Assembly (NCBI RefSeq): GCF_028867705.1
Contig: NZ_CP066171.1
Span: 1,240,001 to 1,304,000, forward strand
Length of the DNA: 64,000 nt
Source: Thermoleophilum album
Lineage (GTDB): Bacteria; Actinomycetota; Thermoleophilia; Solirubrobacterales; Thermoleophilaceae
Reading direction: 5' to 3'
The notes beneath the pieces are model-generated. The model saw only the letters and a program-made list of their open reading frames with translations, had not been told where the DNA came from and made no database searches. Shown here one piece after another: positions 1-64,000 of the stretch. How positions within the stretch are numbered: the stretch's first letter is position 1; each line of letters starts with the position of its first letter. Position numbers and translations under genes: made by a program.

Positions 1-1057
1 TGGGTCCGCCCGACGCCTCTACGCCCAGGCGCTGGTTTCTACCCGGCTGCGCGCGTTCTACGGGCCGCTGATCGCGTTCCTTCCTCAGCTCGGGCTGGCG
101 ACGCTGCTCGTCGTGGGCGCGCAGGCGGTGCGGTCGGGGTCGGTGACGCTCGGTGAGTTCGTCGCCTTCTACGGATACGTCGTCGTGCTGAGCGGCCCGA
201 TGCGCACGCTCGGTATGGCCCTTGGGATGGCACAGCGTGCGGTGGCTGCCGGCAACCGCGTGTTCGAGGTGCTCGATCGCCGCCCCGCGATCGTCGAACG
301 GCGGCCGGCGCGCCCCCTACCGCGCGGGCACGGGCAGCTCGAGCTGCGCGACGTGTGGTTCGGCTACGACCCGGCACGGCCGATCCTGCGCGGACTCTCG
401 CTCACCATCGAGCCGGGAAGCGTGCTTGGGATCGAGGGACCGACAGGCTGCGGCAAGAGCACGCTCGCCGCGCTCGTCGCCCGCCTATACGACGTCGACC
501 GCGGGGCGGTGTTGCTGGACGGCGTCGACGTGCGCGAGCTGCGGCTCGCCGAGCTTCGTCGCGCAGTGTGTCTGGCGAGCGCCGACGCCCCGCTGCTGCC
601 CTTGACTTTGCGCGCTAACGTCGCCTACGGCGACCCGGCGGCGAGCGACAGCGAAATCGTCGCCGCGCTCACCGCGGCCGGTGCAGAGAAGCTGCTGGAA
701 GAGCTTCCCCAGGGGCTCGACACGCTGCTTGGCGAGCGCGGCCAGCGGCTCTCCGGCGGTCAACGCCAGCGCGTCGCGCTGGCGCGCGCGCTCCTCTTGC
801 GCCCGCGCGTTTTGATCCTCGACGATCCGGTGGCGAGCGTCGACGCGCGCACCGAGCGCCTTATCGCCGAGCGCATCGCGCCGATCGTTCGCCGCCAGAC
901 GACGCTGATCGTCGCCCACCGTCCCGCTCTCCTCGAGCTGGCGGACCGTGTGGTGGCGCTCGACGGCGGCAAGGTGCGCGACCGTCGAGCGGGCGCCGCG
1001 GGGCGATCGAGCGCGGGCGCGCCGGGCGCGCACGGGAGGAGCACGGTCGATGCCTGA
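1..1057 (+). CDS. ABC exporter half-transporter, 5' truncated by window edge
   Basis: This is the C-terminal 351 residues of an ABC half-exporter; the frame is open from base 2 and the start lies outside the window. It begins in the last transmembrane helices and continues into a nucleotide-binding domain with Walker A GPTGCGKST, signature LSGGQRQR and switch His in IVAHRP. The Walker B run is LILDD, so the catalytic Glu is replaced by Asp. In known heterodimeric exporters this marks the subunit carrying the degenerate ATP site. The next gene starts within its last codons, so the two are almost certainly a pair. The substrate cannot be told from sequence. Confidence 0.93.
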   Translation, partial: GSARRLYAQALVSTRLRAFYGPLIAFLPQLGLATLLVVGAQAVRSGSVTLGEFVAFYGYVVVLSGPMRTLGMALGMAQRAVAAGNRVFEVLDRRPAIVERRPARPLPRGHGQLELRDVWFGYDPARPILRGLSLTIEPGSVLGIEGPTGCGKSTLAALVARLYDVDRGAVLLDGVDVRELRLAELRRAVCLASADAPLLPLTLRANVAYGDPAASDSEIVAALTAAGAEKLLEELPQGLDTLLGERGQRLSGGQRQRVALARALLLRPRVLILDDPVASVDARTERLIAERIAPIVRRQTTLIVAHRPALLELADRVVALDGGKVRDRRAGAAGRSSAGAPGAHGRSTVDA

Positions 1058-2843
1058 CGCGCGCTCTCGCGACACCAGCGCCGAGCTTCCGGAGCACCGC
1101 CTGCGCGCCCTGTGGGCTCTGCTTGCCGGGCAACGCGGTCGCGCGCTGGCCGCGGCGACCGCGATCGTCTGTGCGACCGCCGCTTCGCTCGCGCCGCCGT
1201 ATCTGGCCGGCCGCGTCGTCGACGCGGCCGCACACCACCGCGGGAACGGCACGATCGCGCTGTTGGCAGCGGCCTTCCTCGCCAGCAGCGCCCTCGTCTT
1301 CGCGACCAGCCGTGCCCAGACGCTGCTAGTCGGCATCGTCGGCCAAGCCGTGTTGCGCGACCTGCGCGTGCGCGCGTTCGGCCACCTGCTGCGCCAGCCG
1401 CTGGCGTACCACCACCGTGTCGCCACCGGAACGTCGCTGTCGCGTCTCACCAACGATGTCCAGGCGCTCGATCAGCTCCTCAGCGACGGCGCCGTGACGT
1501 TCGTCAGTGCGACGCTGACGCTCGTCGGCCTCGCCGTCGTGCTGTTCCTGCTCGACCCCACGCTTGCCGCGCTCGCATTCGGTTTCGCGCTGCCCGTCCT
1601 GGCTGCGGGTCTGTGGTTCCGTTCGGCGTCGCGCGCTGCTTACCGCATCACGCGCGAGCGGATCGCCGCGATCACCGCCTACATCCAGCAGACCCTCGCC
1701 GCAATTCGCACGAGCAAGCTCTTCGTCCAGGAGAAGCGACACCTGCGCGAGCTTGCCGAGCTCGGCGAAAGCAACGTGGCGGCGAACATGCGCACGGTCC
1801 GCCTCAACGCCGCCTACTTCCCGGGCGTCGAGCTTCTGACGGGGCTCGCCACGGTGGTGGTCGTGGTGGTCGGCGGCAAGCGCGTGCTCGACGGTGCGAC
1901 GTCGATCGGCACGCTGGCGGCGTTCGTCTTTTACCTCCAGAACTTCTTCGATCCCGTCCAGCAGCTTTCGCAGCTTCACACCACCTACCAAGCGGGCGTC
2001 GCCGGTCTCGACCGCGTGCTCGAACTTTTGCGGCGCGAACCCGAGCTCGACGACCCGCCACGTCCGCGCCCACTCCGCCGCGCCCGACCCGCGGTGCGCA
2101 TCGTCGAGGCGAGCTACTCGTACGACGGTGCGCACCGGGTGCTGCACGGGGTTTCGCTCGCTCTCGCGCCGGGACGCACGGTGGCCCTGGTCGGCCCGAC
2201 CGGCGCGGGCAAAACGACGCTCGCACGGCTCGCCTGCCGGCTGATCGATCCCGACGACGGCGCCGTCCTAGTCGACGGCATCGACGCCCGCGAGCTCGCC
2301 CAGGCCGAGCTGCGCCGGCGTGTGCTGCTGGTCCCGCAGGAGCCGTTCCTGTTTCCAGGCACGATCGCCGAGAACATCGCGCTCGGCGATGCGCGCGCCG
2401 GACGCTCCGCGGTCGAGGACGCGGCGCGTGCCGTGGGTGTGCACGCGACGATCGAGCGTCTGCCGGCCGGCTACGACACCGACGTCGGCGAGGCCGGGGG
2501 TCGCCTGTCGGCGGGCGAAAGACAACTCGTGTGCCTTGCCCGCGCGGTGCTCGCCGACCCGGCGATCCTGATCCTCGACGAGGCGAGCTCGGCCGTCGAC
2601 GCCGCCACGGAGGCGCACGTGCGTGCTGCGCTCGCACGGTTAAGCGCTGGGCGTGGAGTTCTGGTCATCGCCCACCGCTTGGCGGGCACGGTGCGCGCCG
2701 ACGAGATCGCGGTGCTCGAACACGGGCGGCTCGTGGAGCGCGGCTCCCACCGGCAGCTGCTCGCCGCCGGCGGAGCCTACGCCCGCCTGTGGCGGGCATG
2801 GGTCGAGGGGTCCAGCAACGGGGCTGGTGCGGCTAGACTCTGA
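1050..2843 (+). CDS. ABC exporter half-transporter, partner subunit
   Basis: A 597-residue half-exporter with an N-terminal six-helix membrane domain (about residues 30-320) and a C-terminal ATPase. It has Walker A GPTGAGKTT, canonical Walker B LILDE and switch His in IAHRL, but the signature motif is LSAGE instead of LSGGQ. The start is the ATG at 1050, behind GGGAGGA (1034-1040) and overlapping the upstream gene by 8 bases. A longer open frame begins at 948 but lies inside the preceding gene. The altered signature complements the Asp in the partner's Walker B, as expected for a heterodimer with one hydrolytic site. It probably exports a drug, lipid or peptide; this is inference. Confidence 0.95.
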   Translation: MPDARSRDTSAELPEHRLRALWALLAGQRGRALAAATAIVCATAASLAPPYLAGRVVDAAAHHRGNGTIALLAAAFLASSALVFATSRAQTLLVGIVGQAVLRDLRVRAFGHLLRQPLAYHHRVATGTSLSRLTNDVQALDQLLSDGAVTFVSATLTLVGLAVVLFLLDPTLAALAFGFALPVLAAGLWFRSASRAAYRITRERIAAITAYIQQTLAAIRTSKLFVQEKRHLRELAELGESNVAANMRTVRLNAAYFPGVELLTGLATVVVVVVGGKRVLDGATSIGTLAAFVFYLQNFFDPVQQLSQLHTTYQAGVAGLDRVLELLRREPELDDPPRPRPLRRARPAVRIVEASYSYDGAHRVLHGVSLALAPGRTVALVGPTGAGKTTLARLACRLIDPDDGAVLVDGIDARELAQAELRRRVLLVPQEPFLFPGTIAENIALGDARAGRSAVEDAARAVGVHATIERLPAGYDTDVGEAGGRLSAGERQLVCLARAVLADPAILILDEASSAVDAATEAHVRAALARLSAGRGVLVIAHRLAGTVRADEIAVLEHGRLVERGSHRQLLAAGGAYARLWRAWVEGSSNGAGAARL

Positions 2844-2907
2844 CGCGTCCCGCGCCGTGCGCGCCGCGGTGCCAGAGCTTCACCGCCGCGGGCCGGCGCA
2901 AAAGCGT

Positions 2908-2978
2908 TGGGGAATGGTGTAACGGCAGCACGACGGGTTCTGGCCCCGTTAGTCCAGGTTCGAATCCTGGTTCCCCAG
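2908..2978 (+). tRNA. tRNA-Gln (anticodon CTG)
   Basis: A 71-nt cloverleaf. The 7-bp acceptor stem is TGGGGAA (2908-2914) with TTCCCCA (2971-2977), followed by discriminator G. The anticodon stem ACGGG/CCCGT encloses loop TTCTGGC, giving anticodon CTG. The T-arm is CCAGG-TTCGAAT-CCTGG. CCA is not encoded. It sits 64 bases after the ABC exporter pair on the same strand. Confidence 0.97.
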
Positions 2979-3057
2979 CTGTAAGACGCGGCCAGCTGCA
3001 ATACGCGGCGCGCTGGCGCCCAGCCCGCGGCGAGCCGGACAGTCGTTTCGCGCCCCG

Positions 3058-4293
3058 CTAGAGCGCCGCTAGGTCGCTGGAAGGGTCCGCGAGCCGGTCG
3101 CTGTCGACCGCGTGGCCGGACTCGATCAGGCGTCGCGCTTGTTCCAGCTCCCCGGAGCGGCCGCCCGCGGTCAGGGCGGCACGCACCCGACCGTCGGCGA
3201 CGTAGAAGACGGTGAACGACCCGTCGTCGAGCGAGCCGCGCACGACCGCCTCGCCGCCGCCCGAACCGACGTACTCGAGCGAAAGCCAATCGGCGAGGTC
3301 GCTAAAGAAGTACGGGACGGTGTCGTAGGGCTCGTTCGCCCCGAGCAGGTTGCGGGCGGCGTGGCGGCCGTGGTTGAGGGCGGTATCCCAGTGCTCGACG
3401 CGCAGCGGACCGCCGTGCAGCGCGCTCCGGTACTCGCAGACGTCGCCGGCAGCGTAGATCCCCGGCGCGGACGTCTCGAGCTGCTCGTTGCACGCGACTC
3501 CCCCGGTTTCTCCGAGCGCGAGACCGGCTCGCCGCGCGAGCATCACGTCGGGCACCGCCCCGACGCCGACGATCACACAGTCGGCCGCGATGCGTTTGCC
3601 GCTCTTGGTGACCACCGCCCGCACGCGCCCGTCGCCCTCGAAGCGCTCGACCTCTTCGCCGCCGTGCGTGACGACACCACGGTCGCGCAGCAACCCGCCG
3701 ATCGCTCGGCCGACGACAGGCCCGAACTGGCGCTCGAGCGGCTCGTCCTCGAGCATCACGAGCTCGCAGGGCTTGTCCCAGCGCGACGCGATCGACGCTG
3801 CGCACTCGCACGCGATGAAGCTCCCGCCCACCAGCGCGACGCGCTCGGCGCGCTCGACGTCGGCACGGATCGCGTCGGCGTTGCCGAACGTCCGCAGATA
3901 GTGAATCCCCTCGAGATCGGCGCCCTCCGCCCGCAAGCGGCGGACGTTCGCACCGGTGGCCAGCAGAGCGCCGCGCTTCCAGCGTACGGTCTCGCCGTTC
4001 GAAAGCTTCGCGCTGCGTTCGCCGGGATCGATCGCCATCACCGAGGTGCGGGTAGCCAACTCGATCGCGCGCTCGGCGTAGAAGCTCTCCGGCTTCCAGT
4101 AGGCGTCAGTGCGCTGTTGTTCGCCGCGCAGATACTCCTTCGAGAGCGGCGGCCGGTCGTAGGGCGGGTCGGGTTCGCGGCCTACCAGCAGGATCGCGCC
4201 GTCGGCGCCCGCTTCGCGCAGCTCGGCGGCACAGGCGGCGGCGGCCAGGCCGCCACCGACGATCAGGAAATCGACCTCGCGGACGGCGGTCAT
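3058..4293 (-). CDS. NAD(P)H-dependent FAD oxidoreductase, ferredoxin/rubredoxin reductase type
   Basis: A 411-residue two-dinucleotide-fold flavoprotein. An FAD Rossmann motif (IVGGGLAAAACA) lies at the N-terminus, a second NAD(P) motif (VALVGGSFIACE) near residue 150, and the C-terminal FAD motif (GIYAAGDV) near residue 290. A reductase dimer domain containing HWDTALNHG follows, as in ferredoxin/putidaredoxin reductases and AIF-like proteins. It would pass electrons from NAD(P)H to a small iron-sulfur or similar partner; none is encoded next door. The ATG at 4293 shares its A with the upstream TGA stop (TGATG), favouring it over the TTG at 4296. It is last in the run of minus-strand genes with the two TrkA proteins. 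Confidence 0.88.
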   Translation of the reverse strand: MTAVREVDFLIVGGGLAAAACAAELREAGADGAILLVGREPDPPYDRPPLSKEYLRGEQQRTDAYWKPESFYAERAIELATRTSVMAIDPGERSAKLSNGETVRWKRGALLATGANVRRLRAEGADLEGIHYLRTFGNADAIRADVERAERVALVGGSFIACECAASIASRWDKPCELVMLEDEPLERQFGPVVGRAIGGLLRDRGVVTHGGEEVERFEGDGRVRAVVTKSGKRIAADCVIVGVGAVPDVMLARRAGLALGETGGVACNEQLETSAPGIYAAGDVCEYRSALHGGPLRVEHWDTALNHGRHAARNLLGANEPYDTVPYFFSDLADWLSLEYVGSGGGEAVVRGSLDDGSFTVFYVADGRVRAALTAGGRSGELEQARRLIESGHAVDSDRLADPSSDLAAL

Positions 4294-4976
4294 CAAGCCG
4301 CCTCCGGGCGACTGCGGAAGATGTCGGTGACCTGGTTTTCCAATCCCACGTCGAGCACGACGAGCACCTCGTCACCTGGCTCGATCACCGAATCCGGGTT
4401 GGGCACGAAGCCGTTTCCGTTGCGGAGAATTGCGGTGACGAGCGCACCGTCGGGCAGTTCGAGGTCGCCCACCCGGCGTCCGGCAGCGGGACTGCCAGCG
4501 TCGACCTCGAGCTCGATGATCTCGAGCTGCTCGGCGGGCAGGTCGAGGAGGTGTACGAGGCCGTACTCGGGAACCTCGTGCTCGATGAGGCGCAGGATAA
4601 GGTCGGTGGCGGAAACCACCGGGCTGATCCCGAGCAGCTTGAAGTGCTGGAGGTTGCGGGGGTTGTTGCAGCGCGCGACGATCCGCGGGACGCCGTACTT
4701 CTCGCGCGCGACCTGCGAGATGAGGATGTTGTCCTCGTCGTCGCCGGTCACCGCGATAACGAGATCGGCGCGCTCGATGCCGGCGCGCTCGAGCACCCAC
4801 AGCTCGGACCCGTCGCCGTACTGGATTGCGTGTTCGAGCTCCTCCTCGACGATCTGGTAGCGGCGCAGGTTCGACTCGATGACGGTGACCTCGTGGCCCT
4901 TGTTGATCAGCTCGCGCGCAAGGTTCCAGCCGACCTTGCCGGCGCCGACGATGATCACGTACATCGGTTTCGCCAT
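4293..4976 (-). CDS. trkA: TrkA-type K+ channel/transporter regulatory protein (RCK_N + RCK_C)
   Basis: A 227-residue cytoplasmic protein. Residues about 6-125 form a Rossmann RCK_N domain (IIVGAGKVGWNLA) that binds NAD(H) or ATP in known TrkA/KtrA proteins. Residues about 140-225 resemble a TrkA_C/RCK_C domain. The open frame extends upstream to 5288 but would overlap the whole neighbouring trkA, so I chose the ATG at 4976 (MAKPMYV), 2 bases after the upstream stop. It probably pairs with the shorter TrkA protein just upstream, as CeoB/CeoC do in mycobacteria, to gate a K+ transporter. No TrkH membrane subunit is present in the window. Confidence 0.9.
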   Translation of the reverse strand: MAKPMYVIIVGAGKVGWNLARELINKGHEVTVIESNLRRYQIVEEELEHAIQYGDGSELWVLERAGIERADLVIAVTGDDEDNILISQVAREKYGVPRIVARCNNPRNLQHFKLLGISPVVSATDLILRLIEHEVPEYGLVHLLDLPAEQLEIIELEVDAGSPAAGRRVGDLELPDGALVTAILRNGNGFVPNPDSVIEPGDEVLVVLDVGLENQVTDIFRSRPEAA

Positions 4977-4978
4977 CG

Positions 4979-5425
4979 CTAGCCGGCGACGCCTTCGAAG
5001 CGGATCTGACCGTAGACGGCGGCGCGCATCAGGTCGATCGCGGTCTGGGTGGGACAGACAGTCTGGAGTCCTTGCTCGGAGTACCAGCGAGCACGCAACG
5101 GGTCGAGCACGCGCACCACGACGCGCTCGACGTTGAACTGGCGCTTGGCGATCTGCGCTACGACGAGGTTGGTGTTGTCGCCATCGGTGGAAGCCACGAA
5201 GGCGTCGGCTTGCTCGATGCCCGCCTCCTTGAGGGCGTCGAGCTCGAGCGCCGTGCCAACGGTGAACCGTCCGCCACGTTCCTCCCACGTGAGGTCGCTG
5301 CCCTGGTTCAGCAGCTGGATCGCTTCCGGGTCCTCGTCGAGTACCGACACCTGGTGGCCGTCGGCGAGAAGCGCCTTGGCGATCGCCGATCCGACCCGTC
5401 CCGCTCCGACGATGAGCACGAACAT
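4979..5425 (-). CDS. TrkA-like single-domain RCK_N protein
   Basis: A 148-residue protein consisting almost entirely of an RCK_N Rossmann domain. The motif LIVGAGRVGSAIAKA is at its start, and an acidic residue near 31 ends beta-2 (VSVLDEDP). It lacks the TrkA_C domain of the following gene, so it is half the usual length. Twin TrkA genes, one short and one long, are typical of the actinobacterial CeoB/CeoC arrangement. The start is ATG 5425; a TAGAGT box lies 9 nt upstream. The role in K+ uptake control is inferred from the family. Confidence 0.85.
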   Translation of the reverse strand: MFVLIVGAGRVGSAIAKALLADGHQVSVLDEDPEAIQLLNQGSDLTWEERGGRFTVGTALELDALKEAGIEQADAFVASTDGDNTNLVVAQIAKRQFNVERVVVRVLDPLRARWYSEQGLQTVCPTQTAIDLMRAAVYGQIRFEGVAG

Positions 5426-5457
5426 CGAGGGTTCACTCTATCGGCACCTCTGGGCAA

Positions 5458-5480
5458 GCGCGTGATCTACCGTCACGCGC
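5458..5480. repeat. Perfect 8-bp inverted repeat between permease and trkA pair
   Basis: GCGCGTGA (5458-5465) and TCACGCGC (5473-5480) flank a 7-nt loop. It lies in the 141-base gap between the permease stop and the first trkA start. As RNA it could be a weak terminator for the permease; as DNA it could be an operator for trkA. No T-run follows. Confidence 0.45.
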
Positions 5481-5566
5481 GCACAGCCGTGCGCACCCGG
5501 CCGCTGTCGACGAGAGCACGAGCCGGGCTTTCGGCGGCCACCGCCGCGCACAGCGAACGCCACGGC

Positions 5567-7597
5567 CTAGGGCGCGACGCCGACGCGCTCGCCTTCCTCG
5601 CCGGCGGGCGGTGCCGTGAGGATCACACGGCAAGGCGCCTTCTCGAGCACATAGCGAGTGAGCTCGCCGAGCGTGCGGTCGCGCGGCGAGCCACGTCCGC
5701 CCAGCACCCGCCCCCCGCGCGTGCGCGACGGTGCCTCGGCCGCCAAAACGATCGCCTCGACGCCGCGACGACGCGCCTCCTGGACGATCGCTTGCCCTGC
5801 CTGGCGCGTGCGTACGACCGCCGTCTGCACATGCACTCCCTCGTACTCCTCGCCCACCGCGCGAGCGCGCTGCAGCGCCCGACGGGCCGTCTCGAGCCGC
5901 TCTTCGGGCAGGGCCGCGTCGAGCGGCAGCGAGAGCGGGATCTCGAGCGGATAGATCACCTCGAGCATCGGCGGCCCCTCGGTCTCGTCAGCCTCCTCCG
6001 CGGCGAGCCGGCCGGCCGTGCCGACGATCTCGACGTCCATCGGATCACCCGTCACCGGGACGAGGATGCTGCGGTACTCCTGCTCCAGCGGTTCACGCAG
6101 CACCGACTCGGGCACCCGGAAGCGCTTCGTCAGCGGCTTGCCGCTTGTCCGCCGGTAGCCGACGTAGAGTGCGAGACCCACGGCGAGCCACGCCAACCCG
6201 AGCCAGCGGGCGCCGGGGTGCAGCACGAGCACGCTCACCCATCCCGCTGCTGCGAGGAGCGCGCCCAACAAGGTCGGCAGCGGCACGACCGCGCCGCGCA
6301 CGCGGATCCCGAGCGGAACCCGAAACGGCCGCTGTCGTGCACCTTCCCGGAAGCGCAGGACGAGCACCGACAGGTGCGCGATGGTGAATGCGAGTAGAGC
6401 GCCGAACGCGTACAGCCCGAGCAACAGATCGACGTCGCCGGCGAGGGCCAGCACGAACGCCAGCGCCGCCGCGCCGCCGATCGCCAGGTACGGCGTAGCC
6501 CAGCGGGGATGAAGGCGCCCGAGCGCGCTCGGCACCTGTTGGTTGGTCGCCAGCGAGTAGGTCAGCCGTGCAACGCCGAGAAGCTGCGACGTGACCGCCC
6601 GGCCCAAGACCAGCGTGGCGAGCAGCACCACAGCTACACGCGCTACCTCGCGCAGCGCTTCCGGTTCGAGCACCGTGGCGATGCCTAGCACCGGTGTCAG
6701 CAGGTACTCGTCGCTAAGGGGGGTGCGGCCGTCGCGCGCGGGAAGGAGCGACAGCGCCACGAGCGAGATCGCGCCGAGCAGGAGCAAGACCGAGATGGCG
6801 CCCGCACCCACCGCCCGACGCAGCGCTCGCCGCGGCAGCCGGACCTCCTCGGCAAGCCCCGAGGCGGCCTCGATACCGGTGGTGGCGACCGTGGCGAGCG
6901 CCGCCGCGAACGCGAGGTCGGCGAGCTCAGGCCGGCTGCCGAGCTCGACATCGGCGAAGGGATCGGCCAGCGTCGGTCCGAAGGCGAGCGCGAGGACGGC
7001 TAGCAACAGCACTGCGAGGAGGTTGACTACCCCGATCCGAAACGAGCGACGCAACCGTTCGACACCGAGCCCGCGCACGTTGCGCACGGCACCGAGCGCG
7101 AGCAGCAGCGCGGCGATGCCGATCTCGGCGGCTCTCGTGTCGAGGGGATCCCACAGCGCGCCGAGGTAGTGCGGCACGGCGAGCGCACAAACAGCAGCGA
7201 CGATCAGGTAGTCGAGCACGATCGCCCATCCCGCGACGAAACTCACAAGCTCGTTGAAGGCGTAGCGCGCGAACGTCGACGCACCGCCCCGCTCGGGGTG
7301 GAGCACGTTGCCTTCGACGTAGGTGAGGGAGGTCAAGAAGTAGAAGAAGGCGACAAAGACGAGCACGAGCGGGGTGAGCCCGAGCGCGTCGCGCGTCACC
7401 ACACCGAGGGCGAAGTAGACGGCCGCCGAGACCGTCCCGACCGCGACGCCAACGATCGCCGGTTCGCCGATGCCGCGCGCGATCGTCGCTTCCAGCTGTT
7501 CCAAGCGCGCCTCCCGCCCCTGGTCGCTACCGGGGCGCGACACGTGAGCCGGGCGCCGCCGCCATGCACCCAACTGGGACCTGCGCAGCTCGCTCAC
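5567..7597 (-). CDS. APC-superfamily permease with C-terminal universal-stress-protein domain
   Basis: A 676-residue protein. Residues about 30-490 hold roughly 12 hydrophobic helices of the APC amino-acid/cation permease fold. Residues about 515-660 form a soluble UspA-like domain (begins RSILVPVTG, with a glycine-rich nucleotide-loop-like stretch near the end). The start is GTG 7597, which overlaps the upstream small gene's stop as GTGA, implying translational coupling. It is a paralogue of the permease at 7812-9695. APC proteins carry amino acids or, in the KimA branch, K+. The TrkA genes downstream make an ion a possibility, but the KimA N-terminal signature is not obvious. Substrate is unassigned. 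Confidence 0.88.
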   Translation of the reverse strand: MSELRRSQLGAWRRRPAHVSRPGSDQGREARLEQLEATIARGIGEPAIVGVAVGTVSAAVYFALGVVTRDALGLTPLVLVFVAFFYFLTSLTYVEGNVLHPERGGASTFARYAFNELVSFVAGWAIVLDYLIVAAVCALAVPHYLGALWDPLDTRAAEIGIAALLLALGAVRNVRGLGVERLRRSFRIGVVNLLAVLLLAVLALAFGPTLADPFADVELGSRPELADLAFAAALATVATTGIEAASGLAEEVRLPRRALRRAVGAGAISVLLLLGAISLVALSLLPARDGRTPLSDEYLLTPVLGIATVLEPEALREVARVAVVLLATLVLGRAVTSQLLGVARLTYSLATNQQVPSALGRLHPRWATPYLAIGGAAALAFVLALAGDVDLLLGLYAFGALLAFTIAHLSVLVLRFREGARQRPFRVPLGIRVRGAVVPLPTLLGALLAAAGWVSVLVLHPGARWLGLAWLAVGLALYVGYRRTSGKPLTKRFRVPESVLREPLEQEYRSILVPVTGDPMDVEIVGTAGRLAAEEADETEGPPMLEVIYPLEIPLSLPLDAALPEERLETARRALQRARAVGEEYEGVHVQTAVVRTRQAGQAIVQEARRRGVEAIVLAAEAPSRTRGGRVLGGRGSPRDRTLGELTRYVLEKAPCRVILTAPPAGEEGERVGVAP

Positions 7598-7776
7598 CGT
7601 CGCCGTCGCAGCAGAACAAGGCGCAGGAAACCGAGCGTCGCGAGCGCAACGCCGCCGACGACACCGATTGCACCCGGACCGCCGCCGCTTGCGGTCGTGA
7701 CCGCGATCATCGCGAGCCCGAGGGCCAACAAAGCCAGCGCGAGAGCGACGGCGGAAGCCAGGTACAGCCGTTCCAT
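7594..7776 (-). CDS. Small membrane protein of unknown function (60 aa)
   Basis: This 60-codon gene starts at ATG 7776. Residues 5-28 and about 36-54 are hydrophobic, separated by a GGGPG turn, and the tail is LRRRR, suggesting a two-helix hairpin with a cytoplasmic basic end. The stop overlaps the GTG of the permease by 4 bases (GTGA), so the two are likely co-translated. A TACGAT box sits 7 nt before the ATG, supporting this start. It may be an accessory subunit of the permease; no family is recognised. Confidence 0.7.
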   Translation of the reverse strand: MERLYLASAVALALALLALGLAMIAVTTASGGGPGAIGVVGGVALATLGFLRLVLLRRRR

Positions 7777-7783
7777 GGCGCGA

Positions 7784-7789
7784 ATCGTA
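7784..7789 (-). promoter_or_regulatory. Putative -10 box TACGAT, leaderless start of small membrane gene
   Basis: TACGAT on the minus strand lies 7 nt before ATG 7776 with no Shine-Dalgarno between. The spacing puts the transcription start at or next to the start codon. It would drive the small gene, the permease and perhaps the trkA pair. Confidence 0.5.
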
Positions 7790-7811
7790 CGCTCGCGCTC
7801 GGCCCGAACCG

Positions 7812-9695
7812 CTACGCCGCGCGCTGCAGATCGCGTTGCGCCGGTCGCGGCGAGACCAGGATCACGCGGCCCGGCCTTTCCGCCAAGACGGTCTCGATCG
7901 TGTTGCCGAAACCGCCACCAGCGCGCCGCGACGGCACTGGCATCACCACCGCCCGCGCCTTGATCGCACGCGCCTCGTCGACGATGCGCCTCCCGGCACC
8001 GCCCGGCCGCACCTTCTCCCAGTGGCCGGTCACGCGCCGACCGCCAATAACGCGTGCCGAGTCGATAACGGTCTGGGCCGCTTCCTCCTCGGCCGGCATC
8101 GCCGCGTCTATCGGCAGGTTGTAGGGCACGGTGATCAGCACCAGCACGTGCACCGCTCGGTTGCGCCGCGCCGCGAGCTTGCAGGCGGTGCGCACCGCCT
8201 CGGGTTCGAACTGCCCGCCGTCGAACGCCACGAGGATCGACTCGTACTCGACCTCGCGCTCGACGACCGGCTCGGGCAAAACGATCTTGCGCGTCTCCGT
8301 CAGCCCAAGCCCTTGCCCCTTGCGGTAAGCGACGTACAGCGCGAGCCCGACCGCGAGCCACACCGAACCGACGGCCAGGGTGCGCAGATCGAGTGCCGAA
8401 ACGACGACGAGCGCGAGCCCGGTGCCAATTCCGCCGACCACCGCGTAGACAGGCAACTCGTGCCCGCGGACGCGCAGGGTGCCGGGGCCGCGCCAGGGCC
8501 GCTCGACCTCGGGCGCGCGTACGCGCAGCGTGGCCACGGCAACGTGGGCGATCGTGAACGAGAGCATCGCCCCGAAGGCGTAGATCGTGCCGAGAAACTC
8601 GGCCTCCCCCGGCAGAAGCGTCGCGCAGGCGATGAGGCTGAAGGTGACGATCGCCACGTACGGGGTGCGAAAACGCGGGTGCAGCGACCGCAGCTTCTGC
8701 GGCAACTGGCGGTACTGGCCCATCGAGTAGGTGAGGCGAGAGACGCCGATCAGGCCCGCATTGGTGGCGAGGAAAAGGATCGTCGCCGCCAGCAGTCCGA
8801 CGTAGATCTCGGCCGGGCGCTGGAGCACGCCGAGATGCATGTTCTCGACGATGCCGAGCACCGGGTCGTCGGCGAAACCTCCCTCCTCTTTCGACAGCGC
8901 GAGCAGGGTGCGCCCGTTGTCCACCGGCATCGCCGAGAGGGCGACCGCCGGCAGGAAGGCGTAGATCGCGAACACAGCGGCGACTACCGCGGCGATGCCG
9001 CGCGGAATCGTGCGCCCGTAGTCGCGCGCTTCCTCGGCCATGTTCGAGATCGTCTCGATGCCGGTGTAGGCCACCATCCCGACGGGGATCGCGACGAGGA
9101 AGTCGCCTAAGGTCGGGTTACGGCCGAAGTCGACGTTGCGAACGAGAACCTCTGGCGAGAAGACCAGCACCAGGCCAGCGACCACCAGCGCGACCTGCGT
9201 CAAGAAGTCGGTGACGGCCAAGATCACGTTCATCCGCGCCGACTCTTTGACACCGATCACGTTGATCGCCGCGAGCACCGCGATCACCGCGATTCCCGCG
9301 ACGATGTCAGCCGGCGAGCGTCCCAGCTCGGGCCAGAAAACCCCGAGGTAGTGCGGGACGAAGAAGGCCGATATCGCGACCGTGATGATGTAGTTGAGCA
9401 TCTGCCCCCACGCGGCCACGAACGCCCACAGCTCGTTGAAGGCGTGGCGAGCGAACGACGACGATCCGCCGGCTTCCGGGTACATCGTCGTTCCTTCCGC
9501 ATAGGTCGCGGCCGTGCAGGCGAAGATCAAGCCGGCGATGACGAAAACGGCCGGCGTCAGCCCGAGCGCGAAGACGGCGACGAGGCCGAGCGCGTAGTAG
9601 ATCGAGCTGCCGACGTTGCCGTAGGCGGTGCTGAAGAGAGCTCCAGCCCCGAGCACCCGTTCGAGTCCGACGCTGCGCGGCCGAAAGCGGGCCAT
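7812..9695 (-). CDS. APC-superfamily permease with C-terminal universal-stress-protein domain (paralogue)
   Basis: A 627-residue paralogue of the permease at 5567-7597. About 12 membrane helices fill residues 15-460, including the APC-typical STAYGNVGSSIYYALG segment in helix 1. A UspA-like cytosolic domain starts near residue 480 (ESILVAFDGG). It lacks the soluble N-terminal extension of its neighbour. Start ATG 9695 has a TAGCGT box 9 nt upstream. Tandem paralogues suggest two related substrates or a heteromeric unit. An amino-acid carrier is the conservative call; a KimA-like K+ importer is an alternative given the TrkA genes. Confidence 0.88.
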   Translation of the reverse strand: MARFRPRSVGLERVLGAGALFSTAYGNVGSSIYYALGLVAVFALGLTPAVFVIAGLIFACTAATYAEGTTMYPEAGGSSSFARHAFNELWAFVAAWGQMLNYIITVAISAFFVPHYLGVFWPELGRSPADIVAGIAVIAVLAAINVIGVKESARMNVILAVTDFLTQVALVVAGLVLVFSPEVLVRNVDFGRNPTLGDFLVAIPVGMVAYTGIETISNMAEEARDYGRTIPRGIAAVVAAVFAIYAFLPAVALSAMPVDNGRTLLALSKEEGGFADDPVLGIVENMHLGVLQRPAEIYVGLLAATILFLATNAGLIGVSRLTYSMGQYRQLPQKLRSLHPRFRTPYVAIVTFSLIACATLLPGEAEFLGTIYAFGAMLSFTIAHVAVATLRVRAPEVERPWRGPGTLRVRGHELPVYAVVGGIGTGLALVVVSALDLRTLAVGSVWLAVGLALYVAYRKGQGLGLTETRKIVLPEPVVEREVEYESILVAFDGGQFEPEAVRTACKLAARRNRAVHVLVLITVPYNLPIDAAMPAEEEAAQTVIDSARVIGGRRVTGHWEKVRPGGAGRRIVDEARAIKARAVVMPVPSRRAGGGFGNTIETVLAERPGRVILVSPRPAQRDLQRAA

Positions 9696-9744
9696 CGCGC
9701 TGGAACGCTAGTCGCCGCAGGAGGCGAGCGCGGGGACAGCAGCG

Positions 9745-9788
9745 CCGGTGCGGAAGGACGACCCCAAGGTCGCCAGCTTCCGCACCGG
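9745..9788 (-). terminator. Strong intergenic hairpin downstream of hppA
   Basis: CCGGTGCGGAAG (9745-9756) pairs perfectly with CTTCCGCACCGG (9777-9788). Inside the loop CGACC/GGTCG forms a second 5-bp stem with loop CCAA. It begins 27 bases after the hppA stop and ends before the permease start. There is no T-run, so it is either a non-canonical terminator or an mRNA 3'-end stabiliser. Confidence 0.6.
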
Positions 9789-9814
9789 ACGCGCTGAAGT
9801 CGGGAGCCGAGCGC

Positions 9815-11929
9815 TCAGACGAGGAACGGGATGATCAGAAGCGCGACGATGTTCGCGACCTTGATCATCGGGTTGATCGCCGGCCCGGCGGTGTCTTTGT
9901 AGGGGTCGCCGACGGTGTCGCCGGTGACCGAGGCAGCGTGCGCCTCCGACCCTTTGCCGCCGAACTCGCCATCTTCGATCAGCTTCTTGGCGTTGTCCCA
10001 TGCGCCGCCGCCGGAGGTCATCGACACAGCGGCGAAGAAGCCGACGACGATCACGCCGATCAAGAGCCCGCCGAGCGCCTTGTACGACAGCAAGCCGACA
10101 ACGAGCGGGACGACGATCGGGATCAGCGCCGGCAGGATCATCTCGCGCTGTGCCGCGGCGGTGACGATCGCCACCGCGCGACCGTAGTCGGGCTTCTCGG
10201 TGCGCTCCATAATGCCCGGCTTTTCGCGGAACTGGCGCCGCACCTCCTCTACCACGGCGCCGCCGGCGCGGCCGACGGCCTCGATCGCGAGCGAAGCGAA
10301 CAGGTAGACCATCATGCCGCCGATCACGAGTCCGATAAGCACCTCGGGCTGGGCGACGTCGAACGTGCCGAGCCCGATGTCACCGGCGTGACCGGAAGCG
10401 GTGGCCTCGTCACGGAGCTCCTCGACGAAGGCGGCGAAGAGCACGAGCGCGGCGAGCACCGCCGAGCCGATCGCGTACCCCTTCGTAACCGCTTTGGTGG
10501 TGTTGCCGACGGCGTCGAGCGGGTCGGTGACGTTGCGCACCGACTCCGGCAGATCGGCCATCTCGGCGATGCCACCGGCGTTGTCGGTGATCGGTCCGAA
10601 GGCGTCGAGCGCGACGATCAGACCGGTCAGCGACAGCTGCGCCATCACGGCGACGCCGATGCCGTAGAGGCCTCCGAGCTCGTAAGCGCCGAGGATCGCC
10701 AGCGAGATCAGAATCGCGGGCGCCGCGGTCGCCTGGAAGCCCTGGGCTAGACCCTGGATGATGTTCGTCGCGTGGCCAGTCTGCGAGGCGCGGGCGATCG
10801 TCCGCACCGGCCGGAAGCGCGTCGACGTGTAGTAGTCGGTGATGATGAAAAGCCCGGCCGTTACGGCCACGCCGATCAGCGTGCAGAGCCACAGGTCGGT
10901 CGCCGTCGGTACGTCGCTACCTCCCTTCAGCAGCGACGAGGCGTTCTCCTTGAAGGCGAGACCGTCCATCAGCCAGTTGCTGACGGGCAGGAAGGCGATC
11001 GCCGAGATCACGCCCGATGTGATCAAGCCCTTGTAAAGCGCGCGCTCGACGTTGTCGTTGCGCGTGCGCACCGCGAAGGTGCCGATGATCGACGCGATTA
11101 GCGAGACACCGCCGACGACGAGCGGGTAGACGGCGACCTCGGTCTTCTGCTGGAAAGTGAGGACGCCGAGCAGCATCACGGCGACGGCCGTCACCGCGTA
11201 GGTCTCGAACAGGTCGGCCGCCATGCCGGCGCAGTCGCCGACGTTGTCGCCGACGTTGTCGGCGATCACAGCGGGGTTGCGGGGGTCGTCCTCGGGGATC
11301 CCGGCCTCGATCTTGCCCACCAGGTCGGCGCCGACATCGGCGGCCTTGGTGAAGATGCCGCCGCCGAGACGTGCGAACACCGAGATCAGCGAGCCGCCGA
11401 AACCGAGACCGACGAGAGCATCGACGGCCTCTTTCTCGTCGACACCGGCGAGCAAGAGCACGCCGTAGTAGCCGGCGACGCCCAGCAAAGCGAGGCCGGC
11501 GACGAGCAGGCCCGTCACCGCGCCGCCCTTGAAGGCGACGCTCAGCGCCGCCGCCACACCCTTGCGCGCCTGCTCGGCGACGCGAGCGTTGGCGCGCACC
11601 GAGACGTTCATGCCGATGAAGCCGGCCGCGCCCGAGAACGCACCGCCGATCAAAAAGCCGATCGCGACCTGGACGCCGTTGGTGCCTTGCGCCTCGAGCG
11701 CGGCGCCGAGGAGAACGGCGAGCACCACGCCGACGGCACCGATGATCGTGTACTGGCGCCGCAAATAAGCGCTCGCGCCTTCCTGGACGGCGGCCGAGAT
11801 CGCACGCATCTCTTCGTTGCCGGCTGGCTGGGCGAGCAGCCAGCGCGTCGTAAGCAGGCCGTACGCGATCGCCGCCGCTGCGCAGGCGAGCGCGACGATC
11901 ACTCCGTAGTCGTTCAAGAAGTCGGTCAA
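9815..11929 (-). CDS. hppA: Membrane-bound proton-translocating pyrophosphatase, K+-independent type
   Basis: A 704-residue membrane protein of about 16 helices that couples PPi hydrolysis to proton pumping. The substrate site is clear: acidic/Lys motifs in [14 protein letters not shown] and the [12 protein letters not shown] loop, plus C-terminal GGAWDNAKK. The family determinant reads GNTTKA, where Lys (instead of Ala) is known to make the enzyme K+-independent. Start is TTG 11929, 7 nt after GGAGGAG, a much better Shine-Dalgarno than at any other candidate. It lies 61 bases downstream of mtnP on the same strand. It could use PPi from biosynthesis and work against the PPi-PFK at 46377. Confidence 0.98.
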
Positions 11930-11936
11930 GGAAGCT

Positions 11937-11943
11937 CTCCTCC
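11937..11943 (-). promoter_or_regulatory. Shine-Dalgarno GGAGGAG of hppA (decides TTG start)
   Basis: GGAGGAG on the minus strand, 7 nt before TTG 11929. It is among the strongest ribosome-binding sites in the window and fixes a rare TTG start for the long membrane pump. Confidence 0.7.
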
Positions 11944-11990
11944 GTCGTGTGAGTGGCTCTCCGAGTGCCGCCTGGACGGCGGGAACGCTC

Positions 11991-12827
11991 CTATCCTTGG
12001 ACGATCGCGCGGTCGAGGGCGCTCGCGCACTGGTCCTCCGGCTGCGGCCCGACGCGCGGAACCGCCCGGAACAGGAGCGCGCGCAGTCTATCGATGTTGC
12101 GGGCGAAGACCTCGAAAGCGGCGTCGGCCGACACCGGCTCGATGTCGTCGCGACCCTCGAGACCAGCGTCGTAGTCGGTGACGAGCGACACGTTCGCGTA
12201 GCAAAGCCCGAGCTCGCGCGCCAGCCACGCTTCTGGGTACTGCGTCATGTTCACGACGTCACAGCCCATCTGGGCAAACCAACGCGACTCGGCGCGTGTC
12301 GAGAAACGCGGCCCCTGGATGACTACAACCGTTCCCCCCTCGACCACGGGGATCGAAAGCTCGCGCGCGCAATCGGCGAGAAGCTGGCCGAGATCGGCGC
12401 AGTACGGGTCGGCAGCGGCGACGTGCGTGGTGCGCGGCCCGTCGTAGAAGGTGTCGATCCGCCCGCGCGTGCGGTCGATGAACTGGTCGCAGATGACGAA
12501 GGTGCCGGGTTCGAGCTCGGGCTTGAGCGACCCGCAGGCACAGGGACCGATGATGCGCCTGACACCGACCTCGCGCATCGCCCAGACGTTGGCGCGGTAG
12601 TTGATGCGGTGCGGCGGGAGCGTGTGGCGGTCGCCGTGACGCGGCATGAAGGCGACCGCGCGACCGTCGATCTCGCCCACCCGGATCGGCGCCGACGGCG
12701 GGCCGTACGGCGTGTCGAGCACTATCTCCTCGACGTCGTCGAGGAACGAGTAGAAGCCCGACCCGCCGAAGATCCCGACCGGCTCGCGTTCCCTCAGCTC
12801 GTCCAGCGCTCTGTTAGTTGTCCCCAT
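11991..12827 (-). CDS. mtnP: S-methyl-5'-thioadenosine phosphorylase family
   Basis: A 278-residue MTAP/purine phosphorylase-2 family enzyme that splits methylthioadenosine with phosphate into adenine and methylthioribose-1-phosphate. Visible motifs are the phosphate loop [30 protein letters not shown], the CACGSL strand and NMTQYPE in the nucleoside pocket. Closely related MTI/inosine phosphorylases share the fold, so exact substrate is less sure than the family. It starts inside the last codons of the upstream DUF1844-like gene (14-base overlap). No other methionine-salvage gene is nearby. Confidence 0.93.
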
Positions 12828-13230
12828 CCTTCAGCCGGTTCTTGTCGCTGTCGCCAGAAGCCCTTCCGGCACCCGTGCCGCGTTCGGCGGCCGGCGCACG
12901 AACGGCGCGCGCGAACGCTAACTGCACCGCGGCGAGGGCGTCGCGCAGAGCGCGTCGCTCGCGCTCGGCACAGAGCTCGACGAGAGCGCGAGCCGCGTCG
13001 ATGGCGCGCCGCGCCTCGTCGAGGTCGCGGTGTTCCGGGCGCTCGAGGCGCGCAGCGGCGACGCTCACGAAAACCGCGCCGTACTGCGCAGCGAGGTCTG
13101 CGGTCTTGGGCGGGACGGGTGGCGACTGCGCCCCCTCGCCACCGGGCCGCTCCCCTCCACCGGTGCGCGCCCCGTCCGCGCGCGAACCGGACCTGCCCTT
13201 GGCTGCCTCGCTTTCGCGTGAGTCGGACAC
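12814..13230 (-). CDS. DUF1844-like conserved protein
   Basis: A 138-residue hydrophilic protein. The first 40 residues are Gly/Ser/Pro/Arg-rich and probably disordered. Residues about 43-115 are helical and resemble DUF1844 in layout: a hydrophobic segment (YGAVFVSVAAA), then DLDEARRAIDAARALVELC and an Arg/Glu-rich helix. Function is unknown. Start GTG 13230 follows a GGAGG/GAGG region. Overlap with mtnP suggests co-expression. The DUF1844 assignment is tentative. Confidence 0.7.
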   Translation of the reverse strand: MSDSRESEAAKGRSGSRADGARTGGGERPGGEGAQSPPVPPKTADLAAQYGAVFVSVAAARLERPEHRDLDEARRAIDAARALVELCAERERRALRDALAAVQLAFARAVRAPAAERGTGAGRASGDSDKNRLKDGDN

Positions 13231-13276
13231 TGCCCTCGTCCCTCCGCGACCGTCTAGCGCTGTCCGCCGCTACCGC

Positions 13277-14449
13277 TCAGGTCCCGACACTGGCAGCCGC
13301 ATAAGTGCGCTGGGCGTTCTCGACCTCGGCGCGAAAAACCTCGCCGATCGACGCGCCGCCCGCGTACGCACGCAGCTGCCGCTGCGCGCCGTTGACGGCC
13401 GGAAGCTGCGGATCGAGCCCGAGCTCGCTGCGCGCCGGCTCGGTCCAACGCAAAAGCCGCTCGGCGACGGCGGCGGCCGGAAACTCCTCGCCTTTGTCGA
13501 GGTCGATCAACTTGCCGTCGAGGCCGTAGCGGAGCGCCCGCCACACGTTCTCCTCGACGAGCCGCACCGGCGGGTGCACGAAGGGAACGTTCTCGTCGAC
13601 GTCGCGCGCCGCTTGCGCGACGCACGCGACGATCAACTCGGCGAGCGCGCTCGACTCGTCGGCGCTCGACTGGGCGTCGCAGATGCGCACCTCGACCGTT
13701 CCGAAAGCGTGGTGGGGACGCACGCTCCACCACAGCTGGGTGTGCTCGACAACGCAGTTCGTGCGCACGAGAAACTCGACGTGGCGGGCGTACTCGTCGA
13801 ACCCGTACCACGGTTCGGGAATCCCGCAGCGCGGAAATGCGCGCGTGAAGATCTGCGTGCGCACGCTGTGCAGCCCCGAGTCGCGACCATCCAGGAACAC
13901 GGAGTTCGCCGACAGCGCCAAAAGCTCGGGTAGCACCGGGCGCAGGCGGTCGCAGACGGCGACCGCGCGCTGGGCCCCACGCACACCGACATGCACGTGC
14001 AAGCCGAAGGTGTTGTTGCGCCAGGCGACGTAGCGAAGCCCGTCGGAGACGCGGTGGTAGTGCTCGGTGTCGATGATGCGCTGCTCCTGCCAAGGGCTCC
14101 AGGGATGGGTCGCGCAGGCGGCGAGCACCGCCCCGCGCTCGGCGGCGAGGCGAAACAGGCGCGCCCGCGCCTCGCGCTGGCGGCGCAGAGCGTCAGCGAA
14201 GTCGTTGCCCGCACCGGAGCGGATCTCGATCTCGGACTGGATCAGCTCGCCCGAAACCGCCTCGGCGAGAACCGGGTCGGAGGCGGCCGCCGCTTTCAGC
14301 TCGTCGAAGCGGTGCGCCAGCGACAACGTCTCGGGGTCGAGGATCTGGAACTCCTCCTCGATCCCCACCGTGAAGTCGCGGGAGTTTTCGAACACCTCCC
14401 GCACGTGCGACATGTCGAGGAGCAGTGCAGGGCTCTGCGTCACGTCCAC
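13277..14449 (-). CDS. Glutamate-cysteine ligase family 2 / carboxylate-amine ligase (YbdK-type)
   Basis: A 390-residue GCS2-family ATP-dependent ligase. The hallmark is the N-terminal VGIEEEFQILDPETL, where the Glu cluster binds Mg-ATP, followed by SEIEIRSG, HVHVGV (catalytic-site strand) and a late GTVEVRICD. Members join glutamate and cysteine (EgtA or gamma-glutamylcysteine synthesis) or make other gamma-glutamyl amides. Substrate cannot be fixed from sequence. Start GTG 14449 lies 15 bases after the rex stop, so it is probably co-transcribed with the redox sensor, which fits a thiol role. Confidence 0.9.
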   Translation of the reverse strand: MDVTQSPALLLDMSHVREVFENSRDFTVGIEEEFQILDPETLSLAHRFDELKAAAASDPVLAEAVSGELIQSEIEIRSGAGNDFADALRRQREARARLFRLAAERGAVLAACATHPWSPWQEQRIIDTEHYHRVSDGLRYVAWRNNTFGLHVHVGVRGAQRAVAVCDRLRPVLPELLALSANSVFLDGRDSGLHSVRTQIFTRAFPRCGIPEPWYGFDEYARHVEFLVRTNCVVEHTQLWWSVRPHHAFGTVEVRICDAQSSADESSALAELIVACVAQAARDVDENVPFVHPPVRLVEENVWRALRYGLDGKLIDLDKGEEFPAAAVAERLLRWTEPARSELGLDPQLPAVNGAQRQLRAYAGGASIGEVFRAEVENAQRTYAAASVGT

Positions 14450-14464
14450 CGCCGGGAGCGCGCT

Positions 14465-15136
14465 TCAGGTCAGATAGAAGTACAGAGCGTAGAGCAGGTC
14501 GACAGCCGGGCTCGAGGTGTGCACCGTCACGTCCGGCGGCACCTGCAGCAGCGCTTCCGAGTAGTTGAAGATGATCTTCACTCCCGCGGCGACGAGGTCG
14601 TCCGCGACCGACTGGGCGACGGCGCTCGGCACGGCGAGCACACCCACGACGACGCTCTCTTCGTCGATCACCCGGCGCATCTCGTCGTAGGGACGCACGA
14701 CGAGCCCCGGCCCCACCTCCATCCCGATCTTCTCGGGATCGACGTCGAACACAGCCACTACCCGGAAGCCGTGGTCGGCGAAGATCTCCGAGCCGGCGAT
14801 CGCCTGTCCGAGCCGTCCGGCCCCGAACAACGCGATGTTGTGGCGGCGCCCCGCCGTGCGCAGAATCTTGCGGATCTGCGAGACGAGCGAATCGACGTTG
14901 TAGCCGACACCGCGCTTGCCGAACTTTCCGAAGCCTGAAAGGTCGCGCCGAATCTGCGTGGGATTGATGTGCGTGTACTCGGCGAGCTCCTGTGACGAGA
15001 TCGTCGAGCGGCCCATCTTCTTGGCCTGAGTAAGCACCTGCAGGTAGCGCGACAGCCGCGCGGCCACCCCGAGCGGGAGGCGCTCGCGGCTTCCTTGCAT
15101 CGCGCGTTCGATCATCGCCTGCTCGCTCGCGCTCAC
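14465..15136 (-). CDS. rex: Redox-sensing transcriptional repressor Rex
   Basis: A 223-residue Rex protein. An N-terminal winged helix (about 20-85) carries the conserved QIRRDLSGFGKFGKRGVGY, and a Rossmann domain starts with LFGAGRLGQAI near residue 100. A C-terminal swapped helix ends the protein (YALYFYLT). Rex represses respiratory and fermentation genes and leaves DNA when NADH rises. GTG 15136 overlaps the stop of the glutaredoxin-like gene (GTGA). No canonical TTGTGAA-N4-TTCACAA operator was seen in the window, so its targets probably lie elsewhere. Confidence 0.97.
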   Translation of the reverse strand: MSASEQAMIERAMQGSRERLPLGVAARLSRYLQVLTQAKKMGRSTISSQELAEYTHINPTQIRRDLSGFGKFGKRGVGYNVDSLVSQIRKILRTAGRRHNIALFGAGRLGQAIAGSEIFADHGFRVVAVFDVDPEKIGMEVGPGLVVRPYDEMRRVIDEESVVVGVLAVPSAVAQSVADDLVAAGVKIIFNYSEALLQVPPDVTVHTSSPAVDLLYALYFYLT

Positions 15137-15390
15137 GCGCCCACTCTATCGAGAGCCTCGCGCAGCTCAGCGGCGTCGAAGTCGAGCTCGACAAGCGGTT
15201 CGCCGTTCCACAGCACCACCGGCACGCGCTGCCCGAAGCGCCGCTCTAGCAGCGGATCGAGCGCCGCGTCGAGCTCTCGCAAGGTCAGGTGGCGGCGCCT
15301 CGCCTCGGCGCGCACGAGCTCGCTGCGCTCGCTACACAGGTGACAGCCAGCCTTCCCTACGAGTACGAGGCCTGTTTCGTGCTCTTGCAC
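15133..15390 (-). CDS. Glutaredoxin-like DUF836 family thioredoxin-fold protein
   Basis: An 85-residue protein with the DUF836/glutaredoxin-2 layout: beta strand LVLVGKAGCHLC, whose CxxC is CHLC near residues 16-19, then a helix, then VPVVLWNGEPL with the cis-Pro turn. The likely role is thiol-disulfide exchange in the cytoplasm. The overlapping rex gene and downstream GCS2 ligase make a small redox group. Its physiological partner is unknown. Confidence 0.85.
   Translation of the reverse strand: MQEHETGLVLVGKAGCHLCSERSELVRAEARRRHLTLRELDAALDPLLERRFGQRVPVVLWNGEPLVELDFDAAELREALDRVGA
15143..15148 (-). promoter_or_regulatory. Possible internal -10 box TAGAGT upstream of rex
   Basis: TAGAGT lies 6 nt before GTG 15136, the leaderless spacing seen elsewhere in the window. 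It sits inside the last codons of the preceding gene, so part of the match may be coding coincidence. Confidence 0.35.
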
Positions 15391-15409
15391 GGTCGTCTCG
15401 CGGCCCGGC

Positions 15410-16435
15410 TCAAGCCACCGGCGCCGCCCGTTCCAAGCGGGCCGCAGCGTCGATCTCCAGGTAATCGGGGTACGGCCGCGCGGGAACGAAGCGAGCGACG
15501 CCGGCGATCATCGCAGCGTTGTCGGTGCAGAGCGCGAGCGGCGGTGTCCACAAGCGCACGCCGAGCTCGGCAGCTAGCTGACGGGCGCGTTCCCGCAGTT
15601 CGCTGTTCGCCGCTACGCCGCCACCGAGAGCTACGCGTTCGGCCCCGAACTCCTCGACCGCTCGCGCGACGCGTGCTAGCAGCTGGTCGACGATCGCTCG
15701 CTGGTAGGAAGCGGCAAGATCCGCACGCCGCTCGCGGGTGCGCTCCTCCCCTAGCTCGCGCACGGTGTAGAGCAGCGCGGTTTTGAGCCCCGAGAAGCTG
15801 AAGTCGAGCCGCCCAGGGCGGGCACGCGGGAAGGAGAAGGCCGAGGCGTCGCCGCTGCGGGCGAGGCGGTCGAGGTGCGGGCCGCCGGGGTACGGCAAGC
15901 CCAGCAGCCGAGCACCCTTGTCGAACGCTTCGCCGGCGGCGTCGTCGAGCGTCTCCCCCACCACTTCGTACCGGGCGGGGTCCTCGACCCAGGCCAGGAA
16001 GGTGTGCCCACCGCTAGCGACCAGCACCAAGAACGGCGCCTCGATCGGCTCGTCCTCGAGCGTGCTAGCGACGACGTGGCCGTGCAGGTGGTCGACGGCC
16101 ACGAACGGTAGGCGGCGCGCGCTAGCGAACGCCTTGGCCCACGAAAAACCTACGAGCAGCGCACCGATCAGTCCCGGTCCCTGCGTCGCCGCGACGAGAT
16201 CGACATCGGCGGGTGTGACGCCGGCACGCTCGAAGGCGTCGCTCGCGACGGCGTCGATCACCTCGAGGTGGCGTCTCGCCGCTACCTCCGGCACGACGCC
16301 GCCGTAGCGGTCGTGGAGAAGACCTTGTGAGGCGACGACGTTGGCGAGGATCTCGCCGCTTGCCGTCACCAGCGCCACGCCGGTGTCGTCGCAGCTCGTC
16401 TCGACACCGAGGATCAAACGGTCACCGCCACTCAT
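15410..16435 (-). CDS. tsaD: tRNA N6-threonylcarbamoyladenosine transferase TsaD
   Basis: A 341-residue Kae1/TsaD/YgjD ASKHA-fold enzyme that transfers the threonylcarbamoyl group to A37 of ANN-decoding tRNAs. It has ILGVETSCDDTGVAL at the N-terminus, the metal-binding HxxxH (DHLHGHV) near residue 110, VASGGHT, GLPYPGGP, and C-terminal GGGVAANSELR and CTDNAAMIA. Length is normal. The start overlaps the rimI stop by 4 bases in the tsaE-tsaB-rimI-tsaD run. Confidence 0.98.
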   Translation of the reverse strand: MSGGDRLILGVETSCDDTGVALVTASGEILANVVASQGLLHDRYGGVVPEVAARRHLEVIDAVASDAFERAGVTPADVDLVAATQGPGLIGALLVGFSWAKAFASARRLPFVAVDHLHGHVVASTLEDEPIEAPFLVLVASGGHTFLAWVEDPARYEVVGETLDDAAGEAFDKGARLLGLPYPGGPHLDRLARSGDASAFSFPRARPGRLDFSFSGLKTALLYTVRELGEERTRERRADLAASYQRAIVDQLLARVARAVEEFGAERVALGGGVAANSELRERARQLAAELGVRLWTPPLALCTDNAAMIAGVARFVPARPYPDYLEIDAAARLERAAPVA

Positions 16436-17007
16436 TTGCGCTCACCTCCGTCGTGTGCGGGCCGAGCCGCGCCCGTCGCGCGCGCTGCTCTGCCGCGCTG
16501 CGCGACCTCGACCGGCGCCGGACCGCTGGCGTCGACCGGGACGCGCCGCCACATAACGAGAGCGTCCTCGCGGTTGTCGTGGTAGTACGCCTTGCGTCGA
16601 CCCTCGACGCGGAAACCGAACCGCTCGTAGAGTCGGATCGCCGCCGTGTTCGACGGTCGCACCTCGAGCGTGTACTCGGCCCCGGGTGCGTCGGCCTCGC
16701 CGAACAGCGCTCGCAGCAGTGCGCTCGCTACTCCGCGACGCTGGTGTGCGGGATCGACGGCGACGTTCATCACGTGCCAGATGTGTGCGTAGCGGGAGCA
16801 GATCAGGTAGCCGACCAACGTTCCGTCGATCTCGGCGGCAAGACAGATGCCCGACTGTTTCGACAGCTCGAGCACGAACATCGCCAGCGACCACGGAGCC
16901 GGGAAGGCACGGCGCTCGATCGCGATGACCTGCGGCAGGTCGCCGAACCCGAGCCGGCGGATCGCCAGGTCGCGTGGGCGCTTGCGGTCGGTTGGCGGCA
17001 CGCTCAC
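16432..17007 (-). CDS. rimI: Ribosomal-protein-alanine N-acetyltransferase RimI (GNAT)
   Basis: A 191-residue GNAT acetyltransferase. The acetyl-CoA loop is near residues 100-108 (PAHQRRGVASALL), followed by EVRPSNTAAIRLYERFGF. In E. coli the family acetylates the N-terminal Ala of S18. Placement between tsaB and tsaD is the common bacterial arrangement. GTG 17007 overlaps the tsaB stop (GTGA). The last 30 residues, rich in Ala/Arg, extend beyond the GNAT fold and may be disordered. Confidence 0.93.
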   Translation of the reverse strand: MSVPPTDRKRPRDLAIRRLGFGDLPQVIAIERRAFPAPWSLAMFVLELSKQSGICLAAEIDGTLVGYLICSRYAHIWHVMNVAVDPAHQRRGVASALLRALFGEADAPGAEYTLEVRPSNTAAIRLYERFGFRVEGRRKAYYHDNREDALVMWRRVPVDASGPAPVEVAQRGRAARATGAARPAHDGGERK

Positions 17008-17696
17008 TGTCGCGGTCGGGCGTCGGGGTCACGCAAATACAGCGGTTTGACGGCCATCGGTGGCACCGCCCGCAGCGAGTCGCCGACAGCGAAAAGCGCC
17101 GCACCTTGCAGCCGGTGTTCGGGCGATGCGGGGGCAGCCACGGTGGCACCGGCCGCCGCGAGCTCGTCGCGGTAGCGCAAAGCGCCGTCGCCCGCTGCGC
17201 GAGGCTCGAGGCCCGCGCGGCGCACACGGTCGGCGAGGGCACGCGGGTCGGCGACGAACGGTGGCCATAGCTCCTCCTCGCCGCGCATAAGCGTCGCGAA
17301 AACCTCGCCACGCCGGGCGTCGATCACCGCCAGGCGCAGCTCGCCCTCGATGCCGTGCGCCAGCGCGGTGAGGGTGGGCACAGGTCGCAGCTCGAGCCCG
17401 AGGGCGCTGGCGATGCCGCGCGCGGTCGCCACCCCCACGCGCAAACCGGTGTAGCCACCGGGACCGATCCCCACGTAGACCTGTCCGACGTCCTGCAGTT
17501 CGCCGCCCGCCCGCTCCAAGCAGCTGCGCACCGCGGCGAGCAGTTCGCGACCGTGAGCGGGACGCCCCGACAGCGCCGCGCCGGCGACGCCCGCCTCCCC
17601 CTCGAGGTGATCGCTGGCGACGACCTCGCCGCTCGCGGTGCGCACCGCGACGGTGACTTCCGGCAGGGCGGTGTCGAGCGCAAGCGCGAGCGCCAT
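17004..17696 (-). CDS. tsaB: tRNA threonylcarbamoyladenosine biosynthesis protein TsaB
   Basis: A 230-residue TsaB/YeaZ protein, the non-catalytic ASKHA partner of TsaD. The N-terminal ALALDTALPEVTVAV strand and VYVGIGPGGYTGLRVGVA near residues 75-92 are diagnostic. It forms the TsaB-TsaD-TsaE complex. ATG 17696 directly abuts the tsaE stop, and its own stop overlaps rimI. Confidence 0.95.
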   Translation of the reverse strand: MALALALDTALPEVTVAVRTASGEVVASDHLEGEAGVAGAALSGRPAHGRELLAAVRSCLERAGGELQDVGQVYVGIGPGGYTGLRVGVATARGIASALGLELRPVPTLTALAHGIEGELRLAVIDARRGEVFATLMRGEEELWPPFVADPRALADRVRRAGLEPRAAGDGALRYRDELAAAGATVAAPASPEHRLQGAALFAVGDSLRAVPPMAVKPLYLRDPDARPRQ

Positions 17697-18170
17697 TCAC
17701 GCGCCCCCCAGTCGCTCGGCGATCGTCAGCTCGCGGCGGTCTCCGCCAAGGTGGCGGATCGTCACTACGAAGCGGGGCGTCGGTAGCAGACCGTCGCGCT
17801 CGGCCACCTCCGGCCACTCGACGAAGGCGATCCGTTCGGGCGTCAGGTACTCCTCGAGGAGCGCCAGCTCCTCGATGCCGAGACGGTCGAGCCGGTACAG
17901 GTCGAGGTGGGCGATCTCGACCGCGCGCGCGGGCAGCAGCTGGCCGATCGTGAAAGAGGGGCTCGGGATCGGACCGCTTACGCCGAGCGCCCGGCACGCG
18001 CCGCGGATGAAGGTGGTCTTGCCGACACCGAGCTCGCCACGCACGAGCACGACATCGCCAGCTACAAGCGTGGTAGCAAGATCGCCGGCGAGCCGGGTCG
18101 TCTCCGCGGCGGAAGTGGTCGTGATCGTGCGTGCCTGCCCGAACTCGCGGGCCGCTGTCGGCGCAGCCAT
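17697..18170 (-). CDS. tsaE: tRNA threonylcarbamoyladenosine biosynthesis ATPase TsaE
   Basis: A 157-residue P-loop ATPase. Walker A is GELGVGKTT near residue 46, the Asp of HLDLYRLD aligns with Walker B, and a conserved IAFVEWPE follows. TsaE binds and resets the TsaBD complex in the t6A pathway. It is first in this minus-strand run; no clear -10 box was found in the 41 bases separating it from the glycosylase stop. Confidence 0.95.
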   Translation of the reverse strand: MAAPTAAREFGQARTITTTSAAETTRLAGDLATTLVAGDVVLVRGELGVGKTTFIRGACRALGVSGPIPSPSFTIGQLLPARAVEIAHLDLYRLDRLGIEELALLEEYLTPERIAFVEWPEVAERDGLLPTPRFVVTIRHLGGDRRELTIAERLGGA

Positions 18171-18211
18171 CCCCTGAAGTGTGGCTGCTTCGTGCGCGAA
18201 AGGTGCGCTCG

Positions 18212-18931
18212 TTAGGCGAAAAGACCGAGCTGTTCGCTGCTACCCACTGCTTCGGATGATCCGTCGGCGCGCGCCGCCACGCCCGCGCCCGACTCGCCCG
18301 GTGTCGCGAGGCCAGCGGCGCCGGCCCGCACCGGTGCTGGCTCGGGCCCCGCGAGGAGCTCCGCCAGAGCGGCGAAGTCGGTGCGCAGCTCGTCGACGAG
18401 TCGCGGGGTGCGCAGGGCAGCCGCGGGGTGGTAGAGCGGCATCACCCAGCGCAAGCGTCCGCCGATCTCGTGCACCTGGGGGACACCGTGGACGCTCGAG
18501 ATACCGCGCTGCGAACGCGTCAACAACTTGGTAGCGAAGTTGCCGAGCGTCGCGACTACTTTCGGGTCGACCAGCTCCACCTGCCGGAAAAGGAAGGGCT
18601 TGCAGGCGTCGATCTCGCTCGGTTCGGGGTCGCGGTTGCCGGGCGGGCGGCACTTGAGGACGTTGGCGATGAACACGCTGTCGCGGCGCAGACCGATCCC
18701 GGCGAGTAACTCGTCGAGCAGCTTCCCCGCTCGGCCGACGAACGGAAGTCCTTGCTGGTCTTCGTGAAAGCCGGGCGCCTCGCCGACGAACATGAGGTCG
18801 GCGTCGGCGTTGCCCATACCGAAGACGACCTTGGTGCGCCCAGCGTGGAGCGGGCACGCCGTGCAAGCGCGTGCCTCGTGGAGCAGTTCGATCAACAGCT
18901 CGCGACGGCGGGCCGCAGGCAGAGCGCTCAC
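18212..18931 (-). CDS. udg: Family-4 uracil-DNA glycosylase (4Fe-4S) with clamp-like C-terminal motif
   Basis: A 239-residue family-4 uracil-DNA glycosylase for base-excision repair. Cluster cysteines are at 23, 26 (CTAC), 94 (KCRPPGNRD) and 110. Catalytic motif A is GEAPGFHEDQQGLPFVGRAG (from residue 50) and the late loop is YHPAAALR. The first GTG of the frame is at 18961, but GTG 18931 is preferred because TACCTT lies 7 nt upstream and the domain begins at once. A low-complexity tail of about 55 residues ends in EQLGLFA; QLGLF fits the beta-clamp-binding consensus QL(S/D)LF. A tailed clamp-binding form is inference. Confidence 0.92.
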   Translation of the reverse strand: MSALPAARRRELLIELLHEARACTACPLHAGRTKVVFGMGNADADLMFVGEAPGFHEDQQGLPFVGRAGKLLDELLAGIGLRRDSVFIANVLKCRPPGNRDPEPSEIDACKPFLFRQVELVDPKVVATLGNFATKLLTRSQRGISSVHGVPQVHEIGGRLRWVMPLYHPAAALRTPRLVDELRTDFAALAELLAGPEPAPVRAGAAGLATPGESGAGVAARADGSSEAVGSSEQLGLFA

Positions 18932-18938
18932 GGACGAC

Positions 18939-18944
18939 AAGGTA
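18939..18944 (-). promoter_or_regulatory. Putative -10 box TACCTT, leaderless start of the glycosylase
   Basis: TACCTT on the minus strand ends 7 nt before GTG 18931. No Shine-Dalgarno is present between. It supports the shorter start. Confidence 0.5.
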
Positions 18945-19077
18945 AGCAGGGCGCCGGACACTCCAGTGGACAGCGAAAGGAGGCGGACTCGCCCCCGAAG
19001 GCTGTATCGTTGACCGCCCGGCCGCTACCCCAGCGGGAGTGGACCGGCCGCTTATCCATCCTCAGGTCGCGAGGACG

Positions 19078-19905
19078 ATGCGACAGGACACACACCCCGG
19101 CTGCGCGCCGCCGCGACGCGTCGCCGTGATCGGCGGCGGTCGGCTGGGGCGCACCTTCGCCGCGGCGCTGCGCGCGGGCGGCGTGAACGTCGTGGGCCCG
19201 CTCGGCCGTGGCTGGCGCGAGCGCACCCCGCGGGCGCTTGACGGCTGCGAGTGCGTGCTGCTGTGCGTACCTGACCGGGCGATCACCAGCGCAGCTGCTG
19301 ACGCCGCCGGCCAGGTCGCGATCGTCGGGCACACAAGCGGCGCTACCGAGCTAGCGGCGCTCGAACCGGCCCTCGCGGCTGGCGCCGCTGGTTTCTCGCT
19401 GCACCCGTTGATGAGCTTCCCCGAACCGCTCGACGACCCGCAAGCAGCCCGCGCTCGGCTGTCGGGAGCAGGGTGCGCGGTGGCGGCCACAAGCGAGCGA
19501 GCGCTCGCCGCAGCACGTGCGCTCGCAGCCGTGGTGGGACTCGAACCGTTCGCGATCGCGGACGACGGTCGCGCCGCGTACCACGCAGCCGCCTCGATCG
19601 CGGCGAACTTTCTCGTGACTCTGGAGGCCGCCGCCGAGCGCGTGGCGGCAGCGGCCGGTCTGGCTCCTGCGGACGCTCGGCGGCTGCTCGCACCGCTCGT
19701 GCGACGGACGGTCGAGAGCTGGGCAGCGGTCGGTCCGGAGCGCGCCCTCACCGGTCCGATCGCGCGCGGTGACGAGGCGACCGTCGCCCGCCAGCGCGCG
19801 GCGGTCGCAGCGTCGGCACCGGAGCTGCTCGACCTCTTCGACGTGCTCGCGGCGCACACGCGCACGCTCGCTAACGCCGCCCGGCCCGCCACGATCGCGC
19901 CATGA
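19078..19905 (+). CDS. Rossmann-like DUF2520 protein of the pantothenate operon
   Basis: A 275-residue protein. An N-terminal NAD(P) Rossmann motif (RVAVIGGGRLGRTFAAAL) is followed by a 6-phosphogluconate-dehydrogenase-like helical DUF2520 domain (HPLMSFPEP, then YHAAASIAANFLVTLEAA). The fold is shared with ketopantoate reductase (PanE). The stop overlaps panC (ATGA), and DUF2520 genes adjoin panC in other Actinobacteria. A role in making pantoate is therefore plausible but unproven. The frame is open from GTG 19039; I chose ATG 19078, close to the domain start, with moderate confidence. The 78-116 base gap to the divergent glycosylase must hold its promoter; TATCGT (19005-19010) is a candidate. 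Confidence 0.85.
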   Translation: MRQDTHPGCAPPRRVAVIGGGRLGRTFAAALRAGGVNVVGPLGRGWRERTPRALDGCECVLLCVPDRAITSAAADAAGQVAIVGHTSGATELAALEPALAAGAAGFSLHPLMSFPEPLDDPQAARARLSGAGCAVAATSERALAAARALAAVVGLEPFAIADDGRAAYHAAASIAANFLVTLEAAAERVAAAAGLAPADARRLLAPLVRRTVESWAAVGPERALTGPIARGDEATVARQRAAVAASAPELLDLFDVLAAHTRTLANAARPATIAP

Positions 19906-20759
19906 AGGTCGTGCGGAGCAAGCGCGAGCTGCGTGCTGCCCTCGACGAGCGGCGCAGCGGCAGCGTGGGTCTCGTGCCGACGATGGGCTTCTTCCACAAG
20001 GGTCACTTGTCGTTGATGCGACGGGCTCGCAGCGAGTGCGACACGGTCGTCGTCTCGTCGTTCGTCAACCCCACGCAGTTCCGTCCCGGCGAGGACTACG
20101 AGTCGTATCCGCGCGACGAACAGCGCGATATCGAGCTCGCGCGCGCGACTGGAGTCGACCTCTTTTTCGCTCCGCCCGTCGACGAGATGTACGCCAGCGA
20201 TCACTGCACCACGGTGCGCGTCCGTGGCGGTCTCACCGAGGTGCTCTGCGGCGATCCGCACCGCCGCGGTCCCGAGCACTTCGACGGCGTGACGACCGTC
20301 GTCGCCAAGCTCTTGAACATCGTGCAGCCACAGCGCGCCTACTTCGGGCAGAAGGACGCGCAACAGGCGCTCGTGGTCCGCCGGATGGTGCGCGACCTCG
20401 ACTTCCCGGTCGAGGTGGTCGTCTGCCCGACCGTGCGCGAAGCGGACGGTCTCGCGATGAGCTCGCGCAACGTCTACCTCAGCCCGGATGAGCGCCAACG
20501 CGCGACCGCCCTCTCGCGCGCGCTGGAGGCGGCGCGACGGGCTGCCGCGAACGGGGTGGTGACGCCCGCCGAGGTGCTCGCGGTCGCGCGCGGCGAGCTC
20601 GCCGCGGCGGGCGTCGAGCCGGAATATCTCGAACTTCGCTCGCTCGAAGATCTGCGACCGGTCGAGTCGCTCGAACGGCCTGCCCTGCTGGCCGTTGCCG
20701 CACGCATCGGGCGCGCGCGGCTAATCGACAACGTCACGCTCGGAGGCGCCGAACTATGA
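19902..20759 (+). CDS. panC: Pantothenate synthetase
   Basis: A 285-residue PanC that joins pantoate and beta-alanine with ATP. It shows the HIGH-like nucleotidyltransferase motif [10 protein letters not shown] near residue 35, [24 protein letters not shown] and the KMSKS-like [10 protein letters not shown]. Start ATG 19902 overlaps the DUF2520 stop, and its stop overlaps panD. Confidence 0.98.
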
Positions 20760-21136
20760 GAAGGACGATGCTCAAGTCGAAGATCCACCGTGCGACGGTG
20801 ACTGGCAGCGACCTCAACTACGTCGGGTCGATCACCGTCGACGAGGAGCTGCTGGAGGCAGCCGACATCCGCGAGCACGAGCTCGTGCACGTTCTCGACA
20901 TCAACAACGGCAACCGCTTCGAGACCTACACGATCCGGGGCGAGCGCGGGTCGCGCGAGATCTGCGTCAACGGCGCGGCCGCCCGTCTCGTGCACACCGG
21001 CGACACGCTGATCATCCTCTCCTACGCCGAATACGAGGAGGAGGAGCTCGACGATCACCGCCCTGTGGTGGTCCACGTCGACGAGCAAAACCGGATCGTG
21101 GCGGTCGACACGAAAGCTTCGGAGCTGGTGCGATGA
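20756..21136 (+). CDS. panD: Aspartate 1-decarboxylase proenzyme
   Basis: A 126-residue pyruvoyl-dependent decarboxylase that makes beta-alanine from aspartate. The self-cleavage site Gly-Ser is present in YVGSITVD (around residues 24-25), generating the pyruvoyl group from Ser. NNGNRFETY and the Tyr/Asn region of the active site are conserved. Overlaps of ATGA with panC and panB indicate translational coupling. Confidence 0.98.
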
Positions 21137-22068
21137 GCGCCGCACCCCGCGCTTCGGCGCCGCCAGCGAAGGGGCGACCGGTCACCCTGTCGACGCTGGC
21201 CGAGAAGAAGGCGCTCGGCGAGCCGATCGTGATGGTCACCGCCTACGACTACCCGAGCGCCGAGGTCGCCGAGGCTGCGGGGGTCGACGTGGTGCTCGTC
21301 GGCGATTCGGCGGCGATGACCGTCCTCGGCTACGAGAGCACGGTGCCGGTGTCGCTCGACGAGATGTTGATGTTGGCGGCGGCGGTGCGGAGGGGTCTGC
21401 GCTCGCCGCTGCTCGTCGGCGACCTGCCGTTCGCGAGCTACGAGCGCTCCGACGAACAGGCGGTGGCGTCGGCGCAACGGTTCGTCAAGGAAGCGGGCTG
21501 CGACGCCGTCAAGCTCGAGCGCGGCGGGCGTTCGGCCGAGCGGGCACGGGCGATCGTGGAGGCCGGCATCCCGGTGATGGGCCACGTGGGGCTGACGCCG
21601 CAAACCGCGACCCAGCTCGGCGGATACCGGTCGCAGGGCCGTACCGCCGAGCGTGCGCTGGCGGTGTTGCGCGAGGCGCTCGAGTTGGAGCGAGCGGGCT
21701 GCTTCGCGGTCGTGCTGGAGGCGATTCCGCGCGAGCTGACGCGCGAGATCGTCGCCCGTCTCACGGTGCCGACGATCGGCATCGGGGCCGGACCCGAGAC
21801 CGACGGCCAGGTGCTCGTTTTCCACGATCTGTTGGGGATCTACGGCGGGCACAAGCCGCGGTTCGTGAAGCGCTACGCCGAGCTGCGCGACGCGATGGTG
21901 GCGGGAGTGCGCCGCTACTGCGAGGAGGTGCGGGGTCGCGCCTACCCCGGCGACGAGCACTGCTACGAGATGGCGCCCGACGAGCTTGAGCGGCTGCGCT
22001 CACTGCTCGCCGAGGCCGAGGAGGCCGCAGCGACCGAAGAGCCCTTCACCGGCGGACCGAGCCTCTAG
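21133..22068 (+). CDS. panB: 3-methyl-2-oxobutanoate hydroxymethyltransferase
   Basis: A 311-residue PanB that makes ketopantoate from 2-oxoisovalerate and methylene-tetrahydrofolate. TIM-barrel motifs include [27 protein letters not shown] (metal Asp), GHVGLTPQ and [15 protein letters not shown]. The N-terminal 20 residues and acidic tail are extra. It is last in the DUF2520-panC-panD-panB operon and faces the acyltransferase across 19 bases. Confidence 0.98.
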
Positions 22069-22087
22069 GGGCGCTCCGCGGAAGCCG

Positions 22088-22699
22088 TTACTCGCCGCCG
22101 CCGAGATCCTCGCTCGACGGTGCGAAACGCTTGACGACCCGTGCCGGCGCACCGACCGCCACCGAGTAGGGCGGGATGTCGCTGGTGACGACGCTGTTCG
22201 CGCCGATCACCGCGCGCTCGCCGATCGTGACGCCACTGGTTACGACGACGTTGGCTCCGCACCAGACGTTGTCGCCGATACGCGTCGGGCCTTTGCTCGT
22301 GAACCCTTGCCAGGTCACGGGCAGTTCGAGGTCGTCGTAGCGGTGATCGGCGTCGCTGATGAAGCAGCCGTTCGCGAACATGCAGTGCGCGCCGATCTCT
22401 ACAAGCTCGAGCGCCGCCACCATCACGGCGATGTTCAGGAAGGTGCCGGGGCCGATGCGGATGCGCGCGTTGCCCGGTGCCGAAAGCCAGACGTGCGGCT
22501 CGAGGTGGACGTCGCGGCCGATCTCGAGGCGACCCTCGGCGAACGCCTCGAGCGCGTTGCCGTGCAGCGGCCAGCGGCAGTAAGCGCCGCGACGGGCGAA
22601 CTCCCAGTGGATGCGGGCACGCCGCCACGGCAACGAGTCGCGCTCGAACCAACGCCACTTGCGCCACCACGCACGCAGCCACCCGACTTCCTCGCTCAC
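22088..22699 (-). CDS. Hexapeptide-repeat acyltransferase (LbH/CysE-LacA-WbbJ type)
   Basis: A 203-residue left-handed beta-helix acyltransferase. The first 50 residues are Trp/Arg-rich (WLRAWWRKWRWF); hexapeptide turns run from about residue 75 to 185 (IRIGPGTFLNIAVMV, IGDNVWCGANVVVTSGV, IGERAVIGANSVV). The catalytic His is likely that of DADHRYDD. It would acetylate a sugar or other hydroxyl/amine acceptor. The frame is open to 23164 or further, but GTG 22699 has TACACT 6 nt upstream, matches family length and avoids the divergent protease gene. Confidence 0.87.
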   Translation of the reverse strand: MSEEVGWLRAWWRKWRWFERDSLPWRRARIHWEFARRGAYCRWPLHGNALEAFAEGRLEIGRDVHLEPHVWLSAPGNARIRIGPGTFLNIAVMVAALELVEIGAHCMFANGCFISDADHRYDDLELPVTWQGFTSKGPTRIGDNVWCGANVVVTSGVTIGERAVIGANSVVTSDIPPYSVAVGAPARVVKRFAPSSEDLGGGE

Positions 22700-22705
22700 G
22701 CGGGC

Positions 22706-22711
22706 AGTGTA
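22706..22711 (-). promoter_or_regulatory. Putative -10 box TACACT, leaderless start of acyltransferase
   Basis: TACACT ends 6 nt before GTG 22699 with no Shine-Dalgarno. The placement helped select this start. Confidence 0.5.
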
Positions 22712-22818
22712 CGGGCGCGGCGACCAGCGGCCCCAGAGAGTGGCGCCGCGAAGGCAAGCATCCGATAGAAACGGGTGAGGCGGCCGGCGGCCGCGGGCCG
22801 CGGGCGGCGGCGGCAGCG

Positions 22819-25344
22819 ATGCAGACGACGGGCGACGGCGACACCACACAGGGCAGGTGCAGACGCAGGGCGGCGCTGACCGGCTTCGCCGTGGCGGCGA
22901 TAGTGGCGGTGTCGCTCGCTGCGAGCGGGGACCGAGTGCCCTCGCCGCAGCGGGCAGAGCCGGTCGATCGCCACGAGCGGCCGCAGGCCCTCGCTGGCGC
23001 CGCCGCTGGCTCCCGACCGGCGGGCCGGCTCCCGTCCCCGTGGCGGGGCCGCTCTCCGGGCGCCGATCCGGCCGCCCGCCGGTCGACAGCCGCGCCCCCT
23101 GCGATCGCGCGCAGCAAGGGTCGCGCACGGCGGATCGTCGTGATCTTCCGCCGCGGATCGACACGTGCCGCGCGCGCGGCTGCGTTGCGGGCCGCGGGCG
23201 TGCACGCGGTCAAGTGGCTGCCGTCAACAGGGGCGGCGATCGTCGAGCCGGCCCGCGGCGCTAGTCCTGCTGCGCGCGCTCGCGCGCTAGCGCGCTCGCC
23301 CGCGGTCGCGGTGGCCGAGACCGCCCGCAAGCGCAGCTTCGAGTACCTGCCCAACGATCCGCTCTTTCCGCGCCAGTGGGGTTTGCGCAACACCGGCCAG
23401 GTCTTCTTCGACGACGAACCGGCGGGCACGCCCGACGCCGACATCGACGCCGACGAGGCGTGGGACATCGCGCCGCCGCGCGCCGCGCCGATCGCTGTCA
23501 TCGACACCGGGGTTGCCTACAACCATCCCGACCTAGCGGGCAAGGTATGGGTGAACTCGCGCGAGGCGGCGGGAACGCCCGGCGTCGACGACGACGGGAA
23601 CGGTTACGTCGACGACGTCCGCGGCTGGGACTTCCTCGCCAACGACGCGCGGCCCGAAGACAGCGACGGCCATGGCACCCACGTCGCCGGCGTAGCCGCT
23701 GCCGCGACCAACGACGGCGCGGGAGTTGCCGGCGTTGCACCGACCGCCCAGATCGTCGCGCTGCGAGCCGGAAGCTTCGCTAGCGGGGTAGACAGCGCCG
23801 CGGTCGTCGAGGCGATCGAGTACGCGGCGCGCGCCGGCGCGCGTGTAGTGAACATGTCGTTCGGGGCGCTCGGCAGTGCCGCCTATTCGGAGGCCGAGGC
23901 CGCCGCGATCCGTCGCCATCCCGAGATGGTGTTCGTGGCTGCGGCCGGCAACGACGGTACAGACACAGACATCACCCCTCACTACCCGTCGGGGATCGAC
24001 AGCCCGAATGTGGTGAGCGTGGCGGCGAGCGACCAGTTCGATCGGCTTGCCGACTTCTCGAACTACGGTGCGACGAGCGTCGACCTGGCCGCTCCCGGTG
24101 CGCTGATCCTCTCGTCGTACCCCGATTTCGTGAACCGCTCGGTGAGCGAGTGGACGTTCGATTCCTCGCACTCGCTCGCCGACGACTGGGAGGAGCGGCA
24201 GGGCGGTCTGCCGGCCTGGCAGGTGACATCCCCCATCGCCGACGCCGAGGGACCCGGGGTGGCGGTGCTCGACGTGCCGGGGTCCCCATCGCCGGTCTCC
24301 GGGCGCACGGAGTTGATCGCGCGCAGCACGTTCGACATCCGCCAGTGGCAGAGCTGCAGCCTCGTCGTCCGCTACCTCGTCGACGATCCCGCCGAGCGCA
24401 GCACGAGCGAGCCCGCTTTCACCCTGTCCGCTCTGGTCGCGACCGACAGCGCGAGCGACGTGCACTCGTATCCGCTCGACACGCACGACACAGGCGGCAG
24501 TTTCGAGACGGCAGTGTCGGTCGACATCGGCGCAGAGGCGGACTCGCTATCGGCCGGGGGAAGCGTGCGGGTGGGCATCGCCGTCGACTACGACGGCACG
24601 GCAGGGGGGCGTGTCGCCCTCGACGGAGTGCAGCTGCGCTGCCTCGACAGCGAGCTCCCCGCGACCCCGCAGTGGGCGTTCATGAGCGGCACGTCGATGG
24701 CCGCACCCGCCGTGGCCGGCGCGGCCGCGCTCGTCCTCGGGCTGCGGCCGACGCTCACCGGCGCTCAGGTGCGCGATCTTCTGCTGCGCTCCGTCGATCG
24801 CCTAACGACGTTCGCCGGCAAAACGGTGTCGGGCGGTCGTCTCGACGTCCGCCGTCTGCTCGAGCTGACCGCCGCGTGGTCGCCGCCGACGGGCGACGCG
24901 AGCGGTGGCAGCGCGGGCGGCACCTCGCCGGGCGCGGGGAGTGCGCCGGGCGGGAGTGGCGGTACGGGTAGCGGCGGCGCAGGGAGTAGCGGCGCACCGA
25001 ACTCGCCGTCGGGCAGCTCCGGCGCCCCGTCGCCCACAGGCGGCACGACCGGCCTTTCGCCGCTCGTGCGGCGCGTAGCCCGTGCGCTGCGGGTCAGCTG
25101 CCGCCGTCGCGGCACACGCTTGCGCTGCCGGCTCGTGGCACGAGTGCGCGGAGCGACACGTCTCTCCGGCCGCGTCGAGCTGCGCAAGGGAGGGCGCAGA
25201 GTGGCCACGGCACGCGTGCGCATCGGCCGCTACTTCACGCTCCGCTCCCGGCGTCTCCGGCGCGGCTCTTACGCGCTCGTCGTGCGCCTACGCGACAGCA
25301 GCGGCCGTATCGCGATCCGCACGCTGCGCGTCCGGGTACGCTGA
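22819..25344 (+). CDS. Secreted subtilisin-like serine protease (S8) with internal insert and Arg-rich tail
   Basis: An 841-residue exported protease. A hydrophobic signal ([17 protein letters not shown], about 18-34) is followed by a Pro/Arg-rich spacer and an I9-like propeptide (RIVVIFRRG to AVAVAET). The S8 catalytic set is Asp229 (VIDTGV), His285 (DGHGTHVAG), Asn378 (AAGNDG) and Ser626 (SGTSMAAP). The His-to-Ser distance is 341 residues, well over the usual ~160, because a probable beta-sandwich domain is inserted around 440-610. After Ser comes a Gly/Ser linker (about 695-745) and a 95-residue Arg-rich domain with Cys761/Cys770. ATG 22819 is the start nearest the signal. The 3' end overlaps uvrA by 57 bases. 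Confidence 0.93.
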
Positions 25345-28164
25345 CGGGTCAGAGGCGAGCAGCGGTCGCAGGTAGCGGCCGGTGTGGGAGCGCTCGACGC
25401 CTGCGACCTCTTCTGGCGTGCCGACGGCGACGATCTCGCCACCCTCGGCCCCGCCTTCCGGCCCGAGATCGATCAGCCAGTCGGCGGACTTGATCACGTC
25501 GAGGTTGTGCTCGATGACCAGCACCGTGTTGCCTTGCTCGACGAGCCTCTGCAGCACCGCGAGCAGCCGCTCGATGTCGGCGAAGTGAAGGCCGGTCGTC
25601 GGCTCGTCGAGGATGTACAGCGTGTTGCCTGTCGCGACCTTGCAAAGCTCGGAAGCGAGCTTGACGCGCTGCGCCTCGCCGCCCGACAGCGTCGTCGCCG
25701 GCTGGCCGAGCCGCACGTAGCCGAGCCCCACATCGCGCAGCGTCTCGAGGCGCCGCCGCACCTTCGGGATCGCGGCGAAGAACTCGAGCGCCTCGTCGAC
25801 TGTCATCTCGAGCACGTCGGCGATCGTCTTGCCCTTGAAGCGGATGTCGAGCGTCTCGCGGTTGTAGCGGCGGCCGTGGCACTGCTCGCACTCCACATAG
25901 ACGTCGGGCAGAAAGTGCATCTCGATGCGCAACTGACCGTCGCCGCGACACGTCTCGCAGCGCCCACCGCGCACGTTGAACGAGAACCGACCCGGTTTGT
26001 AGCCGCGGGCGCGCGCCTCGGGTGTGCGCGCGAAAAGTTCGCGGATGTGGTCGAACAGACCGATGTAGGTCGCCGGGTTGGAGCGCGGCGTGCGCCCGAT
26101 CGGAGCCTGGTCGATCGCGATGATTTTGTCGATCTGCTCGAGGCCGACGACGCGCCGGTGCCGCCCGGGCCGGGCACGCGCGCGGTGCAGGCGGGCGGCC
26201 ACCGCCTTGTAGAGGATGTCGTTGACGAGCGTCGACTTGCCCGAACCCGACACCCCGGTCACGCAACAAAAGACGCCGAGCGGCACGTCGACGTCGATCG
26301 TTTTGAGGTTGTGCTGGCTCGCCCCTTCGATCCGCAGCCAACCGCGGGGTGTGCGCCGACGCTCGGGCAGCGCGATCTTGCGGCGGCCCGACAGGTACTG
26401 GCCGGTGAGCGAGTCGGGACTCGCCATGATCGCCGCGGGCGGGCCCTCTGCGACCACCTCTCCCCCGTGCTCGCCGGCGCCCGGACCGAGATCGACGATG
26501 TGGTCGGCAGCACGCATCGTGCCCTCGTCGTGCTCGACGACGATCACGGTGTTGCCGAGATCACGCAGCCGCTCGAGGGTGGCGACGAGCCGGGCGTTGT
26601 CGCGTTGGTGCAAGCCGATCGATGGCTCGTCGAGGATGTAGAGCACGCCGACGAGACTCGACCCGATCTGCGTCGCGAGGCGGATCCGCTGCGCTTCCCC
26701 GCCCGACAGCGTGGCGGCGGCGCGGTCCAGCGACAGGTAGCCGATGCCGACCGCCTCGAGGAAGCCGAGACGTTCTTCGATCTCGCGCAAGACGCGGGCG
26801 GCTATGCGCCGCTCGGTGTCGCTCAGTTCGAGACCGCGCACCCAGGCGAGCGCCTCCCGCGCCGACAGTGCCGCGAGCTCGTGGATGCCGAGCCCGCCGA
26901 CCCGCACCGCGCGCGCCTCGGGGCGCAGCCGCGAACCACGGCACTCGGGACACGGCCGCAGCGTCATGAAGCTCTCGATCCGCTCGCGCACAGCGTCGGA
27001 ATCGGTCTCGCGGTAGCGCCGCTCGAGGTTGGGGATCACACCCTCGAACCACGTCGCCCGCCGCCGCCACCGCCCGCGGCGCGAGCGATAGGTGAACTCG
27101 ACGCGCTCGCCGCTGCCGTGCAGTATCTCGTCGCGCACGTCAGCCGGCAGATCGCGCCAAGGCAGGTGGGGATCGACGCCCGCCTGGTCGCAGTACGCCG
27201 CTAGCAGTCGCTCGTAGTAGCCCCCGCCGGTCGCTGTCCACGCCGCGATCGCCCCCTCGGCGATCGAAAGATCCGGGTTCGGCACGACAAGCTCGGGATC
27301 GATCACGCGCTGGTGGCCGAGACCGGTGCAGCGCGGGCAAGCACCGTAGGGCGAGTTGAACGAGAAGACGCGCGGCTCGAGCTCGGGGATCGAGACGCCG
27401 CACTCGAGACACATGAAGCGGTCGGAGAAGAGCTCGACCCGCCCCTCGTCGACATCTTCGATCTCGACAAGGCCGTCGGCGAGAGCGGCGGCGGTTTCCA
27501 CCGAGTCGGCGAGCCGGCGGCGGATCTCGGGACGGACCACGAGGCGGTCGACGACCACCGAGATGGTGTGCTTGCGCTTTTTGTCGAGAGCGATCTCCTC
27601 GTCGAGGCGGCGGATCTCGCCGTCGACCTTGACGCGCACGAACCCCTCCGAGCGCAGGCGCTCGAGGAGCTCGCGGTACTCGCCTTTGCGCCCGCGCACG
27701 ACCGGTGCCATCACCATCACCCGAGCGCCGGCCGGGCGCGCGAGGATGCGATCGACGATCTGTTCGGGTGGCTGCGCCTCGATCGGTCGTCCGCAGCTAG
27801 GACAGTGGGGGACGCCGATCCGGGCCCACAGCAGGCGCAGGTAATCGTAGATCTCGGTGATCGTTCCGACGGTCGAGCGCGGGTTGCGCGACGTCGTCTT
27901 CTGGTCGATCGAGATCGCCGGCGACAGTCCCTCGATCGAGTCGACGTCGGGCTTGTCCATCTGGCCGAGGAACTGCCGCGCGTAGGCCGACAGCGACTCC
28001 ACATAGCGGCGCTGACCCTCGGCGTAGATCGTGTCGAAGGCGAGGCTCGACTTGCCCGAGCCCGAGAGGCCGGTGATGACGATCAGCGCGTCACGTGGCA
28101 GGCGCAGCGAGACGTTCTTGAGGTTGTGCTGACGGGCCCCGGTGATGACGATCTCGCTGGCCAT
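25288..28164 (-). CDS. uvrA: Excinuclease ABC subunit A
   Basis: A 958-residue UvrA, the damage-scanning ATPase of nucleotide excision repair. It has two ABC ATPase units: Walker [10 protein letters not shown] near residue 32 and GVSGSGKST near 640, each with LSGGEAQR signatures and Walker B ILDEPS/ILDEPT. Two Zn-binding regions are visible (CPSCGRP and CETCRGDGQ...CEQCHG). Start ATG 28164 ([15 protein letters not shown]) is canonical; TACACT lies 10 nt upstream. The 3' end runs 57 bases into the convergent protease gene, so both coding tails share DNA. Confidence 0.99.
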
Positions 28165-28187
28165 CGGTCCGGCCAGTGTACGCGCGC

Positions 28188-28231
28188 CGGGCCGCACCGG
28201 ACCGCCCCGGAGGCGGCACCGGTGCGGCCCG
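28188..28231 (-). terminator. 13-bp intergenic hairpin between copper protein gene and uvrA
   Basis: CGGGCCGCACCGG (28188-28200) pairs with CCGGTGCGGCCCG (28219-28231), with an inner CCGCC/GGCGG stem. It lies 33-76 bases past the copper-protein stop and just upstream of the uvrA promoter region. There is no T-run. It is likely a transcription end or an mRNA stability element. Confidence 0.6.
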
Positions 28232-28263
28232 CGCACCGCGTCAGATCGCCGAACTTGTGTCCG

Positions 28264-29847
28264 TCACTGGACGCGGAACGACCCGCGCATGAACGGATGG
28301 ATCCGGCAGAAGTAGGTGTACGTACCGGGCTTGAGCCTGGCCGTGTTCAGGGTCCACTGGACCCTCCCCACTCCCGGCAGCTTGCGCGCCAACTGGCCCG
28401 AGTCGAAACGCCCGTCGGCGAGCGGGTAGCTGATGCCCGACGAGCGGTTGCAAGGCTCGCGGCACGAGGTGACGGAGTGGTAGGCGAGCTTGCCTTCGTC
28501 GCCGTTCACGAACGTGATCCGCTGGCCACGGCGAACGATCGGCGGCCGCTTGCCGTTGCCGGGCAACAGGAAGTCACCGACCTGGTAGCGGAAGTCGGCG
28601 ATGCCGATCACCGGCGGCGCCGGACCGCCGGCCGGCAGCTTCAGCGGGTTGGGCAGGTTGGTCGGCCGGCCGCCGCGATCGATGTTCTCGGGCAGACGGC
28701 CGTGGGTGGTGCGACCGATGTAGTCGACCTTGGTCTTGAACGGGTTCTTACCGCGTTCGCCCACGGCCATGTACAGCACCATGATGCCCATCGACTCGTA
28801 CCAGGCCGCGCGGCTCGAGTCGTAGGTGGCGTTGATGCGCAGCTCGTCGCCCTTGCGAACCTCGACACGCCAATTCGCCGGGCTGCCGGTCATCGCCAGG
28901 TCCCAGTCGACCGGGCCCTTCTTGCCGAAGTACTTGGCCTTCGAGCGCAGCAAGCGCACCCAGCTACCGTCGACAGTAAGGGCGCGCGCGCGGCACCGAC
29001 GCCGGGCCGCTGCCGACCGCTGACGGCAGCTCACGCGTGCCGGACGGACCCCCTTACGCTTGAGCCAGAGGTCCGTGTAGAGACCGCCGGGGTGGAGGTG
29101 ACCGGCGCCGGCGAGCAGCACACCGTCCTGGTCGACCGTCCAGACGTTCTTCGGCCGGCCCTTATAGGCGTTCGGCTGCTCGTCGGGGTAGGTGAACTTG
29201 CCGTCTCCGCCCGCACGGCGATAGACGTCGAACACGGGATACAGCGACCCGTTCTGGACGTCCATCCAGATCGGCCGTACTGCTTTCATCTTTTGGCCGG
29301 TGGGACTGTCGGCGGGGACGAAATCGATCTCGTAAACCACGTAGACGTCCGCGGGCTTGCCGACGAGGTCGTGGAGCATGTGGTTGAGAACCCAGCGGTC
29401 GTTGGGGTCGTAGTAGTAGCCGTAGCCCGGCGGGAGCATGAAGATCGTCTTCTCCTCGCCGGCCGCGAAGAACCGCTCGGGTCCGCCCATCGTCGCGTCG
29501 CGCCGCGAAAGGTTGAGCCACACCGCGTGGTGGAGGTGAACGACGTCGACACGCGGCCGACGACCGTCGAGGTAAGTCAGGTCCGGACGGATTCGCGTGA
29601 TGTACCCGGGAACCGCCGGCCGCTCGCTCTTGAGCACGGGCCGGAACGCGATCTCGTTCTGGCCCGGTTGGATATGGAAGGGCCCGATGCGGTAGCGGTA
29701 GCGCTTCACGTCGGGGTTGCCGCTCGCGGCCGTGGCTGGGGCCGCGGCGACTACCGCTAACACCGCTACCAGCGCGAGTACGAGGAATGTCTGGACCGAT
29801 GCGAGGCGCGCGTATGCACGCGCGCACGTGGGGGACACGCGGAGCAT
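28264..29847 (-). CDS. Secreted multicopper protein: PHM-like two-domain core plus C-terminal cupredoxin
   Basis: A 527-residue exported protein; signal peptide about 18-42 ends in ATAASG. Residues 45-400 carry a His/Met pattern like peptidylglycine/dopamine monooxygenases: H104/H106/H107 (HLHHAVW), H156/H159 (NHMLHD), H250/H252 (GHLHPGG) and M353 in ESMGIMVLYM. Residues 415-527 form a cupredoxin with type-1 copper ligands H457 (AYHSV), C514, H517 and M520 (FCRIHPFM). An Arg-rich pair C274/C285 interrupts the first part. A copper oxygenase or copper electron-transfer role outside the membrane is inferred. No copper chaperone is adjacent. It sits between uvrB and uvrA but looks independently transcribed. 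Confidence 0.82.
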   Translation of the reverse strand: MLRVSPTCARAYARLASVQTFLVLALVAVLAVVAAAPATAASGNPDVKRYRYRIGPFHIQPGQNEIAFRPVLKSERPAVPGYITRIRPDLTYLDGRRPRVDVVHLHHAVWLNLSRRDATMGGPERFFAAGEEKTIFMLPPGYGYYYDPNDRWVLNHMLHDLVGKPADVYVVYEIDFVPADSPTGQKMKAVRPIWMDVQNGSLYPVFDVYRRAGGDGKFTYPDEQPNAYKGRPKNVWTVDQDGVLLAGAGHLHPGGLYTDLWLKRKGVRPARVSCRQRSAAARRRCRARALTVDGSWVRLLRSKAKYFGKKGPVDWDLAMTGSPANWRVEVRKGDELRINATYDSSRAAWYESMGIMVLYMAVGERGKNPFKTKVDYIGRTTHGRLPENIDRGGRPTNLPNPLKLPAGGPAPPVIGIADFRYQVGDFLLPGNGKRPPIVRRGQRITFVNGDEGKLAYHSVTSCREPCNRSSGISYPLADGRFDSGQLARKLPGVGRVQWTLNTARLKPGTYTYFCRIHPFMRGSFRVQ

Positions 29848-29853
29848 GTGCCA

Positions 29854-29870
29854 ATAATGACCGATCGGTC
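29854..29870 (-). promoter_or_regulatory. Promoter/operator of copper protein: CATTAT box abutting 12-bp palindrome
   Basis: GACCGATCGGTC (29859-29870) is a perfect 12-bp palindrome of the kind bound by TetR-family repressors. It overlaps by one base a -10-like CATTAT (29859 to 29854 on the minus strand), which ends 6 nt before ATG 29847. No Shine-Dalgarno is present. A repressor bound here would block the promoter. The regulator is not in the window. Confidence 0.5.
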
Positions 29871-29926
29871 GGCGCTTGGCTACCCCGTAGCCTCGAAAGA
29901 GTGTCGAGCCGAGGGGGCCCCGTCCC

Positions 29927-31939
29927 CTAGGACTCGGCAGCGACGGCGTCGAGCTCGCGCTTCAGCTCCTTGATCTCGTCGCGCAGGCGCGCCGCCTCCT
30001 CGAAACGCAGGTCGTCGGCGGCAGCGAACATTTGCTCCTCGAGCTCGACGATCAGGCTCCTGAGCTCGCTTTCGCTGCGCTGCGGCCGGGCCGCGCGGCC
30101 CTCGCGAGCGCGGCGCGCCCGCGGCCGCGGGGTCTGCTCGAGGGCGAGAAAGTCGGTGATGTCGGAGATGCCTTTGCGGATCGTTTCAGGGGTGATCCCG
30201 TGACGCTCGTTGTAGGCGATCTGGATCGCACGACGGCGGTTGGTTTCGGCGATCGCACGCCGCATCGCCTCGGTCTCGCGGTCGGCGTACATCAACACCT
30301 TGCCGTTGACGTTGCGCGCCGCCCGGCCGATCGTCTGGACGAGCGCTGTCTCGCCGCGCAGGAACCCCTCCTTGTCGGCGTCGAGAATCGCCACCAGCGA
30401 AACCTCCGGCAGGTCGAGCCCCTCGCGCAGCAGGTTGACACCCACGAGCACGTCGAACTCGCCAAGGCGCAGAGCGCGGATGATCTGGATGCGCTCGAGC
30501 GTGTCGATCTCGGAGTGCAGGTAACGCGCACGCAAGCCGTGGTCGAGGAGGTACTCGGTCAGGTCCTCGGCCATACGCTTGGTGAGCGTGGTGACGAGGG
30601 CGCGCTCGCCCGCCTCGACGCGGCGACGGATCTCGTTCATCAGATCGTCGATCTGGTTCTCGGTCGGGCGCACTTCGACTTCGGGATCGACGATGCCCGT
30701 GGGCCGAACGATCTGCTCGACGATTCGCGTCGAGACGCGCCGCTCGAACTCGCCCGGCGTCGCTGACACGAAGACGATCTGTGGAACGATCGCCAAGAAC
30801 TCTTCGAACGTTTGCGGACGGTTGTCGAGCGCCGACGGCAAGCGGAAGCCGTAGTCGACGAGCGTCTGCTTGCGCGAGCGGTCGCCCTCGTACATGCCGC
30901 CGATCTGCGGCACCGTCTGGTGGGACTCGTCGATGAAACAGACGAAGTCGTCGGGGAAGTAGTCGATCAGACAGTAGGGCCGCGCCCCCGGCGGACGACC
31001 GTCGAGAATCCGCGAATAGTTCTCGATGCCGTTGCAGTACCCGACCTCGCGCAGCATCTCGATGTCGAACTCGGTGCGCTGGCGGAGGCGGTGGGCCTCC
31101 AGCAGCTTTCCCTGCGACTCGAGCTCGCGACAGCGCTCCTCGAGCTCGGCGCGGATCTCTTCGACGGCACGCTCGAGCGTCGGCGGGTCGGTGACGTAGT
31201 GGGTGGCCGGCCAGATACCGACGTGCTCGGGTTCGCTCAGCACCTCGCCGGTGAGCGCGTCGACCTGCACGATCTGCTCGATCTCGTCGCCGAAGAACAG
31301 GATTCGATAGATGCTGCGCTCGGCGTACGACGGGAACACCTCGACGGTGTCGCCGCGCACCCGGAACCTGCCGCGCGCAAGCGCTTGGTCGTTGCGGCTG
31401 TACTGCATCGCCACCAGCCGGCGCAGCACCTCGTCGCGGTCGACGGTGTCGCCGCGCGCCAGCACGAGGTTCTGCTCGCGGTACCGCTCGGGCGAACCGA
31501 GACCGTAGATGCACGACACCGACGCGACGATGATCACGTCGCGCCGCGCCAGAAGCGCTGCCGTCGCCGAGTGGCGCAAGCGGTCGATCTCGTCGTTGAT
31601 CGAGGCGTCCTTTTCGATGTAGAGGTCCTGGTGCGGTACGTACGCTTCGGGCTGGTAGTAGTCGTAGTACGAGACGAAGTACTCGACCGCGTTGTCGGGG
31701 AAGAACTCGCGGAACTCGTTGCAGAGCTGGGCGGCGAGCGTCTTGTTGTGGGCGATTACGAGCGCCGGCCGTTGAACGCGCTCGATCGTGAACGCCATCG
31801 TCGCCGTCTTGCCCGAGCCGGTTACGCCGAGCAGCGTTTGGTAGCGGTCACCGGCCTCGATGCCGGCGGCGAGCTCGTCGCGCGCCCGTGCTTGATCGGC
31901 GACAGGGCGGTAAGCGGGGTTCACCCGGAAAGGTGGCAC
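29927..31939 (-). CDS. uvrB: Excinuclease ABC subunit B
   Basis: A 670-residue UvrB helicase-like subunit. It has Walker [10 protein letters not shown] near residue 37, the beta-hairpin region [29 protein letters not shown] and helicase motifs V/VI ([10 protein letters not shown]-like [23 protein letters not shown]), and ends in a UVR domain ([15 protein letters not shown]) that contacts UvrC. The longest frame begins at 32107 inside the transglycosylase gene; GTG 31939 ([10 protein letters not shown]) is chosen because TACCGT lies 7 nt upstream and length is normal. Confidence 0.98.
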
Positions 31940-31946
31940 GCACGCA

Positions 31947-31952
31947 ACGGTA
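31947..31952 (-). promoter_or_regulatory. Putative -10 box TACCGT, leaderless start of uvrB
   Basis: TACCGT ends 7 nt before GTG 31939; no Shine-Dalgarno. It lies in the 31-base gap after the transglycosylase stop and resolves the uvrB start. Confidence 0.5.
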
Positions 31953-31970
31953 GCGGCGGTGTCGCGCTCC

Positions 31971-32615
31971 TCAGAGACCGAGCTCGTGCTTGTAGAGACG
32001 CCGGTACTGCTCGCGGCGGCGCGCGACGTCAGCGACGTACTCGCGGGTCTCGCGGAAGGGGATGTCGCTGCGCGGATCGAACGCGGCCGCACCGCCGGCC
32101 CGCGCAACCCAGCGATCGACGTTGCTGTGACCGGCGTTGTACGCGGCGACGGCGAGCGTGACGTTGCCGCGGTAGCGGTCGAGCAGGTAGCGCAGGTACC
32201 AGCACCCGTAAGCGATGTTGATCTCGGGCCGCAAGAGGTCGGAAAGCACGAAGCTCTGGCCGCCCGAGCGCTCGGCGACGAACAGCGCCGTTTGCGGGGT
32301 GATCTGCATCAGCCCGCGCGCGCCGGCGTGCGAGGTGCGGTCGCGGAACTTCGACTCCTCGTAGATGACGGCCGCTACGAGCGCCGGGTCGAGCCCCTTC
32401 GCGCGCGCTTGCTCGCGGATGATCGCGGCGTACTCGAGCGGCAACAGCGCCCGCTCAAGCGAGGGGCGCAAAGGCCCCAGCGCAGCCACGACGGCGGCGA
32501 CGCCGAGCACGAGCGCGGCCAGCGCCGCCAGCGTGCGTGTCGTGCGCCGCTCGAGCGAGCGCGCGCGACGGCGTGCGAGCTGGGCCCGCGAGCGTGCTAG
32601 CGAGGTGCCGGCCAC
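31971..32615 (-). CDS. Membrane-anchored lytic transglycosylase (SLT domain)
   Basis: A 214-residue protein with an Arg-rich N-terminus, one membrane helix (about 21-45, [18 protein letters not shown]) and a goose-lysozyme-like SLT domain (about 58-205). The catalytic Glu is in YEESKF, followed by [10 protein letters not shown] and AVAAYNAG, which are family hallmarks. It would cut peptidoglycan on the outer face. GTG 32615 gives a 19-base overlap with coaE; the frame is open further upstream but only inside coaE. Confidence 0.9.
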
Positions 32616-33232
32616 GGCGCGATCTTGGCGAGGAGCGCGGACAACTCGTCGCGCAGCGCCTCCCGCGAGCCGTCGTTGCGTACCACGTGATCGGCGCGCG
32701 CCGCCTTCTCTTCTTGCGTCAGCTGCTGGCGTTCGCGCTCGGCGAGGGCGACTTGGTCGCGATCGGCGATGCGGGCGCGGCGCACGGCGTCGTCGGTGAC
32801 GATAGCGACAGTCGCGTCGAAGGCACTTTCGAGCCCCGCTTCGAAGAGCAGCGGAACCTCGACCACGAGCGCGCGCGGCGGTGGCACCGCCGCCAGCGCG
32901 CGCGCCCGCCAAGCGGCGATCTCCTCACCGACCAGCGGCCACAAAAGCTCCTCCAGCTCTCGGCGTGCAGCAGGATCGTGGAAAACACGCGCGGCGAGAG
33001 CCGCCCGGTCGACGCGACCATCGCGCAGCACGCCGGGGCCGAAGCGCTCGGCGATAGCACGTGCGACGTCAGCGCGCTCGAGCAGCTCGTGCACTACGGC
33101 GTCGCTTGACAGCGTCGCCGCCCCGAGCTCTCGCAGCAGCTCGAGCGCCGTCGACTTGCCGGCACCGAGCCCCCCGGTCAGCCCGACGAACGGCGGCTCG
33201 GACGGCGGCGCGTGCGGGCGGGCGCCCCCCAC
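32597..33232 (-). CDS. coaE: Dephospho-CoA kinase
   Basis: A 211-residue P-loop kinase catalysing the last step of CoA synthesis. P-loop GLTGGLGAGKST lies near residues 18-29, with SSDAVVHELL and VVEVPLLFEAG (Walker B region) following. The GTG start at 33232 lies 6 bases past the rpsA stop, and coaE follows rpsA as in other Actinobacteria. The first 14 residues are Pro-rich and may be partly untranslated. Confidence 0.97.
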   Translation of the reverse strand: MGGARPHAPPSEPPFVGLTGGLGAGKSTALELLRELGAATLSSDAVVHELLERADVARAIAERFGPGVLRDGRVDRAALAARVFHDPAARRELEELLWPLVGEEIAAWRARALAAVPPPRALVVEVPLLFEAGLESAFDATVAIVTDDAVRRARIADRDQVALAERERQQLTQEEKAARADHVVRNDGSREALRDELSALLAKIAPWPAPR

Positions 33233-33238
33233 CCGCCG

Positions 33239-34573
33239 TCAGGAAGCTTCGCCAGCAGCGTCGTCGGTTTGCCGATCCTCGTCCGCCGTCTCGGCGGCAG
33301 CCGCCTCGGCCTGCGCCGATTGCGCGCGCTCGACCGCGGCGCGCAGGTCGCCACCTTCGACGGTGATGTTGGCACCAGCGAAAGCACCGCTCGAGCGTGG
33401 CCGCCCGCCGCTCTTGCGCTCGCTCTTGCGCTCCCGCTGCTCGCTGCCGCGCAGCTCCTCGTCGACGCGCTTGATCGAAAGCGACAGGCGCCGCCGGTCG
33501 GAGTCGATCTCGAGGATCTTTACGCGCACGTCCTGGCCGGGCTCGACGACCTCTCGGGCATTGTCGACGTGGTGGGCGGCGAGCTCGGAGATGTGCACGA
33601 GACCTTCGACGCCGTCGAGAATCTCGACGAACGCGCCGAAGTTGACGACCTTGGTGACCTTGCCCTCGAGCACGTCGCCGACGTTGTAGGTGCGAACTAC
33701 GCGCTGCCAGGGATCCTCTTGGGTCTGTTTGAGGCCGAGCGAAATGCGCTGGCGCTCGCGGTCGATGTCGAGCACCTTCACCGGCACCCGCTCGCCGACC
33801 TTGAGCACCTCGGACGGGTGGCTCACGTGGCCCCAGGACAGCTCCGAGATGTGGATCAGACCGTCGATCCCGTCGAGATCCACGAAGGCGCCGAAGTCGA
33901 CGATGTTCGAGATCGTGCCCTCGACGATCATTCCCGGCTGGAGGCGGTCGATCACCTGCTGTCGCTGCTCACGCCGCTCTTCCTCGATTACCGCCCGTCG
34001 CGACAGAACGACGTTGTTGCGCGCACGGTTGAGCTCGATGACCTTGCAGCGAATCGTCTGGCCAAGGAAGCTGTCGAGATCGGACACGCGCCGAATGTCG
34101 ACGAGCGACGCGGGCAGGAAGCCACGCACACCGAGGTCGACGATCAGGCCGCCCTTGACGACCTCGATGACCGGGCCCTCGATCGGCTCGCCCGCGGCGG
34201 CCGCCTGCTCGATCCGCCGCCAAGCCTTCTCGAAGCGCGCCCGCTTCTTGGACAGAACGAGGCGCCCCTCCTGGTCCTCCTTGGTGAGCACGAGCGCCTC
34301 GATCTCGTCGCCGAGCGAAACCTCGTCGTGCGGGTCGATGTTCTTGCGGATCGAGAGCTCGTTGAGCGGAATGACGCCCTCGGACTTGTAGCCGATGTCG
34401 ACCCAGACCTCGTCTTGGTCGATGCGAACGACGCGTCCGGTGACCACGTCGCCCTCGTCGAAGGGGACGATCGTCGCGTCGTAGTTGGGGACTATGCGAC
34501 CGTCGATCTCGAGGAGCAGGCCCCCCGAGCCCTCGACGGTGCGTGGCGCTGGTTCGGTCTCTGTCGCTGGCAC
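33239..34573 (-). CDS. rpsA: 30S ribosomal protein S1
   Basis: A 444-residue S1 with four S1 OB-fold domains: starting near EGDVVTGRVVRID (about 35), EPIEGPVIEVVKGG (about 125), PGMIVEGTISNIVDFGAFV (about 210) and VGDVLEGKVTKVVNFGAFV (about 295). The C-terminal tail of about 80 residues is Arg/Ala-rich. It helps bind mRNA to the 30S subunit. The frame runs up to 34750; GTG 34573 (VPATETEPAP) has TACCCT 9 nt upstream and leaves room for the divergent reductase gene. Confidence 0.98.
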   Translation of the reverse strand: MPATETEPAPRTVEGSGGLLLEIDGRIVPNYDATIVPFDEGDVVTGRVVRIDQDEVWVDIGYKSEGVIPLNELSIRKNIDPHDEVSLGDEIEALVLTKEDQEGRLVLSKKRARFEKAWRRIEQAAAAGEPIEGPVIEVVKGGLIVDLGVRGFLPASLVDIRRVSDLDSFLGQTIRCKVIELNRARNNVVLSRRAVIEEERREQRQQVIDRLQPGMIVEGTISNIVDFGAFVDLDGIDGLIHISELSWGHVSHPSEVLKVGERVPVKVLDIDRERQRISLGLKQTQEDPWQRVVRTYNVGDVLEGKVTKVVNFGAFVEILDGVEGLVHISELAAHHVDNAREVVEPGQDVRVKILEIDSDRRRLSLSIKRVDEELRGSEQRERKSERKSGGRPRSSGAFAGANITVEGGDLRAAVERAQSAQAEAAAAETADEDRQTDDAAGEAS

Positions 34574-34582
34574 TGGGCGCCT

Positions 34583-34588
34583 AGGGTA
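34583..34588 (-). promoter_or_regulatory. Putative -10 box TACCCT of rpsA
   Basis: TACCCT ends 9 nt before GTG 34573 on the minus strand. The short distance allows at most a 2-3 nt leader. Confidence 0.45.
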
Positions 34589-34683
34589 GCGGAGACGCGC
34601 CCCCTCGCGCCCTGCCGCGCGCACCTGCCACGCCCCGGCAGCGAGGCGCTTCTTGGCCCCCGGTAACCACGACGGTGACGGCT

Positions 34684-34710
34684 TCGTCGCTTGCGCGACG
34701 ACTGTAACCT
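34684..34710 (+). promoter_or_regulatory. Promoter of reductase gene: TAACCT box preceded by 7-bp inverted repeat
   Basis: TAACCT (34705-34710) ends 6 nt before GTG 34717, the leaderless spacing. Immediately upstream TCGTCGC (34684-34690) and GCGACGA (34695-34701) form an inverted repeat with a 4-nt centre, placed in the -10/-35 spacer where a repressor could bind. Confidence 0.5.
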
Positions 34711-34716
34711 GCGCCC

Positions 34717-35946
34717 GTGCCCACGCGACGGACGAAGCGCGGAGCCGCACGCACGCCGCTCGCCGGCGAGTGGGACGTGCTCGTCTGCGGCGCGAGCTTC
34801 GCCGGTCTGGCGGTCGCGCGCGAGCTCGCCGGAACCGGTGCGCGCGTGCTCGTCGTCGACCGCTACGAGATCGGCGAGCGGGCGACGAGCGCCTGCGGGA
34901 TCCCGACCTGCTGGCTCGAGGCGTGCGGTCTGATGGGCGCGCACCGACAGACGTTCGGTCGGCTCGTAATCCACACCCCGCTCGGCAGCGTTCGCCTCGA
35001 GCTGCCGTGGACTTTCTCGACTTTCGACTACCGCGAACTGTGCGATCTGCTCTGGCAGGGGTGCGACGCCGAGTTCGAGACGGCGACGGTGAAGGGTCGC
35101 ACCGGCAACGTCGTGCACACCGACCGCGGCGACCTCACAGCGCCGCTGATCGTCGACGCGCTCGGCTGGCGCCGGGTGCTGGCAGCACGGGGATACCAGC
35201 CGCCGGACGCGCCGCTCTCGCGCGGTCTCGAGGTGCACCCACCGGGGCGTGGCGACGAGATGGAGGTATGGATCGACCGCTCCTACGTGCCGGCCGGCTA
35301 CGGCTGGAGCTTCCCGGCCCGTGACGAGCTGCGGATCGGCGTCGGATCGTTCGATCCCCGCTACCACGTGCGCGAGCCGACCGTGCGCCTCGCGGGCGAT
35401 GTCGGCCAACCGGCGGTGCGCTTCCAAGGCAACTGGATTCCCCACCGGCTGCGGGACGCCACCGAAGACGGTGTGTTTTTCGTCGGCGACTCGGCCGGTC
35501 ACTGTCTGCCGCTGACCGCCGAGGGAATCCGCACCGCGCTGTACTTCGGCATCGCCTGCGGGCGCGAGCTGCGCGCCGTGGTGCTGGGAATGCGCACGCG
35601 CGACGAGGCGCTGCGGCGCTACCACGACTTCTCGGCCCGCCACGCCTGGAAGTTCCGCTGGATGCTGCGGTCGCAGCGCCTGGTGCCGCGCCTCCATCCG
35701 CGCGCGCTGTGGGGACTGCTGCGCACGCTCGAGCGCAGCGAGCGCTTCACCGCCTGGGCTTTCGACCACTACCTGCGCATCGCGCCGCCCGAGTTCGCGC
35801 GGCTAGCCCCACCCCCGGCGCCGCGCCGGAGAAAGTCAGCTGCGCACCACCAGCACCGTGCCGGCCAGGAGGAGCGCGACACCGGCCACGCGGGCGAGAT
35901 CGAGCGGTCGCTGCTCGAGGCCGAACAGGCCCAGTCGGTCAACTAA
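34717..35946 (+). CDS. Geranylgeranyl-reductase-family FAD oxidoreductase
   Basis: A 409-residue flavoprotein of the GGR/p-hydroxybenzoate-hydroxylase fold. An N-terminal FAD motif (VLVCGASFAGLAVARELA, about 20-37) is followed by ACGIPTCWL near residue 58, the family's substrate-side Cys motif, and the second FAD motif GVFFVGDSAGHCLPLTAEGI near residue 250. Relatives saturate isoprenoid chains of lipids, quinones or pigments; the substrate here is unknown. GTG 34717 is fixed by TAACCT 6 nt upstream. The last 35 or so residues lie in a 111-base overlap with the convergent ydcZ-like gene and look like low-complexity read-through. Confidence 0.85.
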   Translation: MPTRRTKRGAARTPLAGEWDVLVCGASFAGLAVARELAGTGARVLVVDRYEIGERATSACGIPTCWLEACGLMGAHRQTFGRLVIHTPLGSVRLELPWTFSTFDYRELCDLLWQGCDAEFETATVKGRTGNVVHTDRGDLTAPLIVDALGWRRVLAARGYQPPDAPLSRGLEVHPPGRGDEMEVWIDRSYVPAGYGWSFPARDELRIGVGSFDPRYHVREPTVRLAGDVGQPAVRFQGNWIPHRLRDATEDGVFFVGDSAGHCLPLTAEGIRTALYFGIACGRELRAVVLGMRTRDEALRRYHDFSARHAWKFRWMLRSQRLVPRLHPRALWGLLRTLERSERFTAWAFDHYLRIAPPEFARLAPPPAPRRRKSAAHHQHRAGQEERDTGHAGEIERSLLEAEQAQSVN

Positions 35947-36279
35947 CACCGACATCGCCAACTGGCCGGCGATCGTCGCCGCCGCGACTCCGCCGGCCCC
36001 GATGGTGCGCACGCTGATCAGCACGCAGGTGACGTAGACCGCGCCGAGCAGACCGCCGATCAGGTAGTACCAGGGCAGGCCGCGCACGGCGCCGAGACGT
36101 CCGAACCCGCCGCCGACGAGCAGCGTCAGAGCGCACAGCGCGACGAGGCCGATAGCGAACGAGACCGACGCCGCCGCCAGCGCACCGACGCGCCGCCCGA
36201 GCACCGAGTTGATCGGCGCCTGAAGCCCGACGAGCCCCCCGGCCACCACTGTCGCCGCCACCGCCACGAGCTTGCTCAC
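35836..36279 (-). CDS. YdcZ/DUF606 family DMT-type membrane transporter
   Basis: A 147-residue protein with about five hydrophobic helices, typical of DUF606/YdcZ half-size drug/metabolite transporters. GLVGLQAPINSVLG near residue 20 and GGVAAATIAGQLAMSVLVDRLG in the second half match the family. It probably works as a dimer; substrate unknown. GTG 36279 follows GGGGGAGGAG (minus strand over 36282-36290), a strong ribosome site, so the 30-base upstream extension is dismissed. Confidence 0.85.
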   Translation of the reverse strand: MSKLVAVAATVVAGGLVGLQAPINSVLGRRVGALAAASVSFAIGLVALCALTLLVGGGFGRLGAVRGLPWYYLIGGLLGAVYVTCVLISVRTIGAGGVAAATIAGQLAMSVLVDRLGLFGLEQRPLDLARVAGVALLLAGTVLVVRS

Positions 36280-36340
36280 CGCTCCTCCCCCACGCCGGCT
36301 CCACGGCAAACAGGGGGCGCATTGCCCCGACGTGCACCTC

Positions 36341-39007
36341 TCACTTCGCCTCCAGCCAGTTGCGCCCCACCCCCACGTCGACAGCGAGCGGCGGGTCGAT
36401 CGGCAGCGCGGCCACCATCTCGCGGCGTACGATCGCGGCGAGCGCCTCCGCCTCCGCCGCGGGCGCCTCGAACAGCAGCTCGTCGTGGATTTGCAGGACC
36501 AGCCGTGCTCGCAGACGCTCTTCGCGTAGCGCCCGATCGCAGCGCACCATCGCCACCTTCATCACGTCGGCGGCCGTCCCCTGGATCACCATGTTCACCG
36601 CCAGCCTCTCGCCGAGCTGCTGGGTCTGCCACTGGCGCGAGGCGAGCTCGGGGATCCGGCGCACACGTCCGAACAGCGTGCGCACCTGCCCTTCCCGCCG
36701 CGCCTGCTCGATCGTGCGGTCGATGAACGCGCGGATCGCCGGGAAGCGCTCGAAGTAGCGGTCGATGAACTCCTGCGCCTCCTCGCGCGGGATGTTCAGG
36801 CGATCGGCCAACCCGAAGGCCGAGAGGCCGTAGACGATGCCGTAGTTGACCATCTTGGCTTTCGAACGGGTGGCGGCGTCGGCCTTGTCGGGATCGGTGC
36901 CGAGGATCTCGGCGGCGGTCGCCGAGTGGACGTCAACACCGGCACGGAAGAACTCCTTGAGCCGCTCTTCCCCGGCGATGTGGGCGAGCAGCCGCAGCTC
37001 GACCTGCGAGTAGTCGGCCGAGACCAGCACCCAACCCGGCTCGGCGACGAACGCCGCGCGGATACCTTTGCCGAGCTCGCTCTTGATCGGGATGTTCTGG
37101 AGGTTGGGGTTGGTGCTCGACAAACGCCCGGTCGCCGTGCCCGTCTGGTTGAAGGTGGTGTGGAGGCGACCGTCGGGCCCGACGTAGGACGGCAGGGTGT
37201 CGATGTACGTCGACTTCAGCTTCGTGAGCTCGCGCCAGCTCTCGATCAGCGGCACGATCGGATGCTCGTGGCGGATCTGCTGCAGCACGCGCGCGTCGGT
37301 CGAAAAGCCCGTCTTGCCGCGTCGCTTGCGGCTGAGACCGAGCTTCTCGAAAAGGATGCGCGCGAGCTGCTGGGGCGAACCGATGGTGAACCGTTCGCCG
37401 GCGAGTTCCCAGATCTCGCGCTCCAGTTCGGCGATGCGCTCGGCGAGCCCCTCCGAGACCCGTTCGAGCTCGGCGACATCGAGCTTGATTCCCGCCCGCT
37501 CCATCGCGGCGATGATCGGGACGAGCGGCAACTCGACGTCGGCGAAAAGCTGAGCGAGACCGGCGCGTTCGAGCTCGGCGCGCTGGTGCTCGGCGAGCAG
37601 CGCTGTGAGCGCTGCGGCGCGGGCGACGGCGTTCCGGCGAGCGCGGCGCTCTTCATCGCCACCGCCATCCTCCTCGTTGTCTTTGCCGGGCGTGGCGGGC
37701 CTCGGCGCTTCGTCGACGCGCACAGCGATCCCAGCCGCTTGCGCTAGCTCCTCGAGCTCGTAGCGGCGGCGCAGCGAGTCGAGAAGCCAGGCGGCGATAC
37801 GCGTGTCGTGGACGAGGCGGGGACCGAGGCGGGGATCGCTAGCCCGGCGCAGAAGCGGCTTCCAGTCGTGCGCGGCGACGCTCGCCCCGTCGAGCGCGAA
37901 AAGCAGCGCGTCGGCGCTCTCGGCGGTCGCCACCGCCACCGGTCCGTTCCCGGTCCAGGCGGCGACCGCGAGCTCGCTGTCGCTGCCGTCGTCAGCGACT
38001 GCGACGGCAAGGGGGCCCATAGCGCCCGCGCGCTCGCGCAGCTCGGGCAGCGGCACCGCCTCGGTGGCGACGGCGATGCCGGCCTCGTCCTGCGGAGCGT
38101 CGCCGGCCGCGCCTTCCCCCAGCGGACCGAGCGCCTCCTCCAGCCGCCGCAGGGGCTCGCGCAGCTCGAAGCGCATGAACGCCTCGCGCAGGCGCCCGCG
38201 GTGGGGCTCGGGAGGGGCGAGAGCGGCTGGGTCCAGCTCGACCGGAACGGTGTCGACGACCGTCGCGAGCTGCTTCGAGACACGCGCGTCTTCGGCGTGA
38301 GCGCGCAAGTTCTCGCGCCGCTTCGTACCGGAAACTTCGTCGACGCGCGCGAGCACCTCTTCGAGGCTGCCGAAACGTTGCAACAGCTCGGCGGCCGTCT
38401 TCTCGCCGATACCTGGGACGCCCGGAATGTTGTCGGAAGTGTCGCCCTTGAGCCCCACGAAATCGGGAACCAGCTCGGGCGGGATGCCGTAGCGCGCGAC
38501 CACCGCGTCGCGGTCGTAGAGCTTGGTCTCGGTGATGCCACGCGCGGTGGCGAGCACGCGGATGCGGTCGTCGACGATCTGGAAGAGGTCGCGGTCGCCG
38601 GTGACGACCAGGACGTCGAGACCGGCGCTAGCCGCCCTCCGCGCGATCGTCGCGATCACGTCATCGGCTTCGTAACCGTCGACACGCAGGTTGCGAAAGC
38701 CGAAAGCCTCGACGATCTCGGGCAGCGCCGGCAGCTGCTGTTGCAAAAGGTCCGGCGTTTCGTCGCGCTGCGCTTTGTAGTCGTCGTAGAGCTCGGCGCG
38801 TCCCGACGTGCCGCCGTCCCACACCACCAGCGTCGGCTGCAAGCCATGCTCCTGGACGAGCTTCACGAGCATCGACGCGAACCCGAAGATCGCGTTGGTC
38901 GGCTCGCCGCGCGACGTTGCGAGATCTTCGGGCAAGGCGAAAAAGGCACGGTACGCGAGGCTGTTGCCGTCGATCAGGACAAGCTCGCGCGTGCCGTTCC
39001 CAGCCAC
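36341..39007 (-). CDS. polA: DNA polymerase I (probable loss of proofreading)
   Basis: An 888-residue PolA. The 5'-nuclease domain (about 1-290) has LVLIDGNSLAYRAFFAL, VTGDRDLFQIV and GLKGDTSDNIPGVPGIGEKTA. The middle domain (about 310-470) lacks a recognisable DxE motif of the 3'-5' exonuclease, as in Taq and mycobacterial PolA. The polymerase domain has motif A VSADYSQVELR, motif B RSKAKMVNYGIVYG and motif C QIHDELL. The raw frame extends to 41026, but GTG 39007 (VAGNGTRELVLIDGN) with TACGGT 7 nt upstream is the sensible start. It heads the polA/rpsA/coaE/uvrB/uvrA neighbourhood. Confidence 0.98.
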   Translation of the reverse strand: MAGNGTRELVLIDGNSLAYRAFFALPEDLATSRGEPTNAIFGFASMLVKLVQEHGLQPTLVVWDGGTSGRAELYDDYKAQRDETPDLLQQQLPALPEIVEAFGFRNLRVDGYEADDVIATIARRAASAGLDVLVVTGDRDLFQIVDDRIRVLATARGITETKLYDRDAVVARYGIPPELVPDFVGLKGDTSDNIPGVPGIGEKTAAELLQRFGSLEEVLARVDEVSGTKRRENLRAHAEDARVSKQLATVVDTVPVELDPAALAPPEPHRGRLREAFMRFELREPLRRLEEALGPLGEGAAGDAPQDEAGIAVATEAVPLPELRERAGAMGPLAVAVADDGSDSELAVAAWTGNGPVAVATAESADALLFALDGASVAAHDWKPLLRRASDPRLGPRLVHDTRIAAWLLDSLRRRYELEELAQAAGIAVRVDEAPRPATPGKDNEEDGGGDEERRARRNAVARAAALTALLAEHQRAELERAGLAQLFADVELPLVPIIAAMERAGIKLDVAELERVSEGLAERIAELEREIWELAGERFTIGSPQQLARILFEKLGLSRKRRGKTGFSTDARVLQQIRHEHPIVPLIESWRELTKLKSTYIDTLPSYVGPDGRLHTTFNQTGTATGRLSSTNPNLQNIPIKSELGKGIRAAFVAEPGWVLVSADYSQVELRLLAHIAGEERLKEFFRAGVDVHSATAAEILGTDPDKADAATRSKAKMVNYGIVYGLSAFGLADRLNIPREEAQEFIDRYFERFPAIRAFIDRTIEQARREGQVRTLFGRVRRIPELASRQWQTQQLGERLAVNMVIQGTAADVMKVAMVRCDRALREERLRARLVLQIHDELLFEAPAAEAEALAAIVRREMVAALPIDPPLAVDVGVGRNWLEAK

Positions 39008-39014
39008 GCCGCGA

Positions 39015-39020
39015 ACCGTA
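39015..39020 (-). promoter_or_regulatory. Putative -10 box TACGGT, leaderless start of polA
   Basis: TACGGT ends 7 nt before GTG 39007 on the minus strand; no Shine-Dalgarno. It supports cutting the 1561-codon open frame back to a normal PolA. Confidence 0.5.
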
Positions 39021-39033
39021 CCGCCGCACCCCG

Positions 39034-39087
39034 CCGACCGGTCGGTCGCTCGCCGCCCCCCGAGCGGCGGCGCAGCCGGCGAGCGAC
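39034..39087. repeat. Palindrome and 11-bp inverted repeat in the polA-malic enzyme divergent region
   Basis: CCGACCGGTCGG (39034-39045) is a perfect 12-bp palindrome. GTCGCTCGCCG (39045-39055) and CGGCGAGCGAC (39077-39087) form an 11-bp inverted repeat around a 21-nt GC-rich centre. They lie between two outward-facing genes, so a terminator is unlikely; an operator or cruciform is possible. Confidence 0.5.
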
Positions 39088-39138
39088 GCTCGCGGCGGCA
39101 CACGCGCAAAAACGGGAGGAGAAGCCGCGTCGCGCAAG

Positions 39139-39144
39139 TATCCT
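39139..39144 (+). promoter_or_regulatory. Putative -10 box TATCCT, leaderless start of malic enzyme
   Basis: TATCCT ends 7 nt before ATG 39152. The only purine-rich site (GGGAGGAG near 39114-39121) is about 30 nt from the ATG, too far to serve as a Shine-Dalgarno. Confidence 0.55.
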
Positions 39145-39151
39145 GCCGCCG

Positions 39152-40603
<1,452 letters not shown>

Positions 40604-40698
40604 CGCACCCGCGATCCGCCGTGCGCTCCGGGCCCGCGCGGCTCGCAGCGGCGCACCCGAACGCACCACGGCTTCGCGCTCCGCGCGGCGCCGGCGAT

Positions 40699-40736
40699 TT
40701 GAACCTTGAACCGCAGTGCGGCGTCGTCCGTAATCT
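40699..40736 (+). promoter_or_regulatory. Promoter of SDR epimerase: tandem TTGAACC repeats and TAATCT box
   Basis: TAATCT (40731-40736) ends 6 nt before ATG 40743. Upstream, TTGAACC is repeated twice back to back (40699-40712); the second copy lies 19 bp before the -10 and could serve as -35. The repeat may instead be a regulator site. Confidence 0.5.
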
Positions 40737-40742
40737 GCGTGT

Positions 40743-41663
40743 ATGCGCGTCCTCGTCACCGGTGCTAGCGGCACGATCGGCTCCGCCCTTGCGCGGGCGC
40801 TCGCCGCGCGCGGCGACACTGTCATCGGGCTGAGCCGCAACCCGGCGCGGGCAGCAGCACGGTTGCCCCAGCTCGACTGGCACCGCTGGGATCCGCCGGC
40901 AGCGCCACCCCGGCAAGCGCTGGCGGGCTGCGACGCGGTCGTCAACCTGGTCGGCGAGCGCATCGACCAGCGCCTCACGGCCGCAGCCAAGGAGCGGATC
41001 CGCACGAGTCGGATCGACGCGACCAACGCGCTCGTCGACGCGCTCGCCGCGCTTCCCGACGGGGAGCGGCCGCGCGCGCTCGTGAGCCAGTCGGCGGTCG
41101 GCTACTACGGCGACCGGGGCGACGAGGAGCTCACCGAGCGAAGCGCTCCCGGCGACGACTTTCTCGCGCGGGTGTGCGTCGACTGGGAGCGTGCGGCGCA
41201 ACGCGCCGAGGGCGCGGGCGTGCGCGTGTGCGTGCTGCGCACGGGGCTCGTACTCGACCGCAGCAGTGGCCTGCTCGGGCGCCTTTTGCCCATCTTCCGG
41301 CTGGGCCTGGGCGGCCGCGTCGGCAGTGGCCGCCAGTGGATGCCGTGGATCCACCTCGAGGACGAGGTCGGACTGCTTTTGTGGGCGCTCGACCACGAGG
41401 TGCACGGCACGGTGAACGCGACGGCGCCCAACCCTGTGCGCAACGGCGAGTTCACCCGCACGCTGGCGCGAACGCTGCGCCGACCGGCGCTCTTCCCGGT
41501 CCCGCGCGCGGCGCTCGCGCTCGTCTTCGGGGGCGAACTCGCCGCTGTGTTGGTCGCCAGCCAGCGCGCTCTGCCGGCGCGAGCGCTGGAAGAGGGTTAC
41601 CGCTTCCGCTGGCCCGATCTAGACGGTGCGCTCGAACACCTCGTCGGCCGGTCGCCGCGCTGA
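40743..41663 (+). CDS. TIGR01777-type NAD-dependent epimerase/SDR protein (YfcH-like)
   Basis: A 306-residue extended-SDR protein of the TIGR01777/YfcH/SulA group. It has VLVTGASGTIGSALA at the N-terminus, DAVVNLVGE near residue 62, SAVGYYGDRG near residue 118 (Tyr of the active site) and WMPWIHLEDEV. A DUF1731-like C-terminal segment follows from about residue 250 (VPRAALALVFG). The family's physiological substrate is unknown. Confidence 0.9.
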   Translation: MRVLVTGASGTIGSALARALAARGDTVIGLSRNPARAAARLPQLDWHRWDPPAAPPRQALAGCDAVVNLVGERIDQRLTAAAKERIRTSRIDATNALVDALAALPDGERPRALVSQSAVGYYGDRGDEELTERSAPGDDFLARVCVDWERAAQRAEGAGVRVCVLRTGLVLDRSSGLLGRLLPIFRLGLGGRVGSGRQWMPWIHLEDEVGLLLWALDHEVHGTVNATAPNPVRNGEFTRTLARTLRRPALFPVPRAALALVFGGELAAVLVASQRALPARALEEGYRFRWPDLDGALEHLVGRSPR

Positions 41664-41711
41664 CCCGGTCGCCGCGCTGACAGTTACCGCGTCGTTAACA
41701 GGTAGCTGGGC

Positions 41712-43229
41712 GTGGTTGGCGCGCCGGCCGCCGCTAGCTACCAAGTTATTTACGTGGGTGTCCAGGTTGCAACGCTTGCCGACATTGGAGCGACGGTACT
41801 GCTCACCGTCGTGTGTGGCGCTCTCGTTTTCTCGCCGTGGCTCGCCCCACTCGTGGCGAGCGCGTTCGCCCGCCTCGCGCGCTCCCGGCGTGACAATGCG
41901 ACCGACGGCGATGCGCCTACGCCTGAAGCGCCCGACGGCCTGCCGTTAGCCGGCGAGGAGGCGGTGCGCGAACGTCTCTACCGCTCGCCGCGCGTCAGCT
42001 CGTGGCGCGGCGACCGTAGCCCTCGCCGGCTGCGCATCGCGATGCTCGCGCCGCCCTGGATCGAGGTCCCGCCTCCCGGCTACGGCGGGATCGAACTGGT
42101 CGTCGCGCAGCTCACCGACGCCCTTGTCGAGCGCGGTCACGAAGTCACGCTCTTCGCCGCGCCCGGTTCGCGCTCGCAAGCACGTGTCGTAAGCCCCCTC
42201 GAGCGCCCCTACCCGCGCGCGATCGGCCAGGCGCTCGAAGAGGCCGACCATGTCGCGAGCGCGCTGGCGGCGATCGAGGCCGACAGCGCCGGTTACGACC
42301 TCATCCACGACCACAGCGGTTTCGTCGCTCTCGCCTTCGCCGACCGCTTGCGCACCCCGCTTTTGCACACTCTCCACGGACCCTTCGACGAGCGCACCTA
42401 CGGCTTCTACCGACGTCACGGACACAAGGCGCCGCTCGTCGCGATCAGCGCCGCGCAGCTTCGCACCGCACCGCCAGGGCTGCGCGTCGTCGGCGTGATC
42501 CCGAACCCGCTGCGCACCGACGAGTGGCCGTTCGCCCCCGACAAGGACGACTACCTGCTCTGGATCGGCCGGATGGCGCCCGTCAAGGGCCCGCACCGGG
42601 CGATCGCAGCGGCGCGTCGCGCCGGCCGCCCGCTGGTGCTGGCCGGGCCCGTGCAGCCGGGGCAGGAACAGTTCTTCGCCGAAGAGGTCGAGCCGCACAT
42701 CGATGGCAAGAGCGTCCGCTACGTCGGCGAGGTCGGAGGGGTCGAGAAGCAGCGCTTGTTCGCCCGCGCCAGCGCGCTGTTGATGCCCATCCGCTGGCCC
42801 GAGCCGTTCGGCATGGTGATGATCGAGGCGCTCGCCTGCGGCACACCCGTTATCGCCTTCGCCGAGGGGGCAGCAACCGAGATCGTCACGAACGGCGAGA
42901 CAGGTTTCCTCGTCGCCGACGAGGAGGCGATGGCTGCCGCCGTCGGGCGGCTCGACGAGATCGACCCGGCACGCTGCCGCGAAGTCGTGCGCGAGCGCTT
43001 CGACGTCGCCCGCGTCGCCGAGGCGTACGAGTCGGCCTACAGGTTGGTGGTGGCCGGCGCAGGCGTGGACACGAGCGTCACACGCCGGGCGCCGACGCGC
43101 ACCCCGCGCAGCTCGATCCGCTCCGCGCGGTCGCACACAAGCGCGTCCGTGCGCGCCCCGGCGGAGGCCGGCTCGAGACCCATCAGCACCCGCACGACCA
43201 AGAGACCTGCACCTGCGGCCCACGCCTGA
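41712..43229 (+). CDS. GT4-family glycosyltransferase with N-terminal membrane segment
   Basis: A 505-residue GT-B glycosyltransferase. The GT4 core starts near residue 108 (RIAMLAPPWIEVPPPGYGG) and includes LLWIGRMAPVKGPHRAI and the nucleotide-sugar site EPFGMVMIEALACGTPVIAF. Before it lie about 100 residues with a hydrophobic helix (VLLTVVCGALVFSPWL), unusual for the family. Start is uncertain: GTG 41712 or GTG 41754. The fold ends near AYRLVV; the last 60 residues are Arg/Ser/Thr-rich and lie opposite the debranching-enzyme gene (193-base convergent overlap). Pairing with a debranching enzyme suggests glucan or trehalose-type carbohydrate work. Confidence 0.85.
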   Translation: MVGAPAAASYQVIYVGVQVATLADIGATVLLTVVCGALVFSPWLAPLVASAFARLARSRRDNATDGDAPTPEAPDGLPLAGEEAVRERLYRSPRVSSWRGDRSPRRLRIAMLAPPWIEVPPPGYGGIELVVAQLTDALVERGHEVTLFAAPGSRSQARVVSPLERPYPRAIGQALEEADHVASALAAIEADSAGYDLIHDHSGFVALAFADRLRTPLLHTLHGPFDERTYGFYRRHGHKAPLVAISAAQLRTAPPGLRVVGVIPNPLRTDEWPFAPDKDDYLLWIGRMAPVKGPHRAIAAARRAGRPLVLAGPVQPGQEQFFAEEVEPHIDGKSVRYVGEVGGVEKQRLFARASALLMPIRWPEPFGMVMIEALACGTPVIAFAEGAATEIVTNGETGFLVADEEAMAAAVGRLDEIDPARCREVVRERFDVARVAEAYESAYRLVVAGAGVDTSVTRRAPTRTPRSSIRSARSHTSASVRAPAEAGSRPISTRTTKRPAPAAHA

Positions 43230-45145
43230 GGGCGCGACGAAGTGGGGTACTCGACGGGAACCGCGGTCAGCGATCGCGGGTAGCCGGCGTAGACCTCTGG
43301 CAGGGTGAACGCGAACGGCTTCGCGGCGTCGACGAGGGCGCAGGCGATCGCCGTAGCCTCGTGCGCGAAACCGTAGCGACGCAGCCCATGCGCGACGAGC
43401 GCGCTGTCGTGCGGCCAGACGCTGCCGTTGTGGTAGCCGACAGGGTTGTAGGCGAGCTCGTCGGCGGCGAGCGTCCTGATGCCGAACCCGCTCGACAGGC
43501 GCTCGGAGGTGATCAGCTCGGCGAGCCGCGCGGCGCGCTCGGGTGGGACGATGCCGCTCCACAGCAAGTGCCCGACGTTCGACGTCAAAACGTCGCACGG
43601 ACGCTTGTTGCGATCGAGCGCGAGGGCGTAAAAACCGCGCTCGTCGAGCCAGAAGGCCGCGTCGAACTGGCGGGCGAGGTCGGTGGCCTGCGCCTCGAGC
43701 CGTTCGGCGAGCGCGGGGTCGCCCCACACCTCCCGCGCCAGGCGCGCGCAGCGGCGTTTGGCATCGAACACGTAGCCCTGCACCTCGCAGCTCGCGATCG
43801 GCGGTTCGGCGATGCTGCCGTCGGCGAACACGATCGAGTTCCAGGAGTCCTTCCAGCACTGGTTGCGCAAACCGCGCATCGGGTTGCGGGTCGCGTACTC
43901 GACGAAACCGTCGCCGTCGCGATCGCCGTAGCGGTCGATCCAACGCAGCGCGGCGCGGGCGTTCGGCTCGAGCTCGCGCACCAAGACGTCGTCGCCCGTC
44001 CAGCGGTGGTACTCGTCGAGCAGCACCAAGAACAACGGGGTGGCGTCGGCCGAGCCGTAGTAAGGCGAGTGCGGCGAATCGCCGAACGCGGCGAGCTCGC
44101 CCGAGCGCAGCTCGTGGATGATCTTGCCTGGCTCGGCGTCACGCTCGGGGTCGTCGCTGGTCGCCTGCAGGGCAGCGAGCGTGCGCAGCGCTGCGCGCGC
44201 GAGGTCCGGCAGAAAGGGCAGCGCCTGGTAGCTAGCGATCAGCGTGTCGCGCCCGAACAGCGCCATGAACCAGGGCAGGCCGGCCGCTGGCAGCTCGACG
44301 GCGCCGGTGTGGCGCGGGCGGAAACGGAGCGCGGCAAGGTCGGCGATGCTCGCGCGCCACAGCTGCTCCAGCTCGGTCCAGTCGGTGGTGAGCTCGGGCG
44401 CCTCGCGCTGCCACTGCTCGCGGCGGGCGCGTGCCGCCGCGAGCGCAGCGGCGAAAGTGGGGCGCTCGCCGCTGTCGCTGCTGCGCCCTTCCCCGAGCGG
44501 TCGGAAGTGGAGCTCGAGCCGGGCCGAGCCGCGCCCGGCGAGCTCGATCGGGATGCGCAAGCCGCGGCCGTCGAAGCGGGGCTGTACGGTGACGGCGGAC
44601 GCCACCGCCGCACCCCCACTGGCACCGTCGCCGCTGTCGCCGCCGGTTTCGGGAATGACCGCCAACTCGACCCCGCGCTCGAACTGCTCGCGGCGGTAGC
44701 GCAGTAGCAGTCTGTCGCCCAGGATGCGCCTCTCGGCCGGGCGCGGCCGCACCGCACCCTCCTTGACCTCGAACAGGTCGGCGAAGTCGGCGTCGATCTC
44801 GACCTCTAGCTCGACCCTGGTGCGCTGGGGGGTGTGGTTGAAAACGGTCAACTGTTCGACCCACTCCTCGCGCACCACACGCTCCCGGATCACCGACAGG
44901 CGCGGGTCGTCGAACTTGCGTCGCGCCGCCGGCACGAGAAAGAAGCGGGCGTGGAGGTGGCGCTCGCTGCTCACCGACAAAGCGGTCAGATCGCTGCCGT
45001 CGACCCGCAAGCGGAAAAGCGACAGGACACGGGTGTCGTCGACGTAGAACCCGTGGTCGGGGTTGCGGGAAGCGTCGATATCACCGACGCCGTCGGCGAC
45101 GACGAACGTCGACCCGTCGAGCACGCTCACAGTGGAACTCGACAT
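43037..45145 (-). CDS. Amylo-alpha-1,6-glucosidase / glycogen debranching enzyme
   Basis: A 702-residue enzyme. The N-terminal beta-rich domain (about 1-260, FVVADGVGDIDASRNPDHGFYVDDTRVLS) matches the bacterial GDE N-terminal domain. The (alpha/alpha)6 barrel follows (about 280-680) with WFMALFGRDTLIASYQ, GDRDGDGFVEYA and NPVGYHNGSVWPHDSAL, motifs of the GDE_C/GH63-like family. It would remove alpha-1,6 branches from glycogen or limit dextrins. Start ATG 45145; TAGCCT is 10 nt upstream. Convergent with the GT4 gene. Confidence 0.93.
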   Translation of the reverse strand: MSSSTVSVLDGSTFVVADGVGDIDASRNPDHGFYVDDTRVLSLFRLRVDGSDLTALSVSSERHLHARFFLVPAARRKFDDPRLSVIRERVVREEWVEQLTVFNHTPQRTRVELEVEIDADFADLFEVKEGAVRPRPAERRILGDRLLLRYRREQFERGVELAVIPETGGDSGDGASGGAAVASAVTVQPRFDGRGLRIPIELAGRGSARLELHFRPLGEGRSSDSGERPTFAAALAAARARREQWQREAPELTTDWTELEQLWRASIADLAALRFRPRHTGAVELPAAGLPWFMALFGRDTLIASYQALPFLPDLARAALRTLAALQATSDDPERDAEPGKIIHELRSGELAAFGDSPHSPYYGSADATPLFLVLLDEYHRWTGDDVLVRELEPNARAALRWIDRYGDRDGDGFVEYATRNPMRGLRNQCWKDSWNSIVFADGSIAEPPIASCEVQGYVFDAKRRCARLAREVWGDPALAERLEAQATDLARQFDAAFWLDERGFYALALDRNKRPCDVLTSNVGHLLWSGIVPPERAARLAELITSERLSSGFGIRTLAADELAYNPVGYHNGSVWPHDSALVAHGLRRYGFAHEATAIACALVDAAKPFAFTLPEVYAGYPRSLTAVPVEYPTSSRPQAWAAGAGLLVVRVLMGLEPASAGARTDALVCDRAERIELRGVRVGARRVTLVSTPAPATTNL

Positions 45146-45158
45146 GGGCGGCCAAAGG

Positions 45159-46307
45159 CTAGTCGCGAGGCCGGGCGAGCGGCGCGGCCCGCAACGACGA
45201 CAGCGCTTCGCGCTCCGCCTCTCGCCGCAGCCGCGCCATCAACCGGGCGAGCGAAAGCCGGTCGCGGGGGCGCGCAGCGAGCGCCCGCGCCGCCACTCGG
45301 CCGGCTCGCCGTCCGAGCTCCCGGTAGGCGTCCTCGCCGGGACTCCGGAACCATGTCGCTACGAGCACCGTGCTGCGCGCGCGCCGCGCAACCAGTGCCC
45401 GTGCGCGAGCGTCGAAGCGGTCGAAGGCGACGACAACGCCGCCGCTGGCGGCGGCCGCTGCGCTCGCAAGCAGTGCCAATCCGCGCGCGCCGCCACCGGT
45501 GGCTGCCAAAACGCAGAGCGGACGCGGCGCCGCTGCCAGCTCGGCCGCTACCGCGGTGTCGAGCCGCCCGCCTTCGTACGTCCATTCTGTAGGCGCGCGG
45601 AGACCAGCGGTGCGCGCGGCAGCACGAAAGGCCAGGCGCGCCGCCTCGCCGTCGAGCGTCCCGTCGCTCAGAACTACCGACGAGCGGCACCGCTGGCGCG
45701 CGAACAGCTGCGCAGCAAGCCGCGTGCGCGCACTGTCGTTGGGGACGAGGCGCACCAGCGTTCGATCGCCGTGCGGGTAGTAGCGAGCCGGCTCGCCGGT
45801 AAGCCGCCCCGGTCCCCGGGCATCGAAACCGACCGCACCGGGGGCGCCGGTCACGACCGGAACGCCGGCGCGGTTCAGCTCCGGCAGCGCGACTGCCGTG
45901 GCTTGACTGTCGAGGTCGCCCAGGTACAGCCGCACGCGGCCGCGACGCAACAGCGTCGCGACGTTGGCGGCCACTCGCTCGGGGTCGGTCCCGCTGCCGT
46001 CGGGTGCTGAAGAGTCGAGACGCAATACCTCGAGCGCCGGACCGCCGTGCCGCTGGGCCCGGCGCACACCCTCCGCCACCCCGGCGGCGAAAGCGCGAGC
46101 CAGACCGGCCTGCGGCCCGCGAGCGGGTGCGCTGACAGCGACGAGCGTGCCCGCTTCGGAACGCGCCGCCACTCGCTCGCTACCACAACCGGTGAACAGG
46201 GCGAGAGCGAGCGCCGCAGCGAGTAGCGCCACCGTGCGCGCAGCGCGTCCCTGCGCGCTCGCGCGTCGGTGTCCCACCGGCGGCGGCACGTACACACGCC
46301 AGCTCAT
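45159..46307 (-). CDS. Lipoprotein, ABC-type branched-chain amino-acid receptor (LivJ-like)
   Basis: A 382-residue periplasmic-binding fold protein. The signal is Arg-rich then hydrophobic (TVALLAAALALALFTGC), ending in lipobox FTGC with the lipidated Cys at about 41. Two alpha/beta lobes follow (LVAVSAPARGPQAG; LYLGDLDSQATAVALPELN; SSVVLSDGTLDGE), as in type-1 receptors such as LivJ and AmiC. No permease or ATPase gene is adjacent, so it may be a sensor or an orphan receptor. The frame opens at 47195, but ATG 46307 precedes the signal directly. Divergent from pfkA. Confidence 0.82.
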   Translation of the reverse strand: MSWRVYVPPPVGHRRASAQGRAARTVALLAAALALALFTGCGSERVAARSEAGTLVAVSAPARGPQAGLARAFAAGVAEGVRRAQRHGGPALEVLRLDSSAPDGSGTDPERVAANVATLLRRGRVRLYLGDLDSQATAVALPELNRAGVPVVTGAPGAVGFDARGPGRLTGEPARYYPHGDRTLVRLVPNDSARTRLAAQLFARQRCRSSVVLSDGTLDGEAARLAFRAAARTAGLRAPTEWTYEGGRLDTAVAAELAAAPRPLCVLAATGGGARGLALLASAAAAASGGVVVAFDRFDARARALVARRARSTVLVATWFRSPGEDAYRELGRRAGRVAARALAARPRDRLSLARLMARLRREAEREALSSLRAAPLARPRD

Positions 46308-46362
46308 GGTTGCGAGGGGCGAGACCTCGCTATCGGCTTCAGTCGCTCCTGCCCGCTGTCGG

Positions 46363-46368
46363 TAGGCT
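46363..46368 (+). promoter_or_regulatory. Putative -10 box TAGGCT, leaderless start of PPi-PFK
   Basis: TAGGCT ends 8 nt before ATG 46377; no Shine-Dalgarno. A GCGAGG/CCTCGC inverted repeat (46312-46330) lies upstream in the divergent region. Confidence 0.45.
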
Positions 46369-46376
46369 CGCTTGAC

Positions 46377-47408
46377 ATGCGCATCGGAGTCCTTACCGGT
46401 GGTGGCGACTGTCCAGGTCTGAACGCGGCGATTCGGGCGATCGTGCGGCGAGGTGTCGAGCGGCACGGTCACACCCTCTTCGGGTTCCGCGACGGCTGGC
46501 GCGGTGTGCTGGAGAACGTTCACGAGGAGCTCACGATCGAGTCGACGCGAGGCATCCTGCCACGTGGCGGCACGATCCTCGGCACGTCGCGCACCAACCC
46601 CTTCAAGCGCGACGACGGTCCCGAGCGCGTCCGGCGCACGCTCGCCGAGCTCGAGCTCGACGGTGTCGTGGCGATCGGCGGCGAGGACACGCTCGGCGCC
46701 GCCGAGCGGCTCTGGCGCGAACACGGGGTCCCGGTCGTTGGCGTCCCGAAGACGATCGACAACGACCTCAGCGCGACGGACCTCACCTTCGGGTTCGACA
46801 CAGCGGTTTCGGTCGCGACCGAGGCGATCGACCGTCTTCACACCACTGCCGAATCGCACAACCGCGTGATGGTCGTTGAAGTCATGGGGCGCCACGCCGG
46901 TTGGATTGCTCTGCACTCCGGGCTGGCCGGCGGTGCCGACGTGATCCTGATCCCCGAGCGCCCGTTCGACATCGACGAGGTGTGCGACCTCGTGCGCCGG
47001 CGGCACGCCCGCGGCCGCTACTTCTCGATCGTCGTCGTCGCCGAGGGGGCGCAACCGCGCGAAGGGACGCTGGTAGTGCGCGAACAGGGCACCGACGAGT
47101 TCGGGCACGTGCGCCTCGGTGGCATCAGCCAGATCCTGGAGCGCGAGATTGAGCAGAGAACGGGCTACGAGACCCGCTCCGTCGTGCTCGGCCACACGCA
47201 GCGCGGTGGCTCCCCGACGGCGTTCGACCGCGTGCTAGCGACACGGTTCGGGATCGCGGCTGCCGACGCTGTCGCTGCGCGCCGCTGGGGCACGATGGCG
47301 GCACTGCGCGGCACCGCGATCGAACTCGTGCCGCTCGCCGACGCGGTGCGCGAACCGAAGCTCGTGCCGGACGACCTCTACGAGCTCGCCGCGACCTTCT
47401 TCGGTTGA
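46377..47408 (+). CDS. pfp: 6-phosphofructokinase, predicted pyrophosphate-dependent
   Basis: A 343-residue group-III phosphofructokinase. It has the N-terminal TGGGDCPGLNAAIR, PKTIDNDL with the catalytic Asp, VMGRHAGWIA and IPERPFD. The specificity loop reads GGEDTLG with Asp at residue 104 and Lys at 125 in VPKTID. ATP enzymes have Gly at 104; Asp104 with this Lys is the known mark of PPi-dependent enzymes such as that of Amycolatopsis. It would phosphorylate fructose-6-phosphate reversibly using PPi. ATG 46377 is preferred over the upstream GTG of the open frame. Confidence 0.94.
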   Translation: MRIGVLTGGGDCPGLNAAIRAIVRRGVERHGHTLFGFRDGWRGVLENVHEELTIESTRGILPRGGTILGTSRTNPFKRDDGPERVRRTLAELELDGVVAIGGEDTLGAAERLWREHGVPVVGVPKTIDNDLSATDLTFGFDTAVSVATEAIDRLHTTAESHNRVMVVEVMGRHAGWIALHSGLAGGADVILIPERPFDIDEVCDLVRRRHARGRYFSIVVVAEGAQPREGTLVVREQGTDEFGHVRLGGISQILEREIEQRTGYETRSVVLGHTQRGGSPTAFDRVLATRFGIAAADAVAARRWGTMAALRGTAIELVPLADAVREPKLVPDDLYELAATFFG

Positions 47409-47426
47409 CGAGCCCCCGACCGACGG

Positions 47427-47606
47427 TCAGGAAGAATCGCGCTCGAGCCGCATCCCGCGGCGAATGCCCGGCGCCGCTGCCCGTACCGCTGCTGCCGCGA
47501 CCGCGAGCAATACGGTGACGAGGAAGGCGTCGATCGCTTTCGCGCCGAACGCCCAGGCAGCGACCCAGAAGACAAGACCGATCACGATAGTGACGAGAAC
47601 GCCCAT
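47427..47606 (-). CDS. Small membrane protein (59 aa), unknown function
   Basis: This 59-residue gene begins at ATG 47606, which shares its A with the TGA stop of the SnoaL-like gene (TGATG), implying coupling. Residues 2-22 (GVLVTIVIGLVFWVAAWAF) and 27-43 are hydrophobic, so one or two membrane helices are expected, followed by a basic tail ending in RLERDSS. It resembles short actinobacterial membrane proteins in layout only; no family is recognised. Confidence 0.65.
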   Translation of the reverse strand: MGVLVTIVIGLVFWVAAWAFGAKAIDAFLVTVLLAVAAAAVRAAAPGIRRGMRLERDSS

Positions 47607-48145
47607 CAGCGCGACCCTCCGATTCTTCCGACTATGTCCCTGCGCACTTTGACGTACGCGTTGAACGCACTCTTGAGCGCCCGCTCGGCCGGGGAGTCGG
47701 GTGCTGGCAGCATCCCCAGCTGTCGGGCGAAGGCCGCGCCATCGTAGTACGCAACGTTGCGGACGATGAGCGCTCCCTTGACCTCGAGCAGGTCGATGCC
47801 GCGCAGCTCGAGTGTCTGACCGGTAGGCGCGATGCGCTCGAACGGGCTACCGCTGAACGTGCCTCGCATCCGCCACTCGACGGCAGCCCGTGACTCGTCG
47901 GCGACGATGCGCCGCACATGTGTCTCCAGATCGGGCATAGCCGCAAACAGACCGCTGAAAAAGGAGCGGATCTCGTCGTGACCGCGAAGCACCCGCAACG
48001 GCACGATGTCGTCGATACCGTCCGGGGCCCAGTGCGCGATCATCGCGTCGGGATCGCGACGCGAAAGAGCATCGAAGTACCCCTTCGCGCAGATCGCGGC
48101 AGGGCTCGTTGTGGTCGCGTCCTCCTGCAGGCCTTCGTCGCTCAT
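47606..48145 (-). CDS. SnoaL-like / NTF2-fold protein (predicted ester cyclase type)
   Basis: A 179-residue protein with an NTF2/SnoaL-like cone fold at about 15-135: YFDALSRRDPDAMIAHWAPDG, VLRGHDEIRSFFSGLFAAMPD, WRMRGTFSG and IDLLEVKG. Members include polyketide cyclases, isomerases and non-enzymatic proteins; the substrate is unknown. ATG 48145 is chosen because GGGAGGGGG lies 8 nt upstream, whereas GTG 48154 would overlap that site. It is coupled to the small membrane gene downstream. Confidence 0.8.
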   Translation of the reverse strand: MSDEGLQEDATTTSPAAICAKGYFDALSRRDPDAMIAHWAPDGIDDIVPLRVLRGHDEIRSFFSGLFAAMPDLETHVRRIVADESRAAVEWRMRGTFSGSPFERIAPTGQTLELRGIDLLEVKGALIVRNVAYYDGAAFARQLGMLPAPDSPAERALKSAFNAYVKVRRDIVGRIGGSR

Positions 48146-48153
48146 CCTGGCCA

Positions 48154-48202
48154 CCCCCTCCCGATCGGCCGTGTGGTCCCCGCGCTCGGCGCCGAGACCC
48201 TA
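48154..48202 (-). promoter_or_regulatory. Promoter -10 TAGGGT and Shine-Dalgarno of the SnoaL-like gene
   Basis: Minus-strand TAGGGT (48202 to 48197) would start a leadered mRNA of about 45 nt that carries GGGAGGGGG (48162 to 48154), 8 nt before ATG 48145. This contrasts with the leaderless genes nearby. Confidence 0.4.
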
Positions 48203-48278
48203 CCAGAGCCTCGCCCTCGAGCCGGGCCGGGTGCCGCACCGAGAGCGGTGTGTCGTGCCTGACAGGAGTCGCTCGCCG

Positions 48279-49100
48279 TCAGGCGGTTTGGCGCACCGCC
48301 GTGACGGCAGCGGCAAGTTCGCTCACGACGGTGCGGACAGCATCCGCGCCCCCCTCCCCCGCCGCCCGCACGATGCGGCTGCCGACGATCACGCCGTCGG
48401 CGATCTCGGCCACGCGCGCCGCTTGTTCGGGACGCGAAACACCGAATCCGACCGCTACCGGAACCGGCGCCAGGGAGCGTACGCGCGCCACGAAGCGCTC
48501 GAGCCTCGGCGGCAGCGCATCGCGCTCGCCCGTGGTGCCGGTCAGCGACACGGCATAGACGAAGCCACGCGCCCCGGCTGCCAGCACACGCAGGCGGTCG
48601 TCGGGTGTGGTCGGAGCGCAGAGCGGAACCAGCGCGAGTCCGCGCTCGTCGGCAGCGGCACGCACCGCCGCCGCCTCGTCGAACGGCAGATCCGGGACGA
48701 TCAGACCGGCCACGCCGGCTGCCCGCAGCTCGTCGAGGAACCGCTCGGGACCACGCGTGAACACGACATTGGCGTAAACCATCACGACCACGGGCACCCG
48801 CTCGGCCACGCTCGTCGCGAGCGCAAGCACGTCCCCGGGCGTCACGCCGCGCTCCAGTGCGAGCGTTGCGGCGTGGTGGATCACCGGTCCGTCGGCGAGG
48901 GGGTCGGAGAACGGGATGCCGAGCTCGACCAGGTCGGCACCGGCCTCGACCGCGGCGACAAGACAGGCGCGCGACGTCTCGAGATCCGGGTAGCCGCCAA
49001 GGAGATAGGGCATCAACGCAGCTCGGCCGGCAGCGGCGCGGAAGGCGGCCGCGATCCGTTCGCACCCGTCCGGACGGGGGCTGTCGACTTCCCGTCCCAC
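48279..49100 (-). CDS. trpA: Tryptophan synthase alpha chain
   Basis: A 273-residue TIM-barrel TrpA that splits indole-3-glycerol phosphate. The catalytic Glu is in LVELGIPFSDPLADGPVI and the Asp in GLIVPDLPFDE; the phosphate loop appears as VGFGVSRPEQ and GVIVGSRIV. GTG 49100 lies 2 bases after the trpB stop, with GGAGAG just upstream. It is last in the trp cluster. Confidence 0.98.
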   Translation of the reverse strand: MGREVDSPRPDGCERIAAAFRAAAGRAALMPYLLGGYPDLETSRACLVAAVEAGADLVELGIPFSDPLADGPVIHHAATLALERGVTPGDVLALATSVAERVPVVVMVYANVVFTRGPERFLDELRAAGVAGLIVPDLPFDEAAAVRAAADERGLALVPLCAPTTPDDRLRVLAAGARGFVYAVSLTGTTGERDALPPRLERFVARVRSLAPVPVAVGFGVSRPEQAARVAEIADGVIVGSRIVRAAGEGGADAVRTVVSELAAAVTAVRQTA

Positions 49101-49102
49101 CT

Positions 49103-50446
49103 CTAGCTCTCCGTCGCGTCGGCTCGGGACGCGGCGCCTGCGTCGGCTAGGGGCCCCTGGCTAGACGCCGCGCCAGCCGGGCGGTTCGCTTGCGACACAG
49201 AGCCGTCGGCGCCCGTGCCCTCTTCGTCGCCCAGCGCCAGCACGGTCGCCAGGTCCTTGTCACCCCGCCCCGACAACGTCACCAGCGTGACCGCACCGGG
49301 CGCGGGATCTTCGTAGAGCACGTACGCGAGGGCGTGGGCGGGTTCGAGCGCCGGGATGATGCCCTCGGCGCGCGAGACCGCGCGGAACGCGCGCAGCGCG
49401 GCCGCGTCATCGACAGCGACGTAGCGCACCCGACCCGTGTCGCGCAGGTACGCGTGCTCGGGACCGGAGCCTGGGTAGTCGAGCCCCGCCGATACCGAGT
49501 GCGCCTCGAGCACCTGGCCCCATTCGTCGTGCAGCACGGCCTCGAAAGCGCCGTGCAGCACGCCGCGCGCGCCGGTTGTGAGCGGTGCCGAGTGGCGACC
49601 GCTCGCGATCCCCTCCCCTGCCGCCTCGACACCGACCAGCTCGACCGTGTCGTCGTCGAGGAAAGCAGCGAACGTGCCGATCGCGTTGGAGCCACCGCCC
49701 ACGCAAGCGACGACACGGTCCGGCAGCCTCCCGAGCCGCTCGAGCATCTGCGCGCGCGCTTCCTCTCCGATCACGCGCTGCAGGTCGCGCACGAGCGCGG
49801 GATATGGGGCCGGACCCACCGCCGAGCCGATCACGTAGTGGGTCGTCTCCACGTTAGTGACCCAGTCGCGGATCGCCGCGCTAACCGCCTCCTTGAGCGT
49901 GCGAGCGCCCGCCTCGACCGGCTTCACCTGCGCCCCCAGAAGCTGCATGCGTTCGACGTTCGGTCGCTGGCGGCGGATGTCCTCGCTGCCCATGTAGACG
50001 ACGCACTCGAGGCCGAGCAGCGCGCATGCGGTAGCGCACGCCACTCCGTGCTGACCGGCCCCCGTTTCGGCGATCACGCGCCGCTTTCCCATCCGCAGCG
50101 CGAGCAGCGCCTGGCCGAGAGCGTTGTTGATCTTGTGCGCACCGGTGTGGAGCAGGTCCTCGCGCTTCAGGTAGATCTCGCCACCGGTCGACTGCGACAG
50201 CCTGCGCGCGTGGTAGAGCGGTGTCGGCCGGCCGGCGTAGTCGCGCAGTAGGTCGCCGAGCTCGGAGCGAAAGGACGGCTCGTCACGCAACTTGGCCCAC
50301 GCCCGCTCGAGCTCGTCGAGCGCGGGGATCAAGGTTTCGGGCACGTAGCGCCCGCCATAGGGGCCGAACCGCCGTGGCGGCAGCGTCGGGGTGCCGGCGA
50401 CAGGTTCGCGGCCGCCCCCGACGATACCTTCGCGGCCGCCCGTCAC
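49103..50446 (-). CDS. trpB: Tryptophan synthase beta chain
   Basis: A 447-residue PLP enzyme joining indole and serine. The PLP lysine is in [13 protein letters not shown], with GAGQHGVA, the phosphate loop [10 protein letters not shown] and the late [11 protein letters not shown]. The first 20 residues and a 40-residue Ala/Ser/Gly-rich tail after the catalytic domain are extra. GTG 50446 overlaps the trpF stop by 4 bases. Confidence 0.98.
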
Positions 50447-51177
50447 CGGCGCCCCGCTTTCGCGCCGGCCAGCAGCGAGCGCCCGTGGCGGCGCGGGGCG
50501 GCGCTGGTTTGCGACCTCGTCGCGGGCACCTCGGACTCGTGCGCGAGCTCGTGGTCGGCGGCAGCGACCGCGGCCACGAGCTCCCGCACCCGGGCCAGAT
50601 CCTTGTCGCCGGGGCGCCGCTCGACACCCGACGAGACATCGACCGCGAAGGGACGCACGGCGGCGATCGCGGCGGCCACGTTGTCGGGGTTCAAGCCGCC
50701 AGCAAGGATCACCGGCACGCCGTGGTCGTGCATCCGGGCAAGCTCCCAGTTGAACGTCGCGCCGGTGCCGCCGGGTGTGCCGGGGACGTAGGCGTCGAGC
50801 AGGTGGTAGTCGACGTGGTAGGGCTGCAGCGAGCGAACGCTCGCCGCGTCACGTACGCGCACCGCCTTCACGACCTTGCAACCGGTGCGCCGTGCCACCT
50901 CGGCGCAGAACGCCGGACCCTCGTGGCCGTGGAGCTGCACAGCGGTGAGCAGGCAACGATCGGCGAGCCAAACGATCTCGTCGAGCGGCTGGTCGACGAA
51001 AACGCCCACCACCTCGGCGCGTCGCTTGAGCAGCTGGCCGATCGCCTCCGCCGCTTCGACGCTGCAGGCGCGCGGGCTCTGCGGCCAGAGCACGACCCCC
51101 ACCGCCCACACGCCGAGATCGGCGCAGGCGAGCGCCTGGTCGGGATCGGTGAGGCCACAGACCTTGACCCTCGTCAC
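50443..51177 (-). CDS. trpF: Phosphoribosylanthranilate isomerase
   Basis: A 244-residue TIM-barrel TrpF. The catalytic Cys is in VKVCGLTDP (residue 7) and the Asp in [18 protein letters not shown] and [15 protein letters not shown] bind phosphate. The last 35 residues are an Arg/Ala/Ser tail beyond the barrel. GTG 51177 is preceded by 112 bases after the htrA stop; no strong promoter was seen there, though independent transcription from trpC is possible. Confidence 0.97.
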
Positions 51178-51289
51178 GCAGTCAATCGTGGCACAGCCGC
51201 CCGTGAACGTGCCTGCGCGGCCGCCGCGCCGATCGCGCTCGCGACCGCATGGCGACGAGGGGCGTCGGCGCCACCAGGAGCAGCATCGC

Positions 51290-52498
51290 TCAAGGCAGCG
51301 GCGATTGTTCCTGGAGCGTCTGGGTGGCGAGGCGCGCCGGACGCGTACCCAGCTCGACCTGGGTCGTGCGCCGCTCGCGGCCGCGGTAGTAGACGATGCG
51401 CACGGTGTCGCCGGGACTGCGCTCGCCGATGATCGCTGTGACGTCCTCGGCCGAACGCACGCGCCGACCGTCGATCTCGACGATCACGTCGCCACCGGCG
51501 CGCAACCCGTTCTCGAGCCTGGTGCGGCCACCTCGCAAGCCGGCCCGCGCCGCTGGCGAACGGGGAACGACCGTCGTGATCAGGGCGCCGCTGCGCACCG
51601 GCAGGTTGAGGTCCTCGGCCAGCTGCGAGGTCAGATCGGTCATCTCGATACCGAGGTAGGCGCGCTTCACGACACCGCCTTCTTTGAGCTGTGGAAGCAA
51701 GCGTTTGGCGAGGTCGATCGGCACGGCGAAGCCGATCCCCACGGAGCCGCGGCTGCCGCCGGTGACGATTTGCGAGTTGATCCCGATCACGCGACCCTCG
51801 GCGTCGAGCAGTGGACCGCCCGAGTTGCCCGGGTTGATGGCAGCGTCGGTCTGGATCGCGTTGGGGATCGTGAACCCGTTCGGCGCCTGGATCTGTCGCT
51901 GCACGGCCGAAACGATGCCGGTGGTGACGGTGCGCGAAAGACCGAACGGGTTACCGATCGCGACGACCGGATCGCCGACCTTCACGCGCGCCGAGTTGCC
52001 TAGCGGCAACGGCACAAGCTTGCTGCCGACACGGTCGGGATCGACCTTGACGACGGCGAGGTCCGACGAGGGGTCGCGACCTTTCAGCTCGGCGGGCACC
52101 AGCTCGCCGTTCTCGCTGAAGCGGACAGCGATCGAGCGCGCACCCTCGACGACGTGCCAGTTGGTGAGGATGTTGCCGTCGCGGTCGAGGACGACGCCCG
52201 AACCTGTGGCTTCCTCGTTCGGCGACGGCAGACCGAACGGGGAGGTGTCGGTGCCGCCCTGGGCTTCGACGTAGACCACGCCCGGACCGGCTTCGCGGTA
52301 GATGGCGCTGACGTCGAGAGAACTGCCGCCCGAGCCGCGCACGACGGTGCGCTCGCGCACGACGTCGCGCGTCTCGCCGAAGTCGACGACACCCGCCACG
52401 CCGAGCAGCAACACGACGGCAGCGGCAAGCAGCCCGCCGACCACACCGGACAGCAGGTGCCCCACCGCGATCTTGCGACCCCCGTTCTGTTCCTCCAT
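51290..52498 (-). CDS. htrA: HtrA/DegP-type membrane-anchored serine protease with PDZ domain
   Basis: A 402-residue trypsin-fold protease. One membrane helix spans residues about 13-37, then the protease domain has catalytic His115 (TNWHVVEG), Asp146 (SSDLAVVKV) and Ser226 (NPGNSGGPL). A PDZ domain covers about 290-390. It would cut or chaperone damaged exported proteins on the outer face. It interrupts the trp genes between trpC and trpF. ATG 52498 follows a GGCGGGCG run; an AT-rich ATTAAAT just upstream suggests its own promoter. Confidence 0.95.
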   Translation of the reverse strand: MEEQNGGRKIAVGHLLSGVVGGLLAAAVVLLLGVAGVVDFGETRDVVRERTVVRGSGGSSLDVSAIYREAGPGVVYVEAQGGTDTSPFGLPSPNEEATGSGVVLDRDGNILTNWHVVEGARSIAVRFSENGELVPAELKGRDPSSDLAVVKVDPDRVGSKLVPLPLGNSARVKVGDPVVAIGNPFGLSRTVTTGIVSAVQRQIQAPNGFTIPNAIQTDAAINPGNSGGPLLDAEGRVIGINSQIVTGGSRGSVGIGFAVPIDLAKRLLPQLKEGGVVKRAYLGIEMTDLTSQLAEDLNLPVRSGALITTVVPRSPAARAGLRGGRTRLENGLRAGGDVIVEIDGRRVRSAEDVTAIIGERSPGDTVRIVYYRGRERRTTQVELGTRPARLATQTLQEQSPLP

Positions 52499-52542
52499 CG
52501 CCCGCCATTTAATCCGATCGCGCTAAGCGCTACCTAAGAGAA

Positions 52543-52557
52543 GGCTTGGAGAAAGCC
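52543..52557 (-). terminator. Weak intrinsic-terminator-like hairpin after trpC
   Basis: On the minus strand GGCTT-TCTCC-AAGCC is followed by TTCTCTT, about 20 bases past the trpC stop. The stem is only 5 bp, so termination would be partial. A GCGCTAAGCGC inverted repeat (52520-52530) lies next to it, before htrA. Confidence 0.35.
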
Positions 52558-52577
52558 GAGAGCCGCGCGTGGGGGGC

Positions 52578-53369
52578 TTACGCCTGGCTGGGCTCGCCGG
52601 AACGGGTGAGCTCCCGCACCGCCGCCTCGAGATCGGGGGCGCGCATCAGAGCGGTGCCGACGAGCACTGCATCGACCCCGATCTGTTCGAGCTCCTCGAT
52701 CTGGGCGCGCGTCTCGATGCCCGACTCGGAGACCACGATCTTGCCCGCCGGGATGCTCGGCAAGAGGTCGAACGTGCGACGGATGTCGACGGTGAAGTCG
52801 GTCAGATCGCGATTGTTGATGCCGATGACATCGGCGTCGACGGCCAGCGCGCGCTCGAGATCGTCCTCGTTAGCCACCTCGACGAGCGCGTCCAGATCGA
52901 GCTCCGCGGCGAGGCTAAGTAGCCGCCCGAGCTCGCGGTCGCGCAGCGCCGCCACGACCAGTAGCACGGCGTCGGCACCGACCGCCTTCGCCTCGTAAAC
53001 CTGGTACGGGTCGATCGTGAAGTCCTTGCGCAGGATCGGCAGGTCGGTCGCCGCCCGCGCCGCACGCAGGTCGGCGAGCGAGCCGCCGAAGTGGCGCTCC
53101 TCCGTGAGCACCGAGATAGCAGCGGCGCCGCCGCGCTCGTAGGCGCTGACGACGTCGGCCACATCGAGGTCGTCGCGGATCGTGCCGGCCGAAGGCGACC
53201 GGCGCTTGTACTCGGCGATGACCGAGGTGCCCGGGCGGGCCAGCGCCTCGGCGAACGGGCGGCCACCGCGATCGAGCTCGACGAGACGCTCGAGCTCGCG
53301 CAGCGGTAGCTCCTCGCGACGGCGCGCGAGCGACTCGCGCGTGGCGGCGATCAGCGCGTCGAGCCGCAC
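52578..53369 (-). CDS. trpC: Indole-3-glycerol phosphate synthase
   Basis: A 263-residue TrpC barrel. The active-site Lys residues are in VIAEYKRRSPSAG and LRKDFTIDPYQVYEA, with LVEVANEDDL, INNRDL and VSESGI closing the ring. GTG 53369 follows GGAGG with an 8-nt gap. It comes 52 bases after trpD. The gene ends 79 bases before htrA. Confidence 0.98.
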   Translation of the reverse strand: MRLDALIAATRESLARRREELPLRELERLVELDRGGRPFAEALARPGTSVIAEYKRRSPSAGTIRDDLDVADVVSAYERGGAAAISVLTEERHFGGSLADLRAARAATDLPILRKDFTIDPYQVYEAKAVGADAVLLVVAALRDRELGRLLSLAAELDLDALVEVANEDDLERALAVDADVIGINNRDLTDFTVDIRRTFDLLPSIPAGKIVVSESGIETRAQIEELEQIGVDAVLVGTALMRAPDLEAAVRELTRSGEPSQA

Positions 53370-53421
53370 CCTAGACGCCTCCGGCAGGTTGCTTTGCCCG
53401 ATCCGTTCGCTGCCACCACGC

Positions 53422-54465
53422 CTAGCCTGCGCCGACCGGAGCGAGCTCGCGCGTCATCTGTACCCACCGCTCCAGGAGCTCGGCGGCGGCGCCGCTGTCG
53501 ACAGCCGCGGCTGCACGCTCGGCTCCCTCGCGCAACGTCCCCACCGCTCCTGCGACGTAGAGCGCCGCGGCGGCGTTTATCACCGCGATCGTCCTTTCGG
53601 GAATGCGTTCGCCGGCGAGGATCGCGCGCGTGATGGCGGCGTTCTCGCCCGGGTCGCCGGCGCGCACACGGTCGACGGCGATCGGCTCGATCCCGAACGT
53701 CGCGGGATCGATGGTTCCGCTCCTCGTCTCGCCGTCGCGGACCTCGACGTAGGCGGTCGGGGCGCTGGCGCTGATCTCGTCGAGGCCGTCGGCGCTCGCG
53801 ACGACGAGGCAGTGTTCGCAGCCGAGCCGCGCTAACGCCGCTGCGAGCGGTTCCAGGAACGCCTTGTCGGCGACGCCGATCACCTGCCGGCGCACGCCCG
53901 CGGGGTTGGTGAGCGGACCGAGGAAGTTGAAAATCGTCCGCACCGCAAGCTCGCGCCGGACGGGCACGACGTGGCGGGTGGCAGCGTGGTGGAGCGGTGC
54001 GAACATGAAGCCGAACCCGGTCTCGGCGATCGTGCGCGCGATCAGCTCGGGAGGGAGCTCGATGCACGCTCCGAGCGCCTCGAGCAGATCGGCCGAACCG
54101 GAGCGACTCGTGGCCGAGCGGTTGCCGTGCTTGGCGACGGTCACGCCTGCTGCCGCCGCGATCAGCGCTGCGGTCGTCGAAACGTTAAAGGTGGGCCGAC
54201 CGCCGCCGGTGCCGGCGGTGTCGATCGCCACCACGCCGTCCGGGAGCGTCACGGGTAGCGCGCGCTCGCGCATCGCCTCAGCGAGCCCGACGATCTCGTC
54301 GACGGTCTCGCCCTTCGTGCGCAGAGCGATCAGGAACGCGGCCGTCTGGGCGTCGGAAGCCCGTCCAGCCATGATCTCGCCGAGCGCCGCGCGCGCCTCC
54401 TCGGGCGGCAAGTTCTCGCGCCGGGCTAGCCGCTCTATGACCTCGGTCAGCAGGGGATTAGGCAC
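53422..54465 (-). CDS. trpD: Anthranilate phosphoribosyltransferase
   Basis: A 347-residue TrpD with an N-terminal helical domain and a PRPP-binding lower domain: DTAGTGGGRPTFNVST, KHGNRSATSRSGSADLLEALG and FNFLGPLTNPA. The open frame extends to 54630, but GTG 54465 (VPNPLLTEVI) is adopted because it matches the family N-terminus and leaves trpG free with an 18-base gap. Confidence 0.98.
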   Translation of the reverse strand: MPNPLLTEVIERLARRENLPPEEARAALGEIMAGRASDAQTAAFLIALRTKGETVDEIVGLAEAMRERALPVTLPDGVVAIDTAGTGGGRPTFNVSTTAALIAAAAGVTVAKHGNRSATSRSGSADLLEALGACIELPPELIARTIAETGFGFMFAPLHHAATRHVVPVRRELAVRTIFNFLGPLTNPAGVRRQVIGVADKAFLEPLAAALARLGCEHCLVVASADGLDEISASAPTAYVEVRDGETRSGTIDPATFGIEPIAVDRVRAGDPGENAAITRAILAGERIPERTIAVINAAAALYVAGAVGTLREGAERAAAAVDSGAAAELLERWVQMTRELAPVGAG

Positions 54466-54482
54466 GTCTCGTTGGGGGAAGC

Positions 54483-55115
54483 CTACGCGTTCGCGCTGTC
54501 CGGAGCGAGGGTCAGAAAGTTCGCCAGCATCGTACGCCCGTGCGGCGTCAGCACCGACTCGGGGTGGAACTGCACCCCCTCGACAGGGAGCGAGCGGTGG
54601 CGTATCCCCATCAGCACCTCGCCGGCCCAAGCGGTCGCCGCGAGCTCGGGAGGTAGATCGGGATCGACCACCAACGAGTGGTAGCGACCGACCTCGATCG
54701 GTGCCGGCAGACCGCTGAAAACGCCCTTGCCGTCGTGCTCGATCGTCGCCGCCTTACCGTGCACCGGTTGTCCCCGCACGACCCGTCCGCCGAACGCCAC
54801 AGCGATCGCCTGGTGGCCGAGACAGATGCCAAGCACCGGCACCCCCTCCTCGGCGAAACGGCGAATCGCCGCCACCGAGATGCCCGCCTCGCGCGGCGTG
54901 CACGGCCCCGGCGAGACGACCAGCCGCTCGCCGCGCTCGCGCGCTCGTGCCAACAGGTCGTCGACCGTCGCGGAGTCGTTGCGCACCACCGCTACCTCGG
55001 CACCGAGCTCGCCCAACAGTTGCACCACGTTGTAGGTGAAGGAGTCGTAGTTGTCGATCACGAGGACGCGCCGCGGGGAGGCGCCGTCGGCGCCGCTGCG
55101 GCGCTGCGAGGTCAC
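54483..55115 (-). CDS. trpG: Anthranilate synthase component II (glutamine amidotransferase)
   Basis: A 210-residue class-I amidotransferase that feeds ammonia to TrpE. It shows VLVIDNYDSFTYN, oxyanion loop SPGPCTPREAG, nucleophile Cys in LGICLGHQA and the His-Glu pair in VQFHPES. The frame is open to 55883, inside trpE; GTG 55115 is selected because GGAGG (55124-55128) lies 8 nt upstream. Confidence 0.97.
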   Translation of the reverse strand: MTSQRRSGADGASPRRVLVIDNYDSFTYNVVQLLGELGAEVAVVRNDSATVDDLLARARERGERLVVSPGPCTPREAGISVAAIRRFAEEGVPVLGICLGHQAIAVAFGGRVVRGQPVHGKAATIEHDGKGVFSGLPAPIEVGRYHSLVVDPDLPPELAATAWAGEVLMGIRHRSLPVEGVQFHPESVLTPHGRTMLANFLTLAPDSANA

Positions 55116-55147
55116 GACTGTCGCCTCCGGACACACGGCGCGGTCGT

Positions 55148-56627
<1,480 letters not shown>

Positions 56628-56644
<17 letters not shown>

Positions 56645-57275
56645 TCAGCTCCTCGAAGGCGGCTCCCAGCGGCACGTTGCGCTGGGCCATCAGCACCGCA
56701 AGGTGGTAGAGGAGGTCAGCAGCTTCCTCGGCGAGCCTGCGCTCGCTCTCGCTGGCGGCGGCACGCACGACCTCTTCCGCTTCCTCGCTGACCTTGGCAC
56801 GGGCGAGCTCGGGGTCGGCGAGCAGCTGCACCGTGTAAGAACCCTCCGCCCGCGAGCTCGCGCGCTCGGCGATGACGCGCTCGAGCGCCGGCAGCGCCTC
56901 GTGCGGCGCGGGCTGGCGACCGCCGCGGTGGAAACAGGTGCGCTTGCCGGTGTGACAGGTGGGACCGACCGGCTCGGCTAGCGCGAGCAAGGCGTCGCCG
57001 TCGCAGTCGAGGCGCAGATCGCGCAAACGCAGCACGTTGCCTGACGTTTCGCCCTTGCGCCAGAGGGCTTGACGCGAGCGCGACCAGAAGTGCACTTCGC
57101 CGCTCGCCAGCGTCCGCTCGAGCGCCTCGCGGTTCATGTAGGCGAGCATCAGCACCTCGCCGCTCGACCAGTCCTGGACGATGCACGGCACGAGCCCGCG
57201 CTCGTCGAACACGACGCTGTCGACGAGCGCGCTGTCGGCACGAGCGCTGTCGCCACCGCGAGTTGTCGCCGCCAT
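56628..57275 (-). CDS. hisIE: Bifunctional phosphoribosyl-AMP cyclohydrolase / phosphoribosyl-ATP pyrophosphatase
   Basis: A 215-residue fusion for histidine steps 2 and 3. The HisI half (about 15-120) shows LMLAYMNREAL, WSRSRQALWRKGETSG and the metal Cys/His in DCDGDALL and CHTGKRTCF. The HisE half (about 130-212) is an MazG-like all-alpha domain with AKVSEEAEEVV and EAADLLYHL. ATG 57275 is preferred; a TTG at 57296 would overlap the era stop. It sits between era and trpE with no other his gene in the window. Confidence 0.95.
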
Positions 57276-57292
57276 CGCCGTGATTGTCGCAG

Positions 57293-58222
57293 TCAACCGA
57301 TCCCGAGCCGCTCAACGAGGCTCTCGTCCTTGCGCCAGCGCTTGCGCACACGAACGCGCAAGTCGAGGTGCACCGTCGTGCCGGCCAGCAGCGACATCTC
57401 GCGGCGGGCCGCGCTCCCGATCGCCTTGATCATCCGACCGCCGCGCCCGATCAAGATGCCTTTCTGGCTCTCGGTCTCGCACCAGATGTCGGCGTGGACG
57501 ACGAGCGAGCCGTCGTCGCGTTGTTCGATCTCCGACACCTCCACCTCGACAGCGTGCGGCACCTCTTCGCGCGTGCGCAAAAGCACCTGCTCGCGCACGA
57601 GCTCGGCGAAGGCGAGCTCGGGCGGGAGGTCGCTGCGCACCTCGGGCGGGTAGAGGAACGGGCCTTCCGGGAGCAGCGTGACGAGGTGGTCCCGCAACGC
57701 CGCGACGTTCTCGCCGGTCTTGGCGCTGACGGGAAAGATCTCGCCGGGCAGACCGAGCTTCTCGACCTCGAGCAACGCCAGCGCGGTCGTCTCGCGATCG
57801 ACAGCGTCGATCTTGTTGACCGCCGCGACCGTCGGCTTTTGCGCGGCGCGCACCGCCTCGGCGATGAAGCGGTCGCCCGCCCCGATCGGCTCGGCGGCGC
57901 TGACGATGAAAAGAACGACGTCGCTGTCGGCAAGCGACCGCTCGACCCGTGCCTGCATGCGCTCGGTGAGGATGTCGCGCGGCCGCTGGAAGCCGGGAAG
58001 ATCGCAGAGCACCATCTGCCAGCCGTCGCCGGTGACGACGCCGCGCAGCTCGCGGCGCGTGGTCTGGGGCTTGTCGGAGACGATCCCGACCTTGGTTTCC
58101 ACTAGCCGGTTGACGAGCGTCGACTTGCCGACGTTCGGGCGCCCCACGAGAGCGACGAAGCCAGCGCGCGTCGTCGCGCCCTCGACGCCTCCCCGAGCGC
58201 TCGCGCCCGCTTCAGCAGCCAC
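57293..58222 (-). CDS. era: GTPase Era
   Basis: A 309-residue Era. The GTPase domain has G1 GRPNVGKSTLVN, G3 DLPGF and G4 NKID; the C-terminal KH domain carries KGILIGRGGRMIKAIGSAAR. Era binds 16S rRNA during 30S assembly. The frame reaches 58267 inside ybeY; GTG 58222 is picked because GGAG lies 5 nt upstream, giving an 11-base overlap with ybeY. About 15 extra residues precede the GTPase domain. Confidence 0.98.
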   Translation of the reverse strand: MAAEAGASARGGVEGATTRAGFVALVGRPNVGKSTLVNRLVETKVGIVSDKPQTTRRELRGVVTGDGWQMVLCDLPGFQRPRDILTERMQARVERSLADSDVVLFIVSAAEPIGAGDRFIAEAVRAAQKPTVAAVNKIDAVDRETTALALLEVEKLGLPGEIFPVSAKTGENVAALRDHLVTLLPEGPFLYPPEVRSDLPPELAFAELVREQVLLRTREEVPHAVEVEVSEIEQRDDGSLVVHADIWCETESQKGILIGRGGRMIKAIGSAARREMSLLAGTTVHLDLRVRVRKRWRKDESLVERLGIG

Positions 58223-58652
58223 CTGCACTCCGCGACCCGGGTGTAGCCACCGCATTACGTGGAACACGCAGGCCGGTCAGCACCCGCTCCTGGAGGGCGA
58301 ACATCTCGCCGTCGTCGGTTTCGTGGTCGTAGCCGCAGAGGTGGAGGACGCCGTGAACGGTGCACTCCACGAGGTCCTCGCACTCCGGCGGACAGAGAAC
58401 CACGTCGCCGAGCTCGCGCGGCCCGGCCGTCGGGCCGCTGCCGTCGACAGGGAAGGAAAGCACGTCGGTCGCCTTGTCGCGCCCTCTGTGAGAGCGGTTG
58501 AGAGCGCGCATGCGCTCGCGATCGACGAGCGTTATCGCCAGGTGACCGTCGCCGACACCGGCCGCCTCGAGCGCCGCCTGCGCCGCGGCGCGCAAACGTT
58601 CGGCGAGCTCGCCGTCGGCGGCGAAAACCTCGATCTCGGTGCGGCAGCTCAT
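58212..58652 (-). CDS. ybeY: Endoribonuclease YbeY
   Basis: A 146-residue metalloendoribonuclease for rRNA maturation. The zinc motif HGVLHLCGYDHETDDG near residues 100-115 is intact, preceded by RALNRSHRGRDKATDVLSFP. The start overlaps the phoH stop (ATGA), and its stop lies within era. The phoH-ybeY-era order is common in bacteria. Confidence 0.97.
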   Translation of the reverse strand: MSCRTEIEVFAADGELAERLRAAAQAALEAAGVGDGHLAITLVDRERMRALNRSHRGRDKATDVLSFPVDGSGPTAGPRELGDVVLCPPECEDLVECTVHGVLHLCGYDHETDDGEMFALQERVLTGLRVPRNAVATPGSRSAGGC

Positions 58653-59722
58653 CGGCGCTCGATCGATCGCGCCGGCGGCGGCGAGCCCTCGCCGACGCGC
58701 GGCTGCTCGCGCCTTCCCTGCCCGACGCCGTCGCGGCGGCGGTCGCGACGCTCGCCGGCTGCCCTTGCCGAGCTTCGCTCGTTCTGCTGCGCGTAACGGT
58801 TGTAGGCAGCGACGATGCGCTGCACGAGCTTGTGCCGGACGACGTCCTCGTCGCCGAAGCGCACGAACTCGATGCCCTCGATGCCGTCGAGGATCTCGCC
58901 GACGACGACAAGCCCCGACGGCTGGTCTTGCGGCAGGTCGATCTGGGTCACGTCACCGGTCACCACCATCCGCGATCCGAAGCCAAGGCGGGTCAGGAAC
59001 ATCTTCATCTGCTCGGGCGTCGTGTTCTGCGCTTCGTCGAGTATCACGAAGGCGTCGTTCAGCGTCCGCCCGCGCATGTAGGCGAGCGGCGCCACCTCGA
59101 TCACTCCGCGATCGAGCAACTGGCTCACACGCTCGGGGTCCAGCATGTCGTAGAGAGCGTCGAAAAGCGGCCGCAGATAGGGATCGACCTTGGCCATCAC
59201 GTCGCCCGGCAAGAAACCGAGCCGCTCGCCGGCTTCGACCGCCGGCCGCGTGAGCACGATGCGGCTGACTTCACGGCGAGTCAGCGCCGCGACCGCCATC
59301 GCCACGGCCAGGAACGACTTCCCGGTACCGGCGGGGCCGATCCCGATCGTGATCGTCGCGCGCCGGATCGCGTCGACGTAGCGCTTTTGGTTGAGGGTCT
59401 TGGGGGCGATCCGCGTGCCGCGGTGTTGCCAGATCACGTCCTCGAGGACCCGCTGCGGGTCCTCGCGCGCGTCGAGCGCGCGTGTCACCGCCTCGACCGT
59501 TCCCGGCGCGATCTCGTGGCCGCGCTCGACCAGCTGCTCGATCTCGCGAACCACGCTTTCCCCCGCGGCTACATCCGCCTGGCTGCCGCTGAGCGTGAGC
59601 ACGTTGCCGCGCAAATGAACCCGGCAGTCGAGTTGCCGCTCGAGCGCGCGGATGACGGCGTCTCCGGCACCAGCGATTTCGCGAGCAACGTCGTTCGACA
59701 GCTCGAGTCGAGCGCGAACCAC
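58649..59722 (-). CDS. phoH: PhoH-like ATPase
   Basis: A 357-residue PhoH/YbeZ protein. The N-terminal KH-like region (about 1-90) precedes the P-loop GPAGTGKSFLAVAMA and Walker B VILDEAQNT; SRMVVTGDVTQIDLP is conserved. It works with YbeY in RNA metabolism. The frame opens at 59797, inside yqeY; GTG 59722 (VVRARLELSND) clears that gene by 16 bases and gives normal length. Confidence 0.95.
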   Translation of the reverse strand: MVRARLELSNDVAREIAGAGDAVIRALERQLDCRVHLRGNVLTLSGSQADVAAGESVVREIEQLVERGHEIAPGTVEAVTRALDAREDPQRVLEDVIWQHRGTRIAPKTLNQKRYVDAIRRATITIGIGPAGTGKSFLAVAMAVAALTRREVSRIVLTRPAVEAGERLGFLPGDVMAKVDPYLRPLFDALYDMLDPERVSQLLDRGVIEVAPLAYMRGRTLNDAFVILDEAQNTTPEQMKMFLTRLGFGSRMVVTGDVTQIDLPQDQPSGLVVVGEILDGIEGIEFVRFGDEDVVRHKLVQRIVAAYNRYAQQNERSSARAAGERRDRRRDGVGQGRREQPRVGEGSPPPARSIERR

Positions 59723-59738
59723 TTCGCTTCGCGCCGAG

Positions 59739-60179
59739 CTACGCAGCGAGCCGCTCCTTGACGAGCCGGCTGACCTCGGCACCGTCGGCACGGCCACGAA
59801 CTCGTGGCATCACAGCGGCCATCACCTTGCCGACGTCGCGCGGCTCGCTCGCCCCGGTTTCGGCGATCGCCTCGTCGACGATCCGCGCCAGCTCCTCGGT
59901 CGCTAGCGGCTGCGGGAGGTAACCGTCGATGAGCTCCGCCTCGGCTCGTTCGGCTCGAGCGCGCTCGCTGTCGCCGGCGCGCTCGTACGCTTCGGCCGCC
60001 TCGAGCCGTCGCTTGCGCTCGCGGCGCAGAATCTCGACTTCGTCGACGGTGCGTCCGCGCGCGTCCTTGTGCGCGTTCTGGAGAGCGTTGGCAAGCATCC
60101 GCAACGCCTGCGCGCGCTCACGCTCGCCCGCCTTGAGCGCGGCGCGAACGTCGTTTTGGATCTGTGCGAGCAAAGCCAC
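59739..60179 (-). CDS. yqeY: GatB/YqeY domain-containing protein
   Basis: A 146-residue YqeY-family helical protein similar to the tail domain of GatB. It shows LRMLANALQNAHKDARG, LRRERKRRLEAAEAYERAG, GYLPQPLATEEL and DVGKVMAAVMPRVRGRADGA. The exact role is unknown, although a link to tRNA-related amidation is often suggested. GTG 60179 has TACACT 7 nt upstream and heads the run yqeY-phoH-ybeY-era-hisIE-trp. Confidence 0.95.
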   Translation of the reverse strand: MALLAQIQNDVRAALKAGERERAQALRMLANALQNAHKDARGRTVDEVEILRRERKRRLEAAEAYERAGDSERARAERAEAELIDGYLPQPLATEELARIVDEAIAETGASEPRDVGKVMAAVMPRVRGRADGAEVSRLVKERLAA

Positions 60180-60186
60180 TCAGGCA

Positions 60187-60208
60187 AGTGTAGGCGCGGA
60201 CGTAGACT
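60187..60208. promoter_or_regulatory. Overlapping divergent promoters of yqeY and the CPA1 antiporter
   Basis: Minus-strand TACACT (60192 to 60187) ends 7 nt before yqeY GTG 60179. Plus-strand TAGACT (60203-60208) ends 9 nt before the antiporter GTG 60218. Only 10 bases separate the two boxes, so each promoter's -35 region falls on or past the other's -10. Confidence 0.5.
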
Positions 60209-60217
60209 CGGCCGACC

Positions 60218-62029
60218 GTGTCTGCTGGTCTAGCCATGTTCACGGCGGGCGCGCTGCTCGCTGCAGGTGTCGCCGCCACGCTGCTCGCCGGTCGGCTGCG
60301 TGTACCGGGCCTCGTGCTGTTCCTGGCGTTGGGGATGTTGATCGGCTCCGACGGCCTCGGCTGGATCGACTTCGGTCACAGCCGCGCCGACGTCGAGCTG
60401 ACGCGCACGCTCGGGGTGATCGCGCTCGCGCTCATCCTCTTCGAGGGCGGCCTTGCTGCCGGCTGGGGCGAGATCCGGCCGGTGCTCGGCCCGGGGCTCG
60501 CGCTGGCGACCGTCGGCACCTTCGTCACCGTGGCCGTCACCGGACTCGCCGCGCACCTGCTTCTGGGCGTCGATCTGTTGCACGGTCTGCTTTTGGGATC
60601 GGTGGTGGCGACGACCGACACCGCCGCGGTGTTCTCGGTGCTGCGTGGTTCGAGCCTGCGCCGCCGCCTGGCGCGCACGCTCGAAGCCGAGGCCGGCTTC
60701 AACGATCCGTTGGCGATCCTGCTCGTGATCGGCTTCACGCAGTGGATCGTCACGCCCGGCTACGGCACCGGCGACATGGTGGCGCTGCTCGCACGCCAGC
60801 TCGCTGTCGGCGGGGTGGTCGGTCTCATCGTCGGCGTCGCTGCGGTGTCGGCGCTGAGCAAGCTGCGGCTCGCGTCGCTCGGCTTGTACCCGGTGGGGTC
60901 GATGGCGACGTGCGGTCTCGCCTTCGGCGCCGCCGACCTTTTGCACGGGTCGGGTTTCCTGTCCGTGTACCTCGCCGGCCTCGCCTTGGGCACAGCTTCG
61001 ATACCGGCGAAAAGGACGATCGAGGCGTTCCATGCCGGGGTCGCGTGGGTGTCGCAGATCGCCTTGTTCCTGTTGCTCGGGCTGCTCGTGTTCCCCAGCC
61101 AGCTCGGCCCGGTGGCGCGGGACGCGTTGCTGTTGACTGCCGTGCTCGTTCTGGTCGCACGGCCGTTGGCGACGTTCGTTTGCACGCTGCCCGCGCGCTA
61201 CTCGCCGCGCGAGGGGCTGCTTCTCGGCTGGGCCGGTCTGCGCGGAGCGCTGCCGGTGGTGTTCGCCACGTTCCCGGTTCTCGAGGGCGTCGCCGGTGCC
61301 GGCCGCTTCTTCAACATTGTGTTCTTCGCCGTGCTCGTGTCGGCGTTGGTGCAGGGCGTGACGTTCGAGCCGCTGGCGCGCGCGCTCGGCTTGACGAGCC
61401 GCGAGCCGGCACGGCCGCGACCGCTGGTCGAGGTTGGCACGATCCGGCGTCTCGGCGCGGAGGTCCTCGAGTTCCCGGTCGCACCCGAGGACGCCGCCGT
61501 CGGCCGGTTGGTGCGCGAGCTCGGCCTACCGCGCGACGCCCTGGTGAGCGTGATCGTGCGCGGCGACCAGGCGCTCCTGCCGCGCGGGTCGACCGAGATC
61601 GCCGCCGGCGACAGGCTGCACATCCTCGTCCGCCGCGACCACCGGCGGGTGGTGGAGGAGCTGTTCGAGCGCTGGCGGCGGGGACCGGTGGGCGATCCGG
61701 CGCCCCCGCCGCGCGCGCCGCTGTTAGGTCGCGCCGCGATCTTTTCCGTCAAACCGTGGCAGCCCGAGTGGGGCGACCCGGGCGCCCCCGAGATGGTCGA
61801 CGGCATCCCGGTGGCGCGAGTGCTGCGCACACGCCACAGCGCGCCCGGTGCGCTCGTGCAGTTGGCAGACGGCCGCTTGGCCGCCACCGGCGAGGGGCTG
61901 GTCGCCGTGGGAGGCCCACGGCAGCTCTTGCGCTACGCCCGCGAGCGCATCCGTCAAGCGGCGGACGAACAGTCCCGCTCCTGGTGGCAAGAGGTCGCCG
62001 GCGTGGCCTCGCAGAGCGCGGTGATATGA
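60218..62029 (+). CDS. CPA1/NhaP2-type K+(Na+)/H+ antiporter with C-terminal TrkA_C domain
   Basis: A 603-residue antiporter. About 12-13 helices fill residues 1-390, including the ATTDTAAVFSVLR and EAGFNDPLAILL segments with the transport Asp residues. A TrkA_C/RCK_C domain (about 405-485, VLEFPVAPEDAAVGRLVREL) and a further cytosolic segment follow. The layout is that of CvrA/NhaP2 cell-volume K+/H+ antiporters. Starts GTG 60218 and ATG 60236 are both possible; the first lies 9 nt after TAGACT. It stands alone between two minus-strand groups. Confidence 0.93.
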   Translation: MSAGLAMFTAGALLAAGVAATLLAGRLRVPGLVLFLALGMLIGSDGLGWIDFGHSRADVELTRTLGVIALALILFEGGLAAGWGEIRPVLGPGLALATVGTFVTVAVTGLAAHLLLGVDLLHGLLLGSVVATTDTAAVFSVLRGSSLRRRLARTLEAEAGFNDPLAILLVIGFTQWIVTPGYGTGDMVALLARQLAVGGVVGLIVGVAAVSALSKLRLASLGLYPVGSMATCGLAFGAADLLHGSGFLSVYLAGLALGTASIPAKRTIEAFHAGVAWVSQIALFLLLGLLVFPSQLGPVARDALLLTAVLVLVARPLATFVCTLPARYSPREGLLLGWAGLRGALPVVFATFPVLEGVAGAGRFFNIVFFAVLVSALVQGVTFEPLARALGLTSREPARPRPLVEVGTIRRLGAEVLEFPVAPEDAAVGRLVRELGLPRDALVSVIVRGDQALLPRGSTEIAAGDRLHILVRRDHRRVVEELFERWRRGPVGDPAPPPRAPLLGRAAIFSVKPWQPEWGDPGAPEMVDGIPVARVLRTRHSAPGALVQLADGRLAATGEGLVAVGGPRQLLRYARERIRQAADEQSRSWWQEVAGVASQSAVI

Positions 62030-62131
62030 CCTTCGCGCGCCACCGGAAGCGAGGCTCCCACAGCGACCGCGCAGCGCAGTTGCGCTCCGGTCGTTGGAGC
62101 TAGCAGCCTGCGCCTCTCGTCTACCCAGGCT

Positions 62132-62965
62132 TTACGAGCGTGCGGGCGCGAAGAGGCACGCTCGCCACTCCTCCTCGCGGCGCTGCGCTACGGGCCGATG
62201 GCGAGCGAAGGCGGCTACTATCGCCTGCTCCTCGCTGGCGATGAAACCGCTCGCGACGACCCAGGCGTCGTCCGCCACCCGCGTCGCCAGCTGCCGCAGC
62301 ACCGGTCCCGTCAGGTTCGCCATGTACAGGGCGGCGGGCGGCAGCTCGTCGCGCAGCACGTCGCGCCTCTCGACCGCGGCGAGCGCGAGCGCGTTGGCGC
62401 GTGCGTTGGCGCGTGTCGCCGCCACCGCCGCCTCGTCCCAGTCGCAGGCCGACACGACAGTGAAACCAAGCGCGCTGGCGACGAGCGCCAAAACCCCCGA
62501 TCCGCAGCCGAGATCCCACAGCGGAGCGCCGCGCAGCTCGGGGCGCTCGTCGGCGAGCGCCACCAGCAGCTCGATCGCGAGCCGCGTCGACGCGTGGGCG
62601 CCGGTACCGAACGCCCTGCCCGGATCGATGACGATGTCGGCACGCACACCCTTGGGCGCGGAGCACCACGGTGGCCGCACGTGCACGCCAGCGACCGTCA
62701 CGGGGCGGTGGAAGCGCCGCCAGCGATCTGCCCAGTCGACAGGCACCGGTTGCGAACGCACGCTGACGCGCACGCCAGCGAGCTCGGCTTCGTTCGCCCC
62801 GCCGAGCTCCGGCAGCTCGCCCGGCGCTCCGTAGAGAGCGAACTCCACGCTGTCGCCGCGGTCGAGCTCCTCGAACCCGTGGGGAGCCAGCTCGATCAGC
62901 GCCGCTAGCACACGCTCCCGCTCGCTGCGGGGCGCCGTGAAGCTGAGGCGCACAAGCTCACTCAC
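62132..62965 (-). CDS. prmA: Ribosomal protein L11 methyltransferase
   Basis: A 277-residue PrmA. The N-terminal substrate-binding domain (about 1-85) precedes a SAM Rossmann core: GRAFGTGAHASTRL, LWDLGCGSGVLAL and the active-site region LYMANLTGPVL, matching the family's NLT(P) loop. GTG 62965 lies 13 bases past the dnaJ stop; the frame is open further upstream but only inside dnaJ. The dnaJ-prmA order is widespread. Confidence 0.95.
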   Translation of the reverse strand: MSELVRLSFTAPRSERERVLAALIELAPHGFEELDRGDSVEFALYGAPGELPELGGANEAELAGVRVSVRSQPVPVDWADRWRRFHRPVTVAGVHVRPPWCSAPKGVRADIVIDPGRAFGTGAHASTRLAIELLVALADERPELRGAPLWDLGCGSGVLALVASALGFTVVSACDWDEAAVAATRANARANALALAAVERRDVLRDELPPAALYMANLTGPVLRQLATRVADDAWVVASGFIASEEQAIVAAFARHRPVAQRREEEWRACLFAPARS

Positions 62966-62978
62966 CGCAAGCCCGCGC

Positions 62979-64000
62979 TTACCGCAGGACGCGCCGTAGC
63001 CGCTCGACGATCCCGAGGTGGCCGCCGCCCGCCTCGCCAGCGCGCTGCCGGACGCCGTTGGCCTCTCCCCCGCCCAGTTCCGAGCGCAAGCTCTCGAGCA
63101 GTTCCCGCGCCTTGCCGTCGGTGGCGGCTGGGATCTCGACGTCGACGACCACGCGCAGATCTCCCCGACCGCGACCACCGATGCGGGGCATCCCGAGGCC
63201 ACGCAAAGTGACCACCGTCCCCGGCTGGGTGCCGGGCGGCAGCTCGATCGCGCGCTCGCCGCCATCGACCGTGGGCACCGTGACGGTGGTACCGAGCGCC
63301 GCGTCGACCATCGGAATGCGCACCGCGGTGACGAGATCGGGGCCGTCGCGCAGGAAGCGCTCGTCCTCGCGCACGCGCACGAGCAGATACAGATCGCCGG
63401 GTGGCGCCCCGCCAGGACCCGCGTGCCCGCGCCCGCTCAAGCGGATCCGCTGGCCGTCGGCGATGCCGGCCGGCACACCCACCTCCAGCTTGCGGCGCGT
63501 CTCGACAAGCCCGCTGCCGCCACAACGCTGACAGCGGCGGGCCGGCACGAGCCCGGCGCCACCACAGGCAGAACACGTCTCGCTGCGGACGACCCGGCCG
63601 AACGGTGTGCTGACGACTTGCCGCAGCTGCCCGGCCCCGCCGCAACGCCCACAAGCGATCATGCCGCTGCCCGCTTCAGCCCCCGAACCGCCGCACTGCT
63701 CGCAGACGTCGACGGCGTCGTACTCGACATCGACGCTGCCGCCGCGCGCGGCGAGCGCGAGGTCGACCTCGACTTCGAGCTCGATGTCGTCTCCGGGCGT
63801 GCGACCGGCGGTGCCCTGCCCGCCGAAGAAGGCGCTGAACGGGTCGCTGCCGAAGAACGCTTCGAAGATGTCGCCGAAGGAGCTGAAGGAGCGCGCCGTC
63901 GCCTGGAACCCCCGCTGCTCGAGCCCCGCCCAGCCGTAGCGATCGTAGATCGCGCGGCGCTCGGGGTCGGAGAGAACCTCGTACGCCTCGGCCAGCTGCT
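62979..64000 (-). CDS. dnaJ: Chaperone DnaJ, 5' part beyond the window
   Basis: The last 340 or so codons of DnaJ; the J-domain's HPD and the start lie past base 64000. What remains begins with the J-domain end (QLAEAYEVLSDPERRAIYDR), a Gly/Phe region (FGDIFEAFFGSDPFSAFFGG), the zinc domain with four CxxCxGxG repeats (CEQCGGSG, CGRCGGAG, CSACGGAG, CQRCGGSG) and the client-binding beta domains. It assists DnaK. The stop TAA is at 62979-62981. Confidence 0.97.
   Translation of the reverse strand, partial: QLAEAYEVLSDPERRAIYDRYGWAGLEQRGFQATARSFSSFGDIFEAFFGSDPFSAFFGGQGTAGRTPGDDIELEVEVDLALAARGGSVDVEYDAVDVCEQCGGSGAEAGSGMIACGRCGGAGQLRQVVSTPFGRVVRSETCSACGGAGLVPARRCQRCGGSGLVETRRKLEVGVPAGIADGQRIRLSGRGHAGPGGAPPGDLYLLVRVREDERFLRDGPDLVTAVRIPMVDAALGTTVTVPTVDGGERAIELPPGTQPGTVVTLRGLGMPRIGGRGRGDLRVVVDVEIPAATDGKARELLESLRSELGGGEANGVRQRAGEAGGGHLGIVERLRRVLR

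Follow-up and report, generated by a model that had tools for sequence, protein, structure and literature searches.

K+ uptake is essential. In the Trk and Ktr systems, which combine TrkH or KtrB with TrkA or KtrA, TrkA-type RCK proteins are encoded beside a membrane transporter. The locus described here has the same arrangement; however, TrkH/KtrB is not detected in its genome, and the transporter at the locus has the APC fold. By sequence profile the best relatives of this transporter are amino acid transporters of the GkApcT/CAT type, whose transmembrane (TM) domain superposes on it, but which are not known to carry a Usp domain. KimA is a homodimer. This K+/H+ symporter of the KUP family (Bacillus subtilis; PDB 6s3k, 8b70, 8b71) shares with the locus the APC fold followed by a USP-like cytosolic domain, seven site residues, found in permease 1, and the same slot beside twin TrkA genes. 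The sequence similarity is low, however, and the locus has two paralogues instead of one, plus a tiny protein. In Mycobacterium the twin TrkA genes CeoB/CeoC also adjoin an APC-type permease, Rv2690c; there the neighbour is a true KimA, divergently transcribed, whereas our locus has a distinct permease pair, read in the same direction, and the tiny protein. Finally, the two-subunit TrkA ring TM1088A/TM1088B of Thermotoga maritima, as presented in PMC4380455, is encoded like the TrkA pair of our locus, with a TrkA_N-only protein next to a TrkA_N plus TrkA_C protein; unlike there, the neighbouring membrane protein in our case is not TrkH.

Here we describe a gene set that looks like an undescribed K+-uptake system. 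We suggest that it probably serves K+ uptake through APC-type permeases that TrkA proteins regulate, with a new small subunit. The gene set, its conservation, its domain content, the predicted fold, the residue pattern and the importer absence are observations; K+ transport we infer.

Organization of the locus

The window, that is, the whole 64,000-nucleotide stretch of Thermoleophilum album DNA analysed, carries six genes in a row, all on the minus strand and in the order that the original prediction had given, preceded by a further gene shown for context:

7812..9695, minus strand: permease 1, 627 aa; APC domain PF13520 (E 1.3e-40) and C-terminal Usp domain PF00582 (3.4e-10) by Pfam
7594..7776, minus strand: tiny two-helix membrane protein, 60 aa, hydrophobic; ORF 7597-7776 plus stop
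5567..7597, minus strand: permease 2, 676 aa; PF13520 (E 1.1e-28) and C-terminal PF00582 (6.7e-11) by Pfam
4979..5425, minus strand: TrkA-short, 148 aa; TrkA_N only, TM1088A-like (Pfam, PDB match)
4293..4976, minus strand: TrkA-long, 227 aa; TrkA_N plus TrkA_C, TM1088B-like (Pfam, PDB match)
3058..4296, minus strand: flavoprotein of the ferredoxin-reductase type (PF07992, PF14759 by Pfam); order-specific neighbour, not core
9815..11929, minus strand: upstream 704-aa multi-helix protein (context; ORF listing)

The two permeases are paralogues with 40% identity, and the GTG start of permease 2 overlaps the stop of the tiny gene. TM1088A is the best PDB match of TrkA-short (E 1.9e-23), and TM1088B is the third PDB match of TrkA-long (E 1.8e-29). 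No Rfam RNA other than tRNA reaches the gathering score in 1-20000, the c-di-AMP riboswitch included, and no sigma-70-like promoter is found in 2800-12200, which says little for a GC-rich organism. Judging by its sequence, the 704-aa protein is a putative membrane H+-pyrophosphatase. At five other loci (L162, L163, L170, L173 and L051) a multi-TM gene resembling it stands ahead of the TrkA pair or of the tiny gene.

Conservation of the gene set within the class

Permease 1 is matched in 97 of the 150 genomes of the class. TrkA-long and a permease are linked (same contig, same strand, within 6 kb) in at least 72 of 98 class genomes, covering nine families; the 72 is a lower bound from the permease matches listed, and the 98 omit the 13 weakest TrkA matches. 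This linkage is more than chance, and the gene group is kept in relatives, a check named in the original prediction. Five of the genes are a conserved unit in a branch of Actinomycetota. The sixth, coding for the flavin reductase, was added locally: of 31 loci from the window's order, 17 have it next to the TrkA pair, as against none of the 36 loci from other families, and on this ground we rejected it as a core member. Hence, the six-gene unit proposed originally holds for the five core genes and not for the reductase.

Some loci place the permeases beside genes of known K+ importer systems. The cassette of tiny gene, permease 2 and permease 1 adjoins kdpA and a KdpD-domain gene at one locus (L202), and at another (L206) permease 1 has a KdpE-like regulator and a kinase with DUF4118 as neighbours. 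Both loci fit a KdpDE link, although their matches to the KdpD and KdpE models do not reach the curated cut-offs. At L175 and L176 a permease, three TrkA genes and TrkH form a single run. A KdpDE link of the second permease-1 copy at L204 is unsupported, as the kinase there is without DUF4118 and the best match of the regulator is MtrA.

The window copy of the tiny protein has no match in PDB or Pfam. The tiny ORF belongs to a conserved family of proteins, nameless in Pfam. Strong matches (E 1.3e-7 or better, 15 weaker ones being omitted) occur in 91 of the 97 permease-1 genomes and in 0 of the 53 class genomes without permease 1. The gene lies within 500 bp of a permease in 78 of these 91 copies and within 1 kb of TrkA-long in 12, with one copy on a contig that has neither; that is, 90 of the 91 adjoin a permease or the TrkA pair. 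It is present in all 38 tandem loci, the window included (30 by the first scan, eight by further scans). These counts strengthen the earlier idea that the protein is a possible subunit.

The linkage is looser in places. Of the 104 genomes with TrkA-long, 10 lack permease 1, and in 12 of 16 genomes of family f4 the permease lies apart from the TrkA pair. Both observations favour an account in which the TrkA pair works with a 2-TM K+ channel encoded elsewhere and its present neighbours are just historical; according to PMC9025972, MchK, a 2-TM channel of mycobacteria, mediates K+ uptake. We give this account hardly any weight, in view of the linkage across nine families and of the tiny protein, which remains with the TrkA pair where the permease sits elsewhere. 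TrkA pairs without the permeases, which the original prediction had counted against itself, thus do occur, but all ten genomes (G132, G148 and G156 among them being weak TrkA matches) hold another K+ importer, which fits K+ uptake by the permeases.

Known K+ importers in the window genome and in the class

The 2.1 Mb one-contig genome of the window gives no match to TrkH/KtrB at E 0.01 or at 1e-5, in a search that detects the family in 11 of 14 control genomes. The absence of a TrkH/KtrB partner, originally noted for the window, therefore extends to the whole genome. KdpA, Kup and KimA give no matches in it either, and TrkH, KimA, KdpA and Kup are all unmatched in the three further genomes sampled from its family. 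Importer absence here refers to four families (TrkH/KtrB, KdpA, Kup and KimA) and to assemblies that may be incomplete, that of the window being 95.66% complete. With all four families unmatched, the permeases are the best candidates for the K+ importer of this organism.

Over the class, a known importer is also present in 66 of the 97 permease-bearing genomes. Among the 38 genomes without any of the four importer families the permease is absent too in 7 and is the sole K+ candidate found in 31. The overall association of the permease with the absence of known importers is modest (Fisher p 0.011), in a tally that omits three KimA matches with E from 1e-33 to 1e-39 (G153, G170 and G248).

The slot beside the twin TrkA genes

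We compared 94 TrkA loci, one per genome, from 94 of the 105 genomes with a match, namely those whose hits were listed. Outside the class, TrkH adjoins the twin TrkA genes in 29 of the 44 TrkH-bearing genomes. KimA adjoins them in 29 of 43 TrkH-less versus 3 of 44 TrkH-bearing genomes (Fisher p 1.9e-9), and a transporter neighbour of these kinds is missing in 13 of 43 and 12 of 44 loci, respectively. In family f7 two genomes have KimA in the twin-TrkA slot, with kdpA about 4 kb away. In mycobacteria the neighbour is KimA in 80 of 80 loci, none of which has a TrkH ORF; these loci, M. tuberculosis not among them, belong to the 80 top-ranking of 587 relatives of a mycobacterial query, and thus represent close kin and not independent cases. 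A published transposon screen (PMC12216072) groups ceoB with the adjacent Rv2690c, which fits the idea of KimA as the partner. The window permeases are a separate APC-USP clade filling the slot that KimA holds in many other Actinomycetota.

RCK proteins control exporters as well, and TrkA-short weakly matches the RCK domains of KefC in the PDB search. The system could then export or exchange K+, as the RCK-controlled KhtTU or KefC do, and the coexistence of permease and TrkH in many genomes agrees with such a role. We regard it as quite improbable. In those 31 genomes without the four importer families no K+ candidate other than the permease is found, and KimA, the slot equivalent of the permease, is an importer, as described in PMC6994465.

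Comparison of the permeases with KimA, Kup and amino acid transporters

The profile search sets the permeases apart from KimA. Against 113 and 124 bits for the top-scoring amino acid transporters, KimA reaches 60 bits and ranks no higher than 28th among the profile matches of either permease; the true KimA set scores 681 bits. In profile terms cationic amino acid transporters are nearer to the permeases than KimA is, and the comparison of Kup with permease 1 is not significant. In the tree permease 1 and permease 2 form one clade (support 95.8), and a clade of permease 1 with KimA is neither shown nor rejected (AU p 0.30; quick tree, long branches). On the profile scores and the missing Asp36 (see below) KimA membership was rejected. 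Of the original proposal of KimA-like K+ candidates, the part that survives is that of candidate K+ carriers; KimA orthologues they are not.

The alignment nevertheless places Tyr102, Thr105, Ser109, Thr211, Glu214, Asn218 and Tyr372 of permease 1 at KimA Y118, T121, S125, T230, E233, N237 and Y377. Six of them are kept in all 38 permease-1 sequences and Glu214 in 37, so that the site residues of TM3, TM6 and TM10 of KimA (T121, S125, T230, E233 and Y377) are kept at 37-38 of 38. Among 23 control APC permeases, which include two identical sequences, the KimA letter is found at T121 in 2, S125 in 5, T230 in 0, Y377 in 0, Y118 in 5, E233 in 14 and N237 in 10. At four places 18 or more of the 23 thus differ, whereas the E233 and N237 letters are common in the controls as well. 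In their alignments GkApcT and CAT4 have other letters at the T121, S125, T230 and Y377 places. Permease 2 keeps the TM3, TM6 and TM10 residues only in part, T121 missing in 33 of 33 sequences.

In TM1, Asp36 of KimA is essential, as D36A and D36N abolish uptake (PMC6994465). In permease 1 it is not kept: the place is taken by Asn27 in 38 of 38 in a Kup-like register, or mostly by Pro, Asn or Gly at 18 in a KimA register (Asn27 or Gly18 in the window permease). In permease 2 it is Glu in 9 of 33 sequences, from families f4 and f7. At the TM1 gate residue Tyr43 of KimA, permease 1 has an invariant Tyr at either register (Tyr25 or Tyr34), the register not being settled. The TM1 stretch AYGNVGSSIYY resembles the Kup stretch VFGDIGTSPLY; a similar stretch occurs in six of the 23 control permeases (five with Asp, one with Asn; TM1 is covered in 16 only), and we therefore set TM1 aside as evidence. 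The C-terminal c-di-AMP segment of KimA (LHNQ(S/T); H579, N580, Q581), present in the KimA-type set (H in 22, N in 16, Q in 20 of 22), has no counterpart in the window permeases in the alignment.

The fold model of permease 1 superposes on KimA 8b71 with Z 44.1 over 506 residues (VIA-align), at an rmsd of 15.2, with both domains included and set differently; permease 2 gives Z 40.7 over 513 residues and rmsd 9.8 (VIA-align). Amino acid transporters superpose about equally, ApcT with Z 42.2 on permease 1 and BASC with Z 40.8 on permease 2, tied with KimA.

The TM-domain superposition, the profile matches to cationic and other amino acid transporters and the missing Asp36 would all suit permeases for amino acid import, or for that of some other organic solute, with the TrkA pair adjusting uptake to the ionic or energy state and the link to K+ being regulatory only. 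We consider this unlikely, though a serious contender. It is opposed by the residues of the KimA ion site kept in permease 1 and, at four places, rare in the control permeases, by the occupation of the TrkH/KimA slot, by loci that have the permeases inside a Kdp cluster or in a single run with TrkH, and by the window genome, which is without another importer of the four families. Uptake of K+ is the reading we prefer.

Proposed K+ uptake system

We suggest that permeases 1 and 2, as paralogous APC-fold proteins with cytosolic USP domains, most likely form a heterodimer. The pair would move K+ inward, probably together with H+; substrate, direction and H+ coupling are all deduced. TrkA-short and TrkA-long may form a two-subunit RCK ring of the TM1088A/B type, which would sense nucleotides and gate or tune the permeases. 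The two-helix protein is a putative small membrane subunit, which perhaps joins permease and ring. Both the ring and the small protein would thus contact the permeases.

In a wider form, which we propose tentatively and with slightly less than even confidence, the heterodimeric APC-USP permease pair, the two-subunit TrkA ring and the two-helix subunit would be the main K+ importer in many members of the class, and KimA would be the missing membrane partner of the CeoB/CeoC twin TrkA proteins in mycobacteria and other TrkH-less Actinomycetota, RCK rings thus regulating APC-fold secondary transporters across the phylum.

Many of the sampled genomes have TrkA proteins and are without TrkH. The slot pattern points to a specific and testable membrane partner for them, which in this class is the new pair of permeases and in mycobacteria, for CeoB/CeoC, is KimA. 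If the proposal is true, the RCK ring joins the known modes of regulation of APC-fold transporters, and a small membrane protein family, so far nameless in Pfam, would be added.

The conserved gene unit

The six genes of the original prediction are all confirmed in the window, with the following domains found by Pfam:

7812..9695, minus strand: permease 1, APC permease domain and C-terminal Usp domain
7594..7776, minus strand: tiny 60-residue protein
5567..7597, minus strand: permease 2, APC permease domain and C-terminal Usp domain
4979..5425, minus strand: TrkA-short, TrkA_N only
4293..4976, minus strand: TrkA-long, TrkA_N and TrkA_C
3058..4296, minus strand: flavoprotein of ferredoxin-reductase type

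The unit that is conserved comprises only five genes, and as such it is firmly supported. Permease 1 is matched in 97 of the 150 sampled genomes of the class (E 1e-40) and TrkA-long in 104 (E 1e-30). The group is kept in relatives: permease and TrkA-long are linked (same contig and strand, at most 6 kb apart) in at least 72 of the 98 class genomes whose TrkA rows were used; within the window's order this holds for at least 29 of 37 genomes. Among the matches listed, at least 42 of the 72 linked genomes have two permeases and 30 have one. The 26 unlinked genomes include contig breaks as well as genuine separations; in family f4 the two genes are unlinked in 12 of 16 genomes, and the permease is lost from some genomes of family f3.

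Several neighbours were noted. A tRNA-Gln (CTG) lies just past the cluster end on the opposite strand (2908-2979). Upstream of the cluster there is a multi-helix gene (9815-11929), which we take to be an H+-pyrophosphatase. A similar gene comes directly before the TrkA pair in loci L162 and L163, and is separated from the pair by the tiny gene in L051, L170 and L173; a different gene holds its place in L165 and L166. Second copies of permease 1 apart from the TrkA pair are found in L204 (6587-8497), L205 (6747-8708) and L206 (6112-8088), adjoined by two-component genes in L204 and L206.

The tiny two-helix protein

The 60-residue ORF matched no Pfam or NCBIfam model and no PDB sequence, and 21 members of its family gave only weak Pfam matches, one member each, to two families of unknown function (E 0.00097 and 0.0023). 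Scanning of the gap between the permeases revealed a two-helix ORF in 30 of 38 tandem loci, and further searches found the other eight; the ORFs follow the pattern GGG...G...G..R. A profile also located the gene immediately upstream of lone permeases (L185-L193). In genus g10 of family f4 it immediately precedes TrkA-short, and the permease is elsewhere.

Genome-wide, the protein is present in 95 of 150 class genomes at E 0.01. Restricted to the 91 strong matches, it occurs in 91 of 97 genomes with permease 1 and in none of the 53 without it. Of these 91 copies, 78 are no more than 500 bp from a permease and another 12 no more than 1 kb from TrkA-long; the last has neither on its contig. Because of this co-conservation, the guess that the protein is an unrecognised subunit is well supported at the sequence level, and we infer that it has a role in the unit.

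K+ importers in the genome and the class

The prediction that no TrkH/KtrB-type partner is present was borne out across the whole window genome (one contig, 2.11 Mb, completeness 95.66%), where searches for four importer families gave no match to TrkH/KtrB, KimA, KdpA or Kup. The same holds for the three other sampled genomes of its family. A permease 1 search of the window genome (E 1e-3) returned only permease 1 itself and permease 2.

All four known importer families are absent from 38 of 150 class genomes, and 31 of those 38 have permease 1. This is a modest association (Fisher p 0.011, 150 genomes), since 66 of the 97 permease-bearing genomes carry a known importer too. In seven genomes (G064, G138, G169, G178, G194, G228, G243), TrkH, KimA, KdpA, Kup and permease 1 were all unmatched at the cut-offs used. 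A TrkA pair kept elsewhere without the permeases had been named as evidence against the unit. Such a pair is seen in 10 genomes, where TrkA-long occurs without permease 1, but all 10 have KimA, Kdp, Kup or TrkH, which we find more telling than the overall association. Neither permease nor tiny gene flanks the TrkA pair in five loci of family f3 (L162-L166); in one of these genomes, G253, the permeases are located elsewhere.

In G253 the tiny-permease 2-permease 1 cassette, separated from the TrkA pair (L202), is flanked by a DUF4118 kinase and a KdpE-like regulator on one side and by kdpA and a KdpD-domain gene on the other; KdpB and KdpC of this locus were named by eye. In two genomes of family f7 (G129, G200), KimA adjoins the TrkA pair, in the place taken by permeases 1 and 2 in many relatives, and kdpA is some 4 kb away from KimA. 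The cluster has TrkH genes nearby in f7 loci L049, L195, L196, L197, L198 and L201; in L177 (f7) they are near the TrkA pair alone. L175 and L176 carry, on one strand, permease, TrkA, TrkA, full-length TrkA and TrkH. An extra ORF between KimA and the TrkA pair in L168 (ending at 7796) and L169 (9119-10081; 321 residues, no TM helix) matches the window-type permease profile and reads as a Usp-type piece.

Permeases, probable TrkA ring and proposed function

By profile, the nearest relatives of both permeases are CAT4 and GkApcT-type transporters, and KimA ranks 28th in each list; each profile includes a small number of sequences from the other permease. In the predicted structure of permease 1 (pLDDT 88), both domains align with KimA (Z 44.1, 506 residues), with an rmsd of 15.2 because the two domains are differently set. 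Single-domain amino acid transporters come close to this fit (ApcT, Z 42.2, rmsd 2.5), and NKCC and KCC cotransporters rank next. For permease 2, BASC (Z 40.8) and KimA (Z 40.7) are tied.

Residue roles at the KimA ion site, where Asp36 is essential, follow PMC6994465. The ion-site residues of TM3, TM6 and TM10 are kept in 37-38 of 38 permease 1 sequences. Of 23 ordinary APC permeases of the phylum (two identical; counts dependent on a profile alignment), 2 have Thr at the T121 place, 5 have Ser at S125, and none has Thr at T230 or Tyr at Y377. E233 and N237 are weaker evidence, since Glu and Asn are commoner there in the controls (14/23 and 10/23). Unlike KimA, permease 1 of the window has, by register, Asn or Gly in place of Asp36. 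In permease 2, the D117 place is Asp and the E233 place Glu or Asp in 33/33 sequences, Y377 is Tyr or Phe in 32/33, and T121 is Val or Leu in 33/33. This residue split suggests that the permeases divide labour, and hence they may form a heterodimer. In a quick tree they cluster together (support 95.8), away from KimA and the controls. Another APC permease group of unknown substrate (L009, L010, L011, L023, L024, L025), lying within one group of nine in the tree, has a Kup-motif-like TM1 stretch, e.g. VGDIGTGIYALT.

TM1088A ranks first among the PDB matches of TrkA-short, and TrkA-long has TM1088B in third place. In Thermotoga maritima these two are described as a two-subunit octameric TrkA ring (PMC4380455). 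As the window pair has the same domain content, it is likely to form a two-subunit ring, which would regulate the permeases. K+ import is the best explanation of the unit, and we hold it to be somewhat probable. The unit relates both to K+ transporters of the APC fold and to K+ systems under RCK regulation, yet it is a member of neither KimA nor Trk.

KimA beside twin TrkA genes in Actinomycetota

Among 119 phylum genomes searched, TrkA-long was matched in 105 and TrkH in 65; one TrkA locus per genome was taken from 93 genomes, plus the window. Beyond the class, 29 of the 44 genomes that carry TrkH have it no more than 2.5 kb from the TrkA genes. A KimA-type permease holds that position in 29 of 43 genomes lacking TrkH and in 3 of the 44 with it (Fisher p 1.9e-9). 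None of these neighbours is seen at 13 of 43 TrkH-less loci (contig ends truncate three of these) and at 12 of 44 TrkH-bearing loci; one TrkH-less locus has a permease piece scoring nearer the window type. A profile of 22 KimA-type permeases (two from the class) matched PDB KimA at E 2.2e-203 across both domains, and Asp36, Tyr43, Thr121 and Tyr377 are present in 22/22. Judged by sequence, these permeases are true KimA.

In mycobacterial and related loci, KimA and the TrkA pair are divergent and at most 2 kb apart in all 80 taken as the best 80 of 587 relatives of a mycobacterial KimA query (L222-L301, mostly Mycobacterium, Mycolicibacterium or Mycobacteroides), and no TrkH ORF was found within these loci. 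This suggests that KimA is the membrane partner of the twin TrkA proteins CeoB/CeoC, a proposal we did not find in the portions of the literature searched. According to a review (PMC10117811) whose authors did not find TrkH in Streptomyces venezuelae, this organism has the KimA-like Vnz_27465 and the RCK_C protein Vnz_27460, which from their locus tags are presumably adjacent. In M. tuberculosis, a transposon screen grouped ceoB with the adjoining Rv2690c (PMC12216072), and Rv2690c is tabulated in a rifampin tolerance screen and a pyrazinamide screen (PMC10534295 and PMC8805019). From its gene position, Rv2690c is a candidate for the mycobacterial TrkA-adjacent KimA. We consider the pairing of KimA with TrkA in TrkH-less Actinomycetota, including mycobacteria, to be the most useful by-product of this analysis.
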